From: Phycisphaeraceae bacterium
GTDB lineage: Bacteria; Planctomycetota; Phycisphaerae; Phycisphaerales; UBA1924
Length of the DNA stretch: 64,000 nucleotides
Reading direction: 5' to 3'
Assembly (NCBI GenBank): GCA_019636615.1
Contig: JAHBXF010000001.1
Location: 868,001 to 932,000 of the forward strand
Positions 1 to 64,000 of this stretch are shown here, piece by piece (position 1 is the first letter of the stretch; each line of letters begins with the position of its first letter). Position numbers and translations under genes: made by a program. The notes below the pieces were generated by a model. It did no database searches. It had not been told where the DNA came from and was given only the letters and a program-made list of their open reading frames with translations.

Positions 1-647
1 GAGGCTTCGTCGATCTGTCCGCCGCGCGCCCCCGGCCCGGGCTGCCAGAAGATCTCACCGGCTTCTTCGATCGCCCTCCGCCGCACCATGGGGCGGACGG
101 TGTGCCCGCCGGTGGTGAGGAAGTGTCGCAGCGCGCCGCCGATGGCCCCCGTCGAGCCCGTCATGGCCACCTGCATGGGCGCGGCACCCATCTGCGCGTG
201 CATGAGCAGGTCGCGCCTCGTGCGCTCATGGCGGAAGGCGAACATGCGGTCGATGGCACGCCGGGCGTGCGGCCCGCCCACCCGGTTTCCCAGCCACGCG
301 CCCGGAAGTTCGTACATCACCTCGTCGTCGAGCCTCGAGGCCGCCGCCCCCTCGGGCACGAACCGGTGCGTGTGAACCCATGAGGCGAATGGCCCGCGGC
401 GCATCTCGTCGATGAAGACCTCGCCCGCGACGTGGCCGCGGTGCGCGGCCTCCCACACCAGGCGCAGCGGCCCTTTGCGGATGGCGAAGGTGAGGCGTGC
501 GCCGTCCTCGATTCCACCCTGCTTTTCGACGATTTCAAGCCTTTCCCACGGCGGCATGAGGCGCTCGAAGGCCCCCGCCCGGGCGTGCCACGCGTAGAGC
601 GTGCCCGCGGGCACCGGCATCAGGCTGGAGTACACAACACGCGCCAC
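1..647 (-). CDS. SRPBCC domain fused to TIGR01777-type SDR epimerase (3' part lost at window edge)
   Basis: Reading from 647 to the left, the frame stays open to base 1, so the C-terminus lies outside the window. The first ~135 residues (VVYSSLMPVPAGTLYAWHAR, then a FERLMPPWE segment) look like a START/SRPBCC (polyketide-cyclase-like) domain. A Rossmann start follows (MTGSTGAIGGALRHFL), whose TGSTGAIG is a dinucleotide-binding loop. This order is typical of TIGR01777-family (YfcH-like) epimerases with a fused N-terminal SRPBCC domain; their substrate is unknown. The GTG at 647 is chosen because family members begin close to the VVYSS segment and because a TACCCT hexamer sits 8 bases upstream; an ATG at 620 or a GTG at 653 are alternatives. 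A 13-G tract lies just upstream at 682-694. Confidence 0.75.
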   Translation of the reverse strand, partial: MARVVYSSLMPVPAGTLYAWHARAGAFERLMPPWERLEIVEKQGGIEDGARLTFAIRKGPLRLVWEAAHRGHVAGEVFIDEMRRGPFASWVHTHRFVPEGAAASRLDDEVMYELPGAWLGNRVGGPHARRAIDRMFAFRHERTRRDLLMHAQMGAAPMQVAMTGSTGAIGGALRHFLTTGGHTVRPMVRRRAIEEAGEIFWQPGPGARGGQIDEA

Positions 648-681
648 GTGCACACAGGGTACACCAAGATGCCGCGGGCGC

Positions 682-694
682 GGGGGGGGGGGGG
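682..694. repeat. Homopolymer tract of 13 G
   Basis: Thirteen consecutive G (C on the minus strand) lie between the SRPBCC/SDR gene and the FtsK-like gene. If the minus-strand gene is transcribed from the TACCCT box at 656-661, the tract covers about -33 to -45, the -35 region. Tracts of this length are prone to slippage and to miscounting in assemblies. Confidence 0.8.
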
Positions 695-760
695 CGCGGG
701 CGCTGCCCCCACGCGCCGGGCATCACCCCGGGTTTTCACGGCGGGTGTCGGCGCGGGCGG

Positions 761-3700
761 TTACCGAGGGTTTTCGGCGCGGGCCAGCAGCCCCTCGACC
801 CAGTCGCGACCGGGCATCATGAACGGGCGGAACTTTTCGGTGGTTCCCATCTCGTCGCGGTAGAGCACGGCGCGGTATCGCCCGAGCCCGGAGGCCGCGG
901 GGGTGTCGATGAGGGCCGTGGAGTCGTTGGCGCTCATCTGCATCAGCACGCGGCCGTCGAACTCGCGCATCGACTGGCGTTCGAGCGTTCGCTCCACGTT
1001 GGCCCAGGTGTCGCACCACGCCAGCACGTGCACGCCGACCGCCGGCCCTTCGCGCAGGAGGCGTGCGAACAACTTGTCCGGCTGGGTGGCGCCCTGGGCA
1101 TCGTCGCCGAAGGAGAAGTCGTCTCGCTTGCGCACGTCGCGGAATCGGTGCAGCCCCGCGAAGACAGCGAGCACCGGCTCAAAGGCCCCGCCCGCCCCGC
1201 GGGCGTCGATCAGGTCGCACAGCGCCCGCAACGCGCCTTCGACGGCGCGGGTGCCGACCACCGCCGGCAACGGCGCCTCCCCCGCGGCGGGCTCGCCGGC
1301 GAGGCGCGCCGCGAGCCACGTGATATCGCCCGCTTCGGTCAGTTCGGCGTTCATGCCGTCGAAGAGCACCACCCGGCCCCGCCCGCCTGTCTGCGTGTGC
1401 ACCGAGATCATGGCGGTGGCCATGAGCGCGGCGGCGGTTTCTTCCTGGCGGCCAACCACCAACAGGTTCGCGGCGGCCTGGCGGCTGAGCGGCAGGTGGG
1501 TGGTGTCTTTGATCGAGACGGGGTCGCCCAGCCACAGACACACCACGGGCGACGGCGCAGAGCCGGGGGCGAAGAGGGCTTCGTGCGTTTCGACGCGTGC
1601 CGGGGCGTGCCCTTCGAAAACGATCATGCCCTCGGCCGCGCTGCGGGCGCTCTCCCGCAGCGACGGGGGGGCGTGCTCCCACGCGTGTCGGACGTGCGCC
1701 AGGGCCCGGGCGCGGGTTTCTTCAGAGAGCCAGACAACCTGGAACGGGTTGTTGCCTTCCACAGCGCCGCTCGCGTCGTTATAGATAGCCTCGCCGGGTC
1801 TGGCCAGAAGCCTGGGCGCGGCGTTGTCCTCTGACATGATGAGGTAACTGTCTGCCTCGCTGCATTGCAGGGCGATGCGCACGGCCATCTGGCCCAGCGT
1901 GCTGCGCGCGAGCGAGTAGGCCCCGCCGAGCGTCTGCGAACCCAGCACCACGTGCATGCCGAAGGCGCGACCCTGGCGCACCAGCCTGTCGAGCAGCAGC
2001 GAGGCTTCCTGCGCCACTTTGTCGTCTTCGATGAAGAACTCCTGGAACTCGTCGACGACCAGCAGCACGCGCGGCATCGCGCCCGCACGCCGGCGATAGC
2101 CCGCGAGGTCCTGCACGCCGAGGTCTCTGAAGAGGCGCCCCCGCTCGGTGAGCACCGCGTCGAGCCGGCGCAGCACCGACAGCCCGAACTCCCGCTCGCT
2201 CTCGACCGCCACGACGCGCGCGTGCGGCAGCGCGTGGGCCGCGTAGTCTCTGAACTCGACGCCCTTCTTGAAGTCGACCAGGTATAACTCGACTTCTGCC
2301 GGGCTGTACCACTGCGCGGCGTTGGTGATGATCACGTGCAGCAGCGTCGACTTGCCCGAGCCCGTGCGCCCCGCGATGAGCGCGTGCTGGGCCGTTCCTT
2401 CGCCCAGCGTCATGTGCTGCAACTTGTTCGCCCCGGCTCGCCCCAGCGGGATGCGCAGCGACTCGGCGCACGACCAGCCCCACACTTCTTCGGAACGCGG
2501 CGAGACCATCTCGAAGGGCACCCGCACGCGTCCCGCCTCTTTCGCACGCTCGCCCACCACCTTCAGCAGCGCGGTTGCTTCTTCCTCGGCGGGCGGGGCC
2601 TCGGTCGTGACGGGCCAGGGCGACATCGTCTCGTCGTGCTCGCGCCTCACGCCCTGCGCCGAGAGACGCAGGCACACCGAGGCCCGCGACAGATCGTCGG
2701 CCGTGATGCCCGGGGGCAGGGGGGGCCCCTCCTGCTGGGCGATGAGCGTGTAGACCCCGCAGCGCGCGCCGCTCGTGACGATGCTCGCCAGGCGGCGCGC
2801 GGCCTGCTCGCTGATGTTGACCGGGAAGTCTGCGATGACGAGAAACCGGAACGGCTCGGCCACTTCTCCCGCGCGCTGGTTGTAGTCCTGGATGCGCTCA
2901 AACTCGTTGCGCAGGTATTTCTGGATCACCAGTTCCATGTGCTCGGTGAGTTCGGCCAGGCGCTGCTCGATGTGACGCGGATCGGTCCACACCCTGTCGT
3001 TGATGAGTTGGCCGTCGTGGTCGGCCAGGTGCAGGAAGGCCGCGAACGACTGCCCGAGCCCCACGGGGTCGAAGATGGTGAAACGCACCTTGGCCGGCGG
3101 CAGCGAGGTCATCAGCCGCATCATGGTGTTGTTGAGCACGCCCACGGCGGCCGCGCGCTCGCCGGCGGTGTGGCGCAGCAGCAGCGAGCCGCGCGACGAG
3201 AGGTCGAGCGCGACCGCGACGCGTGCCTGGGGCGCTTCGCCGGGCCACCATTCCGGCACGCCCCCGGGCATGAGGTTCATCGAGACATGCGCCGCGCCCA
3301 CGGCCACGGCCGCGGGCACGCGTGCCGCGCCCTCCCACCCGCGCCACGCATGGCCGCCCCAGGGCATCGCGTCAAGACCGGAGATGTCGTTCAGACGGTC
3401 TGCCGCGCCGAGCGACGCCCGCACGCGCGCTTCAAAGCCCTCCCGCAACGCGTCGATCGCGCGGGCCTCTTCCTGCGCGGCCTGGGCCTGACGCCAGGCC
3501 CCTTCGTCGCGGGCCGTCGCGCACGCACGCTCGCAGGCGGCCTGCGCTTCGCCGGTGCGCGCCGCGGCCTGGGCGCGTGCATCTTCCATCCGGCGTGCGT
3601 GCGCCTCTTCGCTCTCTCGCAGTTTGTCGGCGTGCCGGGCCCGCAGAACGGGCTCTTCGTCGCGCCGGCGGGCCTCCACCGCCGCTTTCACGACCGCGTA

Positions 3701-4726
3701 CTCCTCGCGCGCCGCGTCATACTCGCGCGTGCGGCGCGCCTGCCCCTCGCTCACCACGCGCTCCCACCTCAGTTCATCCTCGCGCAGCAGCGCCCGCCCC
3801 AGCGCTTTCACACGCGCGATGCGCTCGCCGAGTTCGTTGGCCACGCGCGGCACGCGCCGCCGCATCACCACCCGCACCAGCAGCATGACCGCCCCGCCCG
3901 CCGCCAGCCCCGCCCCCGCGCCCAGCGCGATCTCTCGCGCGCCTTGACCGCCCGCGCCGGCGAACGCGCCAGAGAGCCACCCCGCGACCGTGTCGCGCAG
4001 CACCCAGCCCAGCGCCCCGCCGACGAGCCCCGCCAGCGCGATCACGCCCGCCACCACACCCGCGCTGGTGACGACCGGACGCAGGCGCTGCCCGAGCAGC
4101 ACGAGCAGTTCGGCGCACGCACGCCCCTCGCGGTTGAAGGCCGCGAGGGTGTGCTCGCCCGCGGCGTCTTGCGGCGCGGCATCAAAGGGCGGCGCCGCGT
4201 GCCCGTGCTTTTTCAAGAGCGCCGCGGCGGAGGCCTCGATCGCGCCCAGGTCCCGGCTGGCCGCGGTGAGTTCCTGACGCAGGGCTTCGCTGTCTTGCCT
4301 GGCCTTGCGCGTGGCGGATTCGAGCACGGTGTCGGCCAGCCATCGCTTTTCTTCGAGGCGGTCGCGCGCGGTGGCCTCCATCGCGTCGGTGGCCGAGACA
4401 AAGGCGCGGACCTCTTCGTCGCGCGCCGCCGCGAGCGAGGCGTGGGCCACGCTCCACTGGCTCTCGAACCTGGTCAGCGTGCGCTTGAGGTCTGCCTCGC
4501 ACTGGCGCACCAGCGTGTCTCTCTCGCGGCGTGCTGCTTCTTCGCGCTGCGCGATGTCGCGCGCGGCCGCGTCGTGTGTGCCGCGCGACGCGGCCCGCAC
4601 GAGCGCCTCCTGGGCCTCGCGCCATGATGCGGCCTCGACAAGACCGTTCACCGCGTCGCGCTCCAGTTGCCTCACGCTTGTCCGCACGTCTGCGTCTACC
4701 TGTTCATGGCGCGCCGGGTTGATCAT
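761..4726 (-). CDS. Large FtsK/SpoIIIE-domain ATPase, EccC-like architecture
   Basis: This is a 1321-residue protein. Residues 1-200 are charged and heptad-rich, a likely coiled coil. Two hydrophobic segments follow at about 219-245 and 264-287, then a second long charged helical region. An FtsK/SpoIIIE motor domain carries Walker A (GRTGSGKST, ~785) and Walker B (VLLVVDEF, ~890). A second, degenerate motor module begins near 1086 (NLLVVGRQEETAAALM, lacking GKS/T). One active plus one degenerate FtsK domain behind a membrane anchor resembles EccC/EssC secretion ATPases more than the chromosome translocase FtsK. No gamma/winged-helix DNA-reading domain is apparent, and no WXG100 or other ESX gene lies nearby. 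The ATG at 4726 is preferred to one at 4801: a purine-rich GGGAGAAG precedes it and the longer extension looks non-coding. Substrate unknown. Confidence 0.8.
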   Translation of the reverse strand: MINPARHEQVDADVRTSVRQLERDAVNGLVEAASWREAQEALVRAASRGTHDAAARDIAQREEAARRERDTLVRQCEADLKRTLTRFESQWSVAHASLAAARDEEVRAFVSATDAMEATARDRLEEKRWLADTVLESATRKARQDSEALRQELTAASRDLGAIEASAAALLKKHGHAAPPFDAAPQDAAGEHTLAAFNREGRACAELLVLLGQRLRPVVTSAGVVAGVIALAGLVGGALGWVLRDTVAGWLSGAFAGAGGQGAREIALGAGAGLAAGGAVMLLVRVVMRRRVPRVANELGERIARVKALGRALLREDELRWERVVSEGQARRTREYDAAREEYAVVKAAVEARRRDEEPVLRARHADKLRESEEAHARRMEDARAQAAARTGEAQAACERACATARDEGAWRQAQAAQEEARAIDALREGFEARVRASLGAADRLNDISGLDAMPWGGHAWRGWEGAARVPAAVAVGAAHVSMNLMPGGVPEWWPGEAPQARVAVALDLSSRGSLLLRHTAGERAAAVGVLNNTMMRLMTSLPPAKVRFTIFDPVGLGQSFAAFLHLADHDGQLINDRVWTDPRHIEQRLAELTEHMELVIQKYLRNEFERIQDYNQRAGEVAEPFRFLVIADFPVNISEQAARRLASIVTSGARCGVYTLIAQQEGPPLPPGITADDLSRASVCLRLSAQGVRREHDETMSPWPVTTEAPPAEEEATALLKVVGERAKEAGRVRVPFEMVSPRSEEVWGWSCAESLRIPLGRAGANKLQHMTLGEGTAQHALIAGRTGSGKSTLLHVIITNAAQWYSPAEVELYLVDFKKGVEFRDYAAHALPHARVVAVESEREFGLSVLRRLDAVLTERGRLFRDLGVQDLAGYRRRAGAMPRVLLVVDEFQEFFIEDDKVAQEASLLLDRLVRQGRAFGMHVVLGSQTLGGAYSLARSTLGQMAVRIALQCSEADSYLIMSEDNAAPRLLARPGEAIYNDASGAVEGNNPFQVVWLSEETRARALAHVRHAWEHAPPSLRESARSAAEGMIVFEGHAPARVETHEALFAPGSAPSPVVCLWLGDPVSIKDTTHLPLSRQAAANLLVVGRQEETAAALMATAMISVHTQTGGRGRVVLFDGMNAELTEAGDITWLAARLAGEPAAGEAPLPAVVGTRAVEGALRALCDLIDARGAGGAFEPVLAVFAGLHRFRDVRKRDDFSFGDDAQGATQPDKLFARLLREGPAVGVHVLAWCDTWANVERTLERQSMREFDGRVLMQMSANDSTALIDTPAASGLGRYRAVLYRDEMGTTEKFRPFMMPGRDWVEGLLARAENPR

Positions 4727-4881
4727 GGCTGCGAACTTTCTGCAAACTTCTCCCGCCGATTCACGTCCGAAAAGCCTCAGCATACCCCGCGTGCACACCA
4801 CGATCCGGGCCGGCGGGCCCGGGGCGTGCCTTGGCCGGCGAGAAATTCACCCCGAACCCGGCAAGTTTCGGTCAGGTACGC

Positions 4882-4910
4882 TTGCAATCCACACCGCGAT
4901 CCGGTATTCT
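4882..4910 (+). promoter_or_regulatory. Sigma-70-type promoter of the dockerin protein gene
   Basis: TTGCAA at 4882-4887 and TATTCT at 4905-4910 are separated by exactly 17 bases. The predicted transcript would start near 4917 and carry a ~75-base leader with a GAGAGGAG ribosome-binding site just before the ATG at 4992. Confidence 0.55.
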
Positions 4911-4991
4911 GTCTTTGTTCAACCCCCACGGGCGGCGCGGCATCTCTGCGTCGCCTCAATCGCCATCACGTCAGTCAAGAGAGGAGCCCTC

Positions 4992-6752
4992 ATGCTCAAA
5001 CGTTGTATCGCCGCCGCGTTCATGACCGCGCTGGCCGCCGGGTCGTCCGCCGCGCTCGCCCAGGCCGCCGACAACTGCGCCGACGCCCCCACGGTGGGCA
5101 CCGGCACATTTACCGGCAACACCTCCACGGCGACGAATGATGGGCGGGCCAGTTGCGTGAGCAGCGCCTCGCCCGACATGTGGCTGCGCTTTGTGCCCGC
5201 CGAAGACGGCTTGCTCGTGGCCTCGACCTGCGGCGGCGCCACGTTCGACACCGTGCTCTCGGTGCACAGCGGGTGCCCGGGCCTCGGGGCCAACGCGATC
5301 ATCTGCAACGACGACGCCTGCGGCCTGCAGTCGACGGTGCGCACGCCGGTGGTGGCCGGTCAGGCTTACCTCATCCGCATCGGCGGCTTCGGCGTGAGCA
5401 GCGTGGGCGCGTTCAGCGTGAGCCTGCAACTCGAAGAACCCCCGCCGCCGCCCACCGACGGGCCGGACGTGATCCTGGCCGACCTCATCGGCATCGCGTA
5501 TTACGCCAGCGTCGGCGGCATCAACTCCTACGCCATCGGCACCACGTCGTGCAACATCGGCGATGCTCCGATCTCGTGGATCTCGAGCACCAACCTGCAC
5601 CCGGTGATCGGGCAGAACGTCTACCGCCTGAAAGACGGCCGCTTCGAGCAGATCGGCATGTCGTGGCTCAAGCACGGCTTTGTCTCGGTCAACGGCAACT
5701 TCTGCGGCAGTTGCGTTCCTCCCCCGATGGGCGGCTCGCAACTGGGCGTGAACTGCTCAGACCCCTACTCGGCCAGCCTCAACGGCTCGCAGAGCAACCT
5801 GGGCCCCCGCTCGCAGGTGAACGCCGCGACGGGCTACTTCCCCTACCCCTTCACAGCCCCGGGCTACTCGGGCGAGATCGCCCGCCGCGTGCAGATCGCC
5901 GCCAGCGACGTGAACCCGGCCCTCAACCCCGGCGCGATCTACTTCGCCGAGGGTCAGTACGTGACGCAGGACGATGCCCAGTGGAACAACGGCCTGAACA
6001 ACAACGCCTACCGGCGCGTCTCGTTCAACACCCCTTCCGCGCCGGCCTTCACCGCCGCGACACGGCGCGAGGCCCCCGCCATCCACGCGTGGCGCGAGGT
6101 TGATTCCACCGTCACCCTGGTCAACTTTGACTCCACCGAGGCCAACGTCGCCCCCTTCACCGACCCCATCGTGACCCGCTTCGTGCTGGGCGTGAAGGTC
6201 ACCGCCAACAACGACGATTCCTACACCTACGAGTACGCCATCCAGAACATCAACTCCCACCGCTCGGGCGGCTCGTTCACCGTTCCCATGCCCGTGGGCG
6301 CTTCCGTGTGGGATGTCGGCTTCCACAGCGTCAACCACCACTCCGGCGAGCCCTACAGCATCGCCCCGTGGACCTTCGAGCAGAACACCTACGACATCAC
6401 CTGGCGCACCGAAACCTTCGCGGCCAACCCCAACGCCAACGCGCTGCGCTGGGGCACCATGTACAACTTCCGCTTCACCACCACCGTGCCCCCTTCCGAC
6501 GCGGCCCTCTCGCTGGGCCTCTTCCGCCCCGGCACCCCCGCCTCCATCGATGAATCCGCCCCCGGCCCGAGCCTCCTTCACGCCTGCTGGATCGACTTCA
6601 ACGGCGACGGCGGCGTGGACGGCGCGGATGTCGAAGCCTTCTACCTCGCCTGGGAACTGGGCATCGGCCAGGCCGATGTCAACCAGGACGGCGGCGTGGA
6701 CGGCCAGGATGTTGAAACCTTCTTCATCAACTGGGAAGCCGGCGCCTGCTGA
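4992..6752 (+). CDS. Secreted protein with C-terminal paired dockerin-like (GC-type) repeats
   Basis: A 586-residue exported protein. Signal peptide at residues 1-26, ending in a LAQA-type cleavage site. The next ~110 residues (NCADAPTVGTGTFTGNT..., DMWLRFVP, FDTVLSVHSGCPG) form a cysteine-containing beta domain like the pre-peptidase C-terminal-like modules of planctomycete exoproteins. A proline-rich linker leads into a ~380-residue region I do not recognise. The C-terminus has two calcium-loop repeats, DFNGDGGVDGADVEAFYLAW and DVNQDGGVDGQDVETFFINW, ending in GAC. They match the dockerin-like repeats that NCBI annotates as GC-type dockerin in Phycisphaerales. Ribosome-binding site GAGAGGAG. 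No cohesin is encoded nearby, so the binding partner is unknown. A second protein with this tail is at 55835-58744. Confidence 0.85.
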   Translation: MLKRCIAAAFMTALAAGSSAALAQAADNCADAPTVGTGTFTGNTSTATNDGRASCVSSASPDMWLRFVPAEDGLLVASTCGGATFDTVLSVHSGCPGLGANAIICNDDACGLQSTVRTPVVAGQAYLIRIGGFGVSSVGAFSVSLQLEEPPPPPTDGPDVILADLIGIAYYASVGGINSYAIGTTSCNIGDAPISWISSTNLHPVIGQNVYRLKDGRFEQIGMSWLKHGFVSVNGNFCGSCVPPPMGGSQLGVNCSDPYSASLNGSQSNLGPRSQVNAATGYFPYPFTAPGYSGEIARRVQIAASDVNPALNPGAIYFAEGQYVTQDDAQWNNGLNNNAYRRVSFNTPSAPAFTAATRREAPAIHAWREVDSTVTLVNFDSTEANVAPFTDPIVTRFVLGVKVTANNDDSYTYEYAIQNINSHRSGGSFTVPMPVGASVWDVGFHSVNHHSGEPYSIAPWTFEQNTYDITWRTETFAANPNANALRWGTMYNFRFTTTVPPSDAALSLGLFRPGTPASIDESAPGPSLLHACWIDFNGDGGVDGADVEAFYLAWELGIGQADVNQDGGVDGQDVETFFINWEAGAC

Positions 6753-6817
6753 TCGACCGCGCGGGCCAGGCCCCGCCGAGAATCACAATCGCCCGCTGAC
6801 AACACCGGCACCTCATG

Positions 6818-6849
6818 AAAACACCGGCCCGCAAGGCCGGTGTTTTTTA
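6818..6849. terminator. Bidirectional Rho-independent terminator
   Basis: AACACCGGCC at 6820-6829 pairs with GGCCGGTGTT at 6835-6844 around a five-base loop. T-runs follow on the plus strand (6842-6848), and AAAA on the left gives T-runs on the minus strand. It lies between convergent genes ending at 6752 and 6876 and can serve both. Confidence 0.9.
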
Positions 6850-6875
6850 TTCCTTGTTTGCCGCGATCGTGTATA

Positions 6876-7853
6876 TCACTCCGGGCAGGCCGCCTGGGTA
6901 TCGCGGATAAGCACAACAATCTGTTCGCGAAGGCTGTCGAGGTGCCCATGAGACACATCAAACTCTTCCATATCAAGATGCTCAAGCCGAGACACCAGGC
7001 CGAGCGCCGCCGCGATGCGTTCGCGCCGCTCGGCGCACCCGTGCCCAATCGGCGTATACCGCACGCGCATCACGGCGACCGACGCCAGCGATGGATGATC
7101 CACGCCCTCGTATCGAGCCAGCACATCGTCCGCCCGCATCTTGGCCCCGGCCAGGTCGCCGCCCGCAGCGAGCCACATCACCTGCTGGCACCGCAGCGAT
7201 ATTTCACGGTTGCGCGCCAGCCCCCGCGCCGCATCGCTCGCGAGGTACTGATCGACACGCGCTACTCCCTCGGCATGCTCGCCCAGCCGCACGTGCAACA
7301 CCGCCGTGTTCAGCGCGGCGATTCGTGCATCTCGCTGCGAGAGCCCTCCCGCGGCCACCGCCTCGTCGTAGAGCGCGGCCGCGTGACGCAGTTTACCCAT
7401 GCTCTCATAGATCTGGGCACGGTCAACAAGCAGCGAAGCGGAGAGCCCGGGGTGTGCTGTCCGCAAGGCCGGCTCAGCATCAAGGCTTGTCTGTGCGGCC
7501 CTCGCTTCACGCAAGGCCTCTTCATAGTTCCCCTCGAACATCCGCACTGATCTGAGCGTACGGCGGGCCCTGATCGCCTCTTCTGTGGAGATGGCCGCAT
7601 CGAGCTGCTCGCGCGCCACCTGCGCTGCGGCCTCGTAGTTACCCTCGTTCATGGCAGAGACGAGCCGCTCTGCACGAGCCCGGCGAGCCACTTCTGGCTC
7701 ATCATGTGCTGGCACCAGGCTTTCAATCGAACCGAATCCTTGCTCAAGTTTGGAATATCCACTTGAGATGCCAGGCCAGCAAAGTAGACCAAGCCCACTA
7801 AGGACTAGAACTCCACTTCCAAAGAATCGTAATGATGAGTGGAATTGCGGCAT
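6876..7853 (-). CDS. Membrane-anchored or secreted TPR-like helical repeat protein
   Basis: A 325-residue protein of unknown function. The N-terminus (SGVLVLSGLGLLCWPGIS) is a signal peptide or single anchor. The rest is alanine-rich and almost all helical, with TPR-like spacing (MNEGNYEAAAQVAREQL, MFEGNYEEALREARAAQT, MGKLRHAAALYDEAVAA). This suggests a protein-interaction scaffold in the periplasm or at the membrane. A GGAGAG ribosome-binding site lies 8 bases before the ATG. It follows the cysteine-rich gene 7945-8760 by 91 bases in the same direction, so the two may form an operon. Its 5' end lies in a lower-GC stretch unlike its surroundings. Confidence 0.7.
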   Translation of the reverse strand: MPQFHSSLRFFGSGVLVLSGLGLLCWPGISSGYSKLEQGFGSIESLVPAHDEPEVARRARAERLVSAMNEGNYEAAAQVAREQLDAAISTEEAIRARRTLRSVRMFEGNYEEALREARAAQTSLDAEPALRTAHPGLSASLLVDRAQIYESMGKLRHAAALYDEAVAAGGLSQRDARIAALNTAVLHVRLGEHAEGVARVDQYLASDAARGLARNREISLRCQQVMWLAAGGDLAGAKMRADDVLARYEGVDHPSLASVAVMRVRYTPIGHGCAERRERIAAALGLVSRLEHLDMEEFDVSHGHLDSLREQIVVLIRDTQAACPE

Positions 7854-7944
7854 CGAGAATCTCTCCTACTAAACTCGCATACGTAAAAGATTTACCGCAA
7901 ATTTAGACTAAACAAGAAAAGATGCAAACACGCACTGTTTAGAT

Positions 7945-8760
7945 CTAATTTGCAGAGGCGCATCCGCAACACGGAGTGGCGGGCGCTGGTGGTGGGGTAC
8001 AAACGTCGGGACAACAAGGTGTCTCGCGTTTACTATCCCAAGGGTCAGGATTCTGAATTGGCACGCCACCACACGGGGGCTGGCCCGGAGCGTACTGGTA
8101 CATCGGAAACGTATTCCAAGTTAGCGTCCCATCGGCGATTAACGCGGTACACAATGTCGTCGTGGTGTTATTAGTTGGAGCGTTGCCACACCACTCTACC
8201 CAATAGAACGTCCAGTCCGCTAAAGATCTTTCCTTACGGACATGCTTCGTCCATGTTTGGCGAAGATACCGATCAAAACACATAATCCGAGTCCGGTTAC
8301 GTGTGATCTGGGTGGTCTCGGTATGGGTAGCACTCAGCGATTGCTGTTCGGATTGCGTCAGTTGGTAGTTATATCCAATTGCCGCAAAAATATGCGCACG
8401 TAGAGCAAGGCCGAATTCATGAGTACCGGACTGTCCCACTGTGATCGACCATTGGCCAGTGTCGGTCACTGTGATTGTATCAATATCTGGAGGACACGAA
8501 GGACATGGCACATAGTGAGGGTACCATGCGCAGGCACAGTAAGGCACCAACTCCCATTGCGTGAACATTTGTTCCGATTCATGGGAGAGCAGTTCGTATC
8601 GATGTTCAACACTTGCGTTGTCGTATTGCCAATTGCAACCGGGGCCAAGCCCACCTTTGGGGGGTTCGTAGGCGGACACACTGCAAATGGCTACAGGCTC
8701 TCCTGCTCCGAGCAGTGGTACAAATGCCAATGCCACCGCCAAGCTCAACATTCTATGCAT
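7945..8760 (-). CDS. Secreted cysteine-rich protein of unknown family
   Basis: A 271-residue product with signal peptide MHRMLSLAVALAFVPLLGAG. The mature part has about 16 cysteines, many clustered (CACAW, CPSCPP, CCPDVC, CCGC), which suggests disulfides outside the cytoplasm. A central Thr/Ser/Gln-rich stretch (residues ~120-150, with TQSEQQSLSATHTETTQITR) separates the two cysteine-rich ends. I recognise no family. Base composition is near 50% G+C, well below the neighbours, which hints at acquisition or relaxed selection. A GAGG-type ribosome-binding site precedes the ATG. It may be co-transcribed with the TPR-like gene downstream. Confidence 0.65.
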   Translation of the reverse strand: MHRMLSLAVALAFVPLLGAGEPVAICSVSAYEPPKGGLGPGCNWQYDNASVEHRYELLSHESEQMFTQWELVPYCACAWYPHYVPCPSCPPDIDTITVTDTGQWSITVGQSGTHEFGLALRAHIFAAIGYNYQLTQSEQQSLSATHTETTQITRNRTRIMCFDRYLRQTWTKHVRKERSLADWTFYWVEWCGNAPTNNTTTTLCTALIADGTLTWNTFPMYQYAPGQPPCGGVPIQNPDPWDSKRETPCCPDVCTPPPAPATPCCGCASAN

Positions 8761-9053
8761 CTGCCTCTACCCCTCTCGATGTGGCCGACTACAGCAAGAA
8801 CAAGTCAAGATCAATCCCTGTATTCGACCGATTTCCCATTGTGCCCGCTTAAGTCCAACTAGTCAAGAAGAAAATCGGCAAAGTTTCTGATTTTTCACGA
8901 ACTTTAGGACGGCGTTGGACGTACGCGCCAAATGTTTGTTTTTTGTTTGGAATTGTGGACCGCTTGTGCTTACTCCAACTCCCCCATTCTCCCTAATACT
9001 CCGTCACTCAGCCAGCCGATAATTTCTTCCCCCCTCCCCTACACTCGCCCCAC
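8761..9053. other. AT-rich intergenic region between divergent genes
   Basis: This gap separates the minus-strand cysteine-rich gene from the plus-strand aminopeptidase. It has unusually low GC, with T-runs around 8930-8945. A TACACT hexamer at 9040-9045 lies 8 bases before the aminopeptidase ATG and would give a nearly leaderless transcript. No ORF here is convincing. Confidence 0.6.
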
Positions 9054-10598
9054 ATGTTCACCAACGTCTCTATCGGGAAGGGTGCGAGCCCTTGTGTCGT
9101 CTTCGGTTTCTTCGGCGAGAAAGGCCAGCCCGCCCCCCTCGACGCCCAGACCAAGGCCCGCGTGGCCGGGCTGGGTCTCAGCGAGGCCGTGAGCGCGGCA
9201 CTCGCCCGTCCTGATTGCACCGGCGATGCAGGCTCCATCACCGAGGCCTTCATCACCGCCGCCCCCGCCAAGGGGCGCGCCAAGGCCCGCACCCAGCCGA
9301 TCGAGCGAGTGCTGCTGGTGGGCCTGGGCAAGGCCGCGGATGTGACCGCCAACACCCTGCGCAGCGCCGGCGCCGCCGTGGGCCGCAAACTCGCCGCCGC
9401 CAAACTCACCAGCGCGGCCTTTGAACTCGAAGGCGCCCTGAACGCCGCCAAACTCGACCCCGCCGCCGCCGGCAACGCCGTCGGCGAGAGCATCGGCCTG
9501 CTCGCATGGGTCTGCGACGAGTTCCGCGGCAAGGCCACCCCCGCGCCCAAACGCACCCGCCTGCAACTGGTCGCGGGCGATGCCACCTTCGCGCAGGGTC
9601 TGTCGCGCGGCCTGGGGCTGGCCACCTCGGCCAACTTCGCCCGCACCCTCAGCCAGACACCCCCCAACGTCGCCACGCCCATGTGGATGGCCCAGCAGGC
9701 CCAGCGCATGGCCCGCCAGACGGGCCTCTCGTGCCGGGTGATGAGCGGCAAAGACCTCGAACGCGAGAAGTTCACCGGCCTGATCAACGTCGGCAAGGCC
9801 AGCGAGAACGAGCCGTGCATGATCCGGCTGGAATACACGCCGCCGCGCGCCTCGGCGCGGGCCACCTCGCGCCCCACGGTGCTTGTGGGCAAGACGATCT
9901 GCTATGACACGGGCGGCCTCTCGCTGAAAGTCAATAACGGCATGGTGGGCATGAAGCGCGACAAAGACGGCGGGTGCGCGGTTCTTGGCGCGATGCACGC
10001 CATCGCCACCGTCATCAAGCCGCGCGTGCGCGTCGTCGCCCTGCTGGCCGCCGCGGAAAATAGCATCAGCGACGAGGCCTACCGCCCCGACGACGTGCTC
10101 ACCTTCCGCAACGGCGTCACTGTTGAAGTCACCAACACCGACGCCGAGGGCCGGCTGGTGCTGGCCGACGCGCTCTGCTGGGCCTGCGACAAAGAGAACC
10201 CCTCGGCCATCATCGACCTGGCCACGCTTACCGGCGGCGTCATCACCGCCCTGGGCAGCACCTACGCGGGCCTCTTCTGCGAAGACGACAAACTGCGCGC
10301 CCGCATCGACGCCGCCTCGGCCGCCAGCGGCGAGCGCGTGTGGCGCCTGCCCATGCACCAGGAATACCGCGACATGATGAAGAGCCCCGTCGCGGACATC
10401 GTCAACAGCAACCCCAACCGCAAGGCCCACCCCATCCAGGGCGCGGCCTTCCTCTCCTACTTCGTCGCCGACCGCACCCCCTGGTGCCACCTCGATATCG
10501 CCGGCGTGCATGTGGCCGAGCGCAACGCCGGGCCATACATCGACGGCCCCAACGGCTGGGGCGTGCGGTTGTTGGCCGAACTGCTCGACCGGGCCTGA
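9054..10598 (+). CDS. pepA: Leucyl aminopeptidase (M17 family)
   Basis: A 514-residue cytosolic di-metal aminopeptidase that removes N-terminal residues from peptides. The C-terminal catalytic domain carries the M17 signature NTDAEGRLVLADAL (~360-374). The upstream metal and catalytic segment is GKTICYDTGGLSLK, followed by a KRDKDGG stretch that matches the lysine/aspartate ligand region of E. coli PepA. QTPPNVATP marks the entry to the catalytic domain. Length is normal for the family (~500). The N-terminal macro-like domain is divergent. No Shine-Dalgarno sequence is visible; TACACT at 9040-9045 sits where a -10 box would be for transcription starting about two bases before the ATG. Confidence 0.93.
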   Translation: MFTNVSIGKGASPCVVFGFFGEKGQPAPLDAQTKARVAGLGLSEAVSAALARPDCTGDAGSITEAFITAAPAKGRAKARTQPIERVLLVGLGKAADVTANTLRSAGAAVGRKLAAAKLTSAAFELEGALNAAKLDPAAAGNAVGESIGLLAWVCDEFRGKATPAPKRTRLQLVAGDATFAQGLSRGLGLATSANFARTLSQTPPNVATPMWMAQQAQRMARQTGLSCRVMSGKDLEREKFTGLINVGKASENEPCMIRLEYTPPRASARATSRPTVLVGKTICYDTGGLSLKVNNGMVGMKRDKDGGCAVLGAMHAIATVIKPRVRVVALLAAAENSISDEAYRPDDVLTFRNGVTVEVTNTDAEGRLVLADALCWACDKENPSAIIDLATLTGGVITALGSTYAGLFCEDDKLRARIDAASAASGERVWRLPMHQEYRDMMKSPVADIVNSNPNRKAHPIQGAAFLSYFVADRTPWCHLDIAGVHVAERNAGPYIDGPNGWGVRLLAELLDRA

Positions 10599-10647
10599 GC
10601 GAGGGGGCACACCCGGCGCGCGCCGGTTACCATCTCGACGACCTTTC

Positions 10648-12369
10648 ATGCGACGCCGCGCACCGTGGACCCTCTGGCGCTCGATCACCGCCGATTTCTG
10701 GCGGCTGCTCTTGCTGTCCGCCACGGTGCTGGTCACGGTGATCGCCTTCGGCGCGGCCATCAAGCCGATCTCGGACGGCCTGCTCTCGGCCGGGGATCTG
10801 CTGCGCTTCATTTTCTACGCCATCCCGCCGATGCTGGTGTACGCGTTGCCCTTCGCCGCGGGCTTTGCCGCGACGATCGTCTACCACCGCCTGGCCGTCG
10901 ATCACGAGGCGACCGCGGCGTACGCCGGGGGCATCTCGCACCGCGCGCTGGTCGCGCCGGCCCTGGCCTCGGGCCTGGTGCTGGCCGTGGGCATGTGCCT
11001 GCTCAACGAACTGCTCATCCCGCGGTTTCTCTACCGCATGCAGACACTCATCACGCGCGACCTGGCCTCGTGGGTGGTGCAAGAGATCAACCAGGGCCGC
11101 TCGGTGAACGCCGGGGGCATGATCCTCATCGCCGATTCGGCCACGCGCCTGCGACCAGAACCGGGCTCGGGCGCGACAGACATCATCCACCTCAAGCGCT
11201 TCGCGGCGATCGATCTAGACCGCCGCGCCGAGCCCGTCACCGAAGTCACCAGCGCCAACGGCTGGATCTGGCTCTTCCCCTGGGCCGACGACTCGGGCAC
11301 GCCCGACGCCGATGGGCGCACCCTGCCCGGCGAGCGTCCCCAGTCGCGGGTTTTTCTGCGGCTCGAGAACGCCCTGGGCGTGCGCGAGGGGGGCGGGCTG
11401 GCGGCGGCACGCGACGTGGTTGACCTTTCCTGGACCGTCACCAACCCCTTCCGCGACAACCCCAAGTTCCTCAACTGGCGCGACCTGCGCGACCTGCCCA
11501 ATCACCCCGAACGCATGTCGTGGCTCGACATCAGACGCAAAGACCTCGCCTTCTGCCTCGCCGAGCGCAGGGCCCTGACCGAAATCGCCGACGCGCTGCG
11601 CACCGGGGGCGCGGCCGCGTTCATCGACGAACAGAACCGCGTGGTCACCCTGAACGCCGCCGGTCTGACGCCCGAGCCGACCAACCCCGAGGCCCCGCAC
11701 ACCATCTCGTTCACCATCGTCCCCTTGCCCTCCGGGCAGGTTCGTGTGACCTCGGAAGACCCCTCCGGCGGCGCGGCCCTTTCGGCCTCGGCCCGTGAGG
11801 GGGCCCGCCTGGTAAGCAGCCTGGGCACCGACCGTTTCAATCGCGCGTTCGACATGCGCCTCGAGTTGCGCGCTGTTACTGTCTCTGAGCCCGGTGGCCG
11901 CGCCTCGACCCAGCGCCCCACGTATGCCTTCGGCGGGCTCCGCCCATCGGGCAGTGCGCTGCAAGAGACGCTCGCCCTGAGCAACGCCGACCTGATCGCC
12001 CTGGGCCGCCAGCAGACCAACCCTCCGCCAGACGCCAAGACGCTCTACGCCCTGGACGACCTCACCCGCCGCACCCGCCGGCTCGAGAACCAGGTGCTGA
12101 GCAAGATCCACGACCGCTTTGCGGTCGCGGCGTCGACGCTGGTGATCACCATCACCGGGGCCCTGGCCGCGCTGGCGATGAGCACCCGCCTGCCGCTGAC
12201 CGTCTATATGTTCACCTTCCTGCCGGCGGTGGTGGCGATGGTGACGATCAGCGGGGGGCAGCAGACCACGGTGAACTTCGGGGCTCCCGGGCTCGCGCTG
12301 CTGTGGGGCGGGGTGGCGGGCCTGCTCGTGTATGCGGGGCTGCTGTGGCGCAACCTGATCCGGCACTGA
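10648..12369 (+). CDS. LptF/LptG family permease (YjgP/YjgQ)
   Basis: A 573-residue inner-membrane protein. Three hydrophobic helices lie at the N-terminus (about 18-40, 55-80, 100-125) and three at the C-terminus (about 490-565), flanking a large hydrophilic jellyroll-like domain. This is the LptF/LptG plan, and the family extracts lipopolysaccharide for transport to the outer membrane. The ELLIPRFLYRMQ segment after the third helix is typical. Only one such gene is present and its sequence does not decide between LptF and LptG. The central domain is longer than the E. coli ~360-residue total would allow. It follows pepA by 49 bases. ATG 10648 is chosen over an upstream in-frame start inside pepA. 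Confidence 0.85.
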   Translation: MRRRAPWTLWRSITADFWRLLLLSATVLVTVIAFGAAIKPISDGLLSAGDLLRFIFYAIPPMLVYALPFAAGFAATIVYHRLAVDHEATAAYAGGISHRALVAPALASGLVLAVGMCLLNELLIPRFLYRMQTLITRDLASWVVQEINQGRSVNAGGMILIADSATRLRPEPGSGATDIIHLKRFAAIDLDRRAEPVTEVTSANGWIWLFPWADDSGTPDADGRTLPGERPQSRVFLRLENALGVREGGGLAAARDVVDLSWTVTNPFRDNPKFLNWRDLRDLPNHPERMSWLDIRRKDLAFCLAERRALTEIADALRTGGAAAFIDEQNRVVTLNAAGLTPEPTNPEAPHTISFTIVPLPSGQVRVTSEDPSGGAALSASAREGARLVSSLGTDRFNRAFDMRLELRAVTVSEPGGRASTQRPTYAFGGLRPSGSALQETLALSNADLIALGRQQTNPPPDAKTLYALDDLTRRTRRLENQVLSKIHDRFAVAASTLVITITGALAALAMSTRLPLTVYMFTFLPAVVAMVTISGGQQTTVNFGAPGLALLWGGVAGLLVYAGLLWRNLIRH

Positions 12370-12624
12370 CGGCCTTGATCGCCCATATAGCCCGATAATC
12401 CCATTCCCGTCGAACCCATGGCCCTCGCGGGCGAGGCCGCGGGATAGGCAATCGTCCCCAATACACTGGATTTCATCCCCCGGCCCGCCGTGAGCGCGCA
12501 GGGGTGGCGGGGCACTGTCTCTCTCAACACACTGTGACCTCTGCTGTTGTAGAAAACGTGATGGGCGTCGTTCGCAGGTCGGTGCGGTATCGAGCATACC
12601 GCTGGGCCCGCCGCCCGGAAGATG

Positions 12625-12630
12625 TACGAT
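12625..12630 (+). promoter_or_regulatory. TANNNT -10 box of the ECF-like sigma gene
   Basis: TACGAT ends 8 bases before the ATG at 12639, which places the predicted transcript start within two bases of the start codon. No clear -35 is seen. Confidence 0.4.
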
Positions 12631-12638
12631 GTGTACCC

Positions 12639-13391
12639 ATGCCTGACGAGCCAAAGGCGAATGTCTTCCCGGTGACTCAGTGCACCTGGATCGATCGAGA
12701 ACTCCAGGACGGCCGCCAAGGGCGGCTGAACGTCAACCGGCACGTGATGGATGTCTATGCGTGGCCGCTGAAGGTCTACTTCCTGGCCTTCCGCGACCGC
12801 TGGGTGGGGGAGCCGGAGGATGTCATCCAGGGCTTCTTCGCCAGCCGCCTCTCGAAAGACGGCTTCTTCGAAGACTGGCGTGCCAGCGGCAAGCGCCTGC
12901 ACCGCTGGCTGATGAACGGCCTGTGCTTTTATGTGAAAGAACTTCACCGCGAGCGCATGCGGCTGCAGCGCGAAGTGCCCGACATTCCCGACGACGGGTA
13001 CGACGACTCGGCCGCCGCCGACACGATGGACCGCGCCTTTGTGCAGGGCATCGTGCGCGAGGCGCTGGTCGACGCCGAGGCTATGTGCGCGACACGCAGC
13101 CTTCAGACGCATTGGAAGATCTTCGTCGATCATTACATCCGCGGCCACACCTACGAGCAGATCGCGCGCACGCACGGCGTCGAGCCGACGCGTGCCGTGG
13201 TGATGGCGCGCACCGCCACGCGCAAGTTCCAGGGCGCGCTGCGCCTGCTGCTCGAGCGCAACGGCTCGGCCGTGGAGGAACTCGACACCGAGATCGAGAT
13301 TCTGCTCAACATCGCCCGGGTGCAACCAAAGACCGCGCCCAGACGCGACACCAGCGCGCCGACCGACCACACGAAGGGAGAGAGACAGTGA
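12639..13391 (+). CDS. ECF-like RNA polymerase sigma factor
   Basis: A 250-residue sigma-70-family protein. Residues ~25-110 (NRHVMDVYAWPLKVYFLAFR, then EPEDVIQGFFASRL and an FxDWRASGKRLHRWL segment) fit region 2, which binds the -10 element and core polymerase. Residues ~165-215 (DHYIRGHTYEQIARTHGV with ARTATRKFQ) fit the region 4 helix-turn-helix. The linker is aspartate-rich, and the C-terminal ~35 residues form a polar tail. It resembles the ECF-like factors expanded in planctomycetes rather than classical ECF groups, and no obvious anti-sigma factor is adjacent. Its stop overlaps the GTG start of the next gene by three bases, so the two are translationally coupled. Target promoters are unknown. 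Confidence 0.7.
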   Translation: MPDEPKANVFPVTQCTWIDRELQDGRQGRLNVNRHVMDVYAWPLKVYFLAFRDRWVGEPEDVIQGFFASRLSKDGFFEDWRASGKRLHRWLMNGLCFYVKELHRERMRLQREVPDIPDDGYDDSAAADTMDRAFVQGIVREALVDAEAMCATRSLQTHWKIFVDHYIRGHTYEQIARTHGVEPTRAVVMARTATRKFQGALRLLLERNGSAVEELDTEIEILLNIARVQPKTAPRRDTSAPTDHTKGERQ

Positions 13392-13921
13392 CGGCCGCCG
13401 CAACCCCACCTCAAGAAGAACCCACCAACTTCACGCGTTTCTCGGCCTCGCCCTACGACGACCTCACCGCGTCGCAGACGGGCGACCTGCTGCGCCTGGG
13501 CCTCCACGGGCCCCTGCACGCCGCCGACCACCTCATCGAACGGCTCGACAGCCCCGTGGCCGACCGCTGGATCGCCGGCATCATCCGCAGACCCCCCTTT
13601 GACCAACTCGCCGACCCCGTCGCCTCGCTCACGCAGCACGATGCGCCCCTGGCCGACATCATCATCCTCAAAACGCGCGGCAAAGAGATCGTCAAAGGGT
13701 CGCCCGGCGTGCTCGAAACCTATGAAGCGGGCCTGGCCGCCTACTACTTCGGTCTGGCCGCCGCGCTGGCGCACCACCACACCCTGCTCACACGCACCCC
13801 GGTGCCCGAGATTCACGCCCTGATGATCGAACTGGCCGCGGTGTCGCCCAAGCCCTGGTCCGACCTCTTCACCGAGGCCGCCATCGCGCTGCAGTCGTCG
13901 CTGCTCTCAATCCGCGGGTGA
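13388..13921 (+). CDS. Unknown protein translationally coupled to the ECF-like sigma factor
   Basis: A 177-residue cytosolic protein starting at a GTG that overlaps the sigma gene stop (GTGA). It is helical and has no membrane segment. Readable stretches include ASPYDDLTASQTGDLLRLGL, a HAADHLIERL segment and a histidine-rich HHHTLLTRTPVPEIHALM segment. The coupling makes a role with the sigma factor likely, for example as a partner or modulator, but nothing in the sequence matches known anti-sigma folds such as the zinc-binding HxxxCxxC motif. I do not recognise the family. Confidence 0.6.
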   Translation: MTAAATPPQEEPTNFTRFSASPYDDLTASQTGDLLRLGLHGPLHAADHLIERLDSPVADRWIAGIIRRPPFDQLADPVASLTQHDAPLADIIILKTRGKEIVKGSPGVLETYEAGLAAYYFGLAAALAHHHTLLTRTPVPEIHALMIELAAVSPKPWSDLFTEAAIALQSSLLSIRG

Positions 13922-13946
13922 CCGGGGCATGCCCGGGCCACCACCC

Positions 13947-13986
13947 ACGCCCCCACGCCCCCACGCCCCCACGCCCCCACGCCCCC
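13947..13986. repeat. Five tandem copies of ACGCCCCC (G-quadruplex potential)
   Basis: An 8-base unit is repeated five times without interruption between the sigma-partner gene and the TIM-barrel gene. The minus strand reads (GGGGGCGT)5, runs of five G with three-base loops, a textbook G-quadruplex pattern. It ends 125 bases upstream of the ATG at 14112. Confidence 0.85.
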
Positions 13987-14099
13987 CTCCACCCTCACCA
14001 CACCTCACGGCCCTCCCGGGCGCAAGGTGGCCCGGCAAGACCACCGTGCCGGCTGCGCGCCGGGCGTGAGCCATGGCCGCGCACCCGCCCGGCGGGCGA

Positions 14100-14105
14100 T
14101 ACGCT
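14100..14105 (+). promoter_or_regulatory. TANNNT -10-like box of the TIM-barrel gene
   Basis: TACGCT lies exactly six bases before the ATG at 14112, so transcription would begin at the A of the start codon. Only three of six bases match TATAAT, so support comes mainly from the recurrent spacing in this window. Confidence 0.35.
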
Positions 14106-14111
14106 CACGCC

Positions 14112-15107
<996 letters not shown>

Positions 15108-15298
15108 CCTTCCCGCCAGCGGGCCGCCGCCGGGGGTGAAGTGCCCCTTGCCCGCTGACGGATCCCCTGCCGGGCGGCATCCCAGCGCATCCTTGCCGGG
15201 GTGCGCCCCTTTTCACCCCGGCCCAAGGCCCCCGAGGCCGATCACAACGCACCGTTCAAGACCTTTCCACCCAGACACCCGACAGGAACCACAGACGC

Positions 15299-18200
15299 AT
15301 GCCTACGCCGTTTCTCCGCCGCACCCGTCCCGCGCTGCTTCTCACGCTCTGCGCGGGAACGGCCCTCGGCGCGCTCGCCGCGCCGGCCCACGCCGATGTC
15401 GAACCCACGGCCGCGATGCTCCGCTGGCCTGACGTGAGCCAGACGCACATCGTCTTCTCCTACGCCAACGGGCTGTGGATCGTGCCCAGGAGCGGCGGGC
15501 GCGCCGAGCCCATCGCCAACCCTCCGGGGCAGGAGTCATTCCCGCGCTTCAGCCCGGACGGCAAGCGCATCGCCTTTGTGGGCAACTATGACGGCAACCG
15601 CGACCTGTACACCGTGCCCGTCTCGGGCGGCGTGCCCCATCGCGTGACACACCACCCCGGGGGCGAGATTCTGTGCGACTGGGCCCCGCCCGCCTACGGC
15701 ACGGGCAACGAACTGCTCTTCCTGACCAACGGCCTGGCCGGGCTCTCGCGCCAGACGCAGATCTTCTCGGTTGATGCCAAGGGTGGGCTGCCCACGCAAC
15801 TGCCGGTCCCGTACGCGGGCTTCGGCGCGCTGAGCCCCGACGGCCAGTGGCTGGCCTACACCACGCACTCCACCGATTCGCGCACCTGGAAGCGTTACCG
15901 CGGCGGCATGGCCACCGACGTGTGGCTCTTCAACATCAACACCAAAGAGAGCCGCATGGCCACCGACTGGGAGGGCACCGACACCCTGCCCATGTGGGTG
16001 CCCGGCGGCGACGGCGCCGCGTTCTATTACATTTCCGACCAGGGCCCCGAGCACCGCCTGAACATCTGGAAGTACACCCTGGCCGACGGCCGGCGCGAGC
16101 AGATCACCACCTACGCCAACGACGACGTGAAGTGGCCCAGCATCGGCCCGGGCGACAACGGGCAGGGAGAGATCGTCTTTCAACTCGGCAGCGAACTGCG
16201 CCTCTTCAACCTCGGCACCCGCCAGGACCGCGTGGTGAAGGTGACCATCCCCGGCGACCGCCCCACCGTTCGCACGCGCATCGTCGACGCCGCGCGGAAC
16301 ATCTCCTCCGCCTCGATCTCACCGGCGGGCAAGCGGGTGGCGATCGAAGCGCGCGGCGACATCTGGTCTGCGCCCGCCAAAGAGGGCGTGACGCGCAACC
16401 TTTCACGCACCGACGGCGTCTTTGAGCGCGGGCCCGCGTGGTCTTCAGACGGCCGTTGGATCGCGTATTTCTCCGACCAGGACGGCGAGTACGACCTGTG
16501 GATTCGCCCCGCCGACGTGCGCACGCCCGCCAAGCCCGACGCCGCCAAGGCCCCGGAGAAGGACGAGGGCGAGGAAGTGGTGGATGAACACGCCTGGCTG
16601 CGGTCCCCGCCGCGCCGGCTGACCGACCTGGGCCCGGGTTTCCGCATGGGTATCGTGTGGTCGCCCGACGCCAAGCACGTCACCTATACCGACAACGGCG
16701 GTCGCATCTATCTCACCAATATCGAGAGCGGCGACACCAGGACCATCGACGCCAACCCGTGGGGCAACCCCGTGGGCGTCTCGTGGTCGCACAACTCGGC
16801 GTGGATCACCTACGCCATGTCGGAGGACAACCCCCTCTCGAGCAACGGCGTTGTCTATCTCTACAACGTGGCCAGCGGCGAGAAGCACGCCCTGACCAGC
16901 CCCATGTTCAGCAGCGGCTCGCCCGCCTTCGACCGCAAGGGTGAGTTCCTCTACTTCACATCCAACCGCATCATCAACGCGCCGATGTACTCTGACATCG
17001 ACAGCACCTTCATCTACACGGGCACACAGGCCCTGTACATGGTGCCCCTGCGCTCGGACGTGAAAAACCCCTTCGCCCTGCGCAACGACGAAGAAGACTT
17101 CAAGAAAGACGACAAGAAGAAGGAAGACAAGAAAAAAGACGAGAAGAAAGACGAACCCGCGGGCGATGACGCCAAGAACGGCGACAAGAAGGACGACGCC
17201 AAGGCCGACGACGGCCTGAGCGGCACCTGGTCCGGCACGGCCACCAGCGACACCGGCCAGCCCCCGGGGGGCATCCCCCTCACGATCAAGATCTCCCTGG
17301 GCGCGGGCGGCTCCATCAGCGGCACCATCTCCAGCCCCATGGGCGAAGGGCAGATCACCGGCGGCTCATTCAACAAAGCCACCGGCGCGCTGACCATCAA
17401 CCTCTCGGTGGGCCCCATCGCGGTCACCATCGAGGGCACCGTCTCGGGCGAGCAGTTCAGCGGCTCGTGGACCTCACCCCAGGGGGGCGGCACCTTCAAC
17501 GCCAACCGCACCGCCAGGGCCGGCGCCGAGAACGGCGCGGGCGACAAGGCAAGCGCCGACAAGCCCGCCGACGCCGCCAAAGACTTCACCATCGAGATCG
17601 ACGGCTTCGAACGCCGCGCGATCCAGTTGCCTGTTCCCTCGGGCTCCTTCGGCAACCTCAACGTCACGCACGACGGCAAACTCATCTACGCCCGCTTCGG
17701 GGCGCGCGGCGGCAGCGAAGGGCCTTCGATCCGCATCTTCGACCCCGCCGACGAGGCACGCGAAGAGAAAGTCGTGACCGCCGGCGCGGGGTCGTTCGAT
17801 CTCTCGGCCGACGGCAAGAAGATTCTGGTGCGCCGGGGCGGCTCATTCTCGGTGATGGACGCGGCCGCCGGCGGCGGCAAGAGCAGCACCGTGCCCACCT
17901 CGGGCATGCTCACCCACGTCGATCCGCGCAGCGAGTGGCGGCAGATCTTCAACGACACCTGGCGCCTGCAGCGCGACTATTTCTACGAAGACACCCTCCA
18001 CGGCGTGGACTGGAACAAGGTGCGCGACCACTACGGCCGCATGCTCGAAGAGTGCATCACCCGCGAGGACGTGGCCTATGTGCAGGCCGAGATGATCAGC
18101 GAACTCAACGTCGGGCACGCCTACCTGAGCAACCCCGGCGATGTTGAATCCGGCCCGCCCAGCCTGCCCGTCGGCCTGCTGGGGTGCGACTTTGAACTCG

Positions 18201-19156
18201 TCGACGGCGCCTACCGCATCGCCCGCATCTATGGCGGGGCCGACTGGGACGCCGACGCGCGCGGCCCCCTCTCGCAACTGGGCATGAACATCAAAGAGGG
18301 TGACTACTTCCTCGCCGTCAACGGTGTGCCTGTTGACACCAACAAAGACCCCTGGGCCGCGCTCATCGGCGCTTCCGGGCGCGTCACCGCCATCACCGTG
18401 GGCCCCAACCCCGCCATCGACCGCGAGGCGCGCGAGGTGCTCGTCACGCCCACGGGCAGCGAGGTCAACCTGCGCTACCGCGCCTGGATCGAGGCCAACC
18501 GCGCCTACGTCGACAAAGCCTCCGACGGCAAGATCGGCTATATCTATGTGCCCAACACCGGCGTTGACGGCCAGAGCGACCTCTTCCGCCAGTTCGTCGG
18601 CCAACGCGGCAAGCCCGCCCTGATCGTCGACGACCGCTGGAACGGCGGCGGCCAGATCCCCACGCGCTTCATCGAACTGCTCAACCGCCCCGCCACCAAC
18701 TTCTGGGCGCGCCGCCACGGGCACGCGTGGCCCTGGCCGCCCGATGCGCACTTTGGCCCCAAGGCCATGCTCATCAACGGCCTGGCCGGCTCGGGCGGCG
18801 ACATGTTCCCCTGGCTCTTCCGCCACAACAACCTGGGCAAACTCATCGGCATGCGCACCTGGGGCGGCCTGGTGGGCATCTCGGGCAACCCGGGCCTGAT
18901 CGACGGCGGCGCGATCACCGTTCCCACCTTCGGCTTCTACGAGACCGACGGCACGTGGGGCGTTGAAGGCCACGGCGTTGACCCTGATATCGAGGTGATC
19001 GACGACCCGGCCAAGATGGTGAACGGGCGCGACCCCCAACTTGATGCCGCGGTGCAGCACCTGCTCGAAGAACTCCGCGTGCGCCCCTTCGTGCCGCCCG
19101 CGCGGCCCGCGAGCCCTGACCGCTCACGCATGGGCATCACCGAAGAGGATAAGTAA
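15299..19156 (+). CDS. Secreted tricorn-like protease (S41 family) with inserted beta domain
   Basis: A 1285-residue exported protein with signal peptide at residues 1-33. Residues ~35-590 are WD40/PD40-like propeller repeats (FPRFSPDGKRIAFVGNYDG, PAWSSDGRWIAYFSDQDGEY). A very acidic/basic KKDDKKKEDKKKDEKKDE tract spans ~600-638, followed at ~639-735 by a Gly/Thr/Ser-rich beta domain not part of archaeal tricorn. The tricorn core then contains His940 in VGHAY and a PDZ segment (LGMNIKEGDYFLAVNGVPVD). The S41 nucleophile is Ser1165 in GLAGSGGDMF. The propeller probably gates unfolded peptides to the catalytic centre. An AGGAA ribosome-binding site precedes the ATG. The gene ends before a strong terminator. 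Confidence 0.88.
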   Translation: MPTPFLRRTRPALLLTLCAGTALGALAAPAHADVEPTAAMLRWPDVSQTHIVFSYANGLWIVPRSGGRAEPIANPPGQESFPRFSPDGKRIAFVGNYDGNRDLYTVPVSGGVPHRVTHHPGGEILCDWAPPAYGTGNELLFLTNGLAGLSRQTQIFSVDAKGGLPTQLPVPYAGFGALSPDGQWLAYTTHSTDSRTWKRYRGGMATDVWLFNINTKESRMATDWEGTDTLPMWVPGGDGAAFYYISDQGPEHRLNIWKYTLADGRREQITTYANDDVKWPSIGPGDNGQGEIVFQLGSELRLFNLGTRQDRVVKVTIPGDRPTVRTRIVDAARNISSASISPAGKRVAIEARGDIWSAPAKEGVTRNLSRTDGVFERGPAWSSDGRWIAYFSDQDGEYDLWIRPADVRTPAKPDAAKAPEKDEGEEVVDEHAWLRSPPRRLTDLGPGFRMGIVWSPDAKHVTYTDNGGRIYLTNIESGDTRTIDANPWGNPVGVSWSHNSAWITYAMSEDNPLSSNGVVYLYNVASGEKHALTSPMFSSGSPAFDRKGEFLYFTSNRIINAPMYSDIDSTFIYTGTQALYMVPLRSDVKNPFALRNDEEDFKKDDKKKEDKKKDEKKDEPAGDDAKNGDKKDDAKADDGLSGTWSGTATSDTGQPPGGIPLTIKISLGAGGSISGTISSPMGEGQITGGSFNKATGALTINLSVGPIAVTIEGTVSGEQFSGSWTSPQGGGTFNANRTARAGAENGAGDKASADKPADAAKDFTIEIDGFERRAIQLPVPSGSFGNLNVTHDGKLIYARFGARGGSEGPSIRIFDPADEAREEKVVTAGAGSFDLSADGKKILVRRGGSFSVMDAAAGGGKSSTVPTSGMLTHVDPRSEWRQIFNDTWRLQRDYFYEDTLHGVDWNKVRDHYGRMLEECITREDVAYVQAEMISELNVGHAYLSNPGDVESGPPSLPVGLLGCDFELVDGAYRIARIYGGADWDADARGPLSQLGMNIKEGDYFLAVNGVPVDTNKDPWAALIGASGRVTAITVGPNPAIDREAREVLVTPTGSEVNLRYRAWIEANRAYVDKASDGKIGYIYVPNTGVDGQSDLFRQFVGQRGKPALIVDDRWNGGGQIPTRFIELLNRPATNFWARRHGHAWPWPPDAHFGPKAMLINGLAGSGGDMFPWLFRHNNLGKLIGMRTWGGLVGISGNPGLIDGGAITVPTFGFYETDGTWGVEGHGVDPDIEVIDDPAKMVNGRDPQLDAAVQHLLEELRVRPFVPPARPASPDRSRMGITEEDK

Positions 19157-19233
19157 AGCAAGGGCCCTGAAGGGGGCGAAAGGCCCCGGACACCCCAAGC
19201 CGCTCGCATCCTTGTCATAACTTGACGCCTCGC

Positions 19234-19267
19234 AAAGGCCGGATGGCACCCACCATCCGGCCTTTTT
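19234..19267. terminator. Strong Rho-independent terminator
   Basis: A perfect 13-base-pair stem, AAAGGCCGGATGG at 19234-19246 with CCATCCGGCCTTT at 19253-19265, encloses a six-base loop and ends in a T-run. It terminates the tricorn-like gene and insulates the next gene. Confidence 0.92.
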
Positions 19268-19299
19268 CGTGCGCGGGGGGCAACTCGCCGCGGAGGCAT

Positions 19300-19345
19300 A
19301 GGGAATCTCGTAGGTTCCCTCTGCTTCTCCCTCCCGCGGTACAAT
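19300..19345 (+). promoter_or_regulatory. -10 box with upstream inverted repeat before the ACP-like gene
   Basis: TACAAT at 19340-19345 ends seven bases before the ATG at 19353, giving an almost leaderless transcript. An inverted repeat, AGGGAA (19300-19305) and TTCCCT (19315-19320), lies where the -35 region would be and could be an operator. Confidence 0.5.
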
Positions 19346-19352
19346 ATTCCCC

Positions 19353-20054
19353 ATGGGACTTGACGCCGTTGAACTCGTGTTGGATGTCGAGGAACATTTC
19401 AACGTGAAGTTGACCGACGCGGAGTGCGAGCATGTCGCCACCGTTGCTGATCTCGCCGCACTCGTGATCAGTCATCTGCCAAGGAGCGAGGGTGTGTGTA
19501 CCACAGCACGCGCGTTCTTTGAGCTTCGCACGCTCATGGTCACCCTCGGCGGTTTTGAGCGTCAACGTGTTCGGCCCAAGGCCCGGTTGGAAGAGTTTTT
19601 TCCGCGAGGTTCGCGGCGGCTCTGGACATTGCTTCGCAAGAAGAACCGGCGGGTGCCCCAACTCATCGCAACCGCTCGCGCGGATAGGCTTTTCTTGCGG
19701 GTTGGCGCACTCGCCGTGATGATCTGGCTCATAGCCAGTGCGGCGCTGTGGGGATTGCGGGGCGGCGTCGTTGCTGTTCCCCTCTCGATTGTTTCTTTTG
19801 CGGTGGGCGTGTGGGCGTTTCGGAGCGTCTACACGTACTTCGCGCAAGACTTCCCTCCAGGCATTGAAACCGTGGCAGACGTCGCCCGTTACATTGCTCC
19901 GATGGAGATCCCCCTCGATGGCTTGGGCGAGAGACTTGTCGCGGAACAACGGGTACTTGAGGAAGTCCGAAAGTTGACCGCCCAACAGTTTGGTCTTCCG
20001 CTTGAGCGGGTACAACCGACCACGAACTTCGTGAAGGATCTGGAGATTGGCTGA
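19353..20054 (+). CDS. Membrane protein whose termini form the two halves of an acyl-carrier-protein-like domain
   Basis: A 233-residue protein. It begins MGLDAVELVLDVEEHF, which aligns with the GLDSLDxVEL helix II segment of acyl carrier protein and continues through helices III-IV to residue ~45. It ends LTAQQFGLPLERVQPTTNF plus VKDLEIG, which aligns with ACP helix I and the loop up to the DSL motif. Joined end to start, the termini would give a complete ACP, circularly permuted at the prosthetic-group site. The serine that normally carries phosphopantetheine is Ala5. The middle holds a second weaker ACP-like stretch and two hydrophobic segments (~115-135, 140-158). I recall similar acyl-carrier-annotated proteins in planctomycetes and Chloroflexota. 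Function unknown; covalent acyl carriage is unlikely. Confidence 0.6.
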   Translation: MGLDAVELVLDVEEHFNVKLTDAECEHVATVADLAALVISHLPRSEGVCTTARAFFELRTLMVTLGGFERQRVRPKARLEEFFPRGSRRLWTLLRKKNRRVPQLIATARADRLFLRVGALAVMIWLIASAALWGLRGGVVAVPLSIVSFAVGVWAFRSVYTYFAQDFPPGIETVADVARYIAPMEIPLDGLGERLVAEQRVLEEVRKLTAQQFGLPLERVQPTTNFVKDLEIG

Positions 20055-20451
20055 CCCTTCCCCCGGTCAGAACTGAACCCGTCACGACTCATCGCTACAC
20101 CGGAGCCGCCTTTGCTTTTCTGTGGTGGAGGGTGTGGGCGGCTAGGCTGTGGGCGGCCTGCCAGACGTGTGGCACACCCTTCGACGCCACTGGGCTCTCC
20201 GATGTCGGGTGTTGGGTTGGCCAGCTTCTGGAGGAGTGCCAACCTGCCAGCGGCTCGGGTGGCCGCTTGTTCATGGAGTCATCGAGAGAAGATCTTCTCT
20301 AAACGAGCTCTAGTCAATCGGTATGCCGACACAGTCAGATTCCTACTCATATCGGCAAGGGACGCGGTGTGAACGCGACGCGAAGTAGCCCCCGGGCTTC
20401 TGATGTGTATCCTCTCCGCGAGGCAAATGAGCCGCTGTGTAGAATGAACCG
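20055..20451. other. Intergenic region with a 16-bp perfect palindrome
   Basis: No gene is supported. TGTGGGCGGC occurs twice near 20130-20155. AGAGAAGATCTTCTCT at 20285-20300 is a perfect palindrome. TAGAAT at 20440-20445 lies six bases before the next ATG. Confidence 0.6.
20440..20445 (+). promoter_or_regulatory. -10 box of the DUF2459-like lipoprotein gene, leaderless spacing
   Basis: TAGAAT (five of six consensus bases) ends six bases before the ATG at 20452, so +1 would coincide with the start codon. No -35 is evident. Confidence 0.5.
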
Positions 20452-21117
20452 ATGACCGCGGCTGCGCCAAACTTCGCCTGTCGCTCGGCCGCGCTGGCGT
20501 CGGCGCGGCTGCTCGGCCTGCTCTTGGCGCTCCTGCTCTCTCAGACCGCCTGCACCACCATCGTGACGCCGCCAGACCCCGCAACGCTGGGCGACCCTGT
20601 GTCGGTGTATCTCGTCGACTATCACCGGCATTCATCGTTGATGCTCCCCGCGGGTGATGAGGCAGAGGGCGTGCTGCGGGAGTATGCCTATGGAGAGTGG
20701 GCGTGGTTCGCCCAGAACCGCACGGGTGTGCTGCGCGCGGCCGGTGCGCTGCTGCTGCCCAGCCAGGGGGCGCTCGGACGCGCAGACCACCCGATGCCCG
20801 TCAGCGCGGCACACCTGCGAGACCTCAACGGCTTTGAGGCGGTGTACGAACTGCGCGTCGAGCGCGGCCGCGCGCACGAACTGCTGGAACGGCTGGACCT
20901 TCGTTTCGAGTCGCGGCTCGACACGATGATCTGGAACCCCAGGGCCGGGCTGCAACTGGTGATGGATGATGATCGCTACTCGCTGGTCAACCACTGCAAC
21001 CACGCCACGGTGGCCTGGCTGCGCGACCTGGGCGTGCGTGCCTGGCCCGTCTCCGCCGTCGCACGGTTCCGCATCCGCACGCCCGCCGCACCCACGTCAC
21101 GCAACCATGGGCGATGA
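20452..21117 (+). CDS. Putative lipoprotein, DUF2459/TIGR02117-like
   Basis: A 221-residue exported protein. A hydrophobic segment (LLGLLLALLLSQTAC) ends in a cysteine, so it is probably a lipoprotein, although Gln at -3 makes the lipobox atypical. The mature part has VYLVDYHRHSSLMLPAG, then LREYAYGEWAWFAQN, a LLLPSQGALG segment, and near the C-terminus SLVNHCNHATVAWLRDLGV. This order (early His, aromatic GxWxWF segment, late NCN..A..LR) resembles the DUF2459 family, whose biochemical role is unknown. The resemblance is from memory of the family pattern. It stands alone, with a leaderless-type -10 box at 20440-20445. Confidence 0.6.
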   Translation: MTAAAPNFACRSAALASARLLGLLLALLLSQTACTTIVTPPDPATLGDPVSVYLVDYHRHSSLMLPAGDEAEGVLREYAYGEWAWFAQNRTGVLRAAGALLLPSQGALGRADHPMPVSAAHLRDLNGFEAVYELRVERGRAHELLERLDLRFESRLDTMIWNPRAGLQLVMDDDRYSLVNHCNHATVAWLRDLGVRAWPVSAVARFRIRTPAAPTSRNHGR

Positions 21118-21747
21118 CCACGCCCGGCTCCCACCGGGGAGGTAAGACCGGCGGGCGAACCCCGAACCACACAGAGGGCGCGGCCGTTGGCATACCGAGT
21201 CTGTGTCACACCTCGCCACGAACCACCGCTTGCGCACACCATGGAAGCCCAGGCCACATTGGGTAGTGACCCTGACACCCGGCACATGAAGACCGCGGGC
21301 GGGGCCTGAGCGCACCCGCGAAACTCCGCCGCGCAGCATGCTCTTCATCGATCTGTCATCAGGCGCTCACACAGGCTGAATGATCTGGCGTGAGTGAGAG
21401 ACCGCGCATCCGCATCGCCGTTTGAAGAGCATTGTATCTGTATTCATCATCGTGCCGCTTGCTGCTGAAGTTCGGGCCTGAAGACACTCACAGAACTCTC
21501 TGCTCACTGCGAACGACCGATCTCGTCATCGCTGCCAAAGGTCACAATAACCACTGTCTGTCGTCATTCAGATCCTCTGTTTTACCCAAGTTCACACACT
21601 TTGACACGCAATTAGGTACTGTAACCCATAAAGTTTTTCATTTTGTGCCGCGCAGGATTGATGTTTCGGTCTTCCTTGATAGCATGCATACACCGGAAGC
21701 AGGCGAGATGTGTGCCTGCGCCTTGGAAGAGGTAGAGAGAGACACCC
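21118..21747. other. 630-base region without a supported gene, upstream of the sigma-54 activator
   Basis: Codon structure is poor in all frames and the 3' half (21430-21660) is relatively AT-rich. TTGACA occurs at 21601-21606 but no good -10 follows at 16-18 bases. It probably holds the regulator's promoter and leader. No sigma-54 consensus is present here. Confidence 0.5.
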
Positions 21748-22782
21748 TTGGAAAGTTGTTCGCCCAAAGTTCAGGGTATTTCTGCGCCCGCATCGTGCAC
21801 CCCTTCCCAAGCGTGCCATGCAGGGCCGGCTATCGCTTCTCCCTCGCTGCTTCAACTCGTCGGCCGTTCTCAGGCGATGGACCGGGCCCGGGAACTCCTG
21901 CTGCTGGCCGCGGGCTTTCCTTCCACCGTGCTGCTGCACGGCGAGAGCGGCACGGGCAAGGAACTGGCCGCGCGGGCCATTCATGAACTGAGCCCCCGCA
22001 GCGCGGCCCCCTTTGTCACGGTGGACTGCACCGTGCTCACCGAAACACTCTTCGAATCGATCCTCTTCGGTCACGAGCGGGGCTCGTTCTCGGGCGCGAT
22101 CGCCAGCACCACCGGCCTGGTGCGCGCGGCCGATGGCGGCACCCTCTTCCTCGATGAGATCGGCGAACTGCCCGCCCCCGAGCAGGCCAAACTGCTGCGC
22201 CTGCTGCAGGAGCGCACCGTGCTGCCCGTGGGCGGCACGCGCCCCATCCCGGTGGATGTCCGCGTCGTCGCCGCGACGCACCGCGACCTGCCCGCTATGG
22301 TGCTCGACGGCCGCTTCCGCGCCGACTTGTATTACCGCCTCGATGTCGTGCGCATCACGCTGCCGTCGCTGCGCGACCACGCCTCCGACATTCCCCTCAT
22401 CGCCGCCGCGATCCTGCGTCGGCTCAACACGCTGCTGGGTGTGAGCCGCGCCCTCTCGCCGGCCGCGGTCGACACGCTGATGCTCCACGCCTGGCCCGGC
22501 AATGTGCGTCAACTCGCCGCGTGCCTCGAGCGGGCCGCCGTGACCTGTCGCGGCGACACCATCGAGCCGCGCGACCTCGGCCTTCCGCACCTCGAGCCCG
22601 TCATCTCAACCCAGCCGCTCCTCAAACGCTCTGCGGCCGAGGCCGTTCGCTTCGCGCTGGCCGAGGCTAACGGCAATCGTGCCGCGGCGGCGCGCCGTCT
22701 GGGCATCGGCCGCGCCCAACTCTACAGAATGATCGACCGCTTCGGCATCGACGCCACCCCGTCCACCAACGGCGAAGCCTGA
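21748..22782 (+). CDS. Sigma-54-dependent transcriptional activator (AAA+ enhancer-binding protein)
   Basis: A 344-residue bacterial enhancer-binding protein. After only ~40 residues without a recognisable sensory domain comes the AAA+ domain. It has Walker A GESGTGKE (~65-72), the sigma-54 contact loop as GSFSGA (~112-117, usually GAFTGA), Walker B GGTLFLDEIGE (~130-140), and the arginine-finger region GRFRADLYYRLDV. A Fis-type helix-turn-helix ends the protein (AEANGNRAAAARRLGIGRAQ, ~300-320). The lack of a receiver or GAF domain recalls PspF, controlled by partner proteins rather than phosphorylation. The TTG start at 21748 is tentative, but the LVGRSQAM segment shows that translation begins upstream of residue 36. 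A terminator follows at 22811. A -24/-12 promoter lies 384 bases downstream of its stop. Confidence 0.88.
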   Translation: MESCSPKVQGISAPASCTPSQACHAGPAIASPSLLQLVGRSQAMDRARELLLLAAGFPSTVLLHGESGTGKELAARAIHELSPRSAAPFVTVDCTVLTETLFESILFGHERGSFSGAIASTTGLVRAADGGTLFLDEIGELPAPEQAKLLRLLQERTVLPVGGTRPIPVDVRVVAATHRDLPAMVLDGRFRADLYYRLDVVRITLPSLRDHASDIPLIAAAILRRLNTLLGVSRALSPAAVDTLMLHAWPGNVRQLAACLERAAVTCRGDTIEPRDLGLPHLEPVISTQPLLKRSAAEAVRFALAEANGNRAAAARRLGIGRAQLYRMIDRFGIDATPSTNGEA

Positions 22783-22810
22783 CAAGGCGCGCCGACCGAC
22801 ACACCAACGC

Positions 22811-22850
22811 ACGCCGCCATGCCGCGCTCTTTCGCGGCGTGTCGGCGTTC
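22811..22850 (+). terminator. Rho-independent terminator of the sigma-54 activator gene
   Basis: A 16-base left arm (22811-22826) pairs with 22833-22848 around CTCTTT, with one mismatch and one wobble. It is followed by TTCTTC. It lies 28 bases after the activator's stop codon. Confidence 0.8.
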
Positions 22851-22888
22851 TTCATGCGCGCAGCGCGCTCAAGCCGCGCGCCACACAT

Positions 22889-22931
22889 TGAGGCGCGCGT
22901 GTGAGGCGCATGAGGCGCACCCATGAGGCGC
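22889..22931. repeat. Four direct copies of TGAGGCGC, candidate activator-binding sites
   Basis: Copies lie at 22889-22896, 22902-22909, 22911-22918 and 22924-22931, with start-to-start spacings of 13, 9 and 13 bases. They are 235-280 bases upstream of the -24/-12 promoter, a normal distance for enhancer sites acting through DNA looping. Confidence 0.55.
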
Positions 22932-23051
22932 GCCGCGTCCAACACCTTGCTTGAATCAGTATGAATCGCTGCGTGCGCATCGCTGCGGCCCATTGGCCGG
23001 CGCTCGCGATCGCACCGGCGTGCGCACGACGAGTATCACACACGCTGGTCT

Positions 23052-23070
23052 GCGCCCCACGCCGGGGCGC
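23052..23070. repeat. Inverted repeat GCGCCCC-N5-GGGGCGC
   Basis: Perfect seven-base arms around ACGCC, 96 bases upstream of the sigma-54 promoter. Possibly a regulator site or a hairpin. Confidence 0.5.
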
Positions 23071-23165
23071 GTGGTGCGCCCCGCGCGCCCCGCGATGATG
23101 CAGGTACAAGGCCGACGCACGTGTGCAAGGCCGCCGCGGGCGAGCGCGATCGCGCCGATCGGGTT

Positions 23166-23181
23166 TGGCACGCCCCTTGCA
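23166..23181 (+). promoter_or_regulatory. Sigma-54 (-24/-12) promoter
   Basis: TGGCACG at 23166-23172, four bases, then TTGCA at 23177-23181 match the RpoN consensus TGGCACG-N4-TTGCW at every position. The conserved GG and GC are separated by the required ten bases. Transcription should start near 23192 and run into the 128-residue gene. It was the only site of this quality I found in the window. Confidence 0.88.
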
Positions 23182-23262
23182 ATGCTGTTCATCGTGATGT
23201 GTTCCTCACCTCTTCCAACTCGGGCCTGGACCGGCCTGATCCTTGACTCTCTACGCCGACCC

Positions 23263-23649
23263 ATGGATGAACGCATCCTGCGGGACGTGCTGGGGGATGA
23301 CGCGCGGCTTGTGGCCGTGAGCAACTCCGACACCACCGCCGTCGCCATCCGCCGGCTCATCGAGGCCGGGGCGACGAACATCCTCGCCATCGCCGACCAC
23401 GAGCAGGCACGCACCTTCGCCCCGATTCTTCACGTCGCACGCTCGCTCGCCAGTTTCAAGCGCATCGTGCTGCTCTACGACTCTGAAACTGATGTCGGGG
23501 TGCTCTTCGGCCACGACGGCCTGCTCTATCTCCGCGACTGCCCCCAGGTGCGCCGCACACTCAAAGACCTCGTTTCGCGTGACAACGCCTCTGTTTTCTC
23601 GCTTCAAAGCCTGCCCGAACCCCTCTCACGCGAAGCCACAGCCCTGTAA
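23263..23649 (+). CDS. Small unknown protein expressed from a sigma-54 promoter
   Basis: A 128-residue soluble protein with alternating beta and alpha character (DARLVAVSNSDTTAVAIRRL, then GATNILAIADHEQAR and FKRIVLLYDSETDVGVLF). It faintly recalls a Rossmann-like or receiver-like fold but lacks the aspartate constellation of a response regulator. I do not recognise it. The ATG at 23263 is chosen; an in-frame ATG at 23197, only five bases after the predicted sigma-54 start point, would add 22 residues (MCSSPLPTRAWTG...). It lies directly downstream of the -24/-12 promoter and ahead of a 71-residue gene, and both are presumably switched on by the adjacent activator. Confidence 0.6.
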   Translation: MDERILRDVLGDDARLVAVSNSDTTAVAIRRLIEAGATNILAIADHEQARTFAPILHVARSLASFKRIVLLYDSETDVGVLFGHDGLLYLRDCPQVRRTLKDLVSRDNASVFSLQSLPEPLSREATAL

Positions 23650-23684
23650 GCCCCGGTTCTCAACCACGCACGGAGCCCTTCACC

Positions 23685-23900
23685 ATGCGACAGTCACACA
23701 TCGAAGCCCTCAGCGAGTTCAACGCCGAAGAACTGCTGTGGGTCGCGGCGAACTCGAACGCCCACATGCGTGCCCAGGTCGACCGCGTGCTCGAAGATCG
23801 CGCCGCCAAGGCCCAGGCGCGTCGTTCATCGACCCCGACCCCGGCCCCGGCCCGCAGACACGCACTCCTCGCCCGCGCCGGTTCGGCGCGACGCGACTGA
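23685..23900 (+). CDS. Small unknown protein, second gene of the sigma-54 operon
   Basis: A 71-residue protein: an amphipathic helical N-terminal half (RQSHIEALSEFNAEELLWVA, then a NAHMRAQVDRVLEDRAAKAQ helix) followed by a basic Pro/Ala/Arg tail. An ACGGAG ribosome-binding site precedes the ATG. It starts 35 bases after the 128-residue gene, so it is probably co-transcribed. It is of adaptor or nucleic-acid-binding size, but no family is recognised. Confidence 0.55.
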   Translation: MRQSHIEALSEFNAEELLWVAANSNAHMRAQVDRVLEDRAAKAQARRSSTPTPAPARRHALLARAGSARRD

Positions 23901-24314
23901 CGGTTCTTCCTCTCGCTCACGCGATGTGAGCCCTCCTTTCGCTCCACCAGGTGACGAGCGAGAGGAGCCTCCCGCCGGGGTGAAAACTCCGGTGCGGGGT
24001 TTGCGACAAGCACGACGTCTCCTTCTCCTCTTGCTCGGCGCGCTGTGACAACCGCACGCCGGGAATCTCGAACACCCTGCTTCTCCTCTTGCTCGCCGGG
24101 AAACACACGGCTCGGCGGGCTTTCAAAGGGTGCTTGTTCCCATCCTTGTGCGCTCATGCGAGCCCGCAGGGAGTTTGACGAAGCCTGATCGAGCGCCCGT
24201 TCAACACGGACCTCATCAAGGCGAGGCTCTTTGTGTACGCGGGAGCTGAGAACGTTCGGTCGTTCCTTTCTTCCCGCCCGGCCGCGGGCATCCACTCGCT
24301 TTGGAGAGTTTGAT
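23901..24314. other. Intergenic region carrying repeat element A and the leader of the first PEP-CTERM-like gene
   Basis: It holds the 115-base element A (23953-24067). A second partly conserved stretch at ~24079-24122 also occurs in altered form at ~25205-25250. About 190 bases of unremarkable leader follow, ending with a GGAGAG ribosome-binding site. Confidence 0.6.
23953..24067 (+). repeat. Structured intergenic element, copy A
   Basis: It starts GACGAGCGAGAGGAGCC. A hairpin follows, GCCGGGGT-GAAA-ACTCCGGT at 23974-23993 (GAAA tetraloop), then TTTGCGA, then a 58-base core at 24010-24067 from GCACGACGTCTCC to GCCGGGAATC. The core is identical to that in copy B and differs at two bases in copy C. 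Confidence 0.8.
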
Positions 24315-25076
24315 ATGAAGACATCCGCCTCAACACTCGTCACCGCCTGCACCATCATCGCCTTTGCCGGGGCAGCGCACGCCGCGGTCGTGGGCATCAA
24401 GGGCAACTACTTCGCGAACGATGTCGCCAACGCGCTCGTCAGCGGCGGCAACACCGTTGTGATGCAGCCCGACCTGACCGTGCCCATCGTGGGCATCGAC
24501 TCGCTCTACATCAACCGCGGCTACGCCACGCTGAGCCCGGTTGAGGCCGCCAATGTCGCGGCGTTCGTTGCCGCGGGCGGTTGCGTCGTCACCGAGTTTA
24601 CCGCCTCCAACATGTGGTTCAACGGCACCTTCACAGGCACCGGCATGGACTATTCGGGCACGCTCCTGAACAGTTTCTATGTGCCCAGCGGGGACGTGAG
24701 CGGCAACAACCAGATTCACGTCGTCATCCCCAACCACCCGCTCACGGTGAACGTGGTTTCGCCGTGGATCAGCATGGAGCCTATCGGCGTCTACCAGGCG
24801 TATGACATCGCCACGCTCGACCCGCGCCTTGATGTGCCCGTGGTGCAGTTCAACACGCCGGCCTACGGCACGCTGCCCGTGGTGGCGTACGAGGCCTTCG
24901 GCATGGGCCAGGTCAGCATCTTCTTCACCGACTTTGGCGACTTCGTTCCCTCCGGATTCACCACGCAGGAGTTCATCCTGCTGAGCAACGCGCTGTGCGC
25001 CACCATCCCCGCCCCCGGCGCGCTCGCCATCCTGGGCATGGGCGGCCTCGCCGCGGCCCGCCGCCGACGCGCCTGA
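24315..25076 (+). CDS. Secreted PEP-CTERM-like protein 1
   Basis: A 253-residue protein with a signal peptide (about residues 1-23, ending in AHA). The mature region (VVGIKGNYFANDVANALVSG, then LSPVEAANVAAFVAAGGCVV) has alternating alpha/beta character reminiscent of glutamine-amidotransferase-like domains that some exoproteins carry, but I cannot assign an activity. The C-terminus is a sorting signal: IPAPGALAILGMGGL plus AAARRRRA, that is proline-glycine motif, hydrophobic helix and arginine cluster. Such tails are thought to be cut by an exosortase-type enzyme and attach the protein to the envelope or matrix. Ribosome-binding site GGAGAG. First of six adjacent genes of this class. Confidence 0.8.
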   Translation: MKTSASTLVTACTIIAFAGAAHAAVVGIKGNYFANDVANALVSGGNTVVMQPDLTVPIVGIDSLYINRGYATLSPVEAANVAAFVAAGGCVVTEFTASNMWFNGTFTGTGMDYSGTLLNSFYVPSGDVSGNNQIHVVIPNHPLTVNVVSPWISMEPIGVYQAYDIATLDPRLDVPVVQFNTPAYGTLPVVAYEAFGMGQVSIFFTDFGDFVPSGFTTQEFILLSNALCATIPAPGALAILGMGGLAAARRRRA

Positions 25077-25087
25077 ACCACCACCAA

Positions 25088-25190
25088 CCCCCTCTCGCTG
25101 GCGCGGCAGCGCCCGCGAGGGTTTGCGAATACGCACGACGTCTCCTTCTCCTCTTGCTCGGCGCGCTGTGACAACCGCACGCCGGGAATC
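25088..25190 (+). repeat. Structured intergenic element, copy B
   Basis: The hairpin position is kept but with a different sequence: CTCGC/GCGAG and GGCGC/GCGCC arms close on a GGCA loop (25092-25121). TTTGCGA follows and then the 58-base core at 25133-25190, identical to copy A. It begins 11 bases after the stop of the preceding gene. Confidence 0.8.
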
Positions 25191-25410
25191 TGATCTGGCT
25201 GATCTCCTCCTCTCGCTCGCCGCTTGGCGGAAAACAAACGGCGGGCTTTTCGGGATCGTGTTTCTTCTCCTCGTCTCTCTCACCTCTCGCGCGGCAGCGC
25301 GTGGGCTGAGATTCCTCTTCTCTCGTTCCGGCCTCGTGCCGGATCTCTCGCCGTGACGGTGTGTGCTCCCCCGCGGCTCTCGCGTTTTCTCGTACCAGGA
25401 GTTCTGACCG
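25191..25410. other. Leader region of the second PEP-CTERM-like gene
   Basis: Besides copy B, this gap has a CT-rich stretch and a module at ~25205-25250 (GCTCGCCG... ACGGCGGGCTTTTC) related to 24090-24122. A small hairpin-rich segment lies near 25295-25350, and AGGAG is the ribosome-binding site. No gene is supported. Confidence 0.5.
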
Positions 25411-26250
25411 ATGACCCACACACGCTCACTCTACATGATCACGCTCGCCGCCGGCACCCTCGCGTGCGCCGCTGTGGCCCAGACAGGCAACCCGCTCGCC
25501 GACGGGTGGGTCTCGGGCGGGCACTCGATGCAGAACGGTGTCTACGCCCGCGGCGCCGGCCTCTTTAGTTATGACGTTTTTGCCCAGCAGTTGATGGTGA
25601 CCAGCGGCTCGGCATTCGAGAGCAGCGACGGTGCGTTCTCCTGGCTCGTCGGCGATGAGATCGTCGGTGTCGGCGGTGTCTTCGTCTCGGCCCCCAGCGC
25701 CACCGACAACGGCTGGGCTTCGTACACCACCTCGGTGGGCAACAACGACAACGTCACCTCGTCGCTGCGCATGGTATCGAAGTTCGGTGTTGCCGAGAAC
25801 AGTTGGTCGCCCAGCACCGTCGCCCCCGCCTCAGGCAATGGTTCCACCAGCCACAGCAGCGGCCACGGCGGCACCGGATCCATCATCATCGGCAACACCG
25901 CCGCCGACGTGCCGAACTTTGCCAGCGGCGCGCTGCGTCTGCCGACCGTGGCCCAGATCTACACCGGATCGGGCGTGGCGAACATCGACGCTCGCTTCGG
26001 GCGGATGCAGTACATCCACTCCAACGGCATCGTCTCCTCCTGGCAGGCCTACCTCAACGTCTCGCTTATCGAGCGCGAACTCGGCGGTTCGTACGCCGAT
26101 CTTCCCGCCTGGGGCGACCGCCACAGCGTGGCCACGCAGCGAGGCACGAACAGCACACTCCTCCACGACGCCCTGGTCGTTCCAACCCCCGGCACCGCCG
26201 CGCTCCTCGGTCTCGGCGGCCTTATTGCCTGCCGCCGCCGGCGAGGCTGA
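25411..26250 (+). CDS. Secreted PEP-CTERM-like protein 2
   Basis: A 279-residue protein. Signal peptide MTHTRSLYMITLAAGTLACA to about AVAQ. The mature region is Gly/Ser/Asn/Thr-rich and predicted beta (FSWLVGDEIVGVGGVFVS, NGSTSHSSGHGGTGSIIIG). It has no cysteine until the tail and no domain I recognise. The C-terminus VPTPGTAALLGLGGLIACRR plus RRG is the sorting signal. AGGAG lies upstream of the ATG. Element B and a ~220-base leader precede it. Confidence 0.8.
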   Translation: MTHTRSLYMITLAAGTLACAAVAQTGNPLADGWVSGGHSMQNGVYARGAGLFSYDVFAQQLMVTSGSAFESSDGAFSWLVGDEIVGVGGVFVSAPSATDNGWASYTTSVGNNDNVTSSLRMVSKFGVAENSWSPSTVAPASGNGSTSHSSGHGGTGSIIIGNTAADVPNFASGALRLPTVAQIYTGSGVANIDARFGRMQYIHSNGIVSSWQAYLNVSLIERELGGSYADLPAWGDRHSVATQRGTNSTLLHDALVVPTPGTAALLGLGGLIACRRRRG

Positions 26251-26314
26251 ACGCCACAACACCCGCGCTGCACGGTGCAGCGCTGACTGACCTGAACCTC
26301 CCGCTCGATGGATC

Positions 26315-26427
26315 ACGAGCGAGAGGAGCCTCCGCCGGGGTGAAAGCACCGGTGAGAGGATTGCGAAAAGCACGACGTCTCCTTCTCCTCTTGCTCGGCG
26401 CGTTGTGACAACAGCACGCCGGGAATC
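26315..26427 (+). repeat. Structured intergenic element, copy C
   Basis: The conserved ACGAGCGAGAGGAGCC start is followed by the GCCGGGGT-GAAA hairpin (26334-26353, one G/A mismatch), TTGCGA, and the core at 26370-26427 with two substitutions relative to A and B (C to T and C to A). Confidence 0.8.
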
Positions 26428-26529
26428 CCCGGGCGAGCGAGGGCCATTGGCCCTCTCGCCCCTTCTCGTGTCCTTCTCGCCGTCGGCGCTGTGCCGCGGC
26501 ATGTGTTCTCCTGGAGCGGAGTTTTTCCC

Positions 26530-27210
26530 ATGCAGACCGTTCGTATCGCCGTCCTTTCCGTCATCGCCGCCGCCGCCACCGCCAACGCGGGCATGATCAA
26601 CGCCACCCTCAACAGCATTTCGCCCAGCACCAATATTCGTTATAGCCTCTCGGGCTCGGACTACACCGGCACCACCGCCGGCGTCTTCAACTGGACGCGC
26701 AACAGCGGCGACATCCCCAACCCCGCGGGCCCCACCTTCTCGGCCTTCTGCATCGAACTCACGCAGAACGTCTCGGTGAACAGCAGTTACAACTACAACG
26801 ACACCCCCCTGGCCGGCGCGCCGCTGCCCGGCGGCCCCTACTCCCCCATGGGCGCCGCCCTGGCCGCGCAGATCGCCCGCATCCTCACCGTGTGGGCCAA
26901 CGACGTGACCGGCTCGGCCAACCTGCGGGCCGCCGCCGCGCAGGCCGCCATCTGGGAGACGATCTTCGACACCGACAACAGCCTCACCGACGACGCGGGC
27001 AACTTCTTCCTCGACACCAACCACACCGCGAGCAACAACGTGGCCATCAAGGCCAACGCCTACCTCGTGGCGCAGGCGAGCGCGGCCCCGCGCACCGGCC
27101 TCTTCGCCCTCACCAGCCTCACCCAGCAGGACATGGTCGTCCCTGCCCCCGGCGCGCTCGCGCTGCTGGGCATGGGCGGCCTCGTCGCGGCCCGCCGCCG
27201 GCGCGCCTGA
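26530..27210 (+). CDS. Secreted PEP-CTERM-like protein 3 with possible Cys-Gln thioester
   Basis: A 226-residue protein with signal peptide to residue ~20 (TANA). FSAFCIELTQNV places a single cysteine at Cys74, and AAAAQAAIWETIFD places a glutamine at Gln138. The FC(I/V)E and QxAIW pair is the signature of domains that form an internal Cys-Gln thioester, as in the TED domains of Gram-positive surface proteins. Many PEP-CTERM proteins share the same two segments. The C-terminus is VPAPGALALLGMGGLVAARR plus RRA. Start ATG 26530 with GGAG upstream. Confidence 0.78.
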   Translation: MQTVRIAVLSVIAAAATANAGMINATLNSISPSTNIRYSLSGSDYTGTTAGVFNWTRNSGDIPNPAGPTFSAFCIELTQNVSVNSSYNYNDTPLAGAPLPGGPYSPMGAALAAQIARILTVWANDVTGSANLRAAAAQAAIWETIFDTDNSLTDDAGNFFLDTNHTASNNVAIKANAYLVAQASAAPRTGLFALTSLTQQDMVVPAPGALALLGMGGLVAARRRRA

Positions 27211-27516
27211 GTCAGCCGCGATCGACCCATCCGGGCTTCGCGCGGCCGCCGCGCAACGCCCGTTCATCCCCACGCTCCTCTCCGCTCGGTGCAAGGCGCG
27301 GCGAACGAAAGTCGCCCCGCCCTCTGCCGCAGAGCACCTCCCTCGCTGACACGGCCGACGAGCGAGAGGAGCCCCCCGCCGGTGTGAAAACGCCGGCGCG
27401 GGGTTTCACAGGTTTCTGCGTGATTGTCCGCCTCGGCGAGCGATCACAGCGACGCGTCAGGCCTGGCCAATCTCGGCGCGTCTCGTCCTCTTCGCACGGC
27501 TCATCGGAGTTTCACC
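27211..27516. other. Intergenic region carrying partial element D
   Basis: No gene is supported. It holds copy D at 27357-27406; the remainder is the leader of the next exoprotein gene, without a clear promoter. Confidence 0.5.
27357..27406 (+). repeat. Structured intergenic element, copy D (5' half only)
   Basis: It has the same GACGAGCGAGAGGAGCC start and a perfect eight-pair hairpin GCCGGTGT-GAAA-ACGCCGGC at 27378-27397. After GGGGTTT the similarity stops and the 58-base core is absent. Confidence 0.75.
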
Positions 27517-28164
27517 ATGTCTTCCCGCTCGCTCCTCGTTGTCCTCGCCGGTTCACTCATCGCCGCCTCTGCCGCGCACGCCGACACCATCAACATCGCC
27601 GGCAACCCGATCGGCTCGCCCAACTTCCCCAACGGCCAGGGCAACTACACCGGCACGCTGACCTTCACCGCGCTGAGCGTCAGCACCGGCACGCTCGCCG
27701 TGAGCCTCACCAACACCTCGCCCGGCGGCGACGGCTTCCTCACCGGCTTCGTCATGCTCAACAACGACGACTGGTCGCACGTCAGCGTCTCGCTCGCCGG
27801 CTCGCCCCAGATCAGCAACACGAACTTCCAGAACACGGGCGTCGAAGGCGCCGGGTCATTCGGCGACTTCCGCGGCGGCGCGGCCCTCTCAGGCAACTTC
27901 CTGGGCAACGGCAACCCCGGCAACGGCGTCGCCGTCGGCGGCACCATCACCGCCACCTTCAACATCTCCGGCACGGGCGTCGGCTCGATGTCCGCCTCTG
28001 ACTTCGTGACCCCGATCAACGGCAACGCCCAGTTCGTCGTTCGCTTCCGCGGCTTTGCCGACGGCGGCTCCGACCAGGTGCCCGGCGTCCCCACGCCCGG
28101 CACGGCCATGCTCGCGGGCCTTGGCGCACTGGTCGCCACGCAGCGCCGGCGCGCTCAGCGCTGA
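27517..28164 (+). CDS. Secreted PEP-CTERM-like protein 4
   Basis: A 215-residue protein with signal peptide MSSRSLLVVLAGSLIAASAA. The mature region is beta-rich and low in charge (TLTFTALSVSTGTLAVSLTN, FLTGFVMLNNDDW), as in immunoglobulin-like or jellyroll exoprotein domains that appear in PEP-CTERM proteins with a FxLGTGxxN-type core; no catalytic motif is visible. The C-terminus VPTPGTAMLAGLGALVATQR plus RRAQR is the sorting signal, with Gln breaking the arginine run. Partial element D lies 110 bases upstream. Confidence 0.78.
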   Translation: MSSRSLLVVLAGSLIAASAAHADTINIAGNPIGSPNFPNGQGNYTGTLTFTALSVSTGTLAVSLTNTSPGGDGFLTGFVMLNNDDWSHVSVSLAGSPQISNTNFQNTGVEGAGSFGDFRGGAALSGNFLGNGNPGNGVAVGGTITATFNISGTGVGSMSASDFVTPINGNAQFVVRFRGFADGGSDQVPGVPTPGTAMLAGLGALVATQRRRAQR

Positions 28165-28299
28165 ACGGTCACTTCTCAAAGCCACGTTCGGCCAGCAGCC
28201 GAGAGGCGCTCGCCGAGCATTTCGGGTGATCTCACCGTTCACCGTCACGCACGACAACCGGTCCGCCGCGCGGGCGGCATTCATGAAGGGACGCTTTGT

Positions 28300-28989
28300 A
28301 TGTTGAACACGACTTCGCTGAAACTCTCTCTTGGCTTGTGTCTCGCACTCACGCCCGGCGCGCTCGCCGGGTGGACTTCCGCGACGTTCGCGGGTGGAGA
28401 CGCGGGGTTCAACACGCTCACGAACAACGGCTCGCTGGAACGCAGCGTGGCCGAAGGCCGCATCGGCAACGGCGCCACCTCGGGCACGTGGGAGCGCGCC
28501 CTCTGGCAGCAGGGCGGCGTGGGCATGCCGCAGGCGCAGGGCCAGTTCACGTTCGCCTCGGCCGCTTCGTACGACTGGTCTGTCTCGTGGGACGGCATCG
28601 ACACCGTCACGTTCGTCGTCGATGGCCAGTCTCTCTCGTGGGGCGGTGTGCAGGGCGCGTTCACCGATATCTTCATCCGCACCCGCTCGGGAGCCGACTC
28701 AACCATCCTGCTCTCGGGCATGCAACTCAATGCCCAGCCCATCGCGCCCGCCTCGCTGTTTTCGAGCGGCAACGGCGATGTTGATTACATCCGACTCTCG
28801 CACACCGGCGGCCCGGCCCCCGCGTTCACGCTCAGCGGCAGCGTGGCCATGACCTACGACGCCCTCACCCGCCCGAACAACAGCGCGCTGGCCTGGCAGG
28901 TGAAACTCACCAACGTCATCCCCGCGCCCGGCGCGCTCGCCGTCATGAGCGTCGGCCTCGTGGCCGCGGCCCGCCGCCGCCGCGCCTGA
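28300..28989 (+). CDS. Secreted PEP-CTERM-like protein 5
   Basis: A 229-residue protein. Signal peptide MLNTTSLKLSLGLCLALTPG to ALAG. The beta-rich mature part includes YDWSVSWDGIDTVTFVVDGQ and VDYIRLSHTGG, reminiscent of a carbohydrate-binding-like sandwich, but no family is assigned. The C-terminus IPAPGALAVMSVGLVAAARR plus RRA is the sorting signal. No copy of the repeat element lies in the 135-base gap upstream. Confidence 0.75.
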   Translation: MLNTTSLKLSLGLCLALTPGALAGWTSATFAGGDAGFNTLTNNGSLERSVAEGRIGNGATSGTWERALWQQGGVGMPQAQGQFTFASAASYDWSVSWDGIDTVTFVVDGQSLSWGGVQGAFTDIFIRTRSGADSTILLSGMQLNAQPIAPASLFSSGNGDVDYIRLSHTGGPAPAFTLSGSVAMTYDALTRPNNSALAWQVKLTNVIPAPGALAVMSVGLVAAARRRRA

Positions 28990-29111
28990 CCCCACCAACG
29001 TCTCCCGATCCCCACTCGACACGTTCCACCCCCCCGCGTTCTTTCGAGGATGCCGCGTCGTCATCCTCTCGTTCGTTCGGTGTCAGCAGCACGATCCTCT
29101 CGGAGACAGAC

Positions 29112-29894
29112 ATGAAGAAGACACTCCTGCTTTCGGCCCTCGCGGGCATCACCACCTCCGCCCTCGGCGGCATCCTGTACAATACGCCCGGCGATGCGTA
29201 CAGCCAGAACTTTGACAGCCTGGCCAACACCGGCACCACCAACGCCTGGAGCAACAACAGCACCATCGCCGGCTGGCACCTCTTCCAGAAAGATGGCCTC
29301 GCCATCACGCAGTACGCAGCCAACAACGGCGCTTCCACGACGGGGAGTTTCTACAGTTACGGTTCCACCGACTCCACAGACCGCGCGCTGGGCGGCCTGG
29401 GTTCGGGCGGTGCGTACTTCGGCTCTCCTGCCGCCGGGGCTGTCGCGGGCTGGATCGCCATGAGCGTCGTCAACAACACCGGCGGCATGCTCACCGAGTT
29501 CACCATCTCCTTCAACGGTGAACAGTGGCGCAACGGCGGCAATACCACAGCTCAGCCCATGGTGCTCGAATACGGCTTCGGCGCAACATTCGGTGCCGTC
29601 GCCTCGTGGACCGCGCCGGGCGGCACCTTCAACTGGACCTCCCCCGTCGCCACGGCTACCGCCGCGGCCGTGAACGGCAACGCCGCGGGCCTGGTCTCCG
29701 GGCGCGGCGGCACCATCAGCGACCTTTCGTGGAACCATGGCGGCACGCTCTGGGTTCGCTGGGTTGAACTCAACGATGCGGGCAATGACCACGGCCTGGC
29801 CATCGACGATGTTTCCTTCTCGGCCATCCCCACGCCGGGCGCGATCGCCCTGCTGGGTATGGGCGGCCTGATGATCTCTCGCCGCCGCCGCTAA
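29112..29894 (+). CDS. Secreted PEP-CTERM-like protein 6
   Basis: A 260-residue protein with signal peptide MKKTLLLSALAGITTSALGG. The mature start YSQNFDSLANTGTTNAWSNN followed by GWHL is a recurrent opening of planctomycete and proteobacterial PEP-CTERM proteins. A later LAIDDVSFSAIP segment precedes the sorting signal IPTPGAIALLGMGGLMISRR plus RR. Probably one large beta sandwich of the concanavalin/jellyroll type. Ribosome-binding site GGAG. Last of the six genes; a strong terminator follows. Confidence 0.8.
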   Translation: MKKTLLLSALAGITTSALGGILYNTPGDAYSQNFDSLANTGTTNAWSNNSTIAGWHLFQKDGLAITQYAANNGASTTGSFYSYGSTDSTDRALGGLGSGGAYFGSPAAGAVAGWIAMSVVNNTGGMLTEFTISFNGEQWRNGGNTTAQPMVLEYGFGATFGAVASWTAPGGTFNWTSPVATATAAAVNGNAAGLVSGRGGTISDLSWNHGGTLWVRWVELNDAGNDHGLAIDDVSFSAIPTPGAIALLGMGGLMISRRRR

Positions 29895-30298
29895 ACGGCC
29901 GCGGAGCGACCATCCCGCGTTCTGATTTCAATCACCCCGCCCTCCACGGCGGGGTGTTTTCATTCCCCTCGGCGGCCGAACCAACCTATGCCTGTTTCTC
30001 TCTATGGAACACCCTCAGACCCGACCTCGCCCCTCGATGAACCGCCACCCACGCACAGAGGTCGTGAACCGCTCTCGCATCATGGTTATCGGGCTTCCTT
30101 TCTTGTACTCTGCGTCACCGTGGCGTTCAGGCCTGTTTCAATCACGCCTGTTGACGATGCTTCTGGCTGATGGCCGCATCCGGCCTGTCCTGAATCGGGT
30201 ATCTCTTTCTACCAGAACCCCCTATGGCACCCCAACACCTCTCGCCTTGACTCGCTGAGACATAGTCTCAACAATCTCGACCCCTATCTGGAGGACTC
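29895..30298. other. Intergenic region after the exoprotein cluster
   Basis: It contains the terminator at 29933-29960. The remaining 340 bases have lower GC and no supported gene. GGAG precedes the heme oxygenase ATG. Confidence 0.55.
29933..29960 (+). terminator. Rho-independent terminator closing the PEP-CTERM-like cluster
   Basis: CACCCCGCC at 29933-29941 pairs perfectly with GGCGGGGTG at 29948-29956, followed by TTTT. Confidence 0.9.
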
Positions 30299-30958
30299 AT
30301 GACCACGGCCCCATCTTCCGGCTCTTTGCCCGACCTTCTGCGCACCGCCACCGCGGACCTTCACACCCAGGCCGAGCGTCATCCGTTCCAGTCTTCACTG
30401 CTACAAGGCCGCCTGTCGCGCCACGCCTTCGGGGCCCAGATCACGCAGATGTGGTTGTTGCACCGGGGCTACGAGCCCATCCTCGCGGCGTGGCGGCAGA
30501 GCGATCCCGCGGCGGCGCGGCTGATCGCCGACCACCACTTCCGTCAACACCTCTACCACGCCGATGCCATCGCGCTGGGGGTAGACACGGCCGGGGCCCT
30601 GCCTGTGCCCTCGGTTCAGGTGTACCTGGCTGAACTGCGTGCCGCGGCGCTGAACCGGCCATGGTTCCTGGCGGGTGTTCTCTACGTGCTCGAAGGCTCA
30701 ACCAACGGGGCGAAGTTCATCGCCAAGGCGCTGGAAAAGGCGTATGGGCTCACACACTCGACGGGCCTGAGCGCCCAGGACCCCCACGGCGACCAGCAGC
30801 GCCCCCGGTGGTTGGCCTTCCGCGAGGCGCTGGCCGAGGCAGACCTCACCCAGGATCAGCGGTCGGATGTCCTGGCCGGGGCCAATGCCACGTTCAGCGT
30901 GGTCATTGACATGATGGACGAACTGGCCGAAGTGCTCGACCGGCGCGCGGCGGGTTGA
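30299..30958 (+). CDS. Heme oxygenase (biliverdin-producing type)
   Basis: A 219-residue, all-helical cytosolic protein. LRTATADLHTQAERHPF supplies the proximal histidine (His22). AGVLYVLEGSTNGAKFI matches the distal helix with its GSTxG bend over the heme. Length and order fit bacterial heme oxygenases, which cleave heme to biliverdin, CO and iron. Ribosome-binding site GGAGG before the ATG. No TonB receptor or heme transporter is nearby, so a role in iron recovery or signalling cannot be separated. A bacteriophytochrome partner is not present in the window. Confidence 0.82.
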   Translation: MTTAPSSGSLPDLLRTATADLHTQAERHPFQSSLLQGRLSRHAFGAQITQMWLLHRGYEPILAAWRQSDPAAARLIADHHFRQHLYHADAIALGVDTAGALPVPSVQVYLAELRAAALNRPWFLAGVLYVLEGSTNGAKFIAKALEKAYGLTHSTGLSAQDPHGDQQRPRWLAFREALAEADLTQDQRSDVLAGANATFSVVIDMMDELAEVLDRRAAG

Positions 30959-31010
30959 CCCCCACGCCCCCACCCCCACACCGCCCCCACCATCACCCCC
31001 ACCGCCCCGC
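30959..31010. repeat. C-rich imperfect repeat (G-quadruplex potential on minus strand)
   Basis: About seven runs of four or five C are separated by AC, ACG, ACACCG and ACCATCA. The complementary strand has closely spaced G-runs. It lies directly after the heme oxygenase stop and upstream of the DUF1844 gene. Confidence 0.7.
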
Positions 31011-31109
31011 CACCAGCGCCGAGATTCACGACGGCTTGCCGCGCGAAGGGATGCGCGGCGCTGCCTTGGCGACCGAGGCGGGATCGATGCTGCGCGGGTA
31101 CGGGTTCGA

Positions 31110-31139
31110 TTGGGGTGAGTGGGCGTGGCACGCTACAAT
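31110..31139 (+). promoter_or_regulatory. Candidate promoter of the DUF1844 gene
   Basis: TACAAT at 31134-31139 with TTGGGG at 31110-31115 (18-base spacer). It would give a ~54-base leader to the GTG at 31200. Confidence 0.4.
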
Positions 31140-31199
31140 GGCGAAAGCGGCTGGGCGCGGGCCATTTCCGGGCCGCCCGACAGCCGCGGGGAAGACCAC

Positions 31200-31676
31200 G
31201 TGTCCGACAGCGAACCCAAACTCATCATCGATACCGATTGGAAGAACCAGGCGCAGGCCGAGAAGGAAAAACTCGCCGCGGGCGCGGCCCCCAAGGGGGG
31301 CAAGGGCGCGGCCGGGCCGGGCGAGCAGCGCGAACTGGCCTTTGAAGACATCCTGAGCATGCTGGCGACACAGGCGATGTCGTACATGGGCTATCTGCCC
31401 GACCCTCAGACGGGCCAGGCGATCGTGTCGCTCGAGTACGCGAAGTTGTACATCGACATGATCGGTCTGCTCGAAACCAAGACCAAGGGCAACCTGACCG
31501 AGCAGGAGCAGGCCACGATGACCAAGATGCTGCCGCAACTGCGGATGGCGTTTGTGGAAACGTCCGAAGCGGTCGCCAAGGCCGTGCAGGAAGGGCGCAT
31601 CAAGCCCATGGGCGGCGCGCCGGGCGCCCCGGGATCGCCCTCAGGCGGCGCGGGGGGCGGGCTGGTCACCCCGTGA
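31200..31676 (+). CDS. DUF1844 family protein
   Basis: A 158-residue cytosolic protein starting with GTG. The family core is clear: LAFEDILSMLATQAMSYMG, then LPDPQTGQAIVSLEYAKLYI, and IGLLETKTKGNLTEQEQATM with LRMAFVE. DUF1844 is widespread in Planctomycetota, Acidobacteria and Deltaproteobacteria and has no established function. The ends are low-complexity: a Lys/Gly/Ala-rich N-terminal linker and a Gly/Pro tail. It lies 113 bases upstream of sdhC in the same direction, so shared transcription is possible. Confidence 0.85.
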   Translation: MSDSEPKLIIDTDWKNQAQAEKEKLAAGAAPKGGKGAAGPGEQRELAFEDILSMLATQAMSYMGYLPDPQTGQAIVSLEYAKLYIDMIGLLETKTKGNLTEQEQATMTKMLPQLRMAFVETSEAVAKAVQEGRIKPMGGAPGAPGSPSGGAGGGLVTP

Positions 31677-31789
31677 CACGAGGTGCCGCGACGCGGGCCG
31701 CGCGGCACAACCGTTCGATGGATCGCGCAGGCGTCGGGGGCGCAGAGGCGGCCCACAGGCCGCGGGGCAACGCGGAGACGGCACACCAC

Positions 31790-32653
31790 ATGAACCAAGA
31801 GCGAACGACCCAAGCACACCGGAGTTTCTTCGAGCGTCACCACTTTCTGCTCAGGCGTCTGCACTCGCTCTCGGGTGTGGTGCCAATCGGCCTGTTCATG
31901 ATCGTGCACCTGACGACGAACTCGTCGATCGTGTGGGGCGCGATCAACGCCGAGAAGGGCGCCAACGCCCTGGAGCGCACGGTGGCGACCTTCCAGAAGG
32001 AAGTCTACTTCATCCACTCGCTGCCCTTCCTGATCTTCACCGAGATCTTCGTGCTGTGGCTGCCCATCGCCTTCCACTCGCTGCTGGGGGTTTACTACGC
32101 CCGCACGGGGCGCTCGAACACCAGCCGCTACGCCTACCAGGACAACTGGCGCTACACCCTGCAGCGTGTGAGCGGGTACATCGGCCTGCTCTTCATCTTC
32201 TATCACGTCGCCACGCTGCGCTGGGGATGGACGTTCCTGGTGCCGGGGGGCACGCGCTGGGAATATTCCTACGCGGCCTCCACGCTCGCGGCCTCGCTGC
32301 GCGGCTCGATGAACGAGATGACCCTCGCCGGGTTCGCGGTGTCGCTCTTCTACTTCATCGGGGTCACGGCGCTGGTCTACCACTTCGCCAACGGGCTGTG
32401 GACGGCGGCGATCACCTGGGGCCTGACCGTCTCGGCCCGCGCCCAGAAGCGCTGGGGGTATGTGTGCGCCGGGCTGGGCCTTGGGCTCATGCTGATGGGC
32501 TGGTCGTCGGTGATCGGGTTCGCCGCGCTCTCGCCCGAGCAGGCGATGCGGGTTGAGAACAAGGTCATGCCGGTGGACATCCGCCTGAAACTGGAGCAGG
32601 AGGGCAAACTCAAATCGATGCCTGGCGAGGCACGTTCGGCGGGCGTCGAGTAA
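31790..32653 (+). CDS. sdhC: Succinate dehydrogenase cytochrome b subunit
   Basis: A 287-residue membrane protein with five hydrophobic helices, the single-polypeptide di-heme b558 type of B. subtilis rather than the SdhC/SdhD pair. Histidines fit the heme-ligand positions: RRLHSLSGVVPIGLFMIVHL, PIAFHSLLGVYY, FIFYHVATL and ALVYHFANGLW. It is longer than B. subtilis SdhC (~200), with an extended loop and a charged C-terminal tail. It anchors the SdhAB dimer and passes electrons to quinone. First gene of sdhCAB. ATG 31790 is chosen over an upstream start inside the DUF1844 tail. Confidence 0.9.
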   Translation: MNQERTTQAHRSFFERHHFLLRRLHSLSGVVPIGLFMIVHLTTNSSIVWGAINAEKGANALERTVATFQKEVYFIHSLPFLIFTEIFVLWLPIAFHSLLGVYYARTGRSNTSRYAYQDNWRYTLQRVSGYIGLLFIFYHVATLRWGWTFLVPGGTRWEYSYAASTLAASLRGSMNEMTLAGFAVSLFYFIGVTALVYHFANGLWTAAITWGLTVSARAQKRWGYVCAGLGLGLMLMGWSSVIGFAALSPEQAMRVENKVMPVDIRLKLEQEGKLKSMPGEARSAGVE

Positions 32654-32797
32654 GCCCCAGGCGGGGGCCCCCTGCGTATTTTCCGGGAAAGACCCCGGGC
32701 GTGAGGGACCATCCGCGGCGGGCAAGTGTTCGAATCAAGAGTGAACGAGAGCAGACACACCGCCCGCGTCAGCATCGGGCGAGACAAAGCACAAGCC

Positions 32798-34768
32798 ATG
32801 TCCAAGCATCGCGTTATCGTTGTTGGTGGAGGTCTGGCGGGTCTGGCCGCGTCGGTGCGGATCGCCGAGGCGGGCCTGCCGGTTGATCTCTTCTCCATGG
32901 TGCCGGTGAAGCGCAGCCACAGCGTGTGCGCCCAGGGCGGCATCAACGCGTGCAACGAGGTCTCGCGCCAGCAGGGGTACAGCGAGTACGAGCACTTCGA
33001 CGAAACGATCTACGGCGGCGACTTCCTGGCCGACCAGCACCCGGTGCTCGAGATGGCCAACTGGGCCCCGCGCATCATCGACCTGCTCGACCGCATGGGC
33101 GTGCCCTTCAACCGCACGAGCGAGGGGCAGCGCGACCTGCGGCTCTTCGGCGGCTCGCTCTTCAAGCGAACGCACTTCGCCGGCGCCACCACGGGGCAGC
33201 AACTGCTCTACGCGCTCGACGAGCAGACGCGCCGCTACGAGTCTGAGGGCAAGGTGACCAAGTACGAGTTCTGGGAGTTTCTGTGGCCCGTGCTGGCCGA
33301 CGACGGCCGGTGCGTGGGCATCGCGGCCCAGGACATGCGCACGATGCAGATCCGCACGTTCCGCGCCGACGCCGTGGTGATGGCCACCGGCGGGTGCGGG
33401 CTGGTTTTCGGCAAGAGCACCAACAGCGTGATCTGCACGGGCGCGGCGGCGGCCCGCTGCTATCGCGCGGGCGCGTGGTACGGCAACCCGGAGATGATCC
33501 AGGTGCACCCCACCGCCATCCCGGGGGCGGACAAACTGCGTCTGATGAGCGAATCGGCGCGCGGCGAGGGGGGGCGTGTGTGGGTGCCTCGCACCAAGGG
33601 CGACACGCGCGGGCCCGGCGCGATCCCCGACCCGGAGCGTTGGTACTTCCTCGAAGAGAAGTACCCGGCCTACGGCAACATTGTGCCGCGCGACATCGCG
33701 ACGCGCGAGATCTTCGACGTGTGCGTGAACATGGGGATGGGTGTGGACGGCAAGAACCAGGTGTATCTTGACCTGACGCACAAAGACCCCGACTACCTCA
33801 CGCGCAAACTCGGCGGCATCCTGGAGATCTACGAGAAGTTCGTGGGCGAAGACCCGCGCTTCACGCCGATGAAGATCTTCCCCGCTGTTCACTACAGCAT
33901 GGGCGGCCTGTGGACAACCTACACCGCGGGCAGTTACCAGCCCCAGCAGCCCCGCACCAAGCACAAGAGCGGCTCGCCCGCGCCCCTCGACGCGAAGGTG
34001 GGCCACGGCCTGCAACTGGGCGCGCCCAACAACTCCATGACCAACATCCCGGGCCTGTACGCGTTCGGCGAGGTGAACTTCGGCTATCACGGCGCCAACC
34101 GCCTGGGGGCCAATGCCCTGCTGTCGTGCATCTTTGACGGCCTCTTCTGCGGCGTTTCGGTGGTGAACTATGTGCAGCAGGAGGCCCCCTCCAAGGCCCC
34201 GGCCGCCGATCTTCCGCAGGGCGCGTACGACGCCGTGCTGCGTCAAGAGCAGGAAAAGATGAAGTCGCTGCTGGCCACGGCGGGCGGCGCGGGCGCGGCC
34301 GACCCGGCCACGAACCCCTACGCCATCGGCAAGGAACTGGGCGACGAGATGACCGCCGCGTGCACCGTGGTGCGCAGCGACCAACGGCTCGGGCAGTGCA
34401 TGGACAAACTGCGGGAACTGCGCGAGCGCTACTCGCGTGTCTGCCTGTCGGACAGCGCGGCGTGGACGAACCAGTCCTTCGGCTATGCCCGCGCGGTGGG
34501 CGACATGCTCGCCATCGCCGACGCCATCGCGCGCGGGGCCTCGCTGCGCAAAGAAAGCCGCGGCGCGCACTACCGCACCGACTTCCCCGAGCGCGACGAC
34601 GCCAACTTCATGAAGACCACGCTGGCCCGCCACAACGAGCAGACGGGCACCAGCAGCATCGAGTTTGTGCCCATCGACGCGTCGCTCATCCTGCCCACGG
34701 CGCGCACCTACGGCAAGACCGAGAGCAAACCAACCGCCGCGCCCCGCGAGACCGCCGCCGCGACATAA
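32798..34768 (+). CDS. sdhA: Succinate dehydrogenase flavoprotein subunit
   Basis: A 656-residue catalytic subunit oxidising succinate to fumarate. The FAD-binding Rossmann motif is VVGGGLAGLAASVRIAEAG (~9-26). His41 in RSHSVCAQGG is the expected covalent flavin attachment site. The substrate region is present (HPTAIPGADKLRLMSESARG), with FGEVNFGYHGANRLGANALL near the C-terminal FAD contact. It lies 144 bases after sdhC and 63 before sdhB, in one operon. Confidence 0.95.
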   Translation: MSKHRVIVVGGGLAGLAASVRIAEAGLPVDLFSMVPVKRSHSVCAQGGINACNEVSRQQGYSEYEHFDETIYGGDFLADQHPVLEMANWAPRIIDLLDRMGVPFNRTSEGQRDLRLFGGSLFKRTHFAGATTGQQLLYALDEQTRRYESEGKVTKYEFWEFLWPVLADDGRCVGIAAQDMRTMQIRTFRADAVVMATGGCGLVFGKSTNSVICTGAAAARCYRAGAWYGNPEMIQVHPTAIPGADKLRLMSESARGEGGRVWVPRTKGDTRGPGAIPDPERWYFLEEKYPAYGNIVPRDIATREIFDVCVNMGMGVDGKNQVYLDLTHKDPDYLTRKLGGILEIYEKFVGEDPRFTPMKIFPAVHYSMGGLWTTYTAGSYQPQQPRTKHKSGSPAPLDAKVGHGLQLGAPNNSMTNIPGLYAFGEVNFGYHGANRLGANALLSCIFDGLFCGVSVVNYVQQEAPSKAPAADLPQGAYDAVLRQEQEKMKSLLATAGGAGAADPATNPYAIGKELGDEMTAACTVVRSDQRLGQCMDKLRELRERYSRVCLSDSAAWTNQSFGYARAVGDMLAIADAIARGASLRKESRGAHYRTDFPERDDANFMKTTLARHNEQTGTSSIEFVPIDASLILPTARTYGKTESKPTAAPRETAAAT

Positions 34769-34831
34769 TCCGTCGTTGGAGCGCCCCTTCGGGTTTTCTT
34801 CCGCCCCGCCCACGCTGACATCCGCCACGCC

Positions 34832-35674
34832 ATGCTCAACACACTCGCCCCGACATCAACACCCGCCGGCTCTGCGAACCGCAAGATCGCCCAGGCGGGC
34901 CGCACCGTTCTCTTCCGCGTTCTTCGCTGCGACGGCCCGGGCAAGCCCAGCCGCTGGGAAGAGTTCAAGGTGCCCGTGCCCCCGGGGGCCAACGTCATCT
35001 CGTGCCTGCAGCACATCGCGGCCAACCCCGTGACGACCGCCGGCGTGCGCACCACCCCCGTGGTGTGGGACTCGGGCTGCCTTGAAGAAGTCTGCGGCGC
35101 GTGCACCATGGTCATCAACGGCAAGGTGCGGCAGTCGTGCTCGTGCCTCATCGACGACCACGCCCCCCGCGAGGGCGACGTGATCACGCTCGAGCCCATG
35201 TCCAAGTTCCCGATCATCCGCGACCTGTGGGTCGACCGTGAACGCCTCTTCCACAACCTGCGCCGCGTGCGTGCCTGGGTGCCCATCGACGGCACCTACA
35301 GCCTGGGCGCCGGCCCGCGCGAGAACCCCGACACCCAGGGCACGCGCTACAAACTCTCCGAGTGCATGTCGTGCGGGTGCTGCCTCGAAGCGTGCCCGCA
35401 GTTCAACCACGAGGCCTCCCCCGAATCGTGGGACACGGCCTTTGTCGGCGCTCACGCCATCAGCCAGGCACGCCTCTTCAACATGCACGAGACGGGCAAG
35501 GTGCTCGCCGGTGAACGCCTCGACGAACTCGCCGGCCCCGGCGGCGTGAACGAGTGCGGCAACGCGCAGAACTGCGTGAAGGTGTGCCCCAAGCACATCC
35601 CCCTCACCGAATCCATCGCCGCGATGGGGCGGGCGGTGACGATCCACGCCGTCAAGAAGTTCTTTCTGGGCTGA
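34832..35674 (+). CDS. sdhB: Succinate dehydrogenase iron-sulfur subunit
   Basis: A 280-residue electron-transfer subunit. The N-terminal ferredoxin domain has the [2Fe-2S] ligands Cys83, Cys88, Cys91 and Cys103 (SGCLEEVCGACTM...SC). The C-terminal domain has CMSCGCCLEAC (Cys178, 181, 184, 188) and CGNAQNCVKVCPKHIP for the [4Fe-4S] and [3Fe-4S] clusters. Slightly longer than E. coli SdhB, with an N-terminal extension of ~20 residues. Last gene of sdhCAB. Confidence 0.95.
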   Translation: MLNTLAPTSTPAGSANRKIAQAGRTVLFRVLRCDGPGKPSRWEEFKVPVPPGANVISCLQHIAANPVTTAGVRTTPVVWDSGCLEEVCGACTMVINGKVRQSCSCLIDDHAPREGDVITLEPMSKFPIIRDLWVDRERLFHNLRRVRAWVPIDGTYSLGAGPRENPDTQGTRYKLSECMSCGCCLEACPQFNHEASPESWDTAFVGAHAISQARLFNMHETGKVLAGERLDELAGPGGVNECGNAQNCVKVCPKHIPLTESIAAMGRAVTIHAVKKFFLG

Positions 35675-35890
35675 TGCCGCCTGTTCAGGGTGCCCCTTCA
35701 AACGACTGGGTGAGTCGTCCGAACGCCATTGGTTTCCACGGCGGCCGCCCCGCACACCCCCTGTCTCGGCGCGCGGCGTGCGCTGGTCTGTGCGCAAACC
35801 CGCGCACACGGCACTCCCGCGACTGCATTCAGCCCGCCCGCCGGGCCCGGCTGAAGCACCCCCGCCGCGGGGCCGATTCAACGGCGGACC

Positions 35891-37387
35891 ATGCCAACCA
35901 CACCCTCAGACGCCGCGACCTTCCGCTTTGATCTTGCGCCCTCGGTGCGCGGCCACGTGGCCACGTGGCCCGGCGACCCCGCGGAATCCATCGCGTGGCG
36001 GTGGGCCGGTGCGGGGCTTCGCGCCGGGGCGTGTGTCTGGAACGCCTGCCGCGCTCTGGCCGCGGATGTACTGCCCCTGTCGCCCCCCACACGGGCCGAC
36101 TGGCGGCTGATGGAATGGATGTCGCGGCGCGGCTGGCCCACGCGCGAACTTCGCGTGGGCGTGGTCGAGCCCGGGGACTGGTGCGCCCCGTTCACCGAGG
36201 CCCGCGGGCCCGGCGACGTTTCGTGGTTTGCGGTGTCGCGCGATGTCGCGGTGAATCGCGCCCTGAACAAGGCAGACCTTGACGCGCTGGTGCGGCGCGA
36301 CGAAGACGGCGGGGTGACGGTGCACACCCGTGAGCACGCGGGCAAGGAGAGCGCGTGGTATGACTGGGCGGGCGAACCGCCCCTTTCATACCCGGCGGTC
36401 TTCCCGACGCGGCTCGACTGCACCCGGGTGTCGCTTGGCGAGTGCGGCGTTGCAGACGGCGGCGCGGTTCGACTGTTGATCGAACTTGCCGCGGCACTGT
36501 CGCGTTCACCCGCGAGACTCACGCCGGCGGATGTCGCGCGGGGCCGCTCGCCCGTGGGCGCAGCCTGGGCCGCGGCGCCGGTGCGCGGGATCAGCGCGAT
36601 GCGCACGCCGGGCGACCCGGTGCGCCCACTGATGCGGGCGCTGCTGGGCATGGTGGATGCCGGTGCGCTCAGCGCCGGGCCGGCACGGGCGGCGTCTCGG
36701 GTGTGCGGCGCGTGGCTGGCGACCGATGAAACGGGCGTCGGCGAGCATGAGCGGGCGCACGGCGCGCGATCTGTGGTGCGCTGCGGCGGGCATGAGCCGC
36801 AGACGATGCTGCGCGCGGCGGCCGCGATGCTTGGCTCGCTTCACGACGGAGAAGGGATCGATCACATCCTGCGCGCCGACCGCATGATGCGCAGGGTTGA
36901 CCTGCTGCCGTGCATCGACCACGCGGCGTTTCTCAACGCCGAACTGATGCACGCCGCGGCGACGCCGTTGGCCGTGGGCCGCATCGCCGCGGGGATCTGC
37001 CTTGTCGGCGCCTCGTTGCCCGTAGAGCGGCTGCACTACTTCCTTGACGACTTGGCGGAAGACCTGCGCTTCGCCACGCTGCTTCTCGGGCGCGACCAGG
37101 ACCTGCTGCTGCTGCGCCGTGTCGTGCATGAACTGGAGCGAGCCCGCCGCGCCGAGGTCTATGTGCTGCCCGCGCCCGCCGCGGCGCAGACCGCAACGGC
37201 ACAGGCGGGCCTCACGCCCGCCTCGCCGGGGAAGACGCTGCGCCCCACGGCGCGCCGCGCGGCCGCGCCGCGACAATCCGCCCCGCGGGCCACAAAGCCC
37301 CGCAAAGCAACGCAGGAATCGGCGGGCAAAGCGGGCACCATCGGGCCCGCAAAGCCCGGCGAACGCCGGCAGAAGAAAGCCGCCTGA
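35891..37387 (+). CDS. Unknown cytosolic protein with basic Lys/Ala/Pro tail
   Basis: A 498-residue protein with no signal peptide or membrane segment. The body (DWRLMEWMSRRGWPTRELRV, GISAMRTPGDPVRPLMRALL, HYFLDDLAEDLRFATLLLGR) shows regular codon use but matches nothing I recognise. Residues ~430-498 form a low-complexity Ala/Pro/Arg/Lys tail like histone H1, suggesting nucleic-acid or polyanion binding by that part. It stands alone between sdhB (216-base gap) and a membrane protein gene. Confidence 0.6.
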   Translation: MPTTPSDAATFRFDLAPSVRGHVATWPGDPAESIAWRWAGAGLRAGACVWNACRALAADVLPLSPPTRADWRLMEWMSRRGWPTRELRVGVVEPGDWCAPFTEARGPGDVSWFAVSRDVAVNRALNKADLDALVRRDEDGGVTVHTREHAGKESAWYDWAGEPPLSYPAVFPTRLDCTRVSLGECGVADGGAVRLLIELAAALSRSPARLTPADVARGRSPVGAAWAAAPVRGISAMRTPGDPVRPLMRALLGMVDAGALSAGPARAASRVCGAWLATDETGVGEHERAHGARSVVRCGGHEPQTMLRAAAAMLGSLHDGEGIDHILRADRMMRRVDLLPCIDHAAFLNAELMHAAATPLAVGRIAAGICLVGASLPVERLHYFLDDLAEDLRFATLLLGRDQDLLLLRRVVHELERARRAEVYVLPAPAAAQTATAQAGLTPASPGKTLRPTARRAAAPRQSAPRATKPRKATQESAGKAGTIGPAKPGERRQKKAA

Positions 37388-37513
37388 GGGAACGCACGCG
37401 CCGCAAAGGGGCGCACGCGGGTGCACGGGCGGCGCGTCAACGCCCTACGCTCCGCCTGCCGGCGGCCTCATGCGTGAGTTCACCCCCGCCGCGCACGGGA
37501 GCGAAACCCACGC

Positions 37514-39868
37514 GTGCTGTGGCTCTTTGCAATCGCGATTTTCACGTCGGCCTCGCTCCTCTTCCTGCTGCAGCCGCTGGCGGGGAAGATCCTTCTGCCG
37601 CTGCTGGGCGGCAGCCCCTCGGTGTGGAACACCTGCATGGTGTTCTTCCAGGGAACGCTGCTGCTGGGGTATTTCTACGCGCACGTGCTGACAACGCGCG
37701 TGCCGCGCCGGCACCAGCCTGTGGTGCACCTGGTCGTGATGGCACTGGCGGCGGCGACACTGCCGATCCCCGTCGAGGTGGGCACGCCCGGGGCGGGGTC
37801 TGAGGTCCGCTGGTTGCTCATCACGCTGTCGCTGACGGTGGGCCCTGCATTCTTTGTGCTCGCCACCTCGGGCCCTTTGCTGCAACGCTGGTTCAGCACC
37901 ACGTCGCACACCTCAGCGCGTGACCCCTACTTCCTGTACGCGGCGAGCAACGCGGGGAGCATCCTGGGCCTGATGGCCTATCCGTTCCTTCTCGAGCCTT
38001 CGCTCTCGCGCCGGGCGCAGTCGCTCTTTTTCACCGTTGGCTTCGCGGCCTTCTGCGTGATGGCGCTGCTGTGCGCCCTGGCCTCACGGCAGAGCGCCAC
38101 CGCCCCCGTCGCGCCGGCGTCTCCCGCGGCGCCGGAGCGTGCCTCGGGCGACGAACCCCGAGAAGCCCCGGTGACATGGAAGCGCAGGTTCACGTGGCTC
38201 GCCCTGGCCGCGGTGCCCTCGAGCCTGATGCTGGGCGTGACGCAGCACATCTCGACCGATCTCGCGGCCATACCGCTGCTGTGGATCATCCCGCTGACGA
38301 TCTATCTGCTCACGTTCATCATCGCCTTCTCGGCGAAGGTGCGCCTGAGCGCGGCCGGGTGGGGACGCATCGCCCCGCCGCTGGTGGTGCTGGTGCTCTT
38401 CACGATGCTGGCGGCTTCGACCCAGCCGTTCGTCCTGCTCACGCTGCTTCACCTGGCCACGTTCTTCGTGTGCGCGATGGTGTGCCACAAGCGCCTGGCC
38501 GAAGACCGCCCGCGGGCCGAGCACCTCACCGAGTTTTACCTCATGCTCTCGGTGGGGGGCGTGGTGGGCGGGGCATTCAACGCGCTGGTGGCCCCGGTGG
38601 CCTTTACCGACATCGTGGAGTATCCGCTGGTGCTCGGGCTCGTCTGTCTTCTGCGCCCGCAGACCGCCCGGGAGATGGGCCTTTCCCGCCCGTGGGCGCG
38701 GCTGGGAATCGCCGTCGTCGCGGCGATGGTGCTGGTGGTGCTGGTGCTCAACATCGACGCGGCGGTGATCGGCCGGCGCGTTGAGAACGCCTGGCTCATC
38801 ACCGCGCTGCGGGCGGGGCTGCCGGCGGTGCTGTGCATGGCGCTGCTGCTGGGGGCGGGCTCGCTGCGCTTTGGCTTGGCGGCCACGGGGCTGCTCGTGG
38901 CCTCGACCTTCATCGGCATCGGTGGTGATATCGCGGCGGAACGACGCACCTTCTTCGGTGTGCACCGCGTGATCCGCCACAGCGGAGGGGCGTGGGTGCA
39001 ACTGAGCCACGGCACCACGCTGCACGGCGTGCAAGCGACGAACATCCCGCTGGGCGGCGTGCCCTCGGCGAGGCTCACCCCTGAAGAACGCTTCGACCTG
39101 CTCTTCAAGTCGCGGCGCGAGATCAACCCCGGCGACGAGCCCGCCTGGCGCCCGCTCATCCCCACGACGTATTACCACCCCACCGGGCCCATCGGCGATG
39201 TCTTCAAGATGCTCACCGAACAGAACCGCATGGGAAGGATCGCGCTGGTGGGCCTGGGCACGGGCTCGCTCGCGGCGTACGCGGTGCCCGGCGTGCGCAT
39301 GACCTATTACGAGATCGACCCGGCGGTGATCGAGATCGCGGCCGATCCGCGGCTCTTCACCTTTATCACCGACGCGGCCCGCGACCCCGCCGTGCAGATC
39401 GGCTATGAACTGGGCGACGGCCGCCTGCGCCTGGCCGCCACGCCCGAGGGGCCCTTCGACCTGATCGTGCTCGACGCGTTCTCGTCAGACTCCATCCCGG
39501 TGCACCTGCTCACGCTCGAGGCCGTGCGGGGGTATGCCGAGAAACTCGCGCCCCGCGGGCTCATCGCTTTTCACATCTCCAACCGCTACTTCAACCTCAT
39601 CCCGCCGCTGCAGCGCATCGCCACCGAACTGGGTCTGCGGGGATACCTGCGCAACGACACGCTGATGACCGCGTCGATGAAGGCCGAGGCCAAGCGCGAA
39701 TCGCTGTGGCTGGTGATGGCCAAGACCGCCGAAGACTTTGCGCCCTACTCCACCCTGCCCACGTGGGAGCGGCTGGCCGAGGAGCGCGACTTCCCGCTGT
39801 GGACAGACGACTACTCCAACCTGATGCGCGTGATGCAGTGGCGCACGCAGGGCAAGAGCGACGAGTGA
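37514..39868 (+). CDS. Fused multi-helix membrane domain and spermidine-synthase-like domain
   Basis: A 784-residue protein from a GTG start. Residues 1-~490 hold about a dozen hydrophobic helices, beginning IFTSASLLFLLQPLAGKIL and LLGGSPSVWNTCMVFFQGTL, the signature opening of proteins annotated as fused MFS/spermidine synthase. Residues ~520-784 form a class I methyltransferase-like fold of the spermidine synthase type: IALVGLGTGSLAAYAVPG (binding loop), MTYYEIDPAVIEIA, DGRLRLAATPEGPFDLIVLD. Whether such proteins make polyamines is unproven, and the key decarboxy-SAM/putrescine residues cannot be confirmed by eye. It converges on the next gene with only 15 bases between. Confidence 0.85.
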   Translation: MLWLFAIAIFTSASLLFLLQPLAGKILLPLLGGSPSVWNTCMVFFQGTLLLGYFYAHVLTTRVPRRHQPVVHLVVMALAAATLPIPVEVGTPGAGSEVRWLLITLSLTVGPAFFVLATSGPLLQRWFSTTSHTSARDPYFLYAASNAGSILGLMAYPFLLEPSLSRRAQSLFFTVGFAAFCVMALLCALASRQSATAPVAPASPAAPERASGDEPREAPVTWKRRFTWLALAAVPSSLMLGVTQHISTDLAAIPLLWIIPLTIYLLTFIIAFSAKVRLSAAGWGRIAPPLVVLVLFTMLAASTQPFVLLTLLHLATFFVCAMVCHKRLAEDRPRAEHLTEFYLMLSVGGVVGGAFNALVAPVAFTDIVEYPLVLGLVCLLRPQTAREMGLSRPWARLGIAVVAAMVLVVLVLNIDAAVIGRRVENAWLITALRAGLPAVLCMALLLGAGSLRFGLAATGLLVASTFIGIGGDIAAERRTFFGVHRVIRHSGGAWVQLSHGTTLHGVQATNIPLGGVPSARLTPEERFDLLFKSRREINPGDEPAWRPLIPTTYYHPTGPIGDVFKMLTEQNRMGRIALVGLGTGSLAAYAVPGVRMTYYEIDPAVIEIAADPRLFTFITDAARDPAVQIGYELGDGRLRLAATPEGPFDLIVLDAFSSDSIPVHLLTLEAVRGYAEKLAPRGLIAFHISNRYFNLIPPLQRIATELGLRGYLRNDTLMTASMKAEAKRESLWLVMAKTAEDFAPYSTLPTWERLAEERDFPLWTDDYSNLMRVMQWRTQGKSDE

Positions 39869-39883
39869 GCGGCCCGGGCCCTG

Positions 39884-40480
39884 TTACTTGAGGGCGTGCG
39901 CCCGCTTGTATGAGCCGTTCATCAGCACGCGCTCGCCCTCGTCGGAAAGCACGATGACCTTCCAGGTGAACTCGGTCTCCGAAACAAGCCGAACTTCCTG
40001 CACGAGGTTCATGGGTGCGCCGTCGAGGCCTTTGCGCGAGCCCCGCACGCGGAGGGTGGGCTGCCCGCCATCCTCGGCGGGGATGATCTCGACCTCGGAG
40101 AGGTCGGTGGACCCGTCGTAGGTAAACCCGTGGATCTGGAGCATGCCGGGGCGGTCGGGGTGTTTGGCGAAGACGCTGTGGTAGCGCTGATACTCGCCGC
40201 CCTTGTCGTCTTTCACGAAGGTGTCGGCGGTGACGAACTTGCCGTTGAGCCCCACCCGATACTCGTTGCGGGCCCTGAGGGACTGGCCGCTTTCCCAACT
40301 GGTGTTGATCTCCCACGCGTAGCCCACATAGCCGCGCAGCGCTTCCATCGCTGGGTCAAGGTCGGGCGTGGCACGCGCGCCGGCGGGCTGGCCCTGCCCC
40401 GAGGCAACCGGCAGAGGCGAGGCGATGCCCGCCGCGAGAATGATGGCCGCGGTGATGGTGCAGACTGATGTGCAGCGCAT
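39884..40480 (-). CDS. Secreted protein of unknown function, possibly DUF1579-like
   Basis: A 198-residue protein with signal peptide MRCTSVCTITAAIILAAGIA. The mature domain (LRGYVGYAWEINTSWESGQS, then VGLNGKFVTADTFVKDD and HGFTYDGSTDLSEVEIIPAE) alternates beta strands like a lipocalin/START-type barrel. DUF1579 secreted proteins have this look, but the match is only suggestive. Ribosome-binding site AAGGAA before ATG 40480; the longer upstream start is rejected because the signal peptide would be internal. Confidence 0.65.
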   Translation of the reverse strand: MRCTSVCTITAAIILAAGIASPLPVASGQGQPAGARATPDLDPAMEALRGYVGYAWEINTSWESGQSLRARNEYRVGLNGKFVTADTFVKDDKGGEYQRYHSVFAKHPDRPGMLQIHGFTYDGSTDLSEVEIIPAEDGGQPTLRVRGSRKGLDGAPMNLVQEVRLVSETEFTWKVIVLSDEGERVLMNGSYKRAHALK

Positions 40481-40698
40481 GGGGGTGTTCCTTGCAAGTC
40501 GTGGGCTGGCCCGCGGCGACGTCGCGACGCAACCCCGCGCGCGGTGTGCCGGGCCAACCACCCCCACAGGATACTCCCGGTCGAGGGCCGGGCCCGGCGC
40601 TCTGAGGCCACCGCCCGCGGCCGGCACGAGGGGAGGGGGCGCGATTCTCTCGTAAGGGGTGCGCAAGCCGCGACTACCATGCCCCCGGAGGCGCACGC

Positions 40699-41145
40699 AT
40701 GCCCGTTCGGATGGAACTTTCCCGCATCCTGATCCGCGAGTTCACCGACGTGCAGTTCATCGAACTGCGCGAGAAAGTGGACGAATCGCAAGACCCCACC
40801 CAGTCTCCCCCGGCACGCACCTTCCCCATCGTGATCGGCCTGCCCGAGGCCCAGGCGATCGAGCGGCGGCTCAAGGGCATCACCATCAAACGGCCTCAGA
40901 CGCACGACCTGCTGGCCAGCGTCATCGAGTCGCTGGGGGGCACGCTGGAATCAATCACGGTGACCGACCTGGCCGAGCGCACCTTCTTTGCCACGCTCGA
41001 CATCAGGCGGGCGGACGGCGAACTGCTGCACATCGACTCTCGCCCCAGCGACGCGATCGCGCTGGGCATCGCCGGGGGCGTACCGATCTATGTCGCCGAG
41101 CACGTGCTCGAAGCGGCGACGCACGACGAACCGGACGAACTGTGA
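40699..41145 (+). CDS. Bifunctional nuclease (BFN/DUF151) domain protein
   Basis: A 148-residue protein of the BFN family: FPIVIGLPEAQAIERRLKGI, then KRPQTHDLLASVIESLGGTL and IDSRPSDAIALGIAGGVPIY with an AEHVL end. Plant and bacterial members show RNase and DNase activity; the physiological role in bacteria is unclear. The last three residues of the family core are followed by a short acidic tail. GGAGG ribosome-binding site. Its stop overlaps the truD start by one base (TGATG), the first of three coupled genes. Confidence 0.9.
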   Translation: MPVRMELSRILIREFTDVQFIELREKVDESQDPTQSPPARTFPIVIGLPEAQAIERRLKGITIKRPQTHDLLASVIESLGGTLESITVTDLAERTFFATLDIRRADGELLHIDSRPSDAIALGIAGGVPIYVAEHVLEAATHDEPDEL

Positions 41146-42527
41146 TGAACCCAGACGCGGCGTGCCCGTGCCCCGGCGGGGAGGAGGGTTCCCGCCCGCC
41201 CCACGACACCGGCAGCCACGCGCACCCGGGCCTCTACGTCACGGCCGGGGTGCCCGGCACCGGCGGGGTGATCAAACAGCGGCCCGAAGACTTCCTGGTG
41301 GACGAGTGCCCGCAGTATCAGCCCGCCGGCGAGGGCGAGCACATCTACATGCTGGTGCAGAAAAAGTCCCTCTCGACGATGGAGATGATCGCCATCATCG
41401 CGCGGCACTTCGGCGTCGAACGCGGCGCGGTGGGCTATGCCGGGCTGAAAGACAAGCACGCCATCACCCGCCAGGTGGTCTCGGTGCACACGCCGGGCCG
41501 CACCCCCGACGACTTCCCCATGCTCGTGCACGACCAGGTCGCCGTGCTCTGGACCGATCTGCACACCAACAAACTGCGGCGCGGGCACCTGCGCGGCAAC
41601 CGCTTTTCCATCCGCGTGCGCGCCGTGCGACCCAGCGACGTGGTGCACGCCGCCAGGGCGCTCAACCTGCTGCGGGCCCACGGCGTGCCCAACCGCATCG
41701 GCGGCCAGCGGTTCGGCATGATCGAGAACAACCACCTGATCGGGCGCGCGCTGGTGCTGGCCGACTACGGCGCGGCGTGCGACCTGTTGCTCGGGCCCAG
41801 CGGGAAGCACCCCGGCGTGAACGCACAGGCGCGGGCCCTCTATGCGCAAGGCCGCTATGAAGAAGCCCGGGCCGCCATGCCGCACGGCGCGCTGGCCGAG
41901 CGGAGGGCGCTCTCTCGCCTGGCCGCGGGCGACACGAAGCGCGACGCGGTGCGCGCGATCGACCCCGCGCTGCTCTCGTTCTACCTCTCCGCGTTTCAGT
42001 CCGCGGTTTTCAACGCGGTGCTCGAAGAGCGTCTGCGCGCGGGCACGCTGGCCACGCTGGTTGAGGGAGATATCGCGGGCATGCTGGGCCGGCGGGCGAG
42101 TTTTCATGTCGATGCCCAGACCGCGCACGCGCCCGAGACGGTCGAACGCCTGCGCACGTTCGACATCTCGCCGACCGGGCCTCTCTGGGGCAAAGACATG
42201 CGCCGGGCCGCGGGCGCTGTGGACGCGGCAGAGGTGGCCGCGCTGGAGCGGTTCGGCGTGAGCGTGGAAGACCTGTCGCGTCACCAGGGCCGCCGGCTCG
42301 CGCTCTCGGGCGAGCGTCGCCCGCTGCGCGTGCCGCTGATCGATCCCGAAGTGGAGGGCGGGGTTGACGAGCACGGCGCGTACATCCGTCTGGCCTTTGA
42401 ACTGCCCAAGGGCAGCTTTGCCACCGTCGTCGCCGACGAGGTGATGAAACAGCCTTCGCCCACGCCCGACGCGGGCGAGGAGGGCGATGGCGACAGCGCG
42501 GCCTCTGAACTCGGCGGTGCGCCGTGA
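41145..42527 (+). CDS. truD: tRNA pseudouridine(13) synthase TruD
   Basis: A 460-residue tRNA-modifying enzyme. Family markers are IKQRPEDFLVDE, GYAGLKDKHAITRQ with catalytic Asp103, LRGNRFSIRVR, and PNRIGGQRFGMIENNHLIGR. It is longer than E. coli TruD (~350) because of insertions in the second half and a Glu/Asp/Ser-rich C-terminal tail. Translationally coupled at both ends: its ATG overlaps the BFN stop, and its stop overlaps the GTG of the HAD gene. Confidence 0.93.
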   Translation: MNPDAACPCPGGEEGSRPPHDTGSHAHPGLYVTAGVPGTGGVIKQRPEDFLVDECPQYQPAGEGEHIYMLVQKKSLSTMEMIAIIARHFGVERGAVGYAGLKDKHAITRQVVSVHTPGRTPDDFPMLVHDQVAVLWTDLHTNKLRRGHLRGNRFSIRVRAVRPSDVVHAARALNLLRAHGVPNRIGGQRFGMIENNHLIGRALVLADYGAACDLLLGPSGKHPGVNAQARALYAQGRYEEARAAMPHGALAERRALSRLAAGDTKRDAVRAIDPALLSFYLSAFQSAVFNAVLEERLRAGTLATLVEGDIAGMLGRRASFHVDAQTAHAPETVERLRTFDISPTGPLWGKDMRRAAGAVDAAEVAALERFGVSVEDLSRHQGRRLALSGERRPLRVPLIDPEVEGGVDEHGAYIRLAFELPKGSFATVVADEVMKQPSPTPDAGEEGDGDSAASELGGAP

Positions 42528-43189
42528 TCGACGCCAAGGTGAGGCTCGTGTGCTTCGACTGGGGCGGGGTGATTCTGCGCCATTGCCGCTCGTGGGCGCA
42601 GGCGTGCGCCGCGGCGGGGCTTGATGTTCGGCCGGGCATCGATCACCCGGACCGCGCCGCGCGCCGGCGCGCCGCATCGCAGGCGTTTCAGCGGGGCGAG
42701 ATGCCGCCGGAAGAGTTCTTCGCCGCGCTCGGGCGCGCCTGCGACGGGCTCTACACGCGCGACGAACTCGTGCGCCTGCACCACGCCTGGCTGCTCGATG
42801 AATACGCGGGCGTGGGCGAGGTCATCGAGCAACTCGTACGCCGCGACGCGGTCGAGACCGCGCTGCTCTCGAACACCAACCACACCCACTGGGCGCGCCA
42901 CATGCCCGGCCCGGGCGGCCAACCGGCCGACTACCCCACCGCGGGCCTGCTCAACCACAGACACGCCAGCCACCTGCTGGGGATGGCCAAGCCCGACGCG
43001 GGCATCTACCGCGCGTTCGAAGAGCGCGTGGGGTTCGGCGGCGCCGACATTCTCTTCTTCGATGACCTGGCCGAGAACATCGCCGCGGCTCAGGCGTTGG
43101 GGTGGCGGTGTGTGCTGGTTGATCCATTCACCGAGACCTCGCCCCAGATCGCGCGGGCCCTGCGAGATCACGGCCTGCTGCCGGACTGA
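42524..43189 (+). CDS. HAD-superfamily hydrolase (YihX-like)
   Basis: A 221-residue cytosolic phosphatase-like protein, GTG start inside truD's last codon (GTGA). HAD motifs in order are I VCFDWGGVI (nucleophile Asp; Gly replaces the usual second Asp), II LLSNTN, III GMAKPDAGIY (Lys), IV ILFFDDLAENI. The cap is helical and inserted after motif I. The Gly variant in motif I occurs in YihX/AcuD-type members. Substrate unknown. Third gene of the BFN-truD-HAD operon. Confidence 0.85.
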   Translation: MIDAKVRLVCFDWGGVILRHCRSWAQACAAAGLDVRPGIDHPDRAARRRAASQAFQRGEMPPEEFFAALGRACDGLYTRDELVRLHHAWLLDEYAGVGEVIEQLVRRDAVETALLSNTNHTHWARHMPGPGGQPADYPTAGLLNHRHASHLLGMAKPDAGIYRAFEERVGFGGADILFFDDLAENIAAAQALGWRCVLVDPFTETSPQIARALRDHGLLPD

Positions 43190-43206
43190 GCCCGGCGCGC
43201 CCGCGC

Positions 43207-43524
43207 TCACACGCCCCGCAGCGCCCGCTCGATGGTGTCATGCGCCAGCAGCGCGGCGTGAAAGGCCCGGGGCGGCGTGGACGGATCGTCGCGCACACGG
43301 GCCAGGGCCGCCATGGCCTCTGGCGAAGCGACACCAGACACGAGCCGCGCCGCGAGCACAAGCGTCGATTCGTCTGTGCCCAGGTCGCCCTGTTGCAGGG
43401 CCGCGATGATGGCGGCGTGATCGCCCGAGGCGGCCAGATCGCGCAGGGCGATGGCGCGCACACGCGGGGAAGGGTGCGCGAGCCTGTGCCGGGGCGTGCC
43501 GAAGAGATCGCCGGAGTTACTCAA
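43207..43524 (-). CDS. Small HEAT-like helical protein
   Basis: A 105-residue soluble protein made of paired helices (HPSPRVRAIALRDLAASGDH, then AAIIAALQQGDLG and ALARVRDDPSTPPRAFHAAL) like one or two HEAT repeats. Function unknown. Its ATG overlaps the end of the upstream lipoprotein gene by eight bases, so the two are translated together. It converges with the HAD gene with 17 bases between. Confidence 0.6.
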   Translation of the reverse strand: MSNSGDLFGTPRHRLAHPSPRVRAIALRDLAASGDHAAIIAALQQGDLGTDESTLVLAARLVSGVASPEAMAALARVRDDPSTPPRAFHAALLAHDTIERALRGV

Positions 43525-44272
43525 GTTCCACGACAGGGCCGTCGGCCTGAGAAGGCTGGGCCGGTTGATCGTCCATCGAGCCCGGGCGGTACCACTGGTG
43601 GGCGGGCTCGTTCATCGGCGCTTCACCCTCGGGCGTGGCATCAAGGCGCATGGTGTGGCGGAACTGATCGGTGCGCTCGATATCCGGCACGAAGTACGGC
43701 TGGGGCAGCGGGTCGAGCCCGGGCGTCCACGCGCGTGCGTGCACCACACGCCAGTTCATGAAGCGGCCCTCGAGCCGGCAGGTGATCGTCTGATAGATGG
43801 GCTTGCCGTCCGGGCCCGGGGGCAGTTCGAGCATCGGCCGCATGATGTCCACCTGGCCCTGGTTGAAGCGCATCCACACCCGTGTCACATAGAAGACGGG
43901 CAGGGCGGTCTGCTGGGCTTCTTCGGTCATCGGCATCACGTTGGGGCCGATCTGACGCGCGATGCGCTCGTAAAAACTCTTGCGCATGCCGCGCGGCAGG
44001 TTCAACACGAATGAATCCTGCACCGACGCACGCCCCACGCTCTGCGTGGTTGTGCTCTCTTCCTGCTGCGAGCCGGGGAAATAGCGCCGAACCACGAACT
44101 GCACCGAGGAGATGATGGCCAGTTCCGCGGCGGGGCTGTTGGGGTCTTCCGACAGGCCGCGCGCGGTGGGCACCTCGGGGTAGTTGGTGTACTGCTTCGT
44201 GCAGCCCACCAGCCCGGCAACGGGGGCCAGCAGACACGTAGCGGCGGCGATCACGAGAAGAGTGGGCTTCAT
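43517..44272 (-). CDS. Putative lipoprotein of unknown function
   Basis: A 251-residue protein. The signal sequence KPTLLVIAAATCLLAPVAGL ends in the lipobox LVGC (Cys24). The mature part (SSVQFVVRRYFPGSQQ, ARQIGPNVMPMTEEAQQTAL, FYVTRVWMRFNQGQVDIMRP) is a mixed alpha/beta domain I do not recognise; the C-terminus is Pro/Gln/Asp-rich. TACACT at 44282-44287 gives a nearly leaderless start. It heads a two-gene operon with the HEAT-like gene. Confidence 0.7.
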   Translation of the reverse strand: MKPTLLVIAAATCLLAPVAGLVGCTKQYTNYPEVPTARGLSEDPNSPAAELAIISSVQFVVRRYFPGSQQEESTTTQSVGRASVQDSFVLNLPRGMRKSFYERIARQIGPNVMPMTEEAQQTALPVFYVTRVWMRFNQGQVDIMRPMLELPPGPDGKPIYQTITCRLEGRFMNWRVVHARAWTPGLDPLPQPYFVPDIERTDQFRHTMRLDATPEGEAPMNEPAHQWYRPGSMDDQPAQPSQADGPVVELE

Positions 44273-44508
44273 GAGTGGGCAAGTGTAGCGATCAGGCGAT
44301 GGGTTCTGCCATCGCCGTAGGGCACGACCCCCTGCATCACGAACAGGCGAGCATCCCTATGCTGAAACGCGACGAACCTATAGCCGGTGTGCCCCCCCAA
44401 CCACGGCTCGCCAGCCCCCACCAATCCCTCACATACACCCCCCCCGCACACCCGCCGCCCCCGTTCACCTCCGGCACGCCGCCACCCGTCTCACGCCCTT
44501 GACTTCCC

Positions 44509-45153
44509 ATGGCCACCACGGCAAAGACATTCGTTGTAGGAATCTCCGGGGCATCGGGCGCGGCCTATGCCCTGCGTCTGCTCGAACTTCTGCTGGGCAT
44601 GGGTCACGAGGTTCACCTTGTCGTGAGCGAGTATGGCCGCCGCCTGCTCTTTGACGAAGCGGGCATCAAGCACCTGACCTTGCCCGAACTCGCGCCCACC
44701 TTGATCGGGGATGGCGGCCAGCCTCGCCCGGGGCTGGGGCGGCTGGTGATCCACCCGAACCAGGACGTGGGCGCGGTGATCGCCTCGGGGAGTTTTCTGC
44801 ACGACGGCATGGCGGTGATCCCGTGTTCATCGACCTCGCTGGGGCAGATGGCGACGGGCTCGGGCAGCAACCTGCTCTGCCGCGCCGCGATGGTGACGCT
44901 GAAAGAGCGTCGGCCGCTGATCATCTGCCACCGCGAGATGCCGCTGAGCCTGATCGACATCGAGAACATGCGGCAACTCTCGCTGGCGGGCGCCGTGCTC
45001 TGCTCGCCCAACCCCGGGTTTTACCTCAACCCCACGAGCGTGCAGGAGATCATCGACTTTGTCGTGGGCAAAGTGCTCGACCTGCTGCACGTGCCCCACG
45101 ACCTCAAAACGCGCTGGGCCGACCATCACAGCGCCGGCAACACCCCGCGGTGA
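44509..45153 (+). CDS. ubiX: Flavin prenyltransferase UbiX
   Basis: A 214-residue flavoprotein that prenylates FMN to make the cofactor of UbiD decarboxylases. Signatures are VVGISGASGAAYALRLLELL (FMN-binding), PCSSTSLGQMATGSGSNLLC, and ERRPLIICHREMPLSLIDIE followed by NMRQLSLAGA. Length is typical. No ubiD lies in the window. Pairing with menaquinone (MqnP/UbiD-like) or ubiquinone synthesis cannot be decided here. Confidence 0.95.
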   Translation: MATTAKTFVVGISGASGAAYALRLLELLLGMGHEVHLVVSEYGRRLLFDEAGIKHLTLPELAPTLIGDGGQPRPGLGRLVIHPNQDVGAVIASGSFLHDGMAVIPCSSTSLGQMATGSGSNLLCRAAMVTLKERRPLIICHREMPLSLIDIENMRQLSLAGAVLCSPNPGFYLNPTSVQEIIDFVVGKVLDLLHVPHDLKTRWADHHSAGNTPR

Positions 45154-45182
45154 TGCGCACGGTGATGCGCGCGGGGCCGCGC

Positions 45183-45211
45183 ACGAAAACGGGGCGTGCA
45201 GCGCACGCCCC
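45183..45211 (-). terminator. Rho-independent terminator of the S9 peptidase gene
   Basis: GGGGCGTGC at 45191-45199 and GCACGCCCC at 45203-45211 form a nine-pair stem with a three-base loop. On the minus strand the stem is followed by GTTTTC. It lies between convergent ubiX and the S9 peptidase gene. Confidence 0.6.
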
Positions 45212-45241
45212 GCGGGTGAAACGATCACTCGTTGACGATGT

Positions 45242-47242
45242 TCAGCGGCCGATGTGTTCTTTGAGGAACCCGCTCATGCGTGTGCTGAAGAGCAGGCGGT
45301 TGCCGAGTTTGGCGAAGCCGTGCCCCTCGTCGGGGAAGTAGACCTGAAGCGGATCGATGCCCTTGTTCATGAGGCCCACGGCCAGTTGCATCGCCTCGCC
45401 CACGGGCACGCGGGGGTCGTTGAGCCCGTGCGCGATCATCATGGGCACGTTGATCTTGTCGATGTGGTTGATGGGCGACACCGAGGCGAGGAACTCGGGG
45501 TCTGTGAGCGGGCCGTATTCCACCTCGCGCAGTTTACGGCGGTAGCCGCTGGTCTGCTCAAGGAAGGTCTGCATGTTCACGATGCCCACGACCTTCACAC
45601 CCGCGCCGAAGAGGCGCTGATCCTGCGCGCCGCTCTCGACGCGCATCTGGTCTTCGACCAGGCAGGCCACGGCCATGAAGCCGCCGTATGAACCGCCGTA
45701 GGTGGCCATCTGGCCCGGTCGGGCGTAGCCGTTCTTCACAAGCCAGGCGGCGGCGTCGACGCCGTCGCGCACGCTGTTCCAGCGGTTCTTGTAGTCATCG
45801 AGCATGTGGAACGCGCGCCCATAGCCGGTGCTGCCGCGCACGTTGGGCTGCATCACGCCGAAGCCCTCGCTGAGCAGGTACTGCACGAGGCTGTTGAAGA
45901 CGGGGCGGAACTGGCTCTCGGGCCCGCCGTGGTAGTTCACCACGAAGGGGATGGGTGTGCCGGGCTTGTACCCCGCGGGGAGGTAGACAAAGGCGGGCAC
46001 GCTCAGGCCGTCGAAGCCTTGATACCGCACGAGTTTGGGCAGCGGGAAAGCGGCCAGGTCGATGCCCTGCGTGTCGGGGAAGGTCAGTTGACGCGCCGGG
46101 CCGGCGGCGGCCCCCGGCGCGGGGGCGGTCCAGGTGTAGGCGATGCCCGGGGTGCGCGCGTTGCTGAGCACCCAGGTAAGGCGGTCGCCGCGCATGTCGG
46201 CGAGGGAAACAACACCCTGCTCGATCTCGGGCAGGGGCACGCGCTCGAAGGTCGGCAGGCGGAAGAGGTGGAGCACGCCGTAGCCGTCTTCGTTGGTGAT
46301 GACCGCCAGCAGGGTGCGCTGAGTGTTCATGCGCGCCGTGCTGACTTCGACGCCTTCGAGTTCTGACAGCGGCTTGGACACCCCGCCGGTGGTGAGGTCG
46401 CGCAGGTAGAGTTTGTTCAGGCCGTCTTCGATGTCGGAGATATACAGCACGCCGCGCTCGCCGGGGGTGTAGCCCACGTGCGTCGCGTAGACGGTTTCGC
46501 CCGAAGCGGGGCGGACGGTGAGTTCGGTGGTTTCGCCCGTGGCGGTGTCGAGTTCGTAGATGGATGTGTCAGAGATCGATCGGTACTGCTCCACCAGCAC
46601 GCGGGCGCCGTCGGCCGTGACGTCGGAAGCGCTCCACGACCCCGGCCGGCCCAGCAGCCGCGTGCGCTTGCCCTTGCCGTCCGCCGTGAAATCGAGCCGG
46701 TAGAGATAAAAGTCGTTGGCGCTCTCGTCGTTGGCGCTGAAGACAAAGCCCGAGAAATCACGCAGCCACGTGTTCACCGAGTGCTGCACGCGCGGGTTGC
46801 GGAGCACCTCGGTGATCTCACCCGTGGCCGTGTTCAGCAGCGACACCTGGTTGTTCTCGTTGCCGCCCGCGGCGTACACCAGCAGGATCTTCGACCCGTC
46901 GTCGGACATCGAGAAGCCCGAAAGACCGTCGGCATAGTTCGTCAGCCGCTCGCCGGCAAAGTCCGGCTTCACCGTGTCGCCGCGCACGCGGTACAACTGG
47001 TTCACCCCGTCGGGGAAGTCACGCAGGTACATCGTGCCGTCGGGCGCCACCGACGGCGCGCCGGGCGTGCGGATTTTCACGAACCGCTCGATGCCCGGGC
47101 CGACATCGGCCACGCGCCGCTCAGCCCCGCGCTCGCCGTGTGCGCCGCGCGTTGTCTGCGCCAAGGCCGCGGGGGCCGCCAGAGAGAAACCCGCGGCGGC
47201 CGCCGCGAGCATCACCACGCCGATCGATCGTCTGTTGTTCAT
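45242..47242 (-). CDS. Secreted S9-family (prolyl-oligopeptidase-type) peptidase
   Basis: A 666-residue exported serine peptidase. Signal peptide to about residue 29 (AALAQ). The N-terminal beta-propeller (~45-400) has repeats such as SGFSMSDDGSKILLVYAAGG. The C-terminal alpha/beta-hydrolase has nucleophile Ser ~517 in YGGSYGGFMA, Asp ~608 in HGLNDPRVPVGEA and His ~640 in DEGHGFAK. It probably acts on oligopeptides in the periplasm or outside the cell. TACCCT sits exactly six bases before the ATG, with no Shine-Dalgarno sequence, which suggests a leaderless transcript. Confidence 0.92.
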   Translation of the reverse strand: MNNRRSIGVVMLAAAAAGFSLAAPAALAQTTRGAHGERGAERRVADVGPGIERFVKIRTPGAPSVAPDGTMYLRDFPDGVNQLYRVRGDTVKPDFAGERLTNYADGLSGFSMSDDGSKILLVYAAGGNENNQVSLLNTATGEITEVLRNPRVQHSVNTWLRDFSGFVFSANDESANDFYLYRLDFTADGKGKRTRLLGRPGSWSASDVTADGARVLVEQYRSISDTSIYELDTATGETTELTVRPASGETVYATHVGYTPGERGVLYISDIEDGLNKLYLRDLTTGGVSKPLSELEGVEVSTARMNTQRTLLAVITNEDGYGVLHLFRLPTFERVPLPEIEQGVVSLADMRGDRLTWVLSNARTPGIAYTWTAPAPGAAAGPARQLTFPDTQGIDLAAFPLPKLVRYQGFDGLSVPAFVYLPAGYKPGTPIPFVVNYHGGPESQFRPVFNSLVQYLLSEGFGVMQPNVRGSTGYGRAFHMLDDYKNRWNSVRDGVDAAAWLVKNGYARPGQMATYGGSYGGFMAVACLVEDQMRVESGAQDQRLFGAGVKVVGIVNMQTFLEQTSGYRRKLREVEYGPLTDPEFLASVSPINHIDKINVPMMIAHGLNDPRVPVGEAMQLAVGLMNKGIDPLQVYFPDEGHGFAKLGNRLLFSTRMSGFLKEHIGR

Positions 47243-47248
47243 GCCGCT

Positions 47249-47254
47249 AGGGTA
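47249..47254 (-). promoter_or_regulatory. TANNNT -10 box of the S9 peptidase gene
   Basis: TACCCT on the minus strand ends six bases before the ATG at 47242, so +1 falls on the start codon. Confidence 0.45.
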
Positions 47255-47299
47255 CGCGAGAGAGCCGGTTTGGGCCCCCGCCCGCGCGCCCGGGCACGT

Positions 47300-48169
47300 T
47301 CAAGCCCCGCCGCCGGCCCGCGAACGCCACTTTTCGAGCGTGTCGGCCCGCGTGAGGTCATATTTCAGCGGCGTGACGGTGATGTGCCCCGCCATCAGAT
47401 GCGCCACGTCGCTGCCGTCGTCGGTGGCGTGAAAATCAAGCCCGTAGCCCGCGGCCCAGTAATAGACACCGCCCCCGGGGCTGTGGCGGCGTTCATACTT
47501 ATCCACCAGCCCGTGCGTGTTCATCGGGCAGATATGCACCGGCGGCAGCGGCGACTGCGGCGAGAGCGTGACGTCTTCGATCACCGGAATATTGATGCTC
47601 AGGCACTCGTGCGGGCTGGGCAGGCCCGACGCGAGCAGCCGCTCGATGGTGCGGCGGGCCCACGCCGCCCCAACGTCAAAGCGGGGCTTGCCCTTGCCCA
47701 GCATCATGCTCACCGCGATCGAAGGCACGCCGAGGAAGGCCGCCTCGAGCGCCGCGGCCACCGTGCCCGAATAGATCACGTTGATGCCGCAGTTGGCCCC
47801 CGCGTTCATGCCCGAGATCACAAGGTCCGGCCTCGAACCCGCGCCGAAACGGTCGGGCCAGATCGCCGCGATGGCCAGTTTCACACAGTCGGCCGGGCGG
47901 CCGTCTACCCCCACGCCCAGCATGGCCGGCGTCACCTGCTCTTCGCGCACCATCAGCGGGGTGTGAAAGGTGACACCGTGGCTCGTGGCGCTCTGCACCG
48001 TCAGGGGCGCCACCGGGTAGGTCACGCACCGCGGGCTGCGCGCCGTGGCCCCGGGGGAGTGGTCCGCGATGGGCCCCCCCAGCACGCCCGCGGCGTCGGT
48101 CAGTGCCTCGTACATCGCCACGATCCCCGGGGCGCGGATTCCATCGTCGTTGGTCAGCAGAACTCGCAT
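47300..48169 (-). CDS. surE: 5'/3'-nucleotidase SurE
   Basis: A 289-residue metal-dependent nucleotidase. The start MRVLLTNDDGIRAPGI is the family hallmark with the paired aspartates of the metal site. DLVISGMNAGANCGINVIYS (Asn/Gly cluster) and GTVAAALEAAFLGVPSIAVS follow in the usual order. The C-terminal end is longer than in E. coli SurE. TACCCT lies eight bases before the ATG. It is divergent from the epimerase gene across 56 bases. Confidence 0.95.
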   Translation of the reverse strand: MRVLLTNDDGIRAPGIVAMYEALTDAAGVLGGPIADHSPGATARSPRCVTYPVAPLTVQSATSHGVTFHTPLMVREEQVTPAMLGVGVDGRPADCVKLAIAAIWPDRFGAGSRPDLVISGMNAGANCGINVIYSGTVAAALEAAFLGVPSIAVSMMLGKGKPRFDVGAAWARRTIERLLASGLPSPHECLSINIPVIEDVTLSPQSPLPPVHICPMNTHGLVDKYERRHSPGGGVYYWAAGYGLDFHATDDGSDVAHLMAGHITVTPLKYDLTRADTLEKWRSRAGGGA

Positions 48170-48225
48170 GCGACGCGAGGGTAGGTGCCGCGGGCCCCGC
48201 CCCGGCGGGCGCGCTTCAATCCGCC

Positions 48226-49113
48226 GTGAATAGCCCCTCTTCCATCTCCCCTGTCCCCGCCCGGGCCCTCGTCACCGGGGCACGGGGGTATATCGGCTCG
48301 CGCCTGTGCGCCCTGCTGGCCTCGCGCGGCGTGCGCGTGCACGCCCTGGCACGCACGCCCCTGCCCATTCCTCACTGCGAGTCGGTCTACTCCATCGACG
48401 AGAACCTCTTCGATGCGGCCACCGCCGCCGTGGCCGCCTGCGAACCAACGGCCATCTATCACCTGGCCGCCGCGGGGATGCGCCCCGGCGAAACCGACGA
48501 CGAGATCATCCAGGCCAATATCACCCTCGGGGCCGCGCTGCTCAGCGCCGCGGGGAAGATGCCGGACCGGCCCGTGTTCGTGGGCGCGGCCTCGTATTGG
48601 CAATATTCCCCGCACGATGACCCGCCCAACCTCTACGCCGCGAGCAAAGCCGCCTTTGTCGAACTCATGCGCTCGTACGCGCGCACGGTGGCGTGCGCCT
48701 CGCTGGTGCTCTTTGATGTCTACGGCCCCAAAGACCCGCGCCCCAAACTCATCCCCGCGCTGCTCAACGCCGCGCGCACCGGCACGCCCCTTCTGGCCAC
48801 GCCCGGCGAGCAGGTGCTCGACTGGTCTTTTATAGACGACGCGGCCGAGGCCTTTCTCGCGGCCAGCGCCGCGCTGGCGGGTGCGCAGCGTGGCCTGAGC
48901 GTGTGGGCCGCGTCGAGCGAGTTCCGTCACACGCCGCGCCACACCGCGGCCGTTCTCGAAGGCATACTCGCCACGCCCGTGCCGGTGCGGTGGGGAGCGC
49001 GCGCCTATCCGCCGGGGCAGATCATGACGCCCATCGACACACTCCCCCGCGTGCCGGGGTGGAGCGCGCGGGTTGACCTGCGCGAAGGGCTGCGCCGCGT
49101 GGGCGCGGCATGA
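48226..49113 (+). CDS. NAD-dependent epimerase/dehydratase (extended SDR)
   Basis: A 295-residue enzyme from a GTG start. LVTGARGYIGSRLCALLASR is the dinucleotide-binding loop; YAASKAAFVELM holds the catalytic Tyr-x-x-x-Lys. VLFDVYGPKDPRPKLIPALL and DWSFIDDAAEAFL are typical of nucleotide-sugar epimerases/dehydratases. The substrate cannot be read. It ends 12 bases from the convergent kinase gene. Confidence 0.88.
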   Translation: MNSPSSISPVPARALVTGARGYIGSRLCALLASRGVRVHALARTPLPIPHCESVYSIDENLFDAATAAVAACEPTAIYHLAAAGMRPGETDDEIIQANITLGAALLSAAGKMPDRPVFVGAASYWQYSPHDDPPNLYAASKAAFVELMRSYARTVACASLVLFDVYGPKDPRPKLIPALLNAARTGTPLLATPGEQVLDWSFIDDAAEAFLAASAALAGAQRGLSVWAASSEFRHTPRHTAAVLEGILATPVPVRWGARAYPPGQIMTPIDTLPRVPGWSARVDLREGLRRVGAA

Positions 49114-49125
49114 AACACACGGGGT

Positions 49126-51708
49126 TCAGCCGCCCGAGGCCGCTTCATAGGTGCGCAGGCGTTCCTGCATTTCGTCGCGGTATTTCTCGCCGTGCGCGGG
49201 GATGAGCGAGATCGCCTCACGCTGCGTGCGCGCCGCGTCGGCGGGGCTGCCCGTGGCGCTCTGCGCCAGCGCGAGCGTGTCGAGATATTGCCAGAGGTCG
49301 CGCCCGTCGGCGGCGCGTTCGGCCTCGCAGGCCCGCGCGGCGGCGGCCAGCGCGCTAGCGGGGTCGCGCAGCGAGGCCGGAAGAACATTGAGCAGGAACC
49401 AGGCCGCGCCGTTGAGGTCGCTGGGGGTGATCGTGGGGCGCACGTGCGCCGACCGCACCATGTCGAGCAGCGCGGGCACGAGCGAGTCTTCGCCCTCTTG
49501 CCACCCGGTCGCCTCGTGCGCTTCGAGCAGCCACACGGTGATCATCCAGAGCGTCGGATGATCGGGCGACATGGTGCGCCGCGCCGTCTTCCAGGCGTGC
49601 GTGAAAAGGGAGAGCGCCTGGGCGTTGTCGCCCTGCCCGCGCACCGCGAGGGCGAGGTTGGCGGTGGTGCCCACCACGTCGGGGTGATCGGGGCCCAGCA
49701 CACGCTCGCGGTCGGCCAGGAGCGGGCGGAAGATGGCCGCGGCCTCGTCGTGCCTCTGCTCGCCGAGATAGACCGCGCCCAGCACGTGGCGCGCGGTGAG
49801 TGCGCCCGGGTGATCGGGGCCGTGCGCGTCTCGCCACGCCTCGATATTCTCGCGCAGCATGGCGATGCCCCGCTCGGGATCGCCCGCGTCGGCGATCTTC
49901 GCCGCGAGGTTTAACTGCGAGCCCAGTGTGTTGGGGTGGGTGGGCCCGAGCACGCGCCGCTGCCCTTCGAGCGCGCGCTGCTGCATGGCCAGCGCCTCCT
50001 GATGGCGGCCCAATCGGCCCAGGATCTGCGCCATGTTGTTCATCACGCCCAGCGCGATGCGGTCGTCCTGCCCCTGTGTTTCGTCGAAGAGGCGAGAGGC
50101 GCGCATGGCCAACTGCGCGGCCTCGTCGAACCGCCCCTGCTCGAACCGCAGCCCCGCCAGGTTCGCCAGCGCACGGATCGTGCCCGGGTCTTTCTCGCCC
50201 AGGTGTTCCCGCCGCACCTCATAGCACTCGACCAGGTGCGCTTCGGCCTCGTTGGGCCGGCCCAGCGATCGGTACGCGTTGCCGATGGTCATCCGCAGGC
50301 GAGCGCGGATCAGGGGCATCGCCGCGAATCGCGCCGGCACCTCCGCCGCGGCCTTGTCCAGCAGGTCGACCACCGTCACCTCGCGCCCGCCCGTCTCCGG
50401 CGTGGCGGTCTCGAGCAGGTCGGCCAAGTAGGCCGTCACCGACTCGGCCTGCGCCCCGGCCTGCTCGGCCAGGGCCCGGCTCTGCACCGCGCTGTCCCGC
50501 TCGCGCAGCGCCCAGCGCAGACCTAGCCCCGTGCCCACCAGCCCGGCGACCAGCGCCGCGGCCACCACGCCCGCGGCCGTCACGGCCACCCGGTGCCGAC
50601 GCACAAACTTCGACGCGCGATACCCCAGGCTGGGCGGGCCGGCCAGCACGGGCTCGTCGTGCAGATACCGCTCCAGTTCGGCGCCCAGTTCGCTCACCGT
50701 GTGATAGCGACGCTGCCGCTCGCGCTCCAGGCACTTCATCACGATCCAGTCCAGGTCTCGCCCCACGCGCCCCAAGCCCCCGGTGCGGGTGCCGGCACCT
50801 TCGCCCGAGCGGGTGCGCTCGGCCAGCCTCACGCTGGGACGCACGATGCGTGACTTTTCGATGCTCGCCGCGATGTCGCCCACGCCCCCGCGCCGCAGCG
50901 TGTCAGAGTCTACCGGCGTCTGCCCTGTCAGCAGTTCGTAGAGAATCGCCCCGAGCGAATAGACGTCCGCACGCGTGTCCACGTCGAAGGCTTCACCGCG
51001 CGCCTGCTCGGGGGACATGTACTCGGGCGTGCCGATGACCTGCCCCTCGATGGTCCGCGCCGGCGTCTGGGTGAGCGGCCCGCGCAACGCCTTGGCCACG
51101 CCGAAGTCGATGATCTTGGGCTGCGGCCGGCCGTCAACCTCTTCAACCAGGATGTTGCTGGGCTTGAGGTCGCGGTGGATCACACCCTTCTGGTGCGCGT
51201 GCTGCACCGCCTCGCACACCCGCACCATCAGCCGAACACGCTCGATCACACTCAGCCCGTAGGAAGCGCAGAAGTCCGTGATCGGCTCGCCCCTCACATA
51301 CTCCATCGCGAAGTAGGGCCGCCCCAGCGACGTCAGGCCCGCCTCGAAAACCCGCGCCACGCCCGGGTGATCCATCAGCGCCAGCGCCTGCCGCTCGGCC
51401 TCGAACCGCGCCAGCACGTGCCCTGAGTCCATGCCCGGCTTCACAACCTTCACCGCCACCTGCCGCCGCACCGGCTCGCGCTGCAGCGCGAGATAGACCG
51501 TGCCGAAACCGCCCTGGCCCAGCACCCCCAGAATCTCAAAACGCCCGATGTGCTCGTCGCCGTGCAGACCCACGCCCATCCCGTGCGGCCGCATCTCGGC
51601 CGGCAGGCCGATCGTGGTGCCGGATTGATCGCGCGTGGGCGCCACCCCCTCTTCACCCGCCGCCGATGTGCCCTCTTCTCCCTCGCCCTTTGCACGGTCG
51701 CTCGCCAT
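49126..51708 (-). CDS. Membrane Ser/Thr protein kinase with extracytoplasmic TPR region
   Basis: An 860-residue PknB-type kinase. The catalytic domain (~50-330) has GVLGQGGFGTVYLA (glycine loop), VAVKVV (Lys ~83), HRDLKPSNILV (~177) and IDFGVAK (~203), all intact. One transmembrane helix (AAGVVAAALVAGLVGTGLGL, ~375-395) leads to a long TPR array like kinesin light chain (e.g. LEGQRRVLGPTHPNTLGSQL, RERVLGPDHPDVVGTTANLA). This is the usual planctomycete architecture for sensing or scaffolding. ATG 51708 is chosen because the upstream extension lacks homology and TACAGT lies eight bases before it. It is divergent from the transglutaminase gene. Confidence 0.92.
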   Translation of the reverse strand: MASDRAKGEGEEGTSAAGEEGVAPTRDQSGTTIGLPAEMRPHGMGVGLHGDEHIGRFEILGVLGQGGFGTVYLALQREPVRRQVAVKVVKPGMDSGHVLARFEAERQALALMDHPGVARVFEAGLTSLGRPYFAMEYVRGEPITDFCASYGLSVIERVRLMVRVCEAVQHAHQKGVIHRDLKPSNILVEEVDGRPQPKIIDFGVAKALRGPLTQTPARTIEGQVIGTPEYMSPEQARGEAFDVDTRADVYSLGAILYELLTGQTPVDSDTLRRGGVGDIAASIEKSRIVRPSVRLAERTRSGEGAGTRTGGLGRVGRDLDWIVMKCLERERQRRYHTVSELGAELERYLHDEPVLAGPPSLGYRASKFVRRHRVAVTAAGVVAAALVAGLVGTGLGLRWALRERDSAVQSRALAEQAGAQAESVTAYLADLLETATPETGGREVTVVDLLDKAAAEVPARFAAMPLIRARLRMTIGNAYRSLGRPNEAEAHLVECYEVRREHLGEKDPGTIRALANLAGLRFEQGRFDEAAQLAMRASRLFDETQGQDDRIALGVMNNMAQILGRLGRHQEALAMQQRALEGQRRVLGPTHPNTLGSQLNLAAKIADAGDPERGIAMLRENIEAWRDAHGPDHPGALTARHVLGAVYLGEQRHDEAAAIFRPLLADRERVLGPDHPDVVGTTANLALAVRGQGDNAQALSLFTHAWKTARRTMSPDHPTLWMITVWLLEAHEATGWQEGEDSLVPALLDMVRSAHVRPTITPSDLNGAAWFLLNVLPASLRDPASALAAAARACEAERAADGRDLWQYLDTLALAQSATGSPADAARTQREAISLIPAHGEKYRDEMQERLRTYEAASGG

Positions 51709-51716
51709 GTGAAACC

Positions 51717-51803
51717 ACTGTATGAAGGCCCGCCCCCGACGCGCCGACCCCCCCACCCCCCTCACCCGCGCCGCACGCCACGCCCCGATTCCGCCCGTAT
51801 CCT
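51717..51803. promoter_or_regulatory. Divergent promoter pair for kinase-TPR and transglutaminase genes
   Basis: TACAGT on the minus strand (51717-51722) is eight bases from the kinase ATG; TATCCT on the plus strand (51798-51803) is exactly six bases from the transglutaminase ATG. Between them is a C-rich stretch (51747-51765). Both spacings imply leaderless or near-leaderless transcripts. Confidence 0.45.
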
Positions 51804-51809
51804 CTGTTT

Positions 51810-53447
51810 ATGACCACCATGGGCGCACCTTCCCCCGCACGGCCATCCACGGGCGCACGGCGCACGTTCCTGCTCGCCCTCCTTGCCCTCGCGCTGGTCG
51901 TCTGCACCCCGCCCGCGCACGCACACCAACCCCCAACACCCCCAACGCCCGCGCAGCCACAAGCCCACCACGCCGCGGCCACCGGCCACGAACGCTGGTA
52001 CACCATCGAGATGTTCGGCGCCCGCGCGGGGTGGATGTCTTCCATCGAACGCGCCGACGACACCGGCACCATCACCAGCGAGAGCCAGGCCCAGATCAAC
52101 GTCCGGCGCGGGCCCATCAACCTCTCCATCGTCATGTCCGGCCGGTTTGTCGAAACCGCCGACGGCAAACCCCTCTCGATGCGCACCGTGCAGCGCATGG
52201 GCGCGACGGATGTCACCCAGGAATACACCTTCACGCCCGAGGGCCCTGTCGAAGTTGAGAGCGTGCAGGCGGGCGTGCGCTCACGCGCCACCCTGCCCCG
52301 CCCCGAGGGGGCGTGGCTCACCCCCGCCGCGGCCTCGCGCTATGCGCAGCAGCGGTTCCGCAGCGGCGCCAAGGAAATCTCGGTGCGCACGATCGACCCC
52401 ATGACCGGCCTGACCGTCGTGAGTTCGACGCGCCGCGTGCAGGGCGAAGCGCGCATCTCTGTGGACGGGCGCGAGATCGACGCCATCCGCACCAGCGTCG
52501 AAACCTCGGTCGCGCCGGGCGTGACAAGCACCGAGTATGTCGACGCCGCGGGGGCGCTCCTGCGCAGCGAAACCACCATGGGCGGCATGGCGGTGGTCTC
52601 TCACGCCACCACCCGCGAGAAAGCCCTCGAACCCTTCGCGGGCGAGATCCCCGAGATCTTCGTGAGCACCTTCATCTCGCCCGACAAACCCATCGACAAC
52701 CCGCGCGCCGCCCGGCGCGCTCTCTTCGCCATTTCCGTGGATGAAGGCACCCTCGCCACCCCGCCCCAGACGGGCTCGCAGCGGGTGGCCGTGCGCTCTG
52801 CGCAGGAAGCGCTCGTCACCATCGATCTCGACACCCTCAGCCCCGCGCCCCCCGAAGACGCCGCCAACCCCGCCTTCCTCGCCTCCACCGCGATGTGCAA
52901 CACGCAGGACGACGAGATCATCCGCCTCGCGCGCCGCGCCCTCGCCCGCCTGCCGCAGGACGCGGGCCCCGGCGAACGCGCCGAGGCCTGCCGCGCGTTC
53001 GTGCACCGATTCATCCGCCAGAAAAGTCTGGGCGTGGGCATGGCCACGGCCACCGAGGTGGCGCGCTCGCGCGAGGGCGACTGCACCGAGCACAGCGTGC
53101 TCCTGGCCGCGCTCCTGCGGGCCAACAACATCCCCGCGCGTGTCGCCAGCGGCCTGGTCTATGTTGACGAGATGATCGGCCAGCGGGCGATCTTCGGCTA
53201 CCACATGTGGACGCAGGCCCTCATCGAGATCGACGGTGCGCCACGCTGGGTAGACCTCGACGCGGCCATCCCCGGCTCGCCCTCCAGCGACGCCACGCAC
53301 ATCGCCCTTGGCCTTTCAGACCTCGCCGACGGCGATGTCACGCAGTCCATGATCTCGGTCGCCCTCAACCTGGGCCGGCTGCGCGTGCGCGTCATCGAAG
53401 TCGCCCACGCGCCGGCAACCGCCCCGGCGCCCACCGATCAACCCTGA
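51810..53447 (+). CDS. Secreted transglutaminase-like protein
   Basis: A 545-residue protein with signal peptide to about residue 39 (PPAHAH), then a Pro/His/Gln-rich linker. The long middle domain (~55-360) is beta-rich (YTIEMFGARAGWMSSIERAD) as in proteins with N-terminal DUF3857-like regions. The C-terminal transglutaminase core has Cys ~424 in EGDCTEHSVLLAALLRANN, His ~463 in YHMWTQALIE and Asp ~481 in WVDLDAA, a complete papain-like triad. Possible roles are peptidase or amide cross-linking in the periplasm. It is followed by nnrD after 30 bases, probably one transcript. Confidence 0.88.
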   Translation: MTTMGAPSPARPSTGARRTFLLALLALALVVCTPPAHAHQPPTPPTPAQPQAHHAAATGHERWYTIEMFGARAGWMSSIERADDTGTITSESQAQINVRRGPINLSIVMSGRFVETADGKPLSMRTVQRMGATDVTQEYTFTPEGPVEVESVQAGVRSRATLPRPEGAWLTPAAASRYAQQRFRSGAKEISVRTIDPMTGLTVVSSTRRVQGEARISVDGREIDAIRTSVETSVAPGVTSTEYVDAAGALLRSETTMGGMAVVSHATTREKALEPFAGEIPEIFVSTFISPDKPIDNPRAARRALFAISVDEGTLATPPQTGSQRVAVRSAQEALVTIDLDTLSPAPPEDAANPAFLASTAMCNTQDDEIIRLARRALARLPQDAGPGERAEACRAFVHRFIRQKSLGVGMATATEVARSREGDCTEHSVLLAALLRANNIPARVASGLVYVDEMIGQRAIFGYHMWTQALIEIDGAPRWVDLDAAIPGSPSSDATHIALGLSDLADGDVTQSMISVALNLGRLRVRVIEVAHAPATAPAPTDQP

Positions 53448-53477
53448 GAACACCCCGCCCATCACCCTCTCCTCACC

Positions 53478-54392
53478 ATGACAGACCCCCACGCCATCAC
53501 CCCTCTGCCCCCGTTGCCCCCGCGCGATCCGCGCGGCCACAAGGGCACCTTCGGCATCGTGGCCGTCGTCGGCGGGCAGGCGGGCCCAACCTCACGCATG
53601 ATCGGCGCGCCCGTCCTCGCCGCGCGCGGTGCGCTGCGCGCCGGCGCGGGGCTCGTGCGGCTGGCCCTGCCCGAGCCCATCCTCAGCGCGGCCATGGCCA
53701 GCCTGCCCTCGGCCACCGGCGTACCCCTGCCCGTAGGCCCCGCCGGCGAACTGCGCCACGAGGCCGTGCCCGTCTTTGACCGCGTCGTCAGCGAATGCAC
53801 CGTGCTGGCCGTTGGCCCCGGACTGGGCCTAGATCCCCAGGCCCGCGCCCTCGCCCTGCGCGCCGTCCAGCAGGAAGATGTCCCCGTCGTCGTCGATGCC
53901 GACGCCCTCACCGCGCTGGCCGGGGTGCCCGATCTCTTCCGCGATTTTCGCGCCCGCGCCGTGCTCACGCCTCACCCGGGCGAGTTCCGACGCCTCGCCA
54001 CAACGCTGCGCATCGCCGCCGACCCCGCCGACCCGCACCAGCGCCCACGCGCTGCGCAAGAACTCGCCCAGCGCCTGGGCTGCATCGTCGTGCTCAAGGG
54101 CGCGGGCACCGTCGTCAGCGACGGTCAGCGCCTCTGGGTCTGCGGTGTCGAACACGGCGCACTGGCCACCGGCGGCACCGGCGATGTGCTCACCGGCGTG
54201 GTTGCCTCGATCATCGCCCAGCACGCGCCCCTGCCCGGCTCGCCCCTCGATCTCTTCAGCGCGTCGTGCCTGGCCGTCGAAGCCCACGCCCGCGCGGCAC
54301 TGCGCTGGGCAAACGGCGACCCCGCCCGCGCCGGCATGCTCGCCCACGAACTCGCCGACAACCTGCCCGACGCCCTCGCCTCGCTGCGATAG
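53478..54392 (+). CDS. nnrD: ADP/ATP-dependent NAD(P)H-hydrate dehydratase
   Basis: A 304-residue ribokinase-like repair enzyme that dehydrates damaged NAD(P)HX. Markers are GHKGTFGIVAVVGGQAGPTS, RGALRAGAGLVRLALPEP, VVVDADALTAL, VLTPHPGEFRRL and TGGTGDVLTGVVASI with the catalytic aspartate (~235). It contains only the dehydratase domain; the NnrE epimerase fused in E. coli is absent and not nearby. Confidence 0.93.
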   Translation: MTDPHAITPLPPLPPRDPRGHKGTFGIVAVVGGQAGPTSRMIGAPVLAARGALRAGAGLVRLALPEPILSAAMASLPSATGVPLPVGPAGELRHEAVPVFDRVVSECTVLAVGPGLGLDPQARALALRAVQQEDVPVVVDADALTALAGVPDLFRDFRARAVLTPHPGEFRRLATTLRIAADPADPHQRPRAAQELAQRLGCIVVLKGAGTVVSDGQRLWVCGVEHGALATGGTGDVLTGVVASIIAQHAPLPGSPLDLFSASCLAVEAHARAALRWANGDPARAGMLAHELADNLPDALASLR

Positions 54393-54540
54393 TCGTTCAA
54401 ACTCGGCCTCTGGGTGGAGCCAGGATCGGGTGCCGTGACAATCGCGAGTCGCTATGCCGCGTGTGGGCGCGGTTTGACAGAGGTGTTTGCGAACGAGTTG
54501 AGATTGGCGCGCGGAGACTCGCGCGGCGGTGACACACTGG

Positions 54541-55581
54541 TCAGGGCGGGTGATTAGATGCGCCGGCGGATGAGGCGAGGCGATGGGCCGCGCTGGGGCG
54601 GCGGGGTGAGAGCCTCACGTTTGAGACTCGCGCGGCGTGCAGCGATTGCGGGATCGATGCGCGAGGAGGCGATTGTGAAGCGGGAGGAGTATGTGAAGTG
54701 GTTGAAGTGGATGAGGTTGGGGTAGCGGAAGCGAGCGAAGAGAGAGAAGAAGAATCGGCGGGAGTTAAAGCGTGAGGGGTAACGGCGGGTGGTGGTGTGT
54801 GGCCTGGAGCCGGGTGGGCCGCGTTATCGGTTACGTCAGCGGAGTCATCGGCGGAGTCATCGGCGGAATCGTCGGTTGAGTCGTCGGCGGAGTTAACGGC
54901 GGCGAGGGCTGCTGCGAAGAGGTCGGCGAAAGAACCGAAGTGTGGAACGGAGTCACGCGGCCCGAATGCGTGTGTGAGGCTAGGTGTTGTGTTTGCACTC
55001 GGGGGCGCGTGCGCGGCGCTTACGCGCGGGGTCTGCGATTCGACGCTTGCGTGCCAAGGAGAAGTGTTGATGCTCGCGTGCGGGTTGCTGCCGCGCTGGT
55101 GATCGGGCGGGGCGCTTGCATGTCGCGGCTCGTTTGTGCGTGAACGAGAGAGCGCGCGGTGGTTGAAGTTGGCGTAGCGGAGGAGGGTGGCGGCCGCGCG
55201 GCGGAGTTCCACTTGGTGGCGGAGAGCGCAGACCTCGGCGCGGGACGACCGGGCATCATGGCTGGGCGAGCGGGCTTCGTCGCTGGGTGAGCGGGCTTCG
55301 CGGCGGAGCGCGGAAGTGGTCTGGGGCGCGGACGAGCAGGCTACAGCGCGGTGACGCGCGAGGAGTGTGCCCAGGGCGGCGACGGCGAGGGGGAGGTGGA
55401 GTTGCGCGGCGAAGCGGGTGCTGATGGCGGCCGCGCTCTGGAGTTGGTCGAGTTTTTGTTGGGTCTGGTCAGAGGAGATGAAGGCGGCGAGGGCATCGAG
55501 GGTGAGGCCGTGGCGCGCGGCGACCTGGCTCAGGGAGAAGTGAGCAGAGGCGAGGTCGGCGATGATCGCGGCCGGATCCAC
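54541..55581 (-). CDS. Repeat-rich protein with N-terminal HTH-like segment
   Basis: A 346-residue protein from a GTG. Residues ~1-45 (IIADLASAHFSLSQVAARHG, then LTLDALAAFISS) look like a helix-turn-helix. The rest is low complexity, rich in Ser/Ala/Pro/Thr. The repeat SPSDEARSPSHDAR is encoded by two 21-base units at 55261-55300. An acidic DDSADDSADDSAD run comes from 12-base units at 54835-54900. No enzymatic domain is seen. Probably a fast-evolving DNA-binding protein. The promoter at 55588-55616 places +1 at the GTG. Confidence 0.6.
   Translation of the reverse strand: MDPAAIIADLASAHFSLSQVAARHGLTLDALAAFISSDQTQQKLDQLQSAAAISTRFAAQLHLPLAVAALGTLLARHRAVACSSAPQTTSALRREARSPSDEARSPSHDARSSRAEVCALRHQVELRRAAATLLRYANFNHRALSRSRTNEPRHASAPPDHQRGSNPHASINTSPWHASVESQTPRVSAAHAPPSANTTPSLTHAFGPRDSVPHFGSFADLFAAALAAVNSADDSTDDSADDSADDSADVTDNAAHPAPGHTPPPAVTPHALTPADSSSLSSLASATPTSSTSTTSHTPPASQSPPRASIPQSLHAARVSNVRLSPRRPSAAHRLASSAGASNHPP
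54835..54900. repeat. Degenerate 12-base tandem repeat inside the HTH-like gene
   Basis: Units related to GTCATCGGCGGA recur about five times and encode the Asp-Ser-Ala-Asp acidic run. Copy number is likely to vary between strains. Confidence 0.7.
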
Positions 55582-55587
55582 GCAGAC

Positions 55588-55616
55588 AATGTACGGGTTA
55601 GAGTAGGGTGTGTCAA
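55588..55616 (-). promoter_or_regulatory. Sigma-70-type promoter with leaderless spacing
   Basis: On the minus strand TTGACA (55611-55616), 17 bases, TACATT (55588-55593), six bases, then GTG at 55581. This is the best -35/-10 pair in the window. +1 coincides with the first base of the start codon. Confidence 0.7.
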
Positions 55617-55745
55617 GAGAATTGTTTGGGTTTTGAGAGGAGTAGAGCGTAAGTGGCTGATTGGAGAGGGATTAGGAGCGTGGGGAGGCTGGGGAAGTAA
55701 GTGGACTGGGGGGTGAGGAGATGGCCGGTGGGGCAGTGCCCAGCC

Positions 55746-55800
55746 CACAAACAAATAGCCCCCGGCCCCACTCTTCGCGTGGGACCGGGGGCGTGGTTTT
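55746..55800. terminator. Hairpin terminator after the large dockerin gene
   Basis: CCCCCGG (55759-55765) with CCGGGGG (55785-55791) and CCCAC with GTGGG form a 12-pair stem with one mismatch. The minus-strand exit is U-rich (CTATTTGTTT) and the plus-strand exit has TTTTT. Confidence 0.7.
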
Positions 55801-55834
55801 TGCTTGCCGCGCTGAGCAGATCGTTCAGGGCCGA

Positions 55835-58744
55835 TCAGTCGCAGCCGCCGTCTTCCCAGTAGTAGAAGAAGGTTTCAACATCAGAGCCGTCAACGCCTCC
55901 GTCACAGTTCACGTCGCCATCGGATTCTCCGATCTCCCAGGCGATGAGGAACGCTTCGACATCGCTGCCATCCACGCCGCCATCCTGGTTGAAGTCCGCG
56001 GGACAACCGCAGCCTCCAAGGTCGTATCCCGTCGAGGCGGTCTCTGGCATGAGTTCGAAGTAGTACTCGAAGTCCCTGACGAGAGGCTGGGAATCCACGA
56101 GATCGGATCGGAGCGCGGCAGCGCCGGTGTTCACGGGCTCAACTTTGTACCAGCCGGCAGGGAACTTCCACGTGCCGTTGCCGTGAATTTCGACTTCGCG
56201 GCTGAACCCCGGATCGGTGGTTCTTTTGACGTTGACGGTGAAACGGGAGGGAGAGATGGAAGACTCATGCCAGTGGCCATTGGCGAAACGCAGCAGGGTG
56301 AGTTTCACGGGTGATTCGGTCGCGTGGTTGACGCGAACAGGCCCGTAAAACCGCAGTTTGACCGAGCGCGGCGTTGCGAGCGGGTTGGTGCGATCAAACT
56401 CGCGAATCGTGATGGTCGGTGCGGCATCATCGTTGACCGGCAGGCAATCTTCGTCGTGCAGGGCGAACGGGGCGAGGCCCACCGCGCCGCCGCCGAGAGC
56501 AGCCGACAGCCCCTCGTAGTGCGGCGATTCCCACTCACCGGAACTCGGCGTGGGCGAAACTTCGAGCAGCGGGTAGCCAGCGGTCGTCTCGCCGACCTGC
56601 ACGGCACCTGTCCAGAGCGCAGCCTGGGGCAGCCCTGCGTTGGACGAGTTGATGATGATCTGTCCGCGAACTGCCTCACTCTCGTGGACCCAGATCTGGC
56701 CACGATTGTCTCGGTACCCTAACCAATCGGGCTCGACACAGTTGAGGTAGTACGGATTCGTTGAGTTGCGGTACTTGCCACGGCATGGATAAAGTGCGTA
56801 ATAGTTACTGCTGAGTTCGTTTACACAGTTATCGCAGTTATCCGCAGCGTTGACTTGAAGGCTGCATAGTTCATGTGCGAGATCGCCCTCGTAGATTGAG
56901 TTCTCGTCGTTGCCAAGGATGCCGCCGATCTCGATCAGTGAGCCTTCCGGAACTTCGGGCACATGGATGTCACCGAACATGTTATGTTCGACGACGAACG
57001 AAGACCAACCCGTGACGCGGACGGCACTGTACCGGCGCATGAAACCGATACGCAAGTCATCGATCGCGGCGTAGCCTGAATCAGGATCAAACTCTTCATG
57101 CTGCCCAGACCAGACCGTACCCGTGGCAAGATCTTTGATGTATAACGAGCCGATCACGGGTGCCTCAACAGCCGGTGGGTGCTTCGTGCATGGTGGTGTG
57201 CTGCCGGGAGTTGACTGGGTCTGTATGGTCAATGACGCGATGTCAGCCTCGCCGATACTGTATTGCGCTCGAACACAGGCATCGAGCGCAGTGGTCCCAT
57301 CTACTGGACTGGCCGCGAACCACCCCTCGCCATCCGGAATAGTTGCGCGGTATCCGTAGATACCCACAAGTCCGCGGGCATTAGGGTGGTAGCCTGACAG
57401 GACGCCTGTTGGGAGGTTATCGTCCGTTACATCACCGATGGTGATTGAGGGAATGTGCCCATCAAGAAAGCCAGGCGGCGCGGGGTCGGGTGTCTGAGCC
57501 CCGCCGGTGGCGACCAAGGCACCCTGAAAGGTCCGCCCGATGCGGATCGGTCCGGTAAAAGTTTGTGCTATGATATTCCCGTGGTCAACGACGTAATCGA
57601 TGGTGATCGGTGCGTAACAGATGCCGCGGACGAAGATGCCGCATCGGACACCCTGAGACGAGGTCACGACAAGGTTCGCGGCACGGATCTCGCCGCGCAG
57701 GTCGCCGCCAACATCAAGGAGTTGAAGTGTGCCGTCGGTGTTCACTGAGTTATAAACGTAATATACAGGGTCGTCAAGCATTGTTGCGTGGGCGGTGATG
57801 TTCGCTTCGACATTCACCGCGACGAGCGGCGACCAAACATCCTCGTCGTCGGTCAGGATCTCGCCGATGCCATTGCCCGCGGTGATCTTGAGGTAGTCCT
57901 GCGGGTCGGTCTCACCGTTGCCGATGGGGCCGGTGGAGTAGATGCCGCTTATGCGGGCAGTAGAACCCAGGGCGAGAATGTCGCCCGAAATGCCCCCGAT
58001 CGCGGGTGTGCTCTCGGGGTCGCCGATCACGCGGACGGCGGCGATGTTCTTGGCTGTCGCGGCAACTGTGCCCGAGATGGAGTTCCACGCGCGGACCTGG
58101 CCTATGGCATCGGGGCTGTTCCAATAGAGTGTGCCCGCGCCATCGGCGGTGATGTCGCCCGCGATGTTGCCGCCGATCCATGTGTCGTTCGGGCCGGCGC
58201 GGCCTTCAGCCTGGATGCGGACGATCTGGTTGGCGTGAATGCCTGCGGGTGATGTGTGGACCTGTGTGAGATCGCCAGCGATGGCGACGGACACGCGTGT
58301 CTTGGCACGAACGTCGAGGTCGTCGATTGTCAGGCCAGAGAAGTTCACGCAGCCGCTTGAAGTGATCAAGTCGTCACGGTTGTCTGACCAACTCCATCCG
58401 GAACCAGCGATCATCACGGCCAATGAACTGAGACCGCTCGGGTCCCCCGTGATCGTGATCTTCCCGATGCTATTGCTCGTCGGCGAGGCGCAGTCGTAGA
58501 TATGGATCACCCAGTCGTCGGTGCTCCACGAGTAGGCAGCGAGGTTGATCGTGAAGTCAGTGCCTGCAGCGGTGCAGAACAGGTCTTGCGGTGTTCCGGT
58601 ACCCGGCTCTCCGAACAAGCTCGGGATGTGCACAACCCGAATATCCCCCGAGCCCGAAGCGCAACCCGTGCACTGCGCGTGCGCCGACTGTGCGAGACAG
58701 ACAACCGCTATCCATGACAAGAGCCAGAACCTTGACATCGCCAT
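55835..58744 (-). CDS. Large secreted protein with C-terminal paired dockerin-like (GC-type) repeats
   Basis: A 969-residue protein with signal peptide (SRFWLLSWIAVVCLAQSAHA). The long body has many short Gly/Ile/Asp-rich strands (IGGNIAGDITADGAGTLYWN, ISGDILALGSTARISGIYST), suggesting a right-handed beta-helix or similar solenoid, with cysteine pairs near both ends. The C-terminus has two calcium-loop repeats, DFNQDGGVDGSDVEAFLIAW and DVNCDGGVDGSDVETFFYYW, preceded by GGCGCP. The same tail occurs on 4992-6752. Its start overlaps the end of the upstream SUMF1-like gene by 37 bases, so they are co-transcribed. ATG 58744 or 58738 is possible; AGAAGG precedes the former. Probably surface-bound or part of an extracellular assembly. 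Confidence 0.82.
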   Translation of the reverse strand: MAMSRFWLLSWIAVVCLAQSAHAQCTGCASGSGDIRVVHIPSLFGEPGTGTPQDLFCTAAGTDFTINLAAYSWSTDDWVIHIYDCASPTSNSIGKITITGDPSGLSSLAVMIAGSGWSWSDNRDDLITSSGCVNFSGLTIDDLDVRAKTRVSVAIAGDLTQVHTSPAGIHANQIVRIQAEGRAGPNDTWIGGNIAGDITADGAGTLYWNSPDAIGQVRAWNSISGTVAATAKNIAAVRVIGDPESTPAIGGISGDILALGSTARISGIYSTGPIGNGETDPQDYLKITAGNGIGEILTDDEDVWSPLVAVNVEANITAHATMLDDPVYYVYNSVNTDGTLQLLDVGGDLRGEIRAANLVVTSSQGVRCGIFVRGICYAPITIDYVVDHGNIIAQTFTGPIRIGRTFQGALVATGGAQTPDPAPPGFLDGHIPSITIGDVTDDNLPTGVLSGYHPNARGLVGIYGYRATIPDGEGWFAASPVDGTTALDACVRAQYSIGEADIASLTIQTQSTPGSTPPCTKHPPAVEAPVIGSLYIKDLATGTVWSGQHEEFDPDSGYAAIDDLRIGFMRRYSAVRVTGWSSFVVEHNMFGDIHVPEVPEGSLIEIGGILGNDENSIYEGDLAHELCSLQVNAADNCDNCVNELSSNYYALYPCRGKYRNSTNPYYLNCVEPDWLGYRDNRGQIWVHESEAVRGQIIINSSNAGLPQAALWTGAVQVGETTAGYPLLEVSPTPSSGEWESPHYEGLSAALGGGAVGLAPFALHDEDCLPVNDDAAPTITIREFDRTNPLATPRSVKLRFYGPVRVNHATESPVKLTLLRFANGHWHESSISPSRFTVNVKRTTDPGFSREVEIHGNGTWKFPAGWYKVEPVNTGAAALRSDLVDSQPLVRDFEYYFELMPETASTGYDLGGCGCPADFNQDGGVDGSDVEAFLIAWEIGESDGDVNCDGGVDGSDVETFFYYWEDGGCD

Positions 58745-60840
58745 CCTCGCCTTCTTCGCGGGCCGAGGATGAATAACACACCCAAGCCAGCGGCCCATGT
58801 GCCTGGCGAAGGGACAACCGAAGCGATTCGTAACCCGAACTCATACGTTGGAACATGTGGATACTCTGAGCCTTTGCCACGGACGCTGTCCACCAATCCC
58901 GCTTGGAAGGAGGATGAGGACCAGTACGAGCCATCGAAGATGCGATTGCGCTGTCCTGTGTCTGCGGTTACGATACTCTCCGTCCACTCCGTCGTGCCCC
59001 CCGCCATGTCGTACAGGCCCCAGGGGGAGGTGGTTGCGTATGAGCCCAGCGGGATCGCAAACGGGCTGGGGGTCGTGAACCCCGCGTTCGCTTCGCCGAC
59101 TCCCCCCATCGACGGCGGCGGGCCGTACACGTACGGCGTGTCGCTCCCATTGCTGTATTGCCACCAGCCGCCGGTGGTGCCATCGGCGTTCACTTTGTTC
59201 GGGTCGTAGTGGGCGGCCTTCAGCCATTCATCCCACGTCGGGATCCAGTAGCGCGCGTCGGCGTGGCGCGTGAGTTGATCGGTGAAGATCCCGCCGCTGA
59301 AGCCGAAGGTGCTCACGTCGTACGCGCCGTTCATGAACGCGCTGCGGTCGGTGCTCTTGTCGTTGTGCAGCCAGTTGCAGTACATCGCGGCCATGCGCCA
59401 CGAAATGTTGCCGACAGGCATCATCTCGTTGCCCGCGGGCACTGCCCAGCGCAGGCCGCCCGGCGTGTTTGGTGTTGTGGCCGTGGCGCCCCAGTGACCC
59501 GGTGGCCGCAGGTGCGGAAAGAACCCATCCGAGCGGTCGTAGGCAGCGTTGAAGAACTCGACCCACTGCGCGGTGGTGACCTCAAACTTGCCCAGGCGGT
59601 ATTCGTAGTCCACCCCGCCGCGCCCGTTGACAAAGTCGCTGGGGAAGATGGACTGGTACGGCGCGTTGCCGGGGTGCGTGATGGTGACAAACTCGATGCC
59701 GCTGGGGTCGATCTGCGCGACAGCGCACGGGGCGAAGAGGGCCAGGGAGGCGAGGGCTACGAGACCCTTTCCGCGGCTCGCGGCCTTGCCCACGGGCTTA
59801 TTATGACAAGACGCCGCGCAACACCGCCGCCTGCGGAGCGCAGACCCCGCCAGCGATACAGCTATCGCCACAACAGATCCCGGCCCGGGAACTGCTGCCG
59901 CGACACGTAATCCATAAAAAAGGCTCGGCGAACTCGGGAACTCAGCGCCGATCATGTAGATCGCATCCACACCGGTCACCGAGCTAGTCCAGTGCGTGCC
60001 CGCGATTCTGCGGTACTTAACACCGCCGACCGTCCGCACAGACTCGGTGAACTCTTTCGTTGCCCCCGCCATGTCCAAGAGGCCCCAGGGGGACTGCACA
60101 TCCGGGTACGCACCAAGCGGGATGCGATAATGGCCCTGTTCAGGCAGGTCGAACCCCGTGTTGGCCTGCCCTTGCCCCGGCGGGCCGTGGATCAGCGGCA
60201 CATTGGTGGCTGCGGGGGTGTTCCACCACCACCCGCCTACATCTTGGCCGCCGTGGTTGGGGTCGTAGAAGCCCGCCTTGATCCATTCGTCGAGGGAAGG
60301 GATCCAGTATTTTGCATCCGGATGGCGTGTGTGCTGGTCGGTGAAGACGTTGGTTCCCGGTGCGTAGCCGAAGGTGCTCACGTCATAGGCACCGTTCATG
60401 ACCGCGCTGAGGTCGGTGCTTTTGTCGTTATGCAGCCAGTTGCAGAACATCGCGGCGGTGCGCCACGAGGGGCCGCTGACGGGGAAAAGGTCTGCGTCCG
60501 GAAAGTTGCTGAGCGCGAAGCGGGGTGACTGGCCCTGGCCGCGGTCGAAGGCACCCCAGCGAACAGGGGCGGTGAGGTGGGGCACTCTGCCGTAGAAGTT
60601 GTTGTAGAACTCCAACCATTGGGAGGTAGTCACCTCGGTGCGGCCGATGCGGTATTCGTAGGAAACGCTGCCGCGCCCGGTGACGGCGAAGTTGTTGTCT
60701 GGCCCTGAATAGGCCGGGTTGTTGACCGCCCCGATGGTGACAAAGTCGATGCCGCTGGGGTCAATCTGCGCGACAGCGCACGGGGCGAAGAGGGCCAGGG
60801 AGGCGAGGGTAGCGAGGGATGTGCGGAAGTACATCTGCAT
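58708..60840 (-). CDS. Double SUMF1-like secreted protein with internal signal peptide and internal PEP-CTERM-like tail
   Basis: A 710-residue ORF made of two tandem copies. Copy 1 has a signal peptide (SLATLASLALFAPCAVAQ), a formylglycine-generating-enzyme-like (SUMF1) domain (EYRIGRTEVTTSQWLEFYNN, YWIPSLDEWIKAGFYDP, SPWGLLDMAGATKEFTESV) and a sorting tail VPGPGSVVAIAVSLAGSALR plus RRR at ~317-339. It continues without a stop through CCAASCHNKP into copy 2. Copy 2 begins at GTG-encoded residue 350 (GKAASRGKGLVALASLALFA plus PCAVAQ), repeats the domain and ends VPSPGTWAAGLGVLFILGPR plus RRRG and twelve extra residues. A one-base shift after the first RRRR would reach TAATAA at once. It may be two genes joined by a frameshift. 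The SUMF1-like domains are probably non-catalytic surface modules. Confidence 0.75.
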   Translation of the reverse strand: MQMYFRTSLATLASLALFAPCAVAQIDPSGIDFVTIGAVNNPAYSGPDNNFAVTGRGSVSYEYRIGRTEVTTSQWLEFYNNFYGRVPHLTAPVRWGAFDRGQGQSPRFALSNFPDADLFPVSGPSWRTAAMFCNWLHNDKSTDLSAVMNGAYDVSTFGYAPGTNVFTDQHTRHPDAKYWIPSLDEWIKAGFYDPNHGGQDVGGWWWNTPAATNVPLIHGPPGQGQANTGFDLPEQGHYRIPLGAYPDVQSPWGLLDMAGATKEFTESVRTVGGVKYRRIAGTHWTSSVTGVDAIYMIGAEFPSSPSLFYGLRVAAAVPGPGSVVAIAVSLAGSALRRRRCCAASCHNKPVGKAASRGKGLVALASLALFAPCAVAQIDPSGIEFVTITHPGNAPYQSIFPSDFVNGRGGVDYEYRLGKFEVTTAQWVEFFNAAYDRSDGFFPHLRPPGHWGATATTPNTPGGLRWAVPAGNEMMPVGNISWRMAAMYCNWLHNDKSTDRSAFMNGAYDVSTFGFSGGIFTDQLTRHADARYWIPTWDEWLKAAHYDPNKVNADGTTGGWWQYSNGSDTPYVYGPPPSMGGVGEANAGFTTPSPFAIPLGSYATTSPWGLYDMAGGTTEWTESIVTADTGQRNRIFDGSYWSSSSFQAGLVDSVRGKGSEYPHVPTYEFGLRIASVVPSPGTWAAGLGVLFILGPRRRRGWRCQGSGSCHG

Positions 60841-61403
60841 GGGGAGAGCCCGTGGGCGCGGAGGGTGCGCCTGGAGGGAATATGCCACATGAAGGGGCTG
60901 GGTGCCACGAAAATCGGCCGGAATGGGCGCAGAAGGCCGAAAACCCCCTGTTTATGGGTGAAGATGGGGGGTTTGGGGAGGGGAGGCCGGGTGATGAGGG
61001 CGCGTGAGTGGGAAGGTGGCGAGATTGGCCGCGCCGCTTCGTGGCGCCGAGAGTTTCTGAGAATGCGTACCGGGGGTGCCGCTGCGCGGCGACCCTAAGG
61101 CAGTTAACCACCACGGCTTCGCCGTGGCAAGAGGCACATGAGCGAGGCATTCGAGGGTCGTGCCGCGCTGTTAACACCTTTGGCCATGCGTACACGCAGA
61201 CGTAGCGGCCGGCGCGGACTTCTGCTGACTGTGCATCGACCTCTTCGCCGCGAAGCGGCGGGGGTCAATAGCGTGGGGTCGCCGCGACAGCGGCACCCCA
61301 CGATACGCGCCGCACCATGAACAACCGCCGCGACGCGGCGGGGCCTCTGGCGCGGCATGGCGAAGCGCCATACGCGCGGCACCACGAAAACGAGCGATTC
61401 GGT
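60841..61403. other. Palindrome-rich intergenic region
   Basis: No gene is supported. AAACCCCC (60941-60948) and GGGGGTTT (60967-60974) form a hairpin that leaves TTTTC on the minus strand and could terminate nuoD transcripts. From 61111 to 61376 at least five further hairpins occur. Confidence 0.6.
61111..61376. repeat. Cluster of short perfect palindromes (REP-like)
   Basis: Hairpins are CCACGGC-TTC-GCCGTGG (61111-61127), CGCCGC-GAA-GCGGCG (61246-61260), CGTGGGGT/ACCCCACG with GCCGC/GCGGC (61272-61302, one bulge), CCGCCGC-GAC-GCGGCGG (61325-61341) and ATGGCG-AAG-CGCCAT (61357-61371). Four of five have three-base loops. Confidence 0.75.
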
Positions 61404-62693
61404 TTACCTGTCCAGTTCCGCGGCGACGACGTTGATCGAGCCGATGACGGCGGGGACATCGGCGAGCATGTGCCCTTCGGTGAGTTTGGCCATCAACTGG
61501 TAGTTGATGAAGCAGGGCGGGCGCACCTTCACGCGCCAGGGGCGGGGAGAGCCGTCGCTGACGATGAAGTAGCCCAGTTCGCCGTTGGGGCTTTCCTGCG
61601 CGCTGTAGCACTCGGCCACGGCGGGCTTCCAGCCGCGGTTGGTCATGATGAGTTCGAAGTGCTGGATGAGGCCCTCGATCGAGCCGTAGACATCCTTCTT
61701 GGGCGGCTTGACAACCTTGGAATCGGCGAAGGCGTCAACGGGGCCGGCGGGGATGCGGTCGATGAGTTGCTCGATGATCTTGATCGACTGCTTGATCTCT
61801 TCGACGCGGACGAGGTATCGGCAATAGGCGTCGCCCTGCGTGGTGATGGGCACCTTGAACTCGACGGCCTTGGCGCCCTGGCCGTCCCAGTTGTCGGCGT
61901 AGCAGAGGTAGGGCTCGTCCTTGCGCAGGTCGCGCTTCACGCCGCTGGCGCGGGCCATGGGGCCGGTGCACGACCAGGCGATGGCGTCGTCGTGCGACAG
62001 AACGCCGATGTTCTGGGTGCGGTCCATGAAGATGCGGTTGCGGTTGAGGAGGGTTTCAAGATCGGTCACGGCCTGGGGCACCTCGTCGCGGATGAGGGCC
62101 TTGACCATGCGCTTGAAGGTTTCTTCGTCGGGCAGGTCCTGCATCAGGCCGCCCACGCGGGTCCAGTCCGGGTGGAAGCGCTGGCCGCTGATGTAGTCGC
62201 ACAGGTCGTAGATCTTCTCACGCACGTTGAAGGCGTAGATGAAGCCGGTGAAGGCGTTGAGGTCTAGCCCGGCCGCGCCCACGCACAGGAGGTGGTTCTG
62301 GATGCGGGCGACCTCGGACATGATGGTGCGCAGAACCTTGCAGCGCGGCGTGATGTCGATGCCGAAGAGTTTTTCGACCGCGCCGTGCCAGGCGATGTCG
62401 TTGAAGATGGGGCTCAAGTAGTCCATCCGCGAGCAGATGGTGACGTATTGGTTATAGTCGAGGGCCTCGGCGAGTTTCTCGAAGCCGCTGTGGAGGTAGC
62501 CGATGTGCGGCGTGACGCGGGCGATGCGTTCGCCGTCGAGTTCGAGGACGAGGCGCAGGGTGGTGTGCGTGGCGGGGTGCTGGGGGCCGAAGTTGAGGAC
62601 CCAGCGGTCGCCCGTGTCAACGTGGTTGGCCAGGTAGCGCGTGTTGTCCGCGTCCACTGTGAAGGCGTCGTCGGGCTTGATCGTGAAGGGCAA
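61404..62693 (-). CDS. nuoD: NADH-quinone oxidoreductase subunit D
   Basis: A 429-residue complex I subunit of the peripheral arm, lining the quinone-binding site with NuoB. Markers are LNFGPQHPATHTTLRLVLEL (quinone-site histidines), HIGYLHSGFEKLAEALDYNQ, NHLLCVGAAGLDLNAFTGFI, RPPCFINYQLMAKLTEGHML and the ending DVPAVIGSINVVAAELDR. The start is TTG at 62693, supported by AAGGAG six bases upstream. It stands apart from other nuo genes: a thioredoxin-like gene lies upstream and a palindrome cluster downstream. Confidence 0.95.
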   Translation of the reverse strand: MPFTIKPDDAFTVDADNTRYLANHVDTGDRWVLNFGPQHPATHTTLRLVLELDGERIARVTPHIGYLHSGFEKLAEALDYNQYVTICSRMDYLSPIFNDIAWHGAVEKLFGIDITPRCKVLRTIMSEVARIQNHLLCVGAAGLDLNAFTGFIYAFNVREKIYDLCDYISGQRFHPDWTRVGGLMQDLPDEETFKRMVKALIRDEVPQAVTDLETLLNRNRIFMDRTQNIGVLSHDDAIAWSCTGPMARASGVKRDLRKDEPYLCYADNWDGQGAKAVEFKVPITTQGDAYCRYLVRVEEIKQSIKIIEQLIDRIPAGPVDAFADSKVVKPPKKDVYGSIEGLIQHFELIMTNRGWKPAVAECYSAQESPNGELGYFIVSDGSPRPWRVKVRPPCFINYQLMAKLTEGHMLADVPAVIGSINVVAAELDR

Positions 62694-62836
62694 TGCAGAC
62701 TCCTTGCGGGCCGCGCTGGCCGCCGCTCACAAGCGGGGCCGGGGGGCGCGGCCTCAACTATAGGAATCGCCACGCGGGGCTTTGGGGGTGGAGGAGAGGC
62801 CGGGGGGGAGCCCCGGGTTGTCGCGGCGAGCGGGGA

Positions 62837-63295
62837 TCAGGGGTTGGCGGGTGGGCGGGGGTCGTTGCCGCGCAGCCAAGAGAGCATTTCGGGCCCGTCC
62901 AAGTAGCCGACGTGGCGGGCGACTTCTTCGCCGTTGTAGAAAACCATGGTGACGGGGATGGAACGGATGCGGAGGCTGGAGGCCTCGGAGGCGGCGGCGT
63001 CGATGTCCATATAGACGGGCACGGCGTTGCGTTCGAGCCACTGGGCGAGTTGGCCGTCTTGCCAGGTGGTGGCGTCCATGTGCTTGCAGGGGCCACACCA
63101 GTCTGCCCCGGCCTTGACGACGGCCAGGCGTGACTCTTCGCGTGCGCGGCCCAGGCCCAGGGCGAGGTCGGTGGTCTGGAAGACGGCGGGCATTTGCGTC
63201 TCGCCGGTCGTGATGCCGCCGGAGCGATAGGCCCGCACACCCCACCAGGCGGCGATGAGGAGAAGGACGATGACGACCCGGATGGTGGTGCTCAT
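62837..63295 (-). CDS. Membrane-anchored thioredoxin-like protein
   Basis: A 152-residue protein. An N-terminal hydrophobic helix (VVIVLLLIAAWWGVRAY) anchors or exports it. The thioredoxin fold has the active site ADWCGPCKHMDATTW (Cys-Gly-Pro-Cys) and the cis-proline segment RSIPVTMVFYNGEEVARHVG. Probably a periplasmic disulfide reductase or electron donor. TACAAC is exactly six bases before the ATG (leaderless spacing). It is 143 bases upstream of nuoD in the same direction. Confidence 0.88.
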   Translation of the reverse strand: MSTTIRVVIVLLLIAAWWGVRAYRSGGITTGETQMPAVFQTTDLALGLGRAREESRLAVVKAGADWCGPCKHMDATTWQDGQLAQWLERNAVPVYMDIDAAASEASSLRIRSIPVTMVFYNGEEVARHVGYLDGPEMLSWLRGNDPRPPANP

Positions 63296-63358
63296 GGACT
63301 GGTTGTAGGGGGGCAGGGGGCGGCGTGTTCGCGCGGGGGGTGTGGGGGGTGGGTGTCG

Positions 63359-64000
63359 TCAGGCGGCGCGGCGGATGGCTTTGTGCGAGGGGCAATTGGG
63401 GAGCAGGAAGGACCGCGAGGCGGCGCAGAGCCACTCGAGCCGGTCGGCACGCAGGCCGGAGCCGAAACGCAGTGTGCGCTCGGCGGTGGCGACTTCGATG
63501 GAAGGTGAGAACCAGCCCGGCCCGGCGTGGGGGGCCTGCCGGATGCGGATAGAACGGAGCGCGGGGGTGAAGAACTCACGGCGCAGGCTCAGGGGGCCAA
63601 CGCCGGTAGAGATGGTGGCGACATCGGCACGCACATGGAGGCGCACACTGCCCGCGGCGGCCATGAAGAAGATAGTGGCTAGGAGGAGCCCGACGCCCGC
63701 GAAGGGCAGAAGGAAGAGGAGCATCACAGCGGTGATCGCGGGCGGGATGGGCAGGGCGAGGCTGGCCACGGGCTCGGGGGCGAGGTGCAGGTGCGTGAGC
63801 ATGGTGCAGATGACCATGAGGAGCGGCAGCGCGAGCATCCCGTTCCAGAGGAGCGCAACAGGGCCGGTGAGGATGGCGCGGGGCAGTGAGCGCGTTGAGG
63901 CGGTGAGGGTGAACTCGCCGCCCGGGCCCGACGCGGCGTGGCAGCCCGGGGGCGCATCGGTGAGGGGTGGGTCGGTGTATTCGTGATGACTGGGGACGAA
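63359..64000 (-). CDS. Membrane protein, N-terminus beyond window end
   Basis: The frame is open to base 64000, so the start is missing. At least 214 residues are visible: a polar N-terminal part, then two hydrophobic helices (~GMLALPLLMVICTMLTHLHL and AVMLLFLLPFAGVGLLLATI) joined by a short loop. A beta-rich C-terminal part follows (SVRLHVRADVATISTGVGPL, FSPSIEVATAERTLRFGSGL) and resembles a bacterial PH-like or DUF3592-type domain. No enzymatic motif is seen. Confidence 0.6.
   Translation of the reverse strand, partial: FVPSHHEYTDPPLTDAPPGCHAASGPGGEFTLTASTRSLPRAILTGPVALLWNGMLALPLLMVICTMLTHLHLAPEPVASLALPIPPAITAVMLLFLLPFAGVGLLLATIFFMAAAGSVRLHVRADVATISTGVGPLSLRREFFTPALRSIRIRQAPHAGPGWFSPSIEVATAERTLRFGSGLRADRLEWLCAASRSFLLPNCPSHKAIRRAA

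Follow-up and report, generated by a model that had tools for sequence, protein, structure and literature searches.

A predicted two-module RNA element marks a sigma-54 operon type of PEP-CTERM-like exoproteins in Phycisphaerales

The window, a stretch of 64,000 nucleotides of a Phycisphaeraceae genome, contains an array of PEP-CTERM-like genes, in which the gaps before the first four genes carry a recurring structured element. There is hardly any doubt that this element and its structure are real. Judged from its sequence, it consists of two modules, L and R, and it is present in at least ten Phycisphaerales, in which it marks one type of sigma-54 operon of PEP-CTERM-like exoproteins.

All copies in the window lie in gene orientation (+ strand) and extend over positions 23953–24069 (A), 25089–25192 (B), 26314–26429 (C) and 27357–27406 (D), which confirms the original prediction of three full copies and a half copy upstream of the first four exoprotein genes. 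The core described as 58 bases long and shared by A and B is in fact identical over 59 bases (24010–24068 and 25133–25191), and copy C departs from A and B at the two expected positions within it. Equally, the hairpin was correctly described: in A, C and D it is of the GCCGG type with a GAAA loop, whereas copy B carries CCCTCTCGCTGGCGCGGCAGCGCCCGCGAGGG, a hairpin of about 12 pairs that is unrelated in sequence and likewise precedes TTTGCGA. In a BLASTN search of the 3.84-Mb genome, only the four copies were recovered (E 1e-54 to 3e-14) and the next-best match (E 0.11) is a sub-repeat of A. Covariance model searches of the same genome agree, with no copies outside the operon and, for model R2, no match other than the five known copies (next E 1.3). 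GAGCGAGAGGAGC with one mismatch occurs 30 times in the genome against 28 times for the reversed control, which is no enrichment. Since the copies are not scattered, the proposal of a small non-autonomous repeat family had to be abandoned.

The original prediction also regarded the repeat as a single element. Instead, it comprises two modules, of which L goes with the 3′ side of the upstream gene and R with the 5′ side of the next gene, standing in tandem in leaders. Module L begins with a pyrimidine arm just past the stop codon (e.g. 23908–23918), overlooked previously, which pairs with the purine strand GAGCGAGAGGAG to form stem P0; the hairpin P2 (CUCCCGCC, tetraloop, GGCGNGGGG), which is GC-rich, and UUU follow. 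The P0 pyrimidine arm mostly lies 6–65 nt past the stop codon, often starting 6–28 nt past it. L is found in nearly all element-bearing gaps, 42–93 nt past the stop codons of the PEP-like genes, and in the array of genome G075 also behind the last gene. Module R is made up of 15–20 nt of almost pure C/U followed by a hairpin (P4) of about 10–13 pairs with the base CUCG...CGGG, an arrangement present in nearly every R copy. Every leader examined has two to five R modules in tandem upstream of the first exoprotein gene, mostly without L; in the gaps, R is single in some and absent in others. L without R occurs in gap D of the window, in gap 2 of G095 and in G220, G205 and G207. A conserved unpaired core, as in a riboswitch-like aptamer, was not seen beyond the C/U tract.

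In gap A, the P0 5′ arm TCCTCTCGCTC (23908–23918) is situated 7 nt past the stop codon of the preceding small open reading frame, orf2, and is an 11-bp perfect complement of 23956–23966. L module A (23953–24002) comprises the purine strand at 23956–23967, the P2 hairpin with its GAAA loop and the UUU, whereas R module A (24010–24068) has its C/U tract at 24019–24036 and P4 at 24034–24063. Further degenerate copies of the right half form second R modules in gap A (24077–24123; model R2 E 1.9e-10, 0 of 300 shuffles) and in gap B (25199–25249; model R2 E 7e-10). Gap B additionally contains the L-type hairpin of unrelated sequence with about 12 pairs (25091–25123), which is followed by UUUGCGA, and R module B (25133–25191). 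The P0 arm CCTCCCGCTCG (26297–26307), L module C (26314–26361) with purine strand and P2, and R module C (26370–26428) occupy gap C. In gap D, the P0 arm CTCCTCTCCGCTCG (27275–27288) gives a duplex of −27.7 kcal/mol with L module D (27357–27406), behind which a decayed R module can be traced (27407–27467): the match to the covariance model of the four window copies (model R1) extends across it, and its pairs are broken. All of these features lie on the + strand.

The array is preceded on the same strand by a gene for a sigma-54 activator, or enhancer-binding protein, of 344 aa (21748–22782) with an AAA+ domain and a Fis-type HTH (PF00158, E 5e-63; PF02954) and, according to Pfam, no receiver domain. 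Compared with TIGR02915 (PrsR) it reaches 300.9 bits against a cut-off of 502.6, with only the C-terminal part matching. Downstream of it is the −24/−12 promoter TTGGCACGCCCCTTGCA (23165–23181, +), the sole exact match to the pattern in the genome, followed by orf1 (128 aa, 23263–23649, +), which has no Pfam match and belongs to no known family, and orf2 (71 aa, 23685–23900, +), also of no known family. The operon ends with an intrinsic terminator (29933–29956, +), composed of a 9-pair stem and TTTTCATTCC, with a d-score of 39.9. Scans of the gaps for sigma-70 promoters performed no better than shuffles, and scans for sigma-54 sites found none. Given one sigma-54 site, a strong terminator and no other credible promoter inside, the region from the promoter downstream of the activator to the terminator after gene 6 is likely to be a single operon with one transcript.

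Six PEP-CTERM-like genes are located within this frame, all on the + strand: gene 1 (24315–25076), gene 2 (25411–26250), gene 3 with a thioester domain (26530–27210), gene 4 (27517–28164), gene 5 with a choice-of-anchor W domain (28300–28989) and gene 6 (29112–29894). The C-terminal motif of the encoded proteins is PAP/PTP rather than PEP. Gene 3 has a domain score of 17.3 against TIGR02595 (cut-off 16); genes 1, 3 and 5 match PF07589 below the cut-off, and the remaining genes gave no match. Genes 5 and 6 have no element upstream, which shows that a gap can do without it. The supposed link to PEP-CTERM-like genes holds for this array but is not general, as other such genes of the same genome are without the element.

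As suggested originally, model R1 was applied to the genome and its relatives, and the matches fall into gaps and leaders of PEP-CTERM-like arrays: six copies in G075, two in G095 and one in G118. With model R3, built from 14 copies, the element was found in 9 of 163 genomes of the family including the window genome, representing six genera. Loci outside the R3 training set, namely G220 (which matches Tepidisphaera sp. RI_211), G205, G207, G224 and G206, have the same layout, although the G206 contig piece stops short of the activator. A tenth locus, in G025, was recognized by inspection from its promoter, leader R modules and an L module in gap 1, and matches R3 weakly; in G223 the gaps are related but weaker. 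Plain DNA searches in relatives yielded background matches only, this genome aside, and no match was obtained with an exact 30-mer across a collection of genome contigs; the weak BLAST matches to parts of A are attributed to background because they are mostly inside long open frames.

Every locus long enough to judge shares one layout, comprising a short sigma-54 activator gene, a −24/−12 promoter, two small ORFs and a PEP-CTERM-like array. Activator homologues are present at all intact element loci, the promoter occupies the same position at seven other intact loci and in G025, and orf1 has positional counterparts. A small ORF similar to orf2 is found in G075, G095 and G118 and is also visible at G205, G207, G220, G224 and G223. 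The closest activator homologues within the family (E < 1e-119) come from 11 genomes, which are the nine R3 carriers, G025 and G078, the last of which has no element. In a control set of 80 sigma-54-activator loci from many phyla (1.28 Mb), matches were confined to two Phycisphaerales loci, those of G075 and G220. Across 397 genomes of the class, the sole match outside the family is doubtful (G039, E 4e-4); it has a 35-base insert, lies on a contig of 5.5 kb that contains no PEP-like genes and was taken as a chance match. Two weak matches in G028 lie on the other strand, next to an activator gene that is longer and of a different kind, and were not counted.

Comparison of the copies supports the original proposal that structure rather than sequence is conserved. 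The L hairpins fold below dinucleotide shuffles in energy (z = −2.7 to −4.2). In 13 copies, P2 is 93.5% paired and 6 of 13 pairs show two-sided changes, a count reached by 4 of 500 shuffles, while covariation score and percentage paired were reached by none of 500. For all helices in 31 copies, two-sided changes affect 28 of 36 pairs; the 140 cells concerned compare with 48 in shuffles, and none of 500 shuffles came that high. In 12 copies held out of the model P2, P3 and P4 stay at 0 of 500, with P1 being weak. The larger alignments were fitted to the model and lean its way, and copies from the same genome are related to one another, which is why these shuffle counts are not probabilities; the P2 alignment, which was not fitted, gives the same answer. 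Moreover, the P0 arm covaries from genus to genus with the purine strand (GAGCGAGAGGA, GAGCGAGGAGAG, GAGTGTGAG).

These data bear on two readings which do without an RNA function. A functionless REP-like or locally duplicated family spread through the array would account for the high identity of copies A, B and C, and generally of copies within one genome, an identity which points to recent copying or gene conversion inside the array. Such a passive repeat is nevertheless very improbable in view of the compensatory changes between genera, the confinement of the copies to the operon and the position and orientation of the element, constant across all carrier genomes. REP and BIME elements are likewise short repeated hairpins between genes, but they differ in being dispersed; the present element is limited to one operon type, has a fixed orientation and covaries across genera. 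Hardly any more credible is a role as DNA-level sites, with the dyads serving the sigma-54 activator, or some other regulator, as enhancers or operators. A dyad, GTTGTGACAAC, does lie inside the R hairpin of window copy C, and TGTGAC repeats occur upstream of the sigma-54 promoters in G075 and G095; however, TGTGAC is not present in the R modules of G075, G095 and G118, and stem sequences differ completely with pairing kept. GAAA and CAAC tetraloops, G-U pairs within the stems and the orientation fixed relative to transcription fit an RNA instead.

Copies A and C also contain an open frame, which runs from a GUG in P2 to a UGA in P4 and includes six Leu codons, with several synonymous-looking differences. 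A leader peptide was rejected, because the start is not kept (it is missing in G095 and in gap 2 of G075, where AUC replaces AUG), an additional difference in B shifts the frame by a base, and pairing accounts for the changes.

The terminal regions of the two hairpin types differ. Behind all but two of the L hairpins there is UUU or UUUU, and 20 of 22 have a d-score above 0, but with only 3–4 U their tracts are weaker than that of the operon's own terminator. R hairpins end in tails such as AAUC, AUUGA or UUUCC and have a d-score of 0 or below in more than half of the copies; as these tails are often without U, R is not a normal terminator. By these measures, L hairpins look like weak intrinsic terminators and R hairpins mostly do not. 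Intrinsic terminators and attenuators share with L the GC-rich hairpin and the UUU soon after the stop codon. They are unlike it in that L has a short U tract, is repeated within the operon and possesses the extra stem P0 with a sequence-conserved purine strand.

The evidence supports the general kind of element suggested earlier, one acting as a leader or in processing or stability; for the mechanism itself we infer, tentatively and at somewhat less than even odds, a cis-acting intercistronic RNA on a polycistronic sigma-54 transcript, in which L and R would set unequal doses of the cistrons. The element would act as RNA and in cis on the one transcript, which would start at the sigma-54 promoter and extend across the array. 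L may serve as a leaky intrinsic terminator and 3′-end stabiliser of the preceding cistron, and R as a 5′-end or leader structure of the following one. Together they could split one polycistronic RNA into units unequal in amount and stability, and each exoprotein would thereby receive a separate dose. Pairing of the L purine strand with the C/U tract of R (stem P1) could provide an added switch.

It is possible, though unlikely, that this switch is the main function. The GAGCGAGAGGAG strand would then pair either with the stop-codon arm (P0) or with the C/U tract of R (P1), the latter taking up the CUCG base of P4 and masking the tract. A ribosome terminating at the stop codon would occlude the P0 arm and tip the balance to P1, and each gene would be expressed according to whether the one ahead of it is translated. 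In agreement with this, strong versions of both P0 and P1 occur in window gaps A and C and in G075, G224 has changed all three strands together (GAGTGTGAG with CTCACACTC), and the P0 arm often starts close to the stop codon, as described above. On the other hand, the two modules do not always occur together (several gaps contain L alone and most leaders R alone), P1 being absent wherever R is; covariation of P1 is weak in held-out copies; and cross-pairing comes easily, since the strands are low-complexity purine and pyrimidine runs. Its extension to a relay, in which the P0/P1 choice at each gene border of the array would let translation of one exoprotein gene license the next and tandem R hairpins would guard the first gene, is doubtful.

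Similarly improbable is that the R modules are chiefly putative protein-binding sites, with Rho, S1 or another RNA-binding protein, perhaps the product of orf1 or orf2, loading onto C/U tracts that the hairpins merely present. The near-pure C/U run ahead of the hairpin, its tandem arrangement in leaders and the positional conservation of orf1 and orf2, both of no known family, would suit such a function, whereas the many gaps retaining L without R argue against it.

The closest parallel to the dosing mechanism is the selective RNA processing and stabilisation of the cip-cel operon of Ruminiclostridium cellulolyticum (PMC10311766, PMC4423207), where intergenic stem-loops direct cleavage and stabilise both ends (PMC10311766). 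In both cases, the operon encodes secreted proteins, consecutive intergenic regions contain stem-loops, and GC-rich stems flank the cistrons on their 3′ and 5′ sides. In the window, stem-loops follow stop codons inside one promoter/terminator frame, and a single transcript is probable. However, processing sites in cip-cel were mapped experimentally, while the present element was recognized by sequence comparison, and here one two-module family recurs in Phycisphaerales, combining P0/P2 with tandem C/U-tract hairpins.

The predicted regulation of the operon is reminiscent of the PrsK/PrsR system (PMC1569441, PMC9850573), in which PEP-CTERM-type genes are likewise under a −24/−12 promoter and an NtrC-type activator with a Fis HTH; pepA, for instance, is RpoN-dependent (PMC9850573). 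In contrast to PrsR, which has a receiver domain, the activator described here is short, lacks a receiver and adjoins the array, and the array contains RNA elements.

No described RNA family fits, as the original prediction anticipated. Permissive searches of Rfam 15 gave nothing at or above the curated gathering score for the window locus and nothing credible for the G075 array, seven related loci returned tRNAs only, and no description of the element was found in open-licence papers. It is apparently a structured RNA family not described before, which covaries strongly and occurs in a sharply delimited genetic setting.

A phylum with little known RNA-based regulation thereby gains a structured RNA family. 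Previously, Haft et al. (2006) reported sigma-54 sites upstream of PEP-CTERM genes in Proteobacteria only, mostly for single-gene operons (PMC1569441); the present locus places a sigma-54 activator and promoter ahead of PEP-CTERM-like genes outside that group. The same authors described long upstream non-coding regions, unexplained by their motif, for many other PEP-CTERM genes (PMC1569441), for which this locus offers one explanation in Phycisphaerales. Because the module recurs up to six times per array and in several genera, unequal dosing of secreted proteins from one operon would be directly testable.

The sigma-54 promoter at window positions 23165-23181 is the sole exact match to the -24/-12 pattern in the genome. 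It adjoins the gene of a receiver-less activator, with the PEP-CTERM-like genes downstream, in a host that lies outside the Proteobacteria. A second -24/-12-like site is situated near the end of orf1, immediately 5' of orf2, in two related genomes, G075 (locus L175, reverse-complement position 5019) and G095 (locus L176, reverse-complement position 6089). Within the interval between activator gene and promoter, both of these loci carry four TGTGAC repeats on the reverse strand, which are candidate enhancer sites for the activator; L177, the locus of the third relative G118, has one TGTGAC, and such repeats are absent from this interval of the window.

Between promoter and array, two small ORFs of unknown family keep their position (window 23263-23900), with counterparts in L175, L176 and L177, and in several genomes the motif E(E/Q)LL..A is retained in orf2. 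Synteny extends past the operon, as a large tricorn-like protease gene is located close to the locus both in the window (15299-19156) and in L177 (541-4434). The first gap of G118 spans 1.16 kb (L177, reverse-complement 8162-9324) and seems to contain, besides an additional short gene, another terminator-like hairpin that carries TTTTT.

In G028, which was not counted as a carrier, two weak element-like matches lie beside a different activator gene, on the opposite strand (L321, 2083-2603). At the close activator homologue of G078 (C1:2611392-2612246), neither a detectable element nor a PEP-like array was found, and this locus may picture the state without the RNA.
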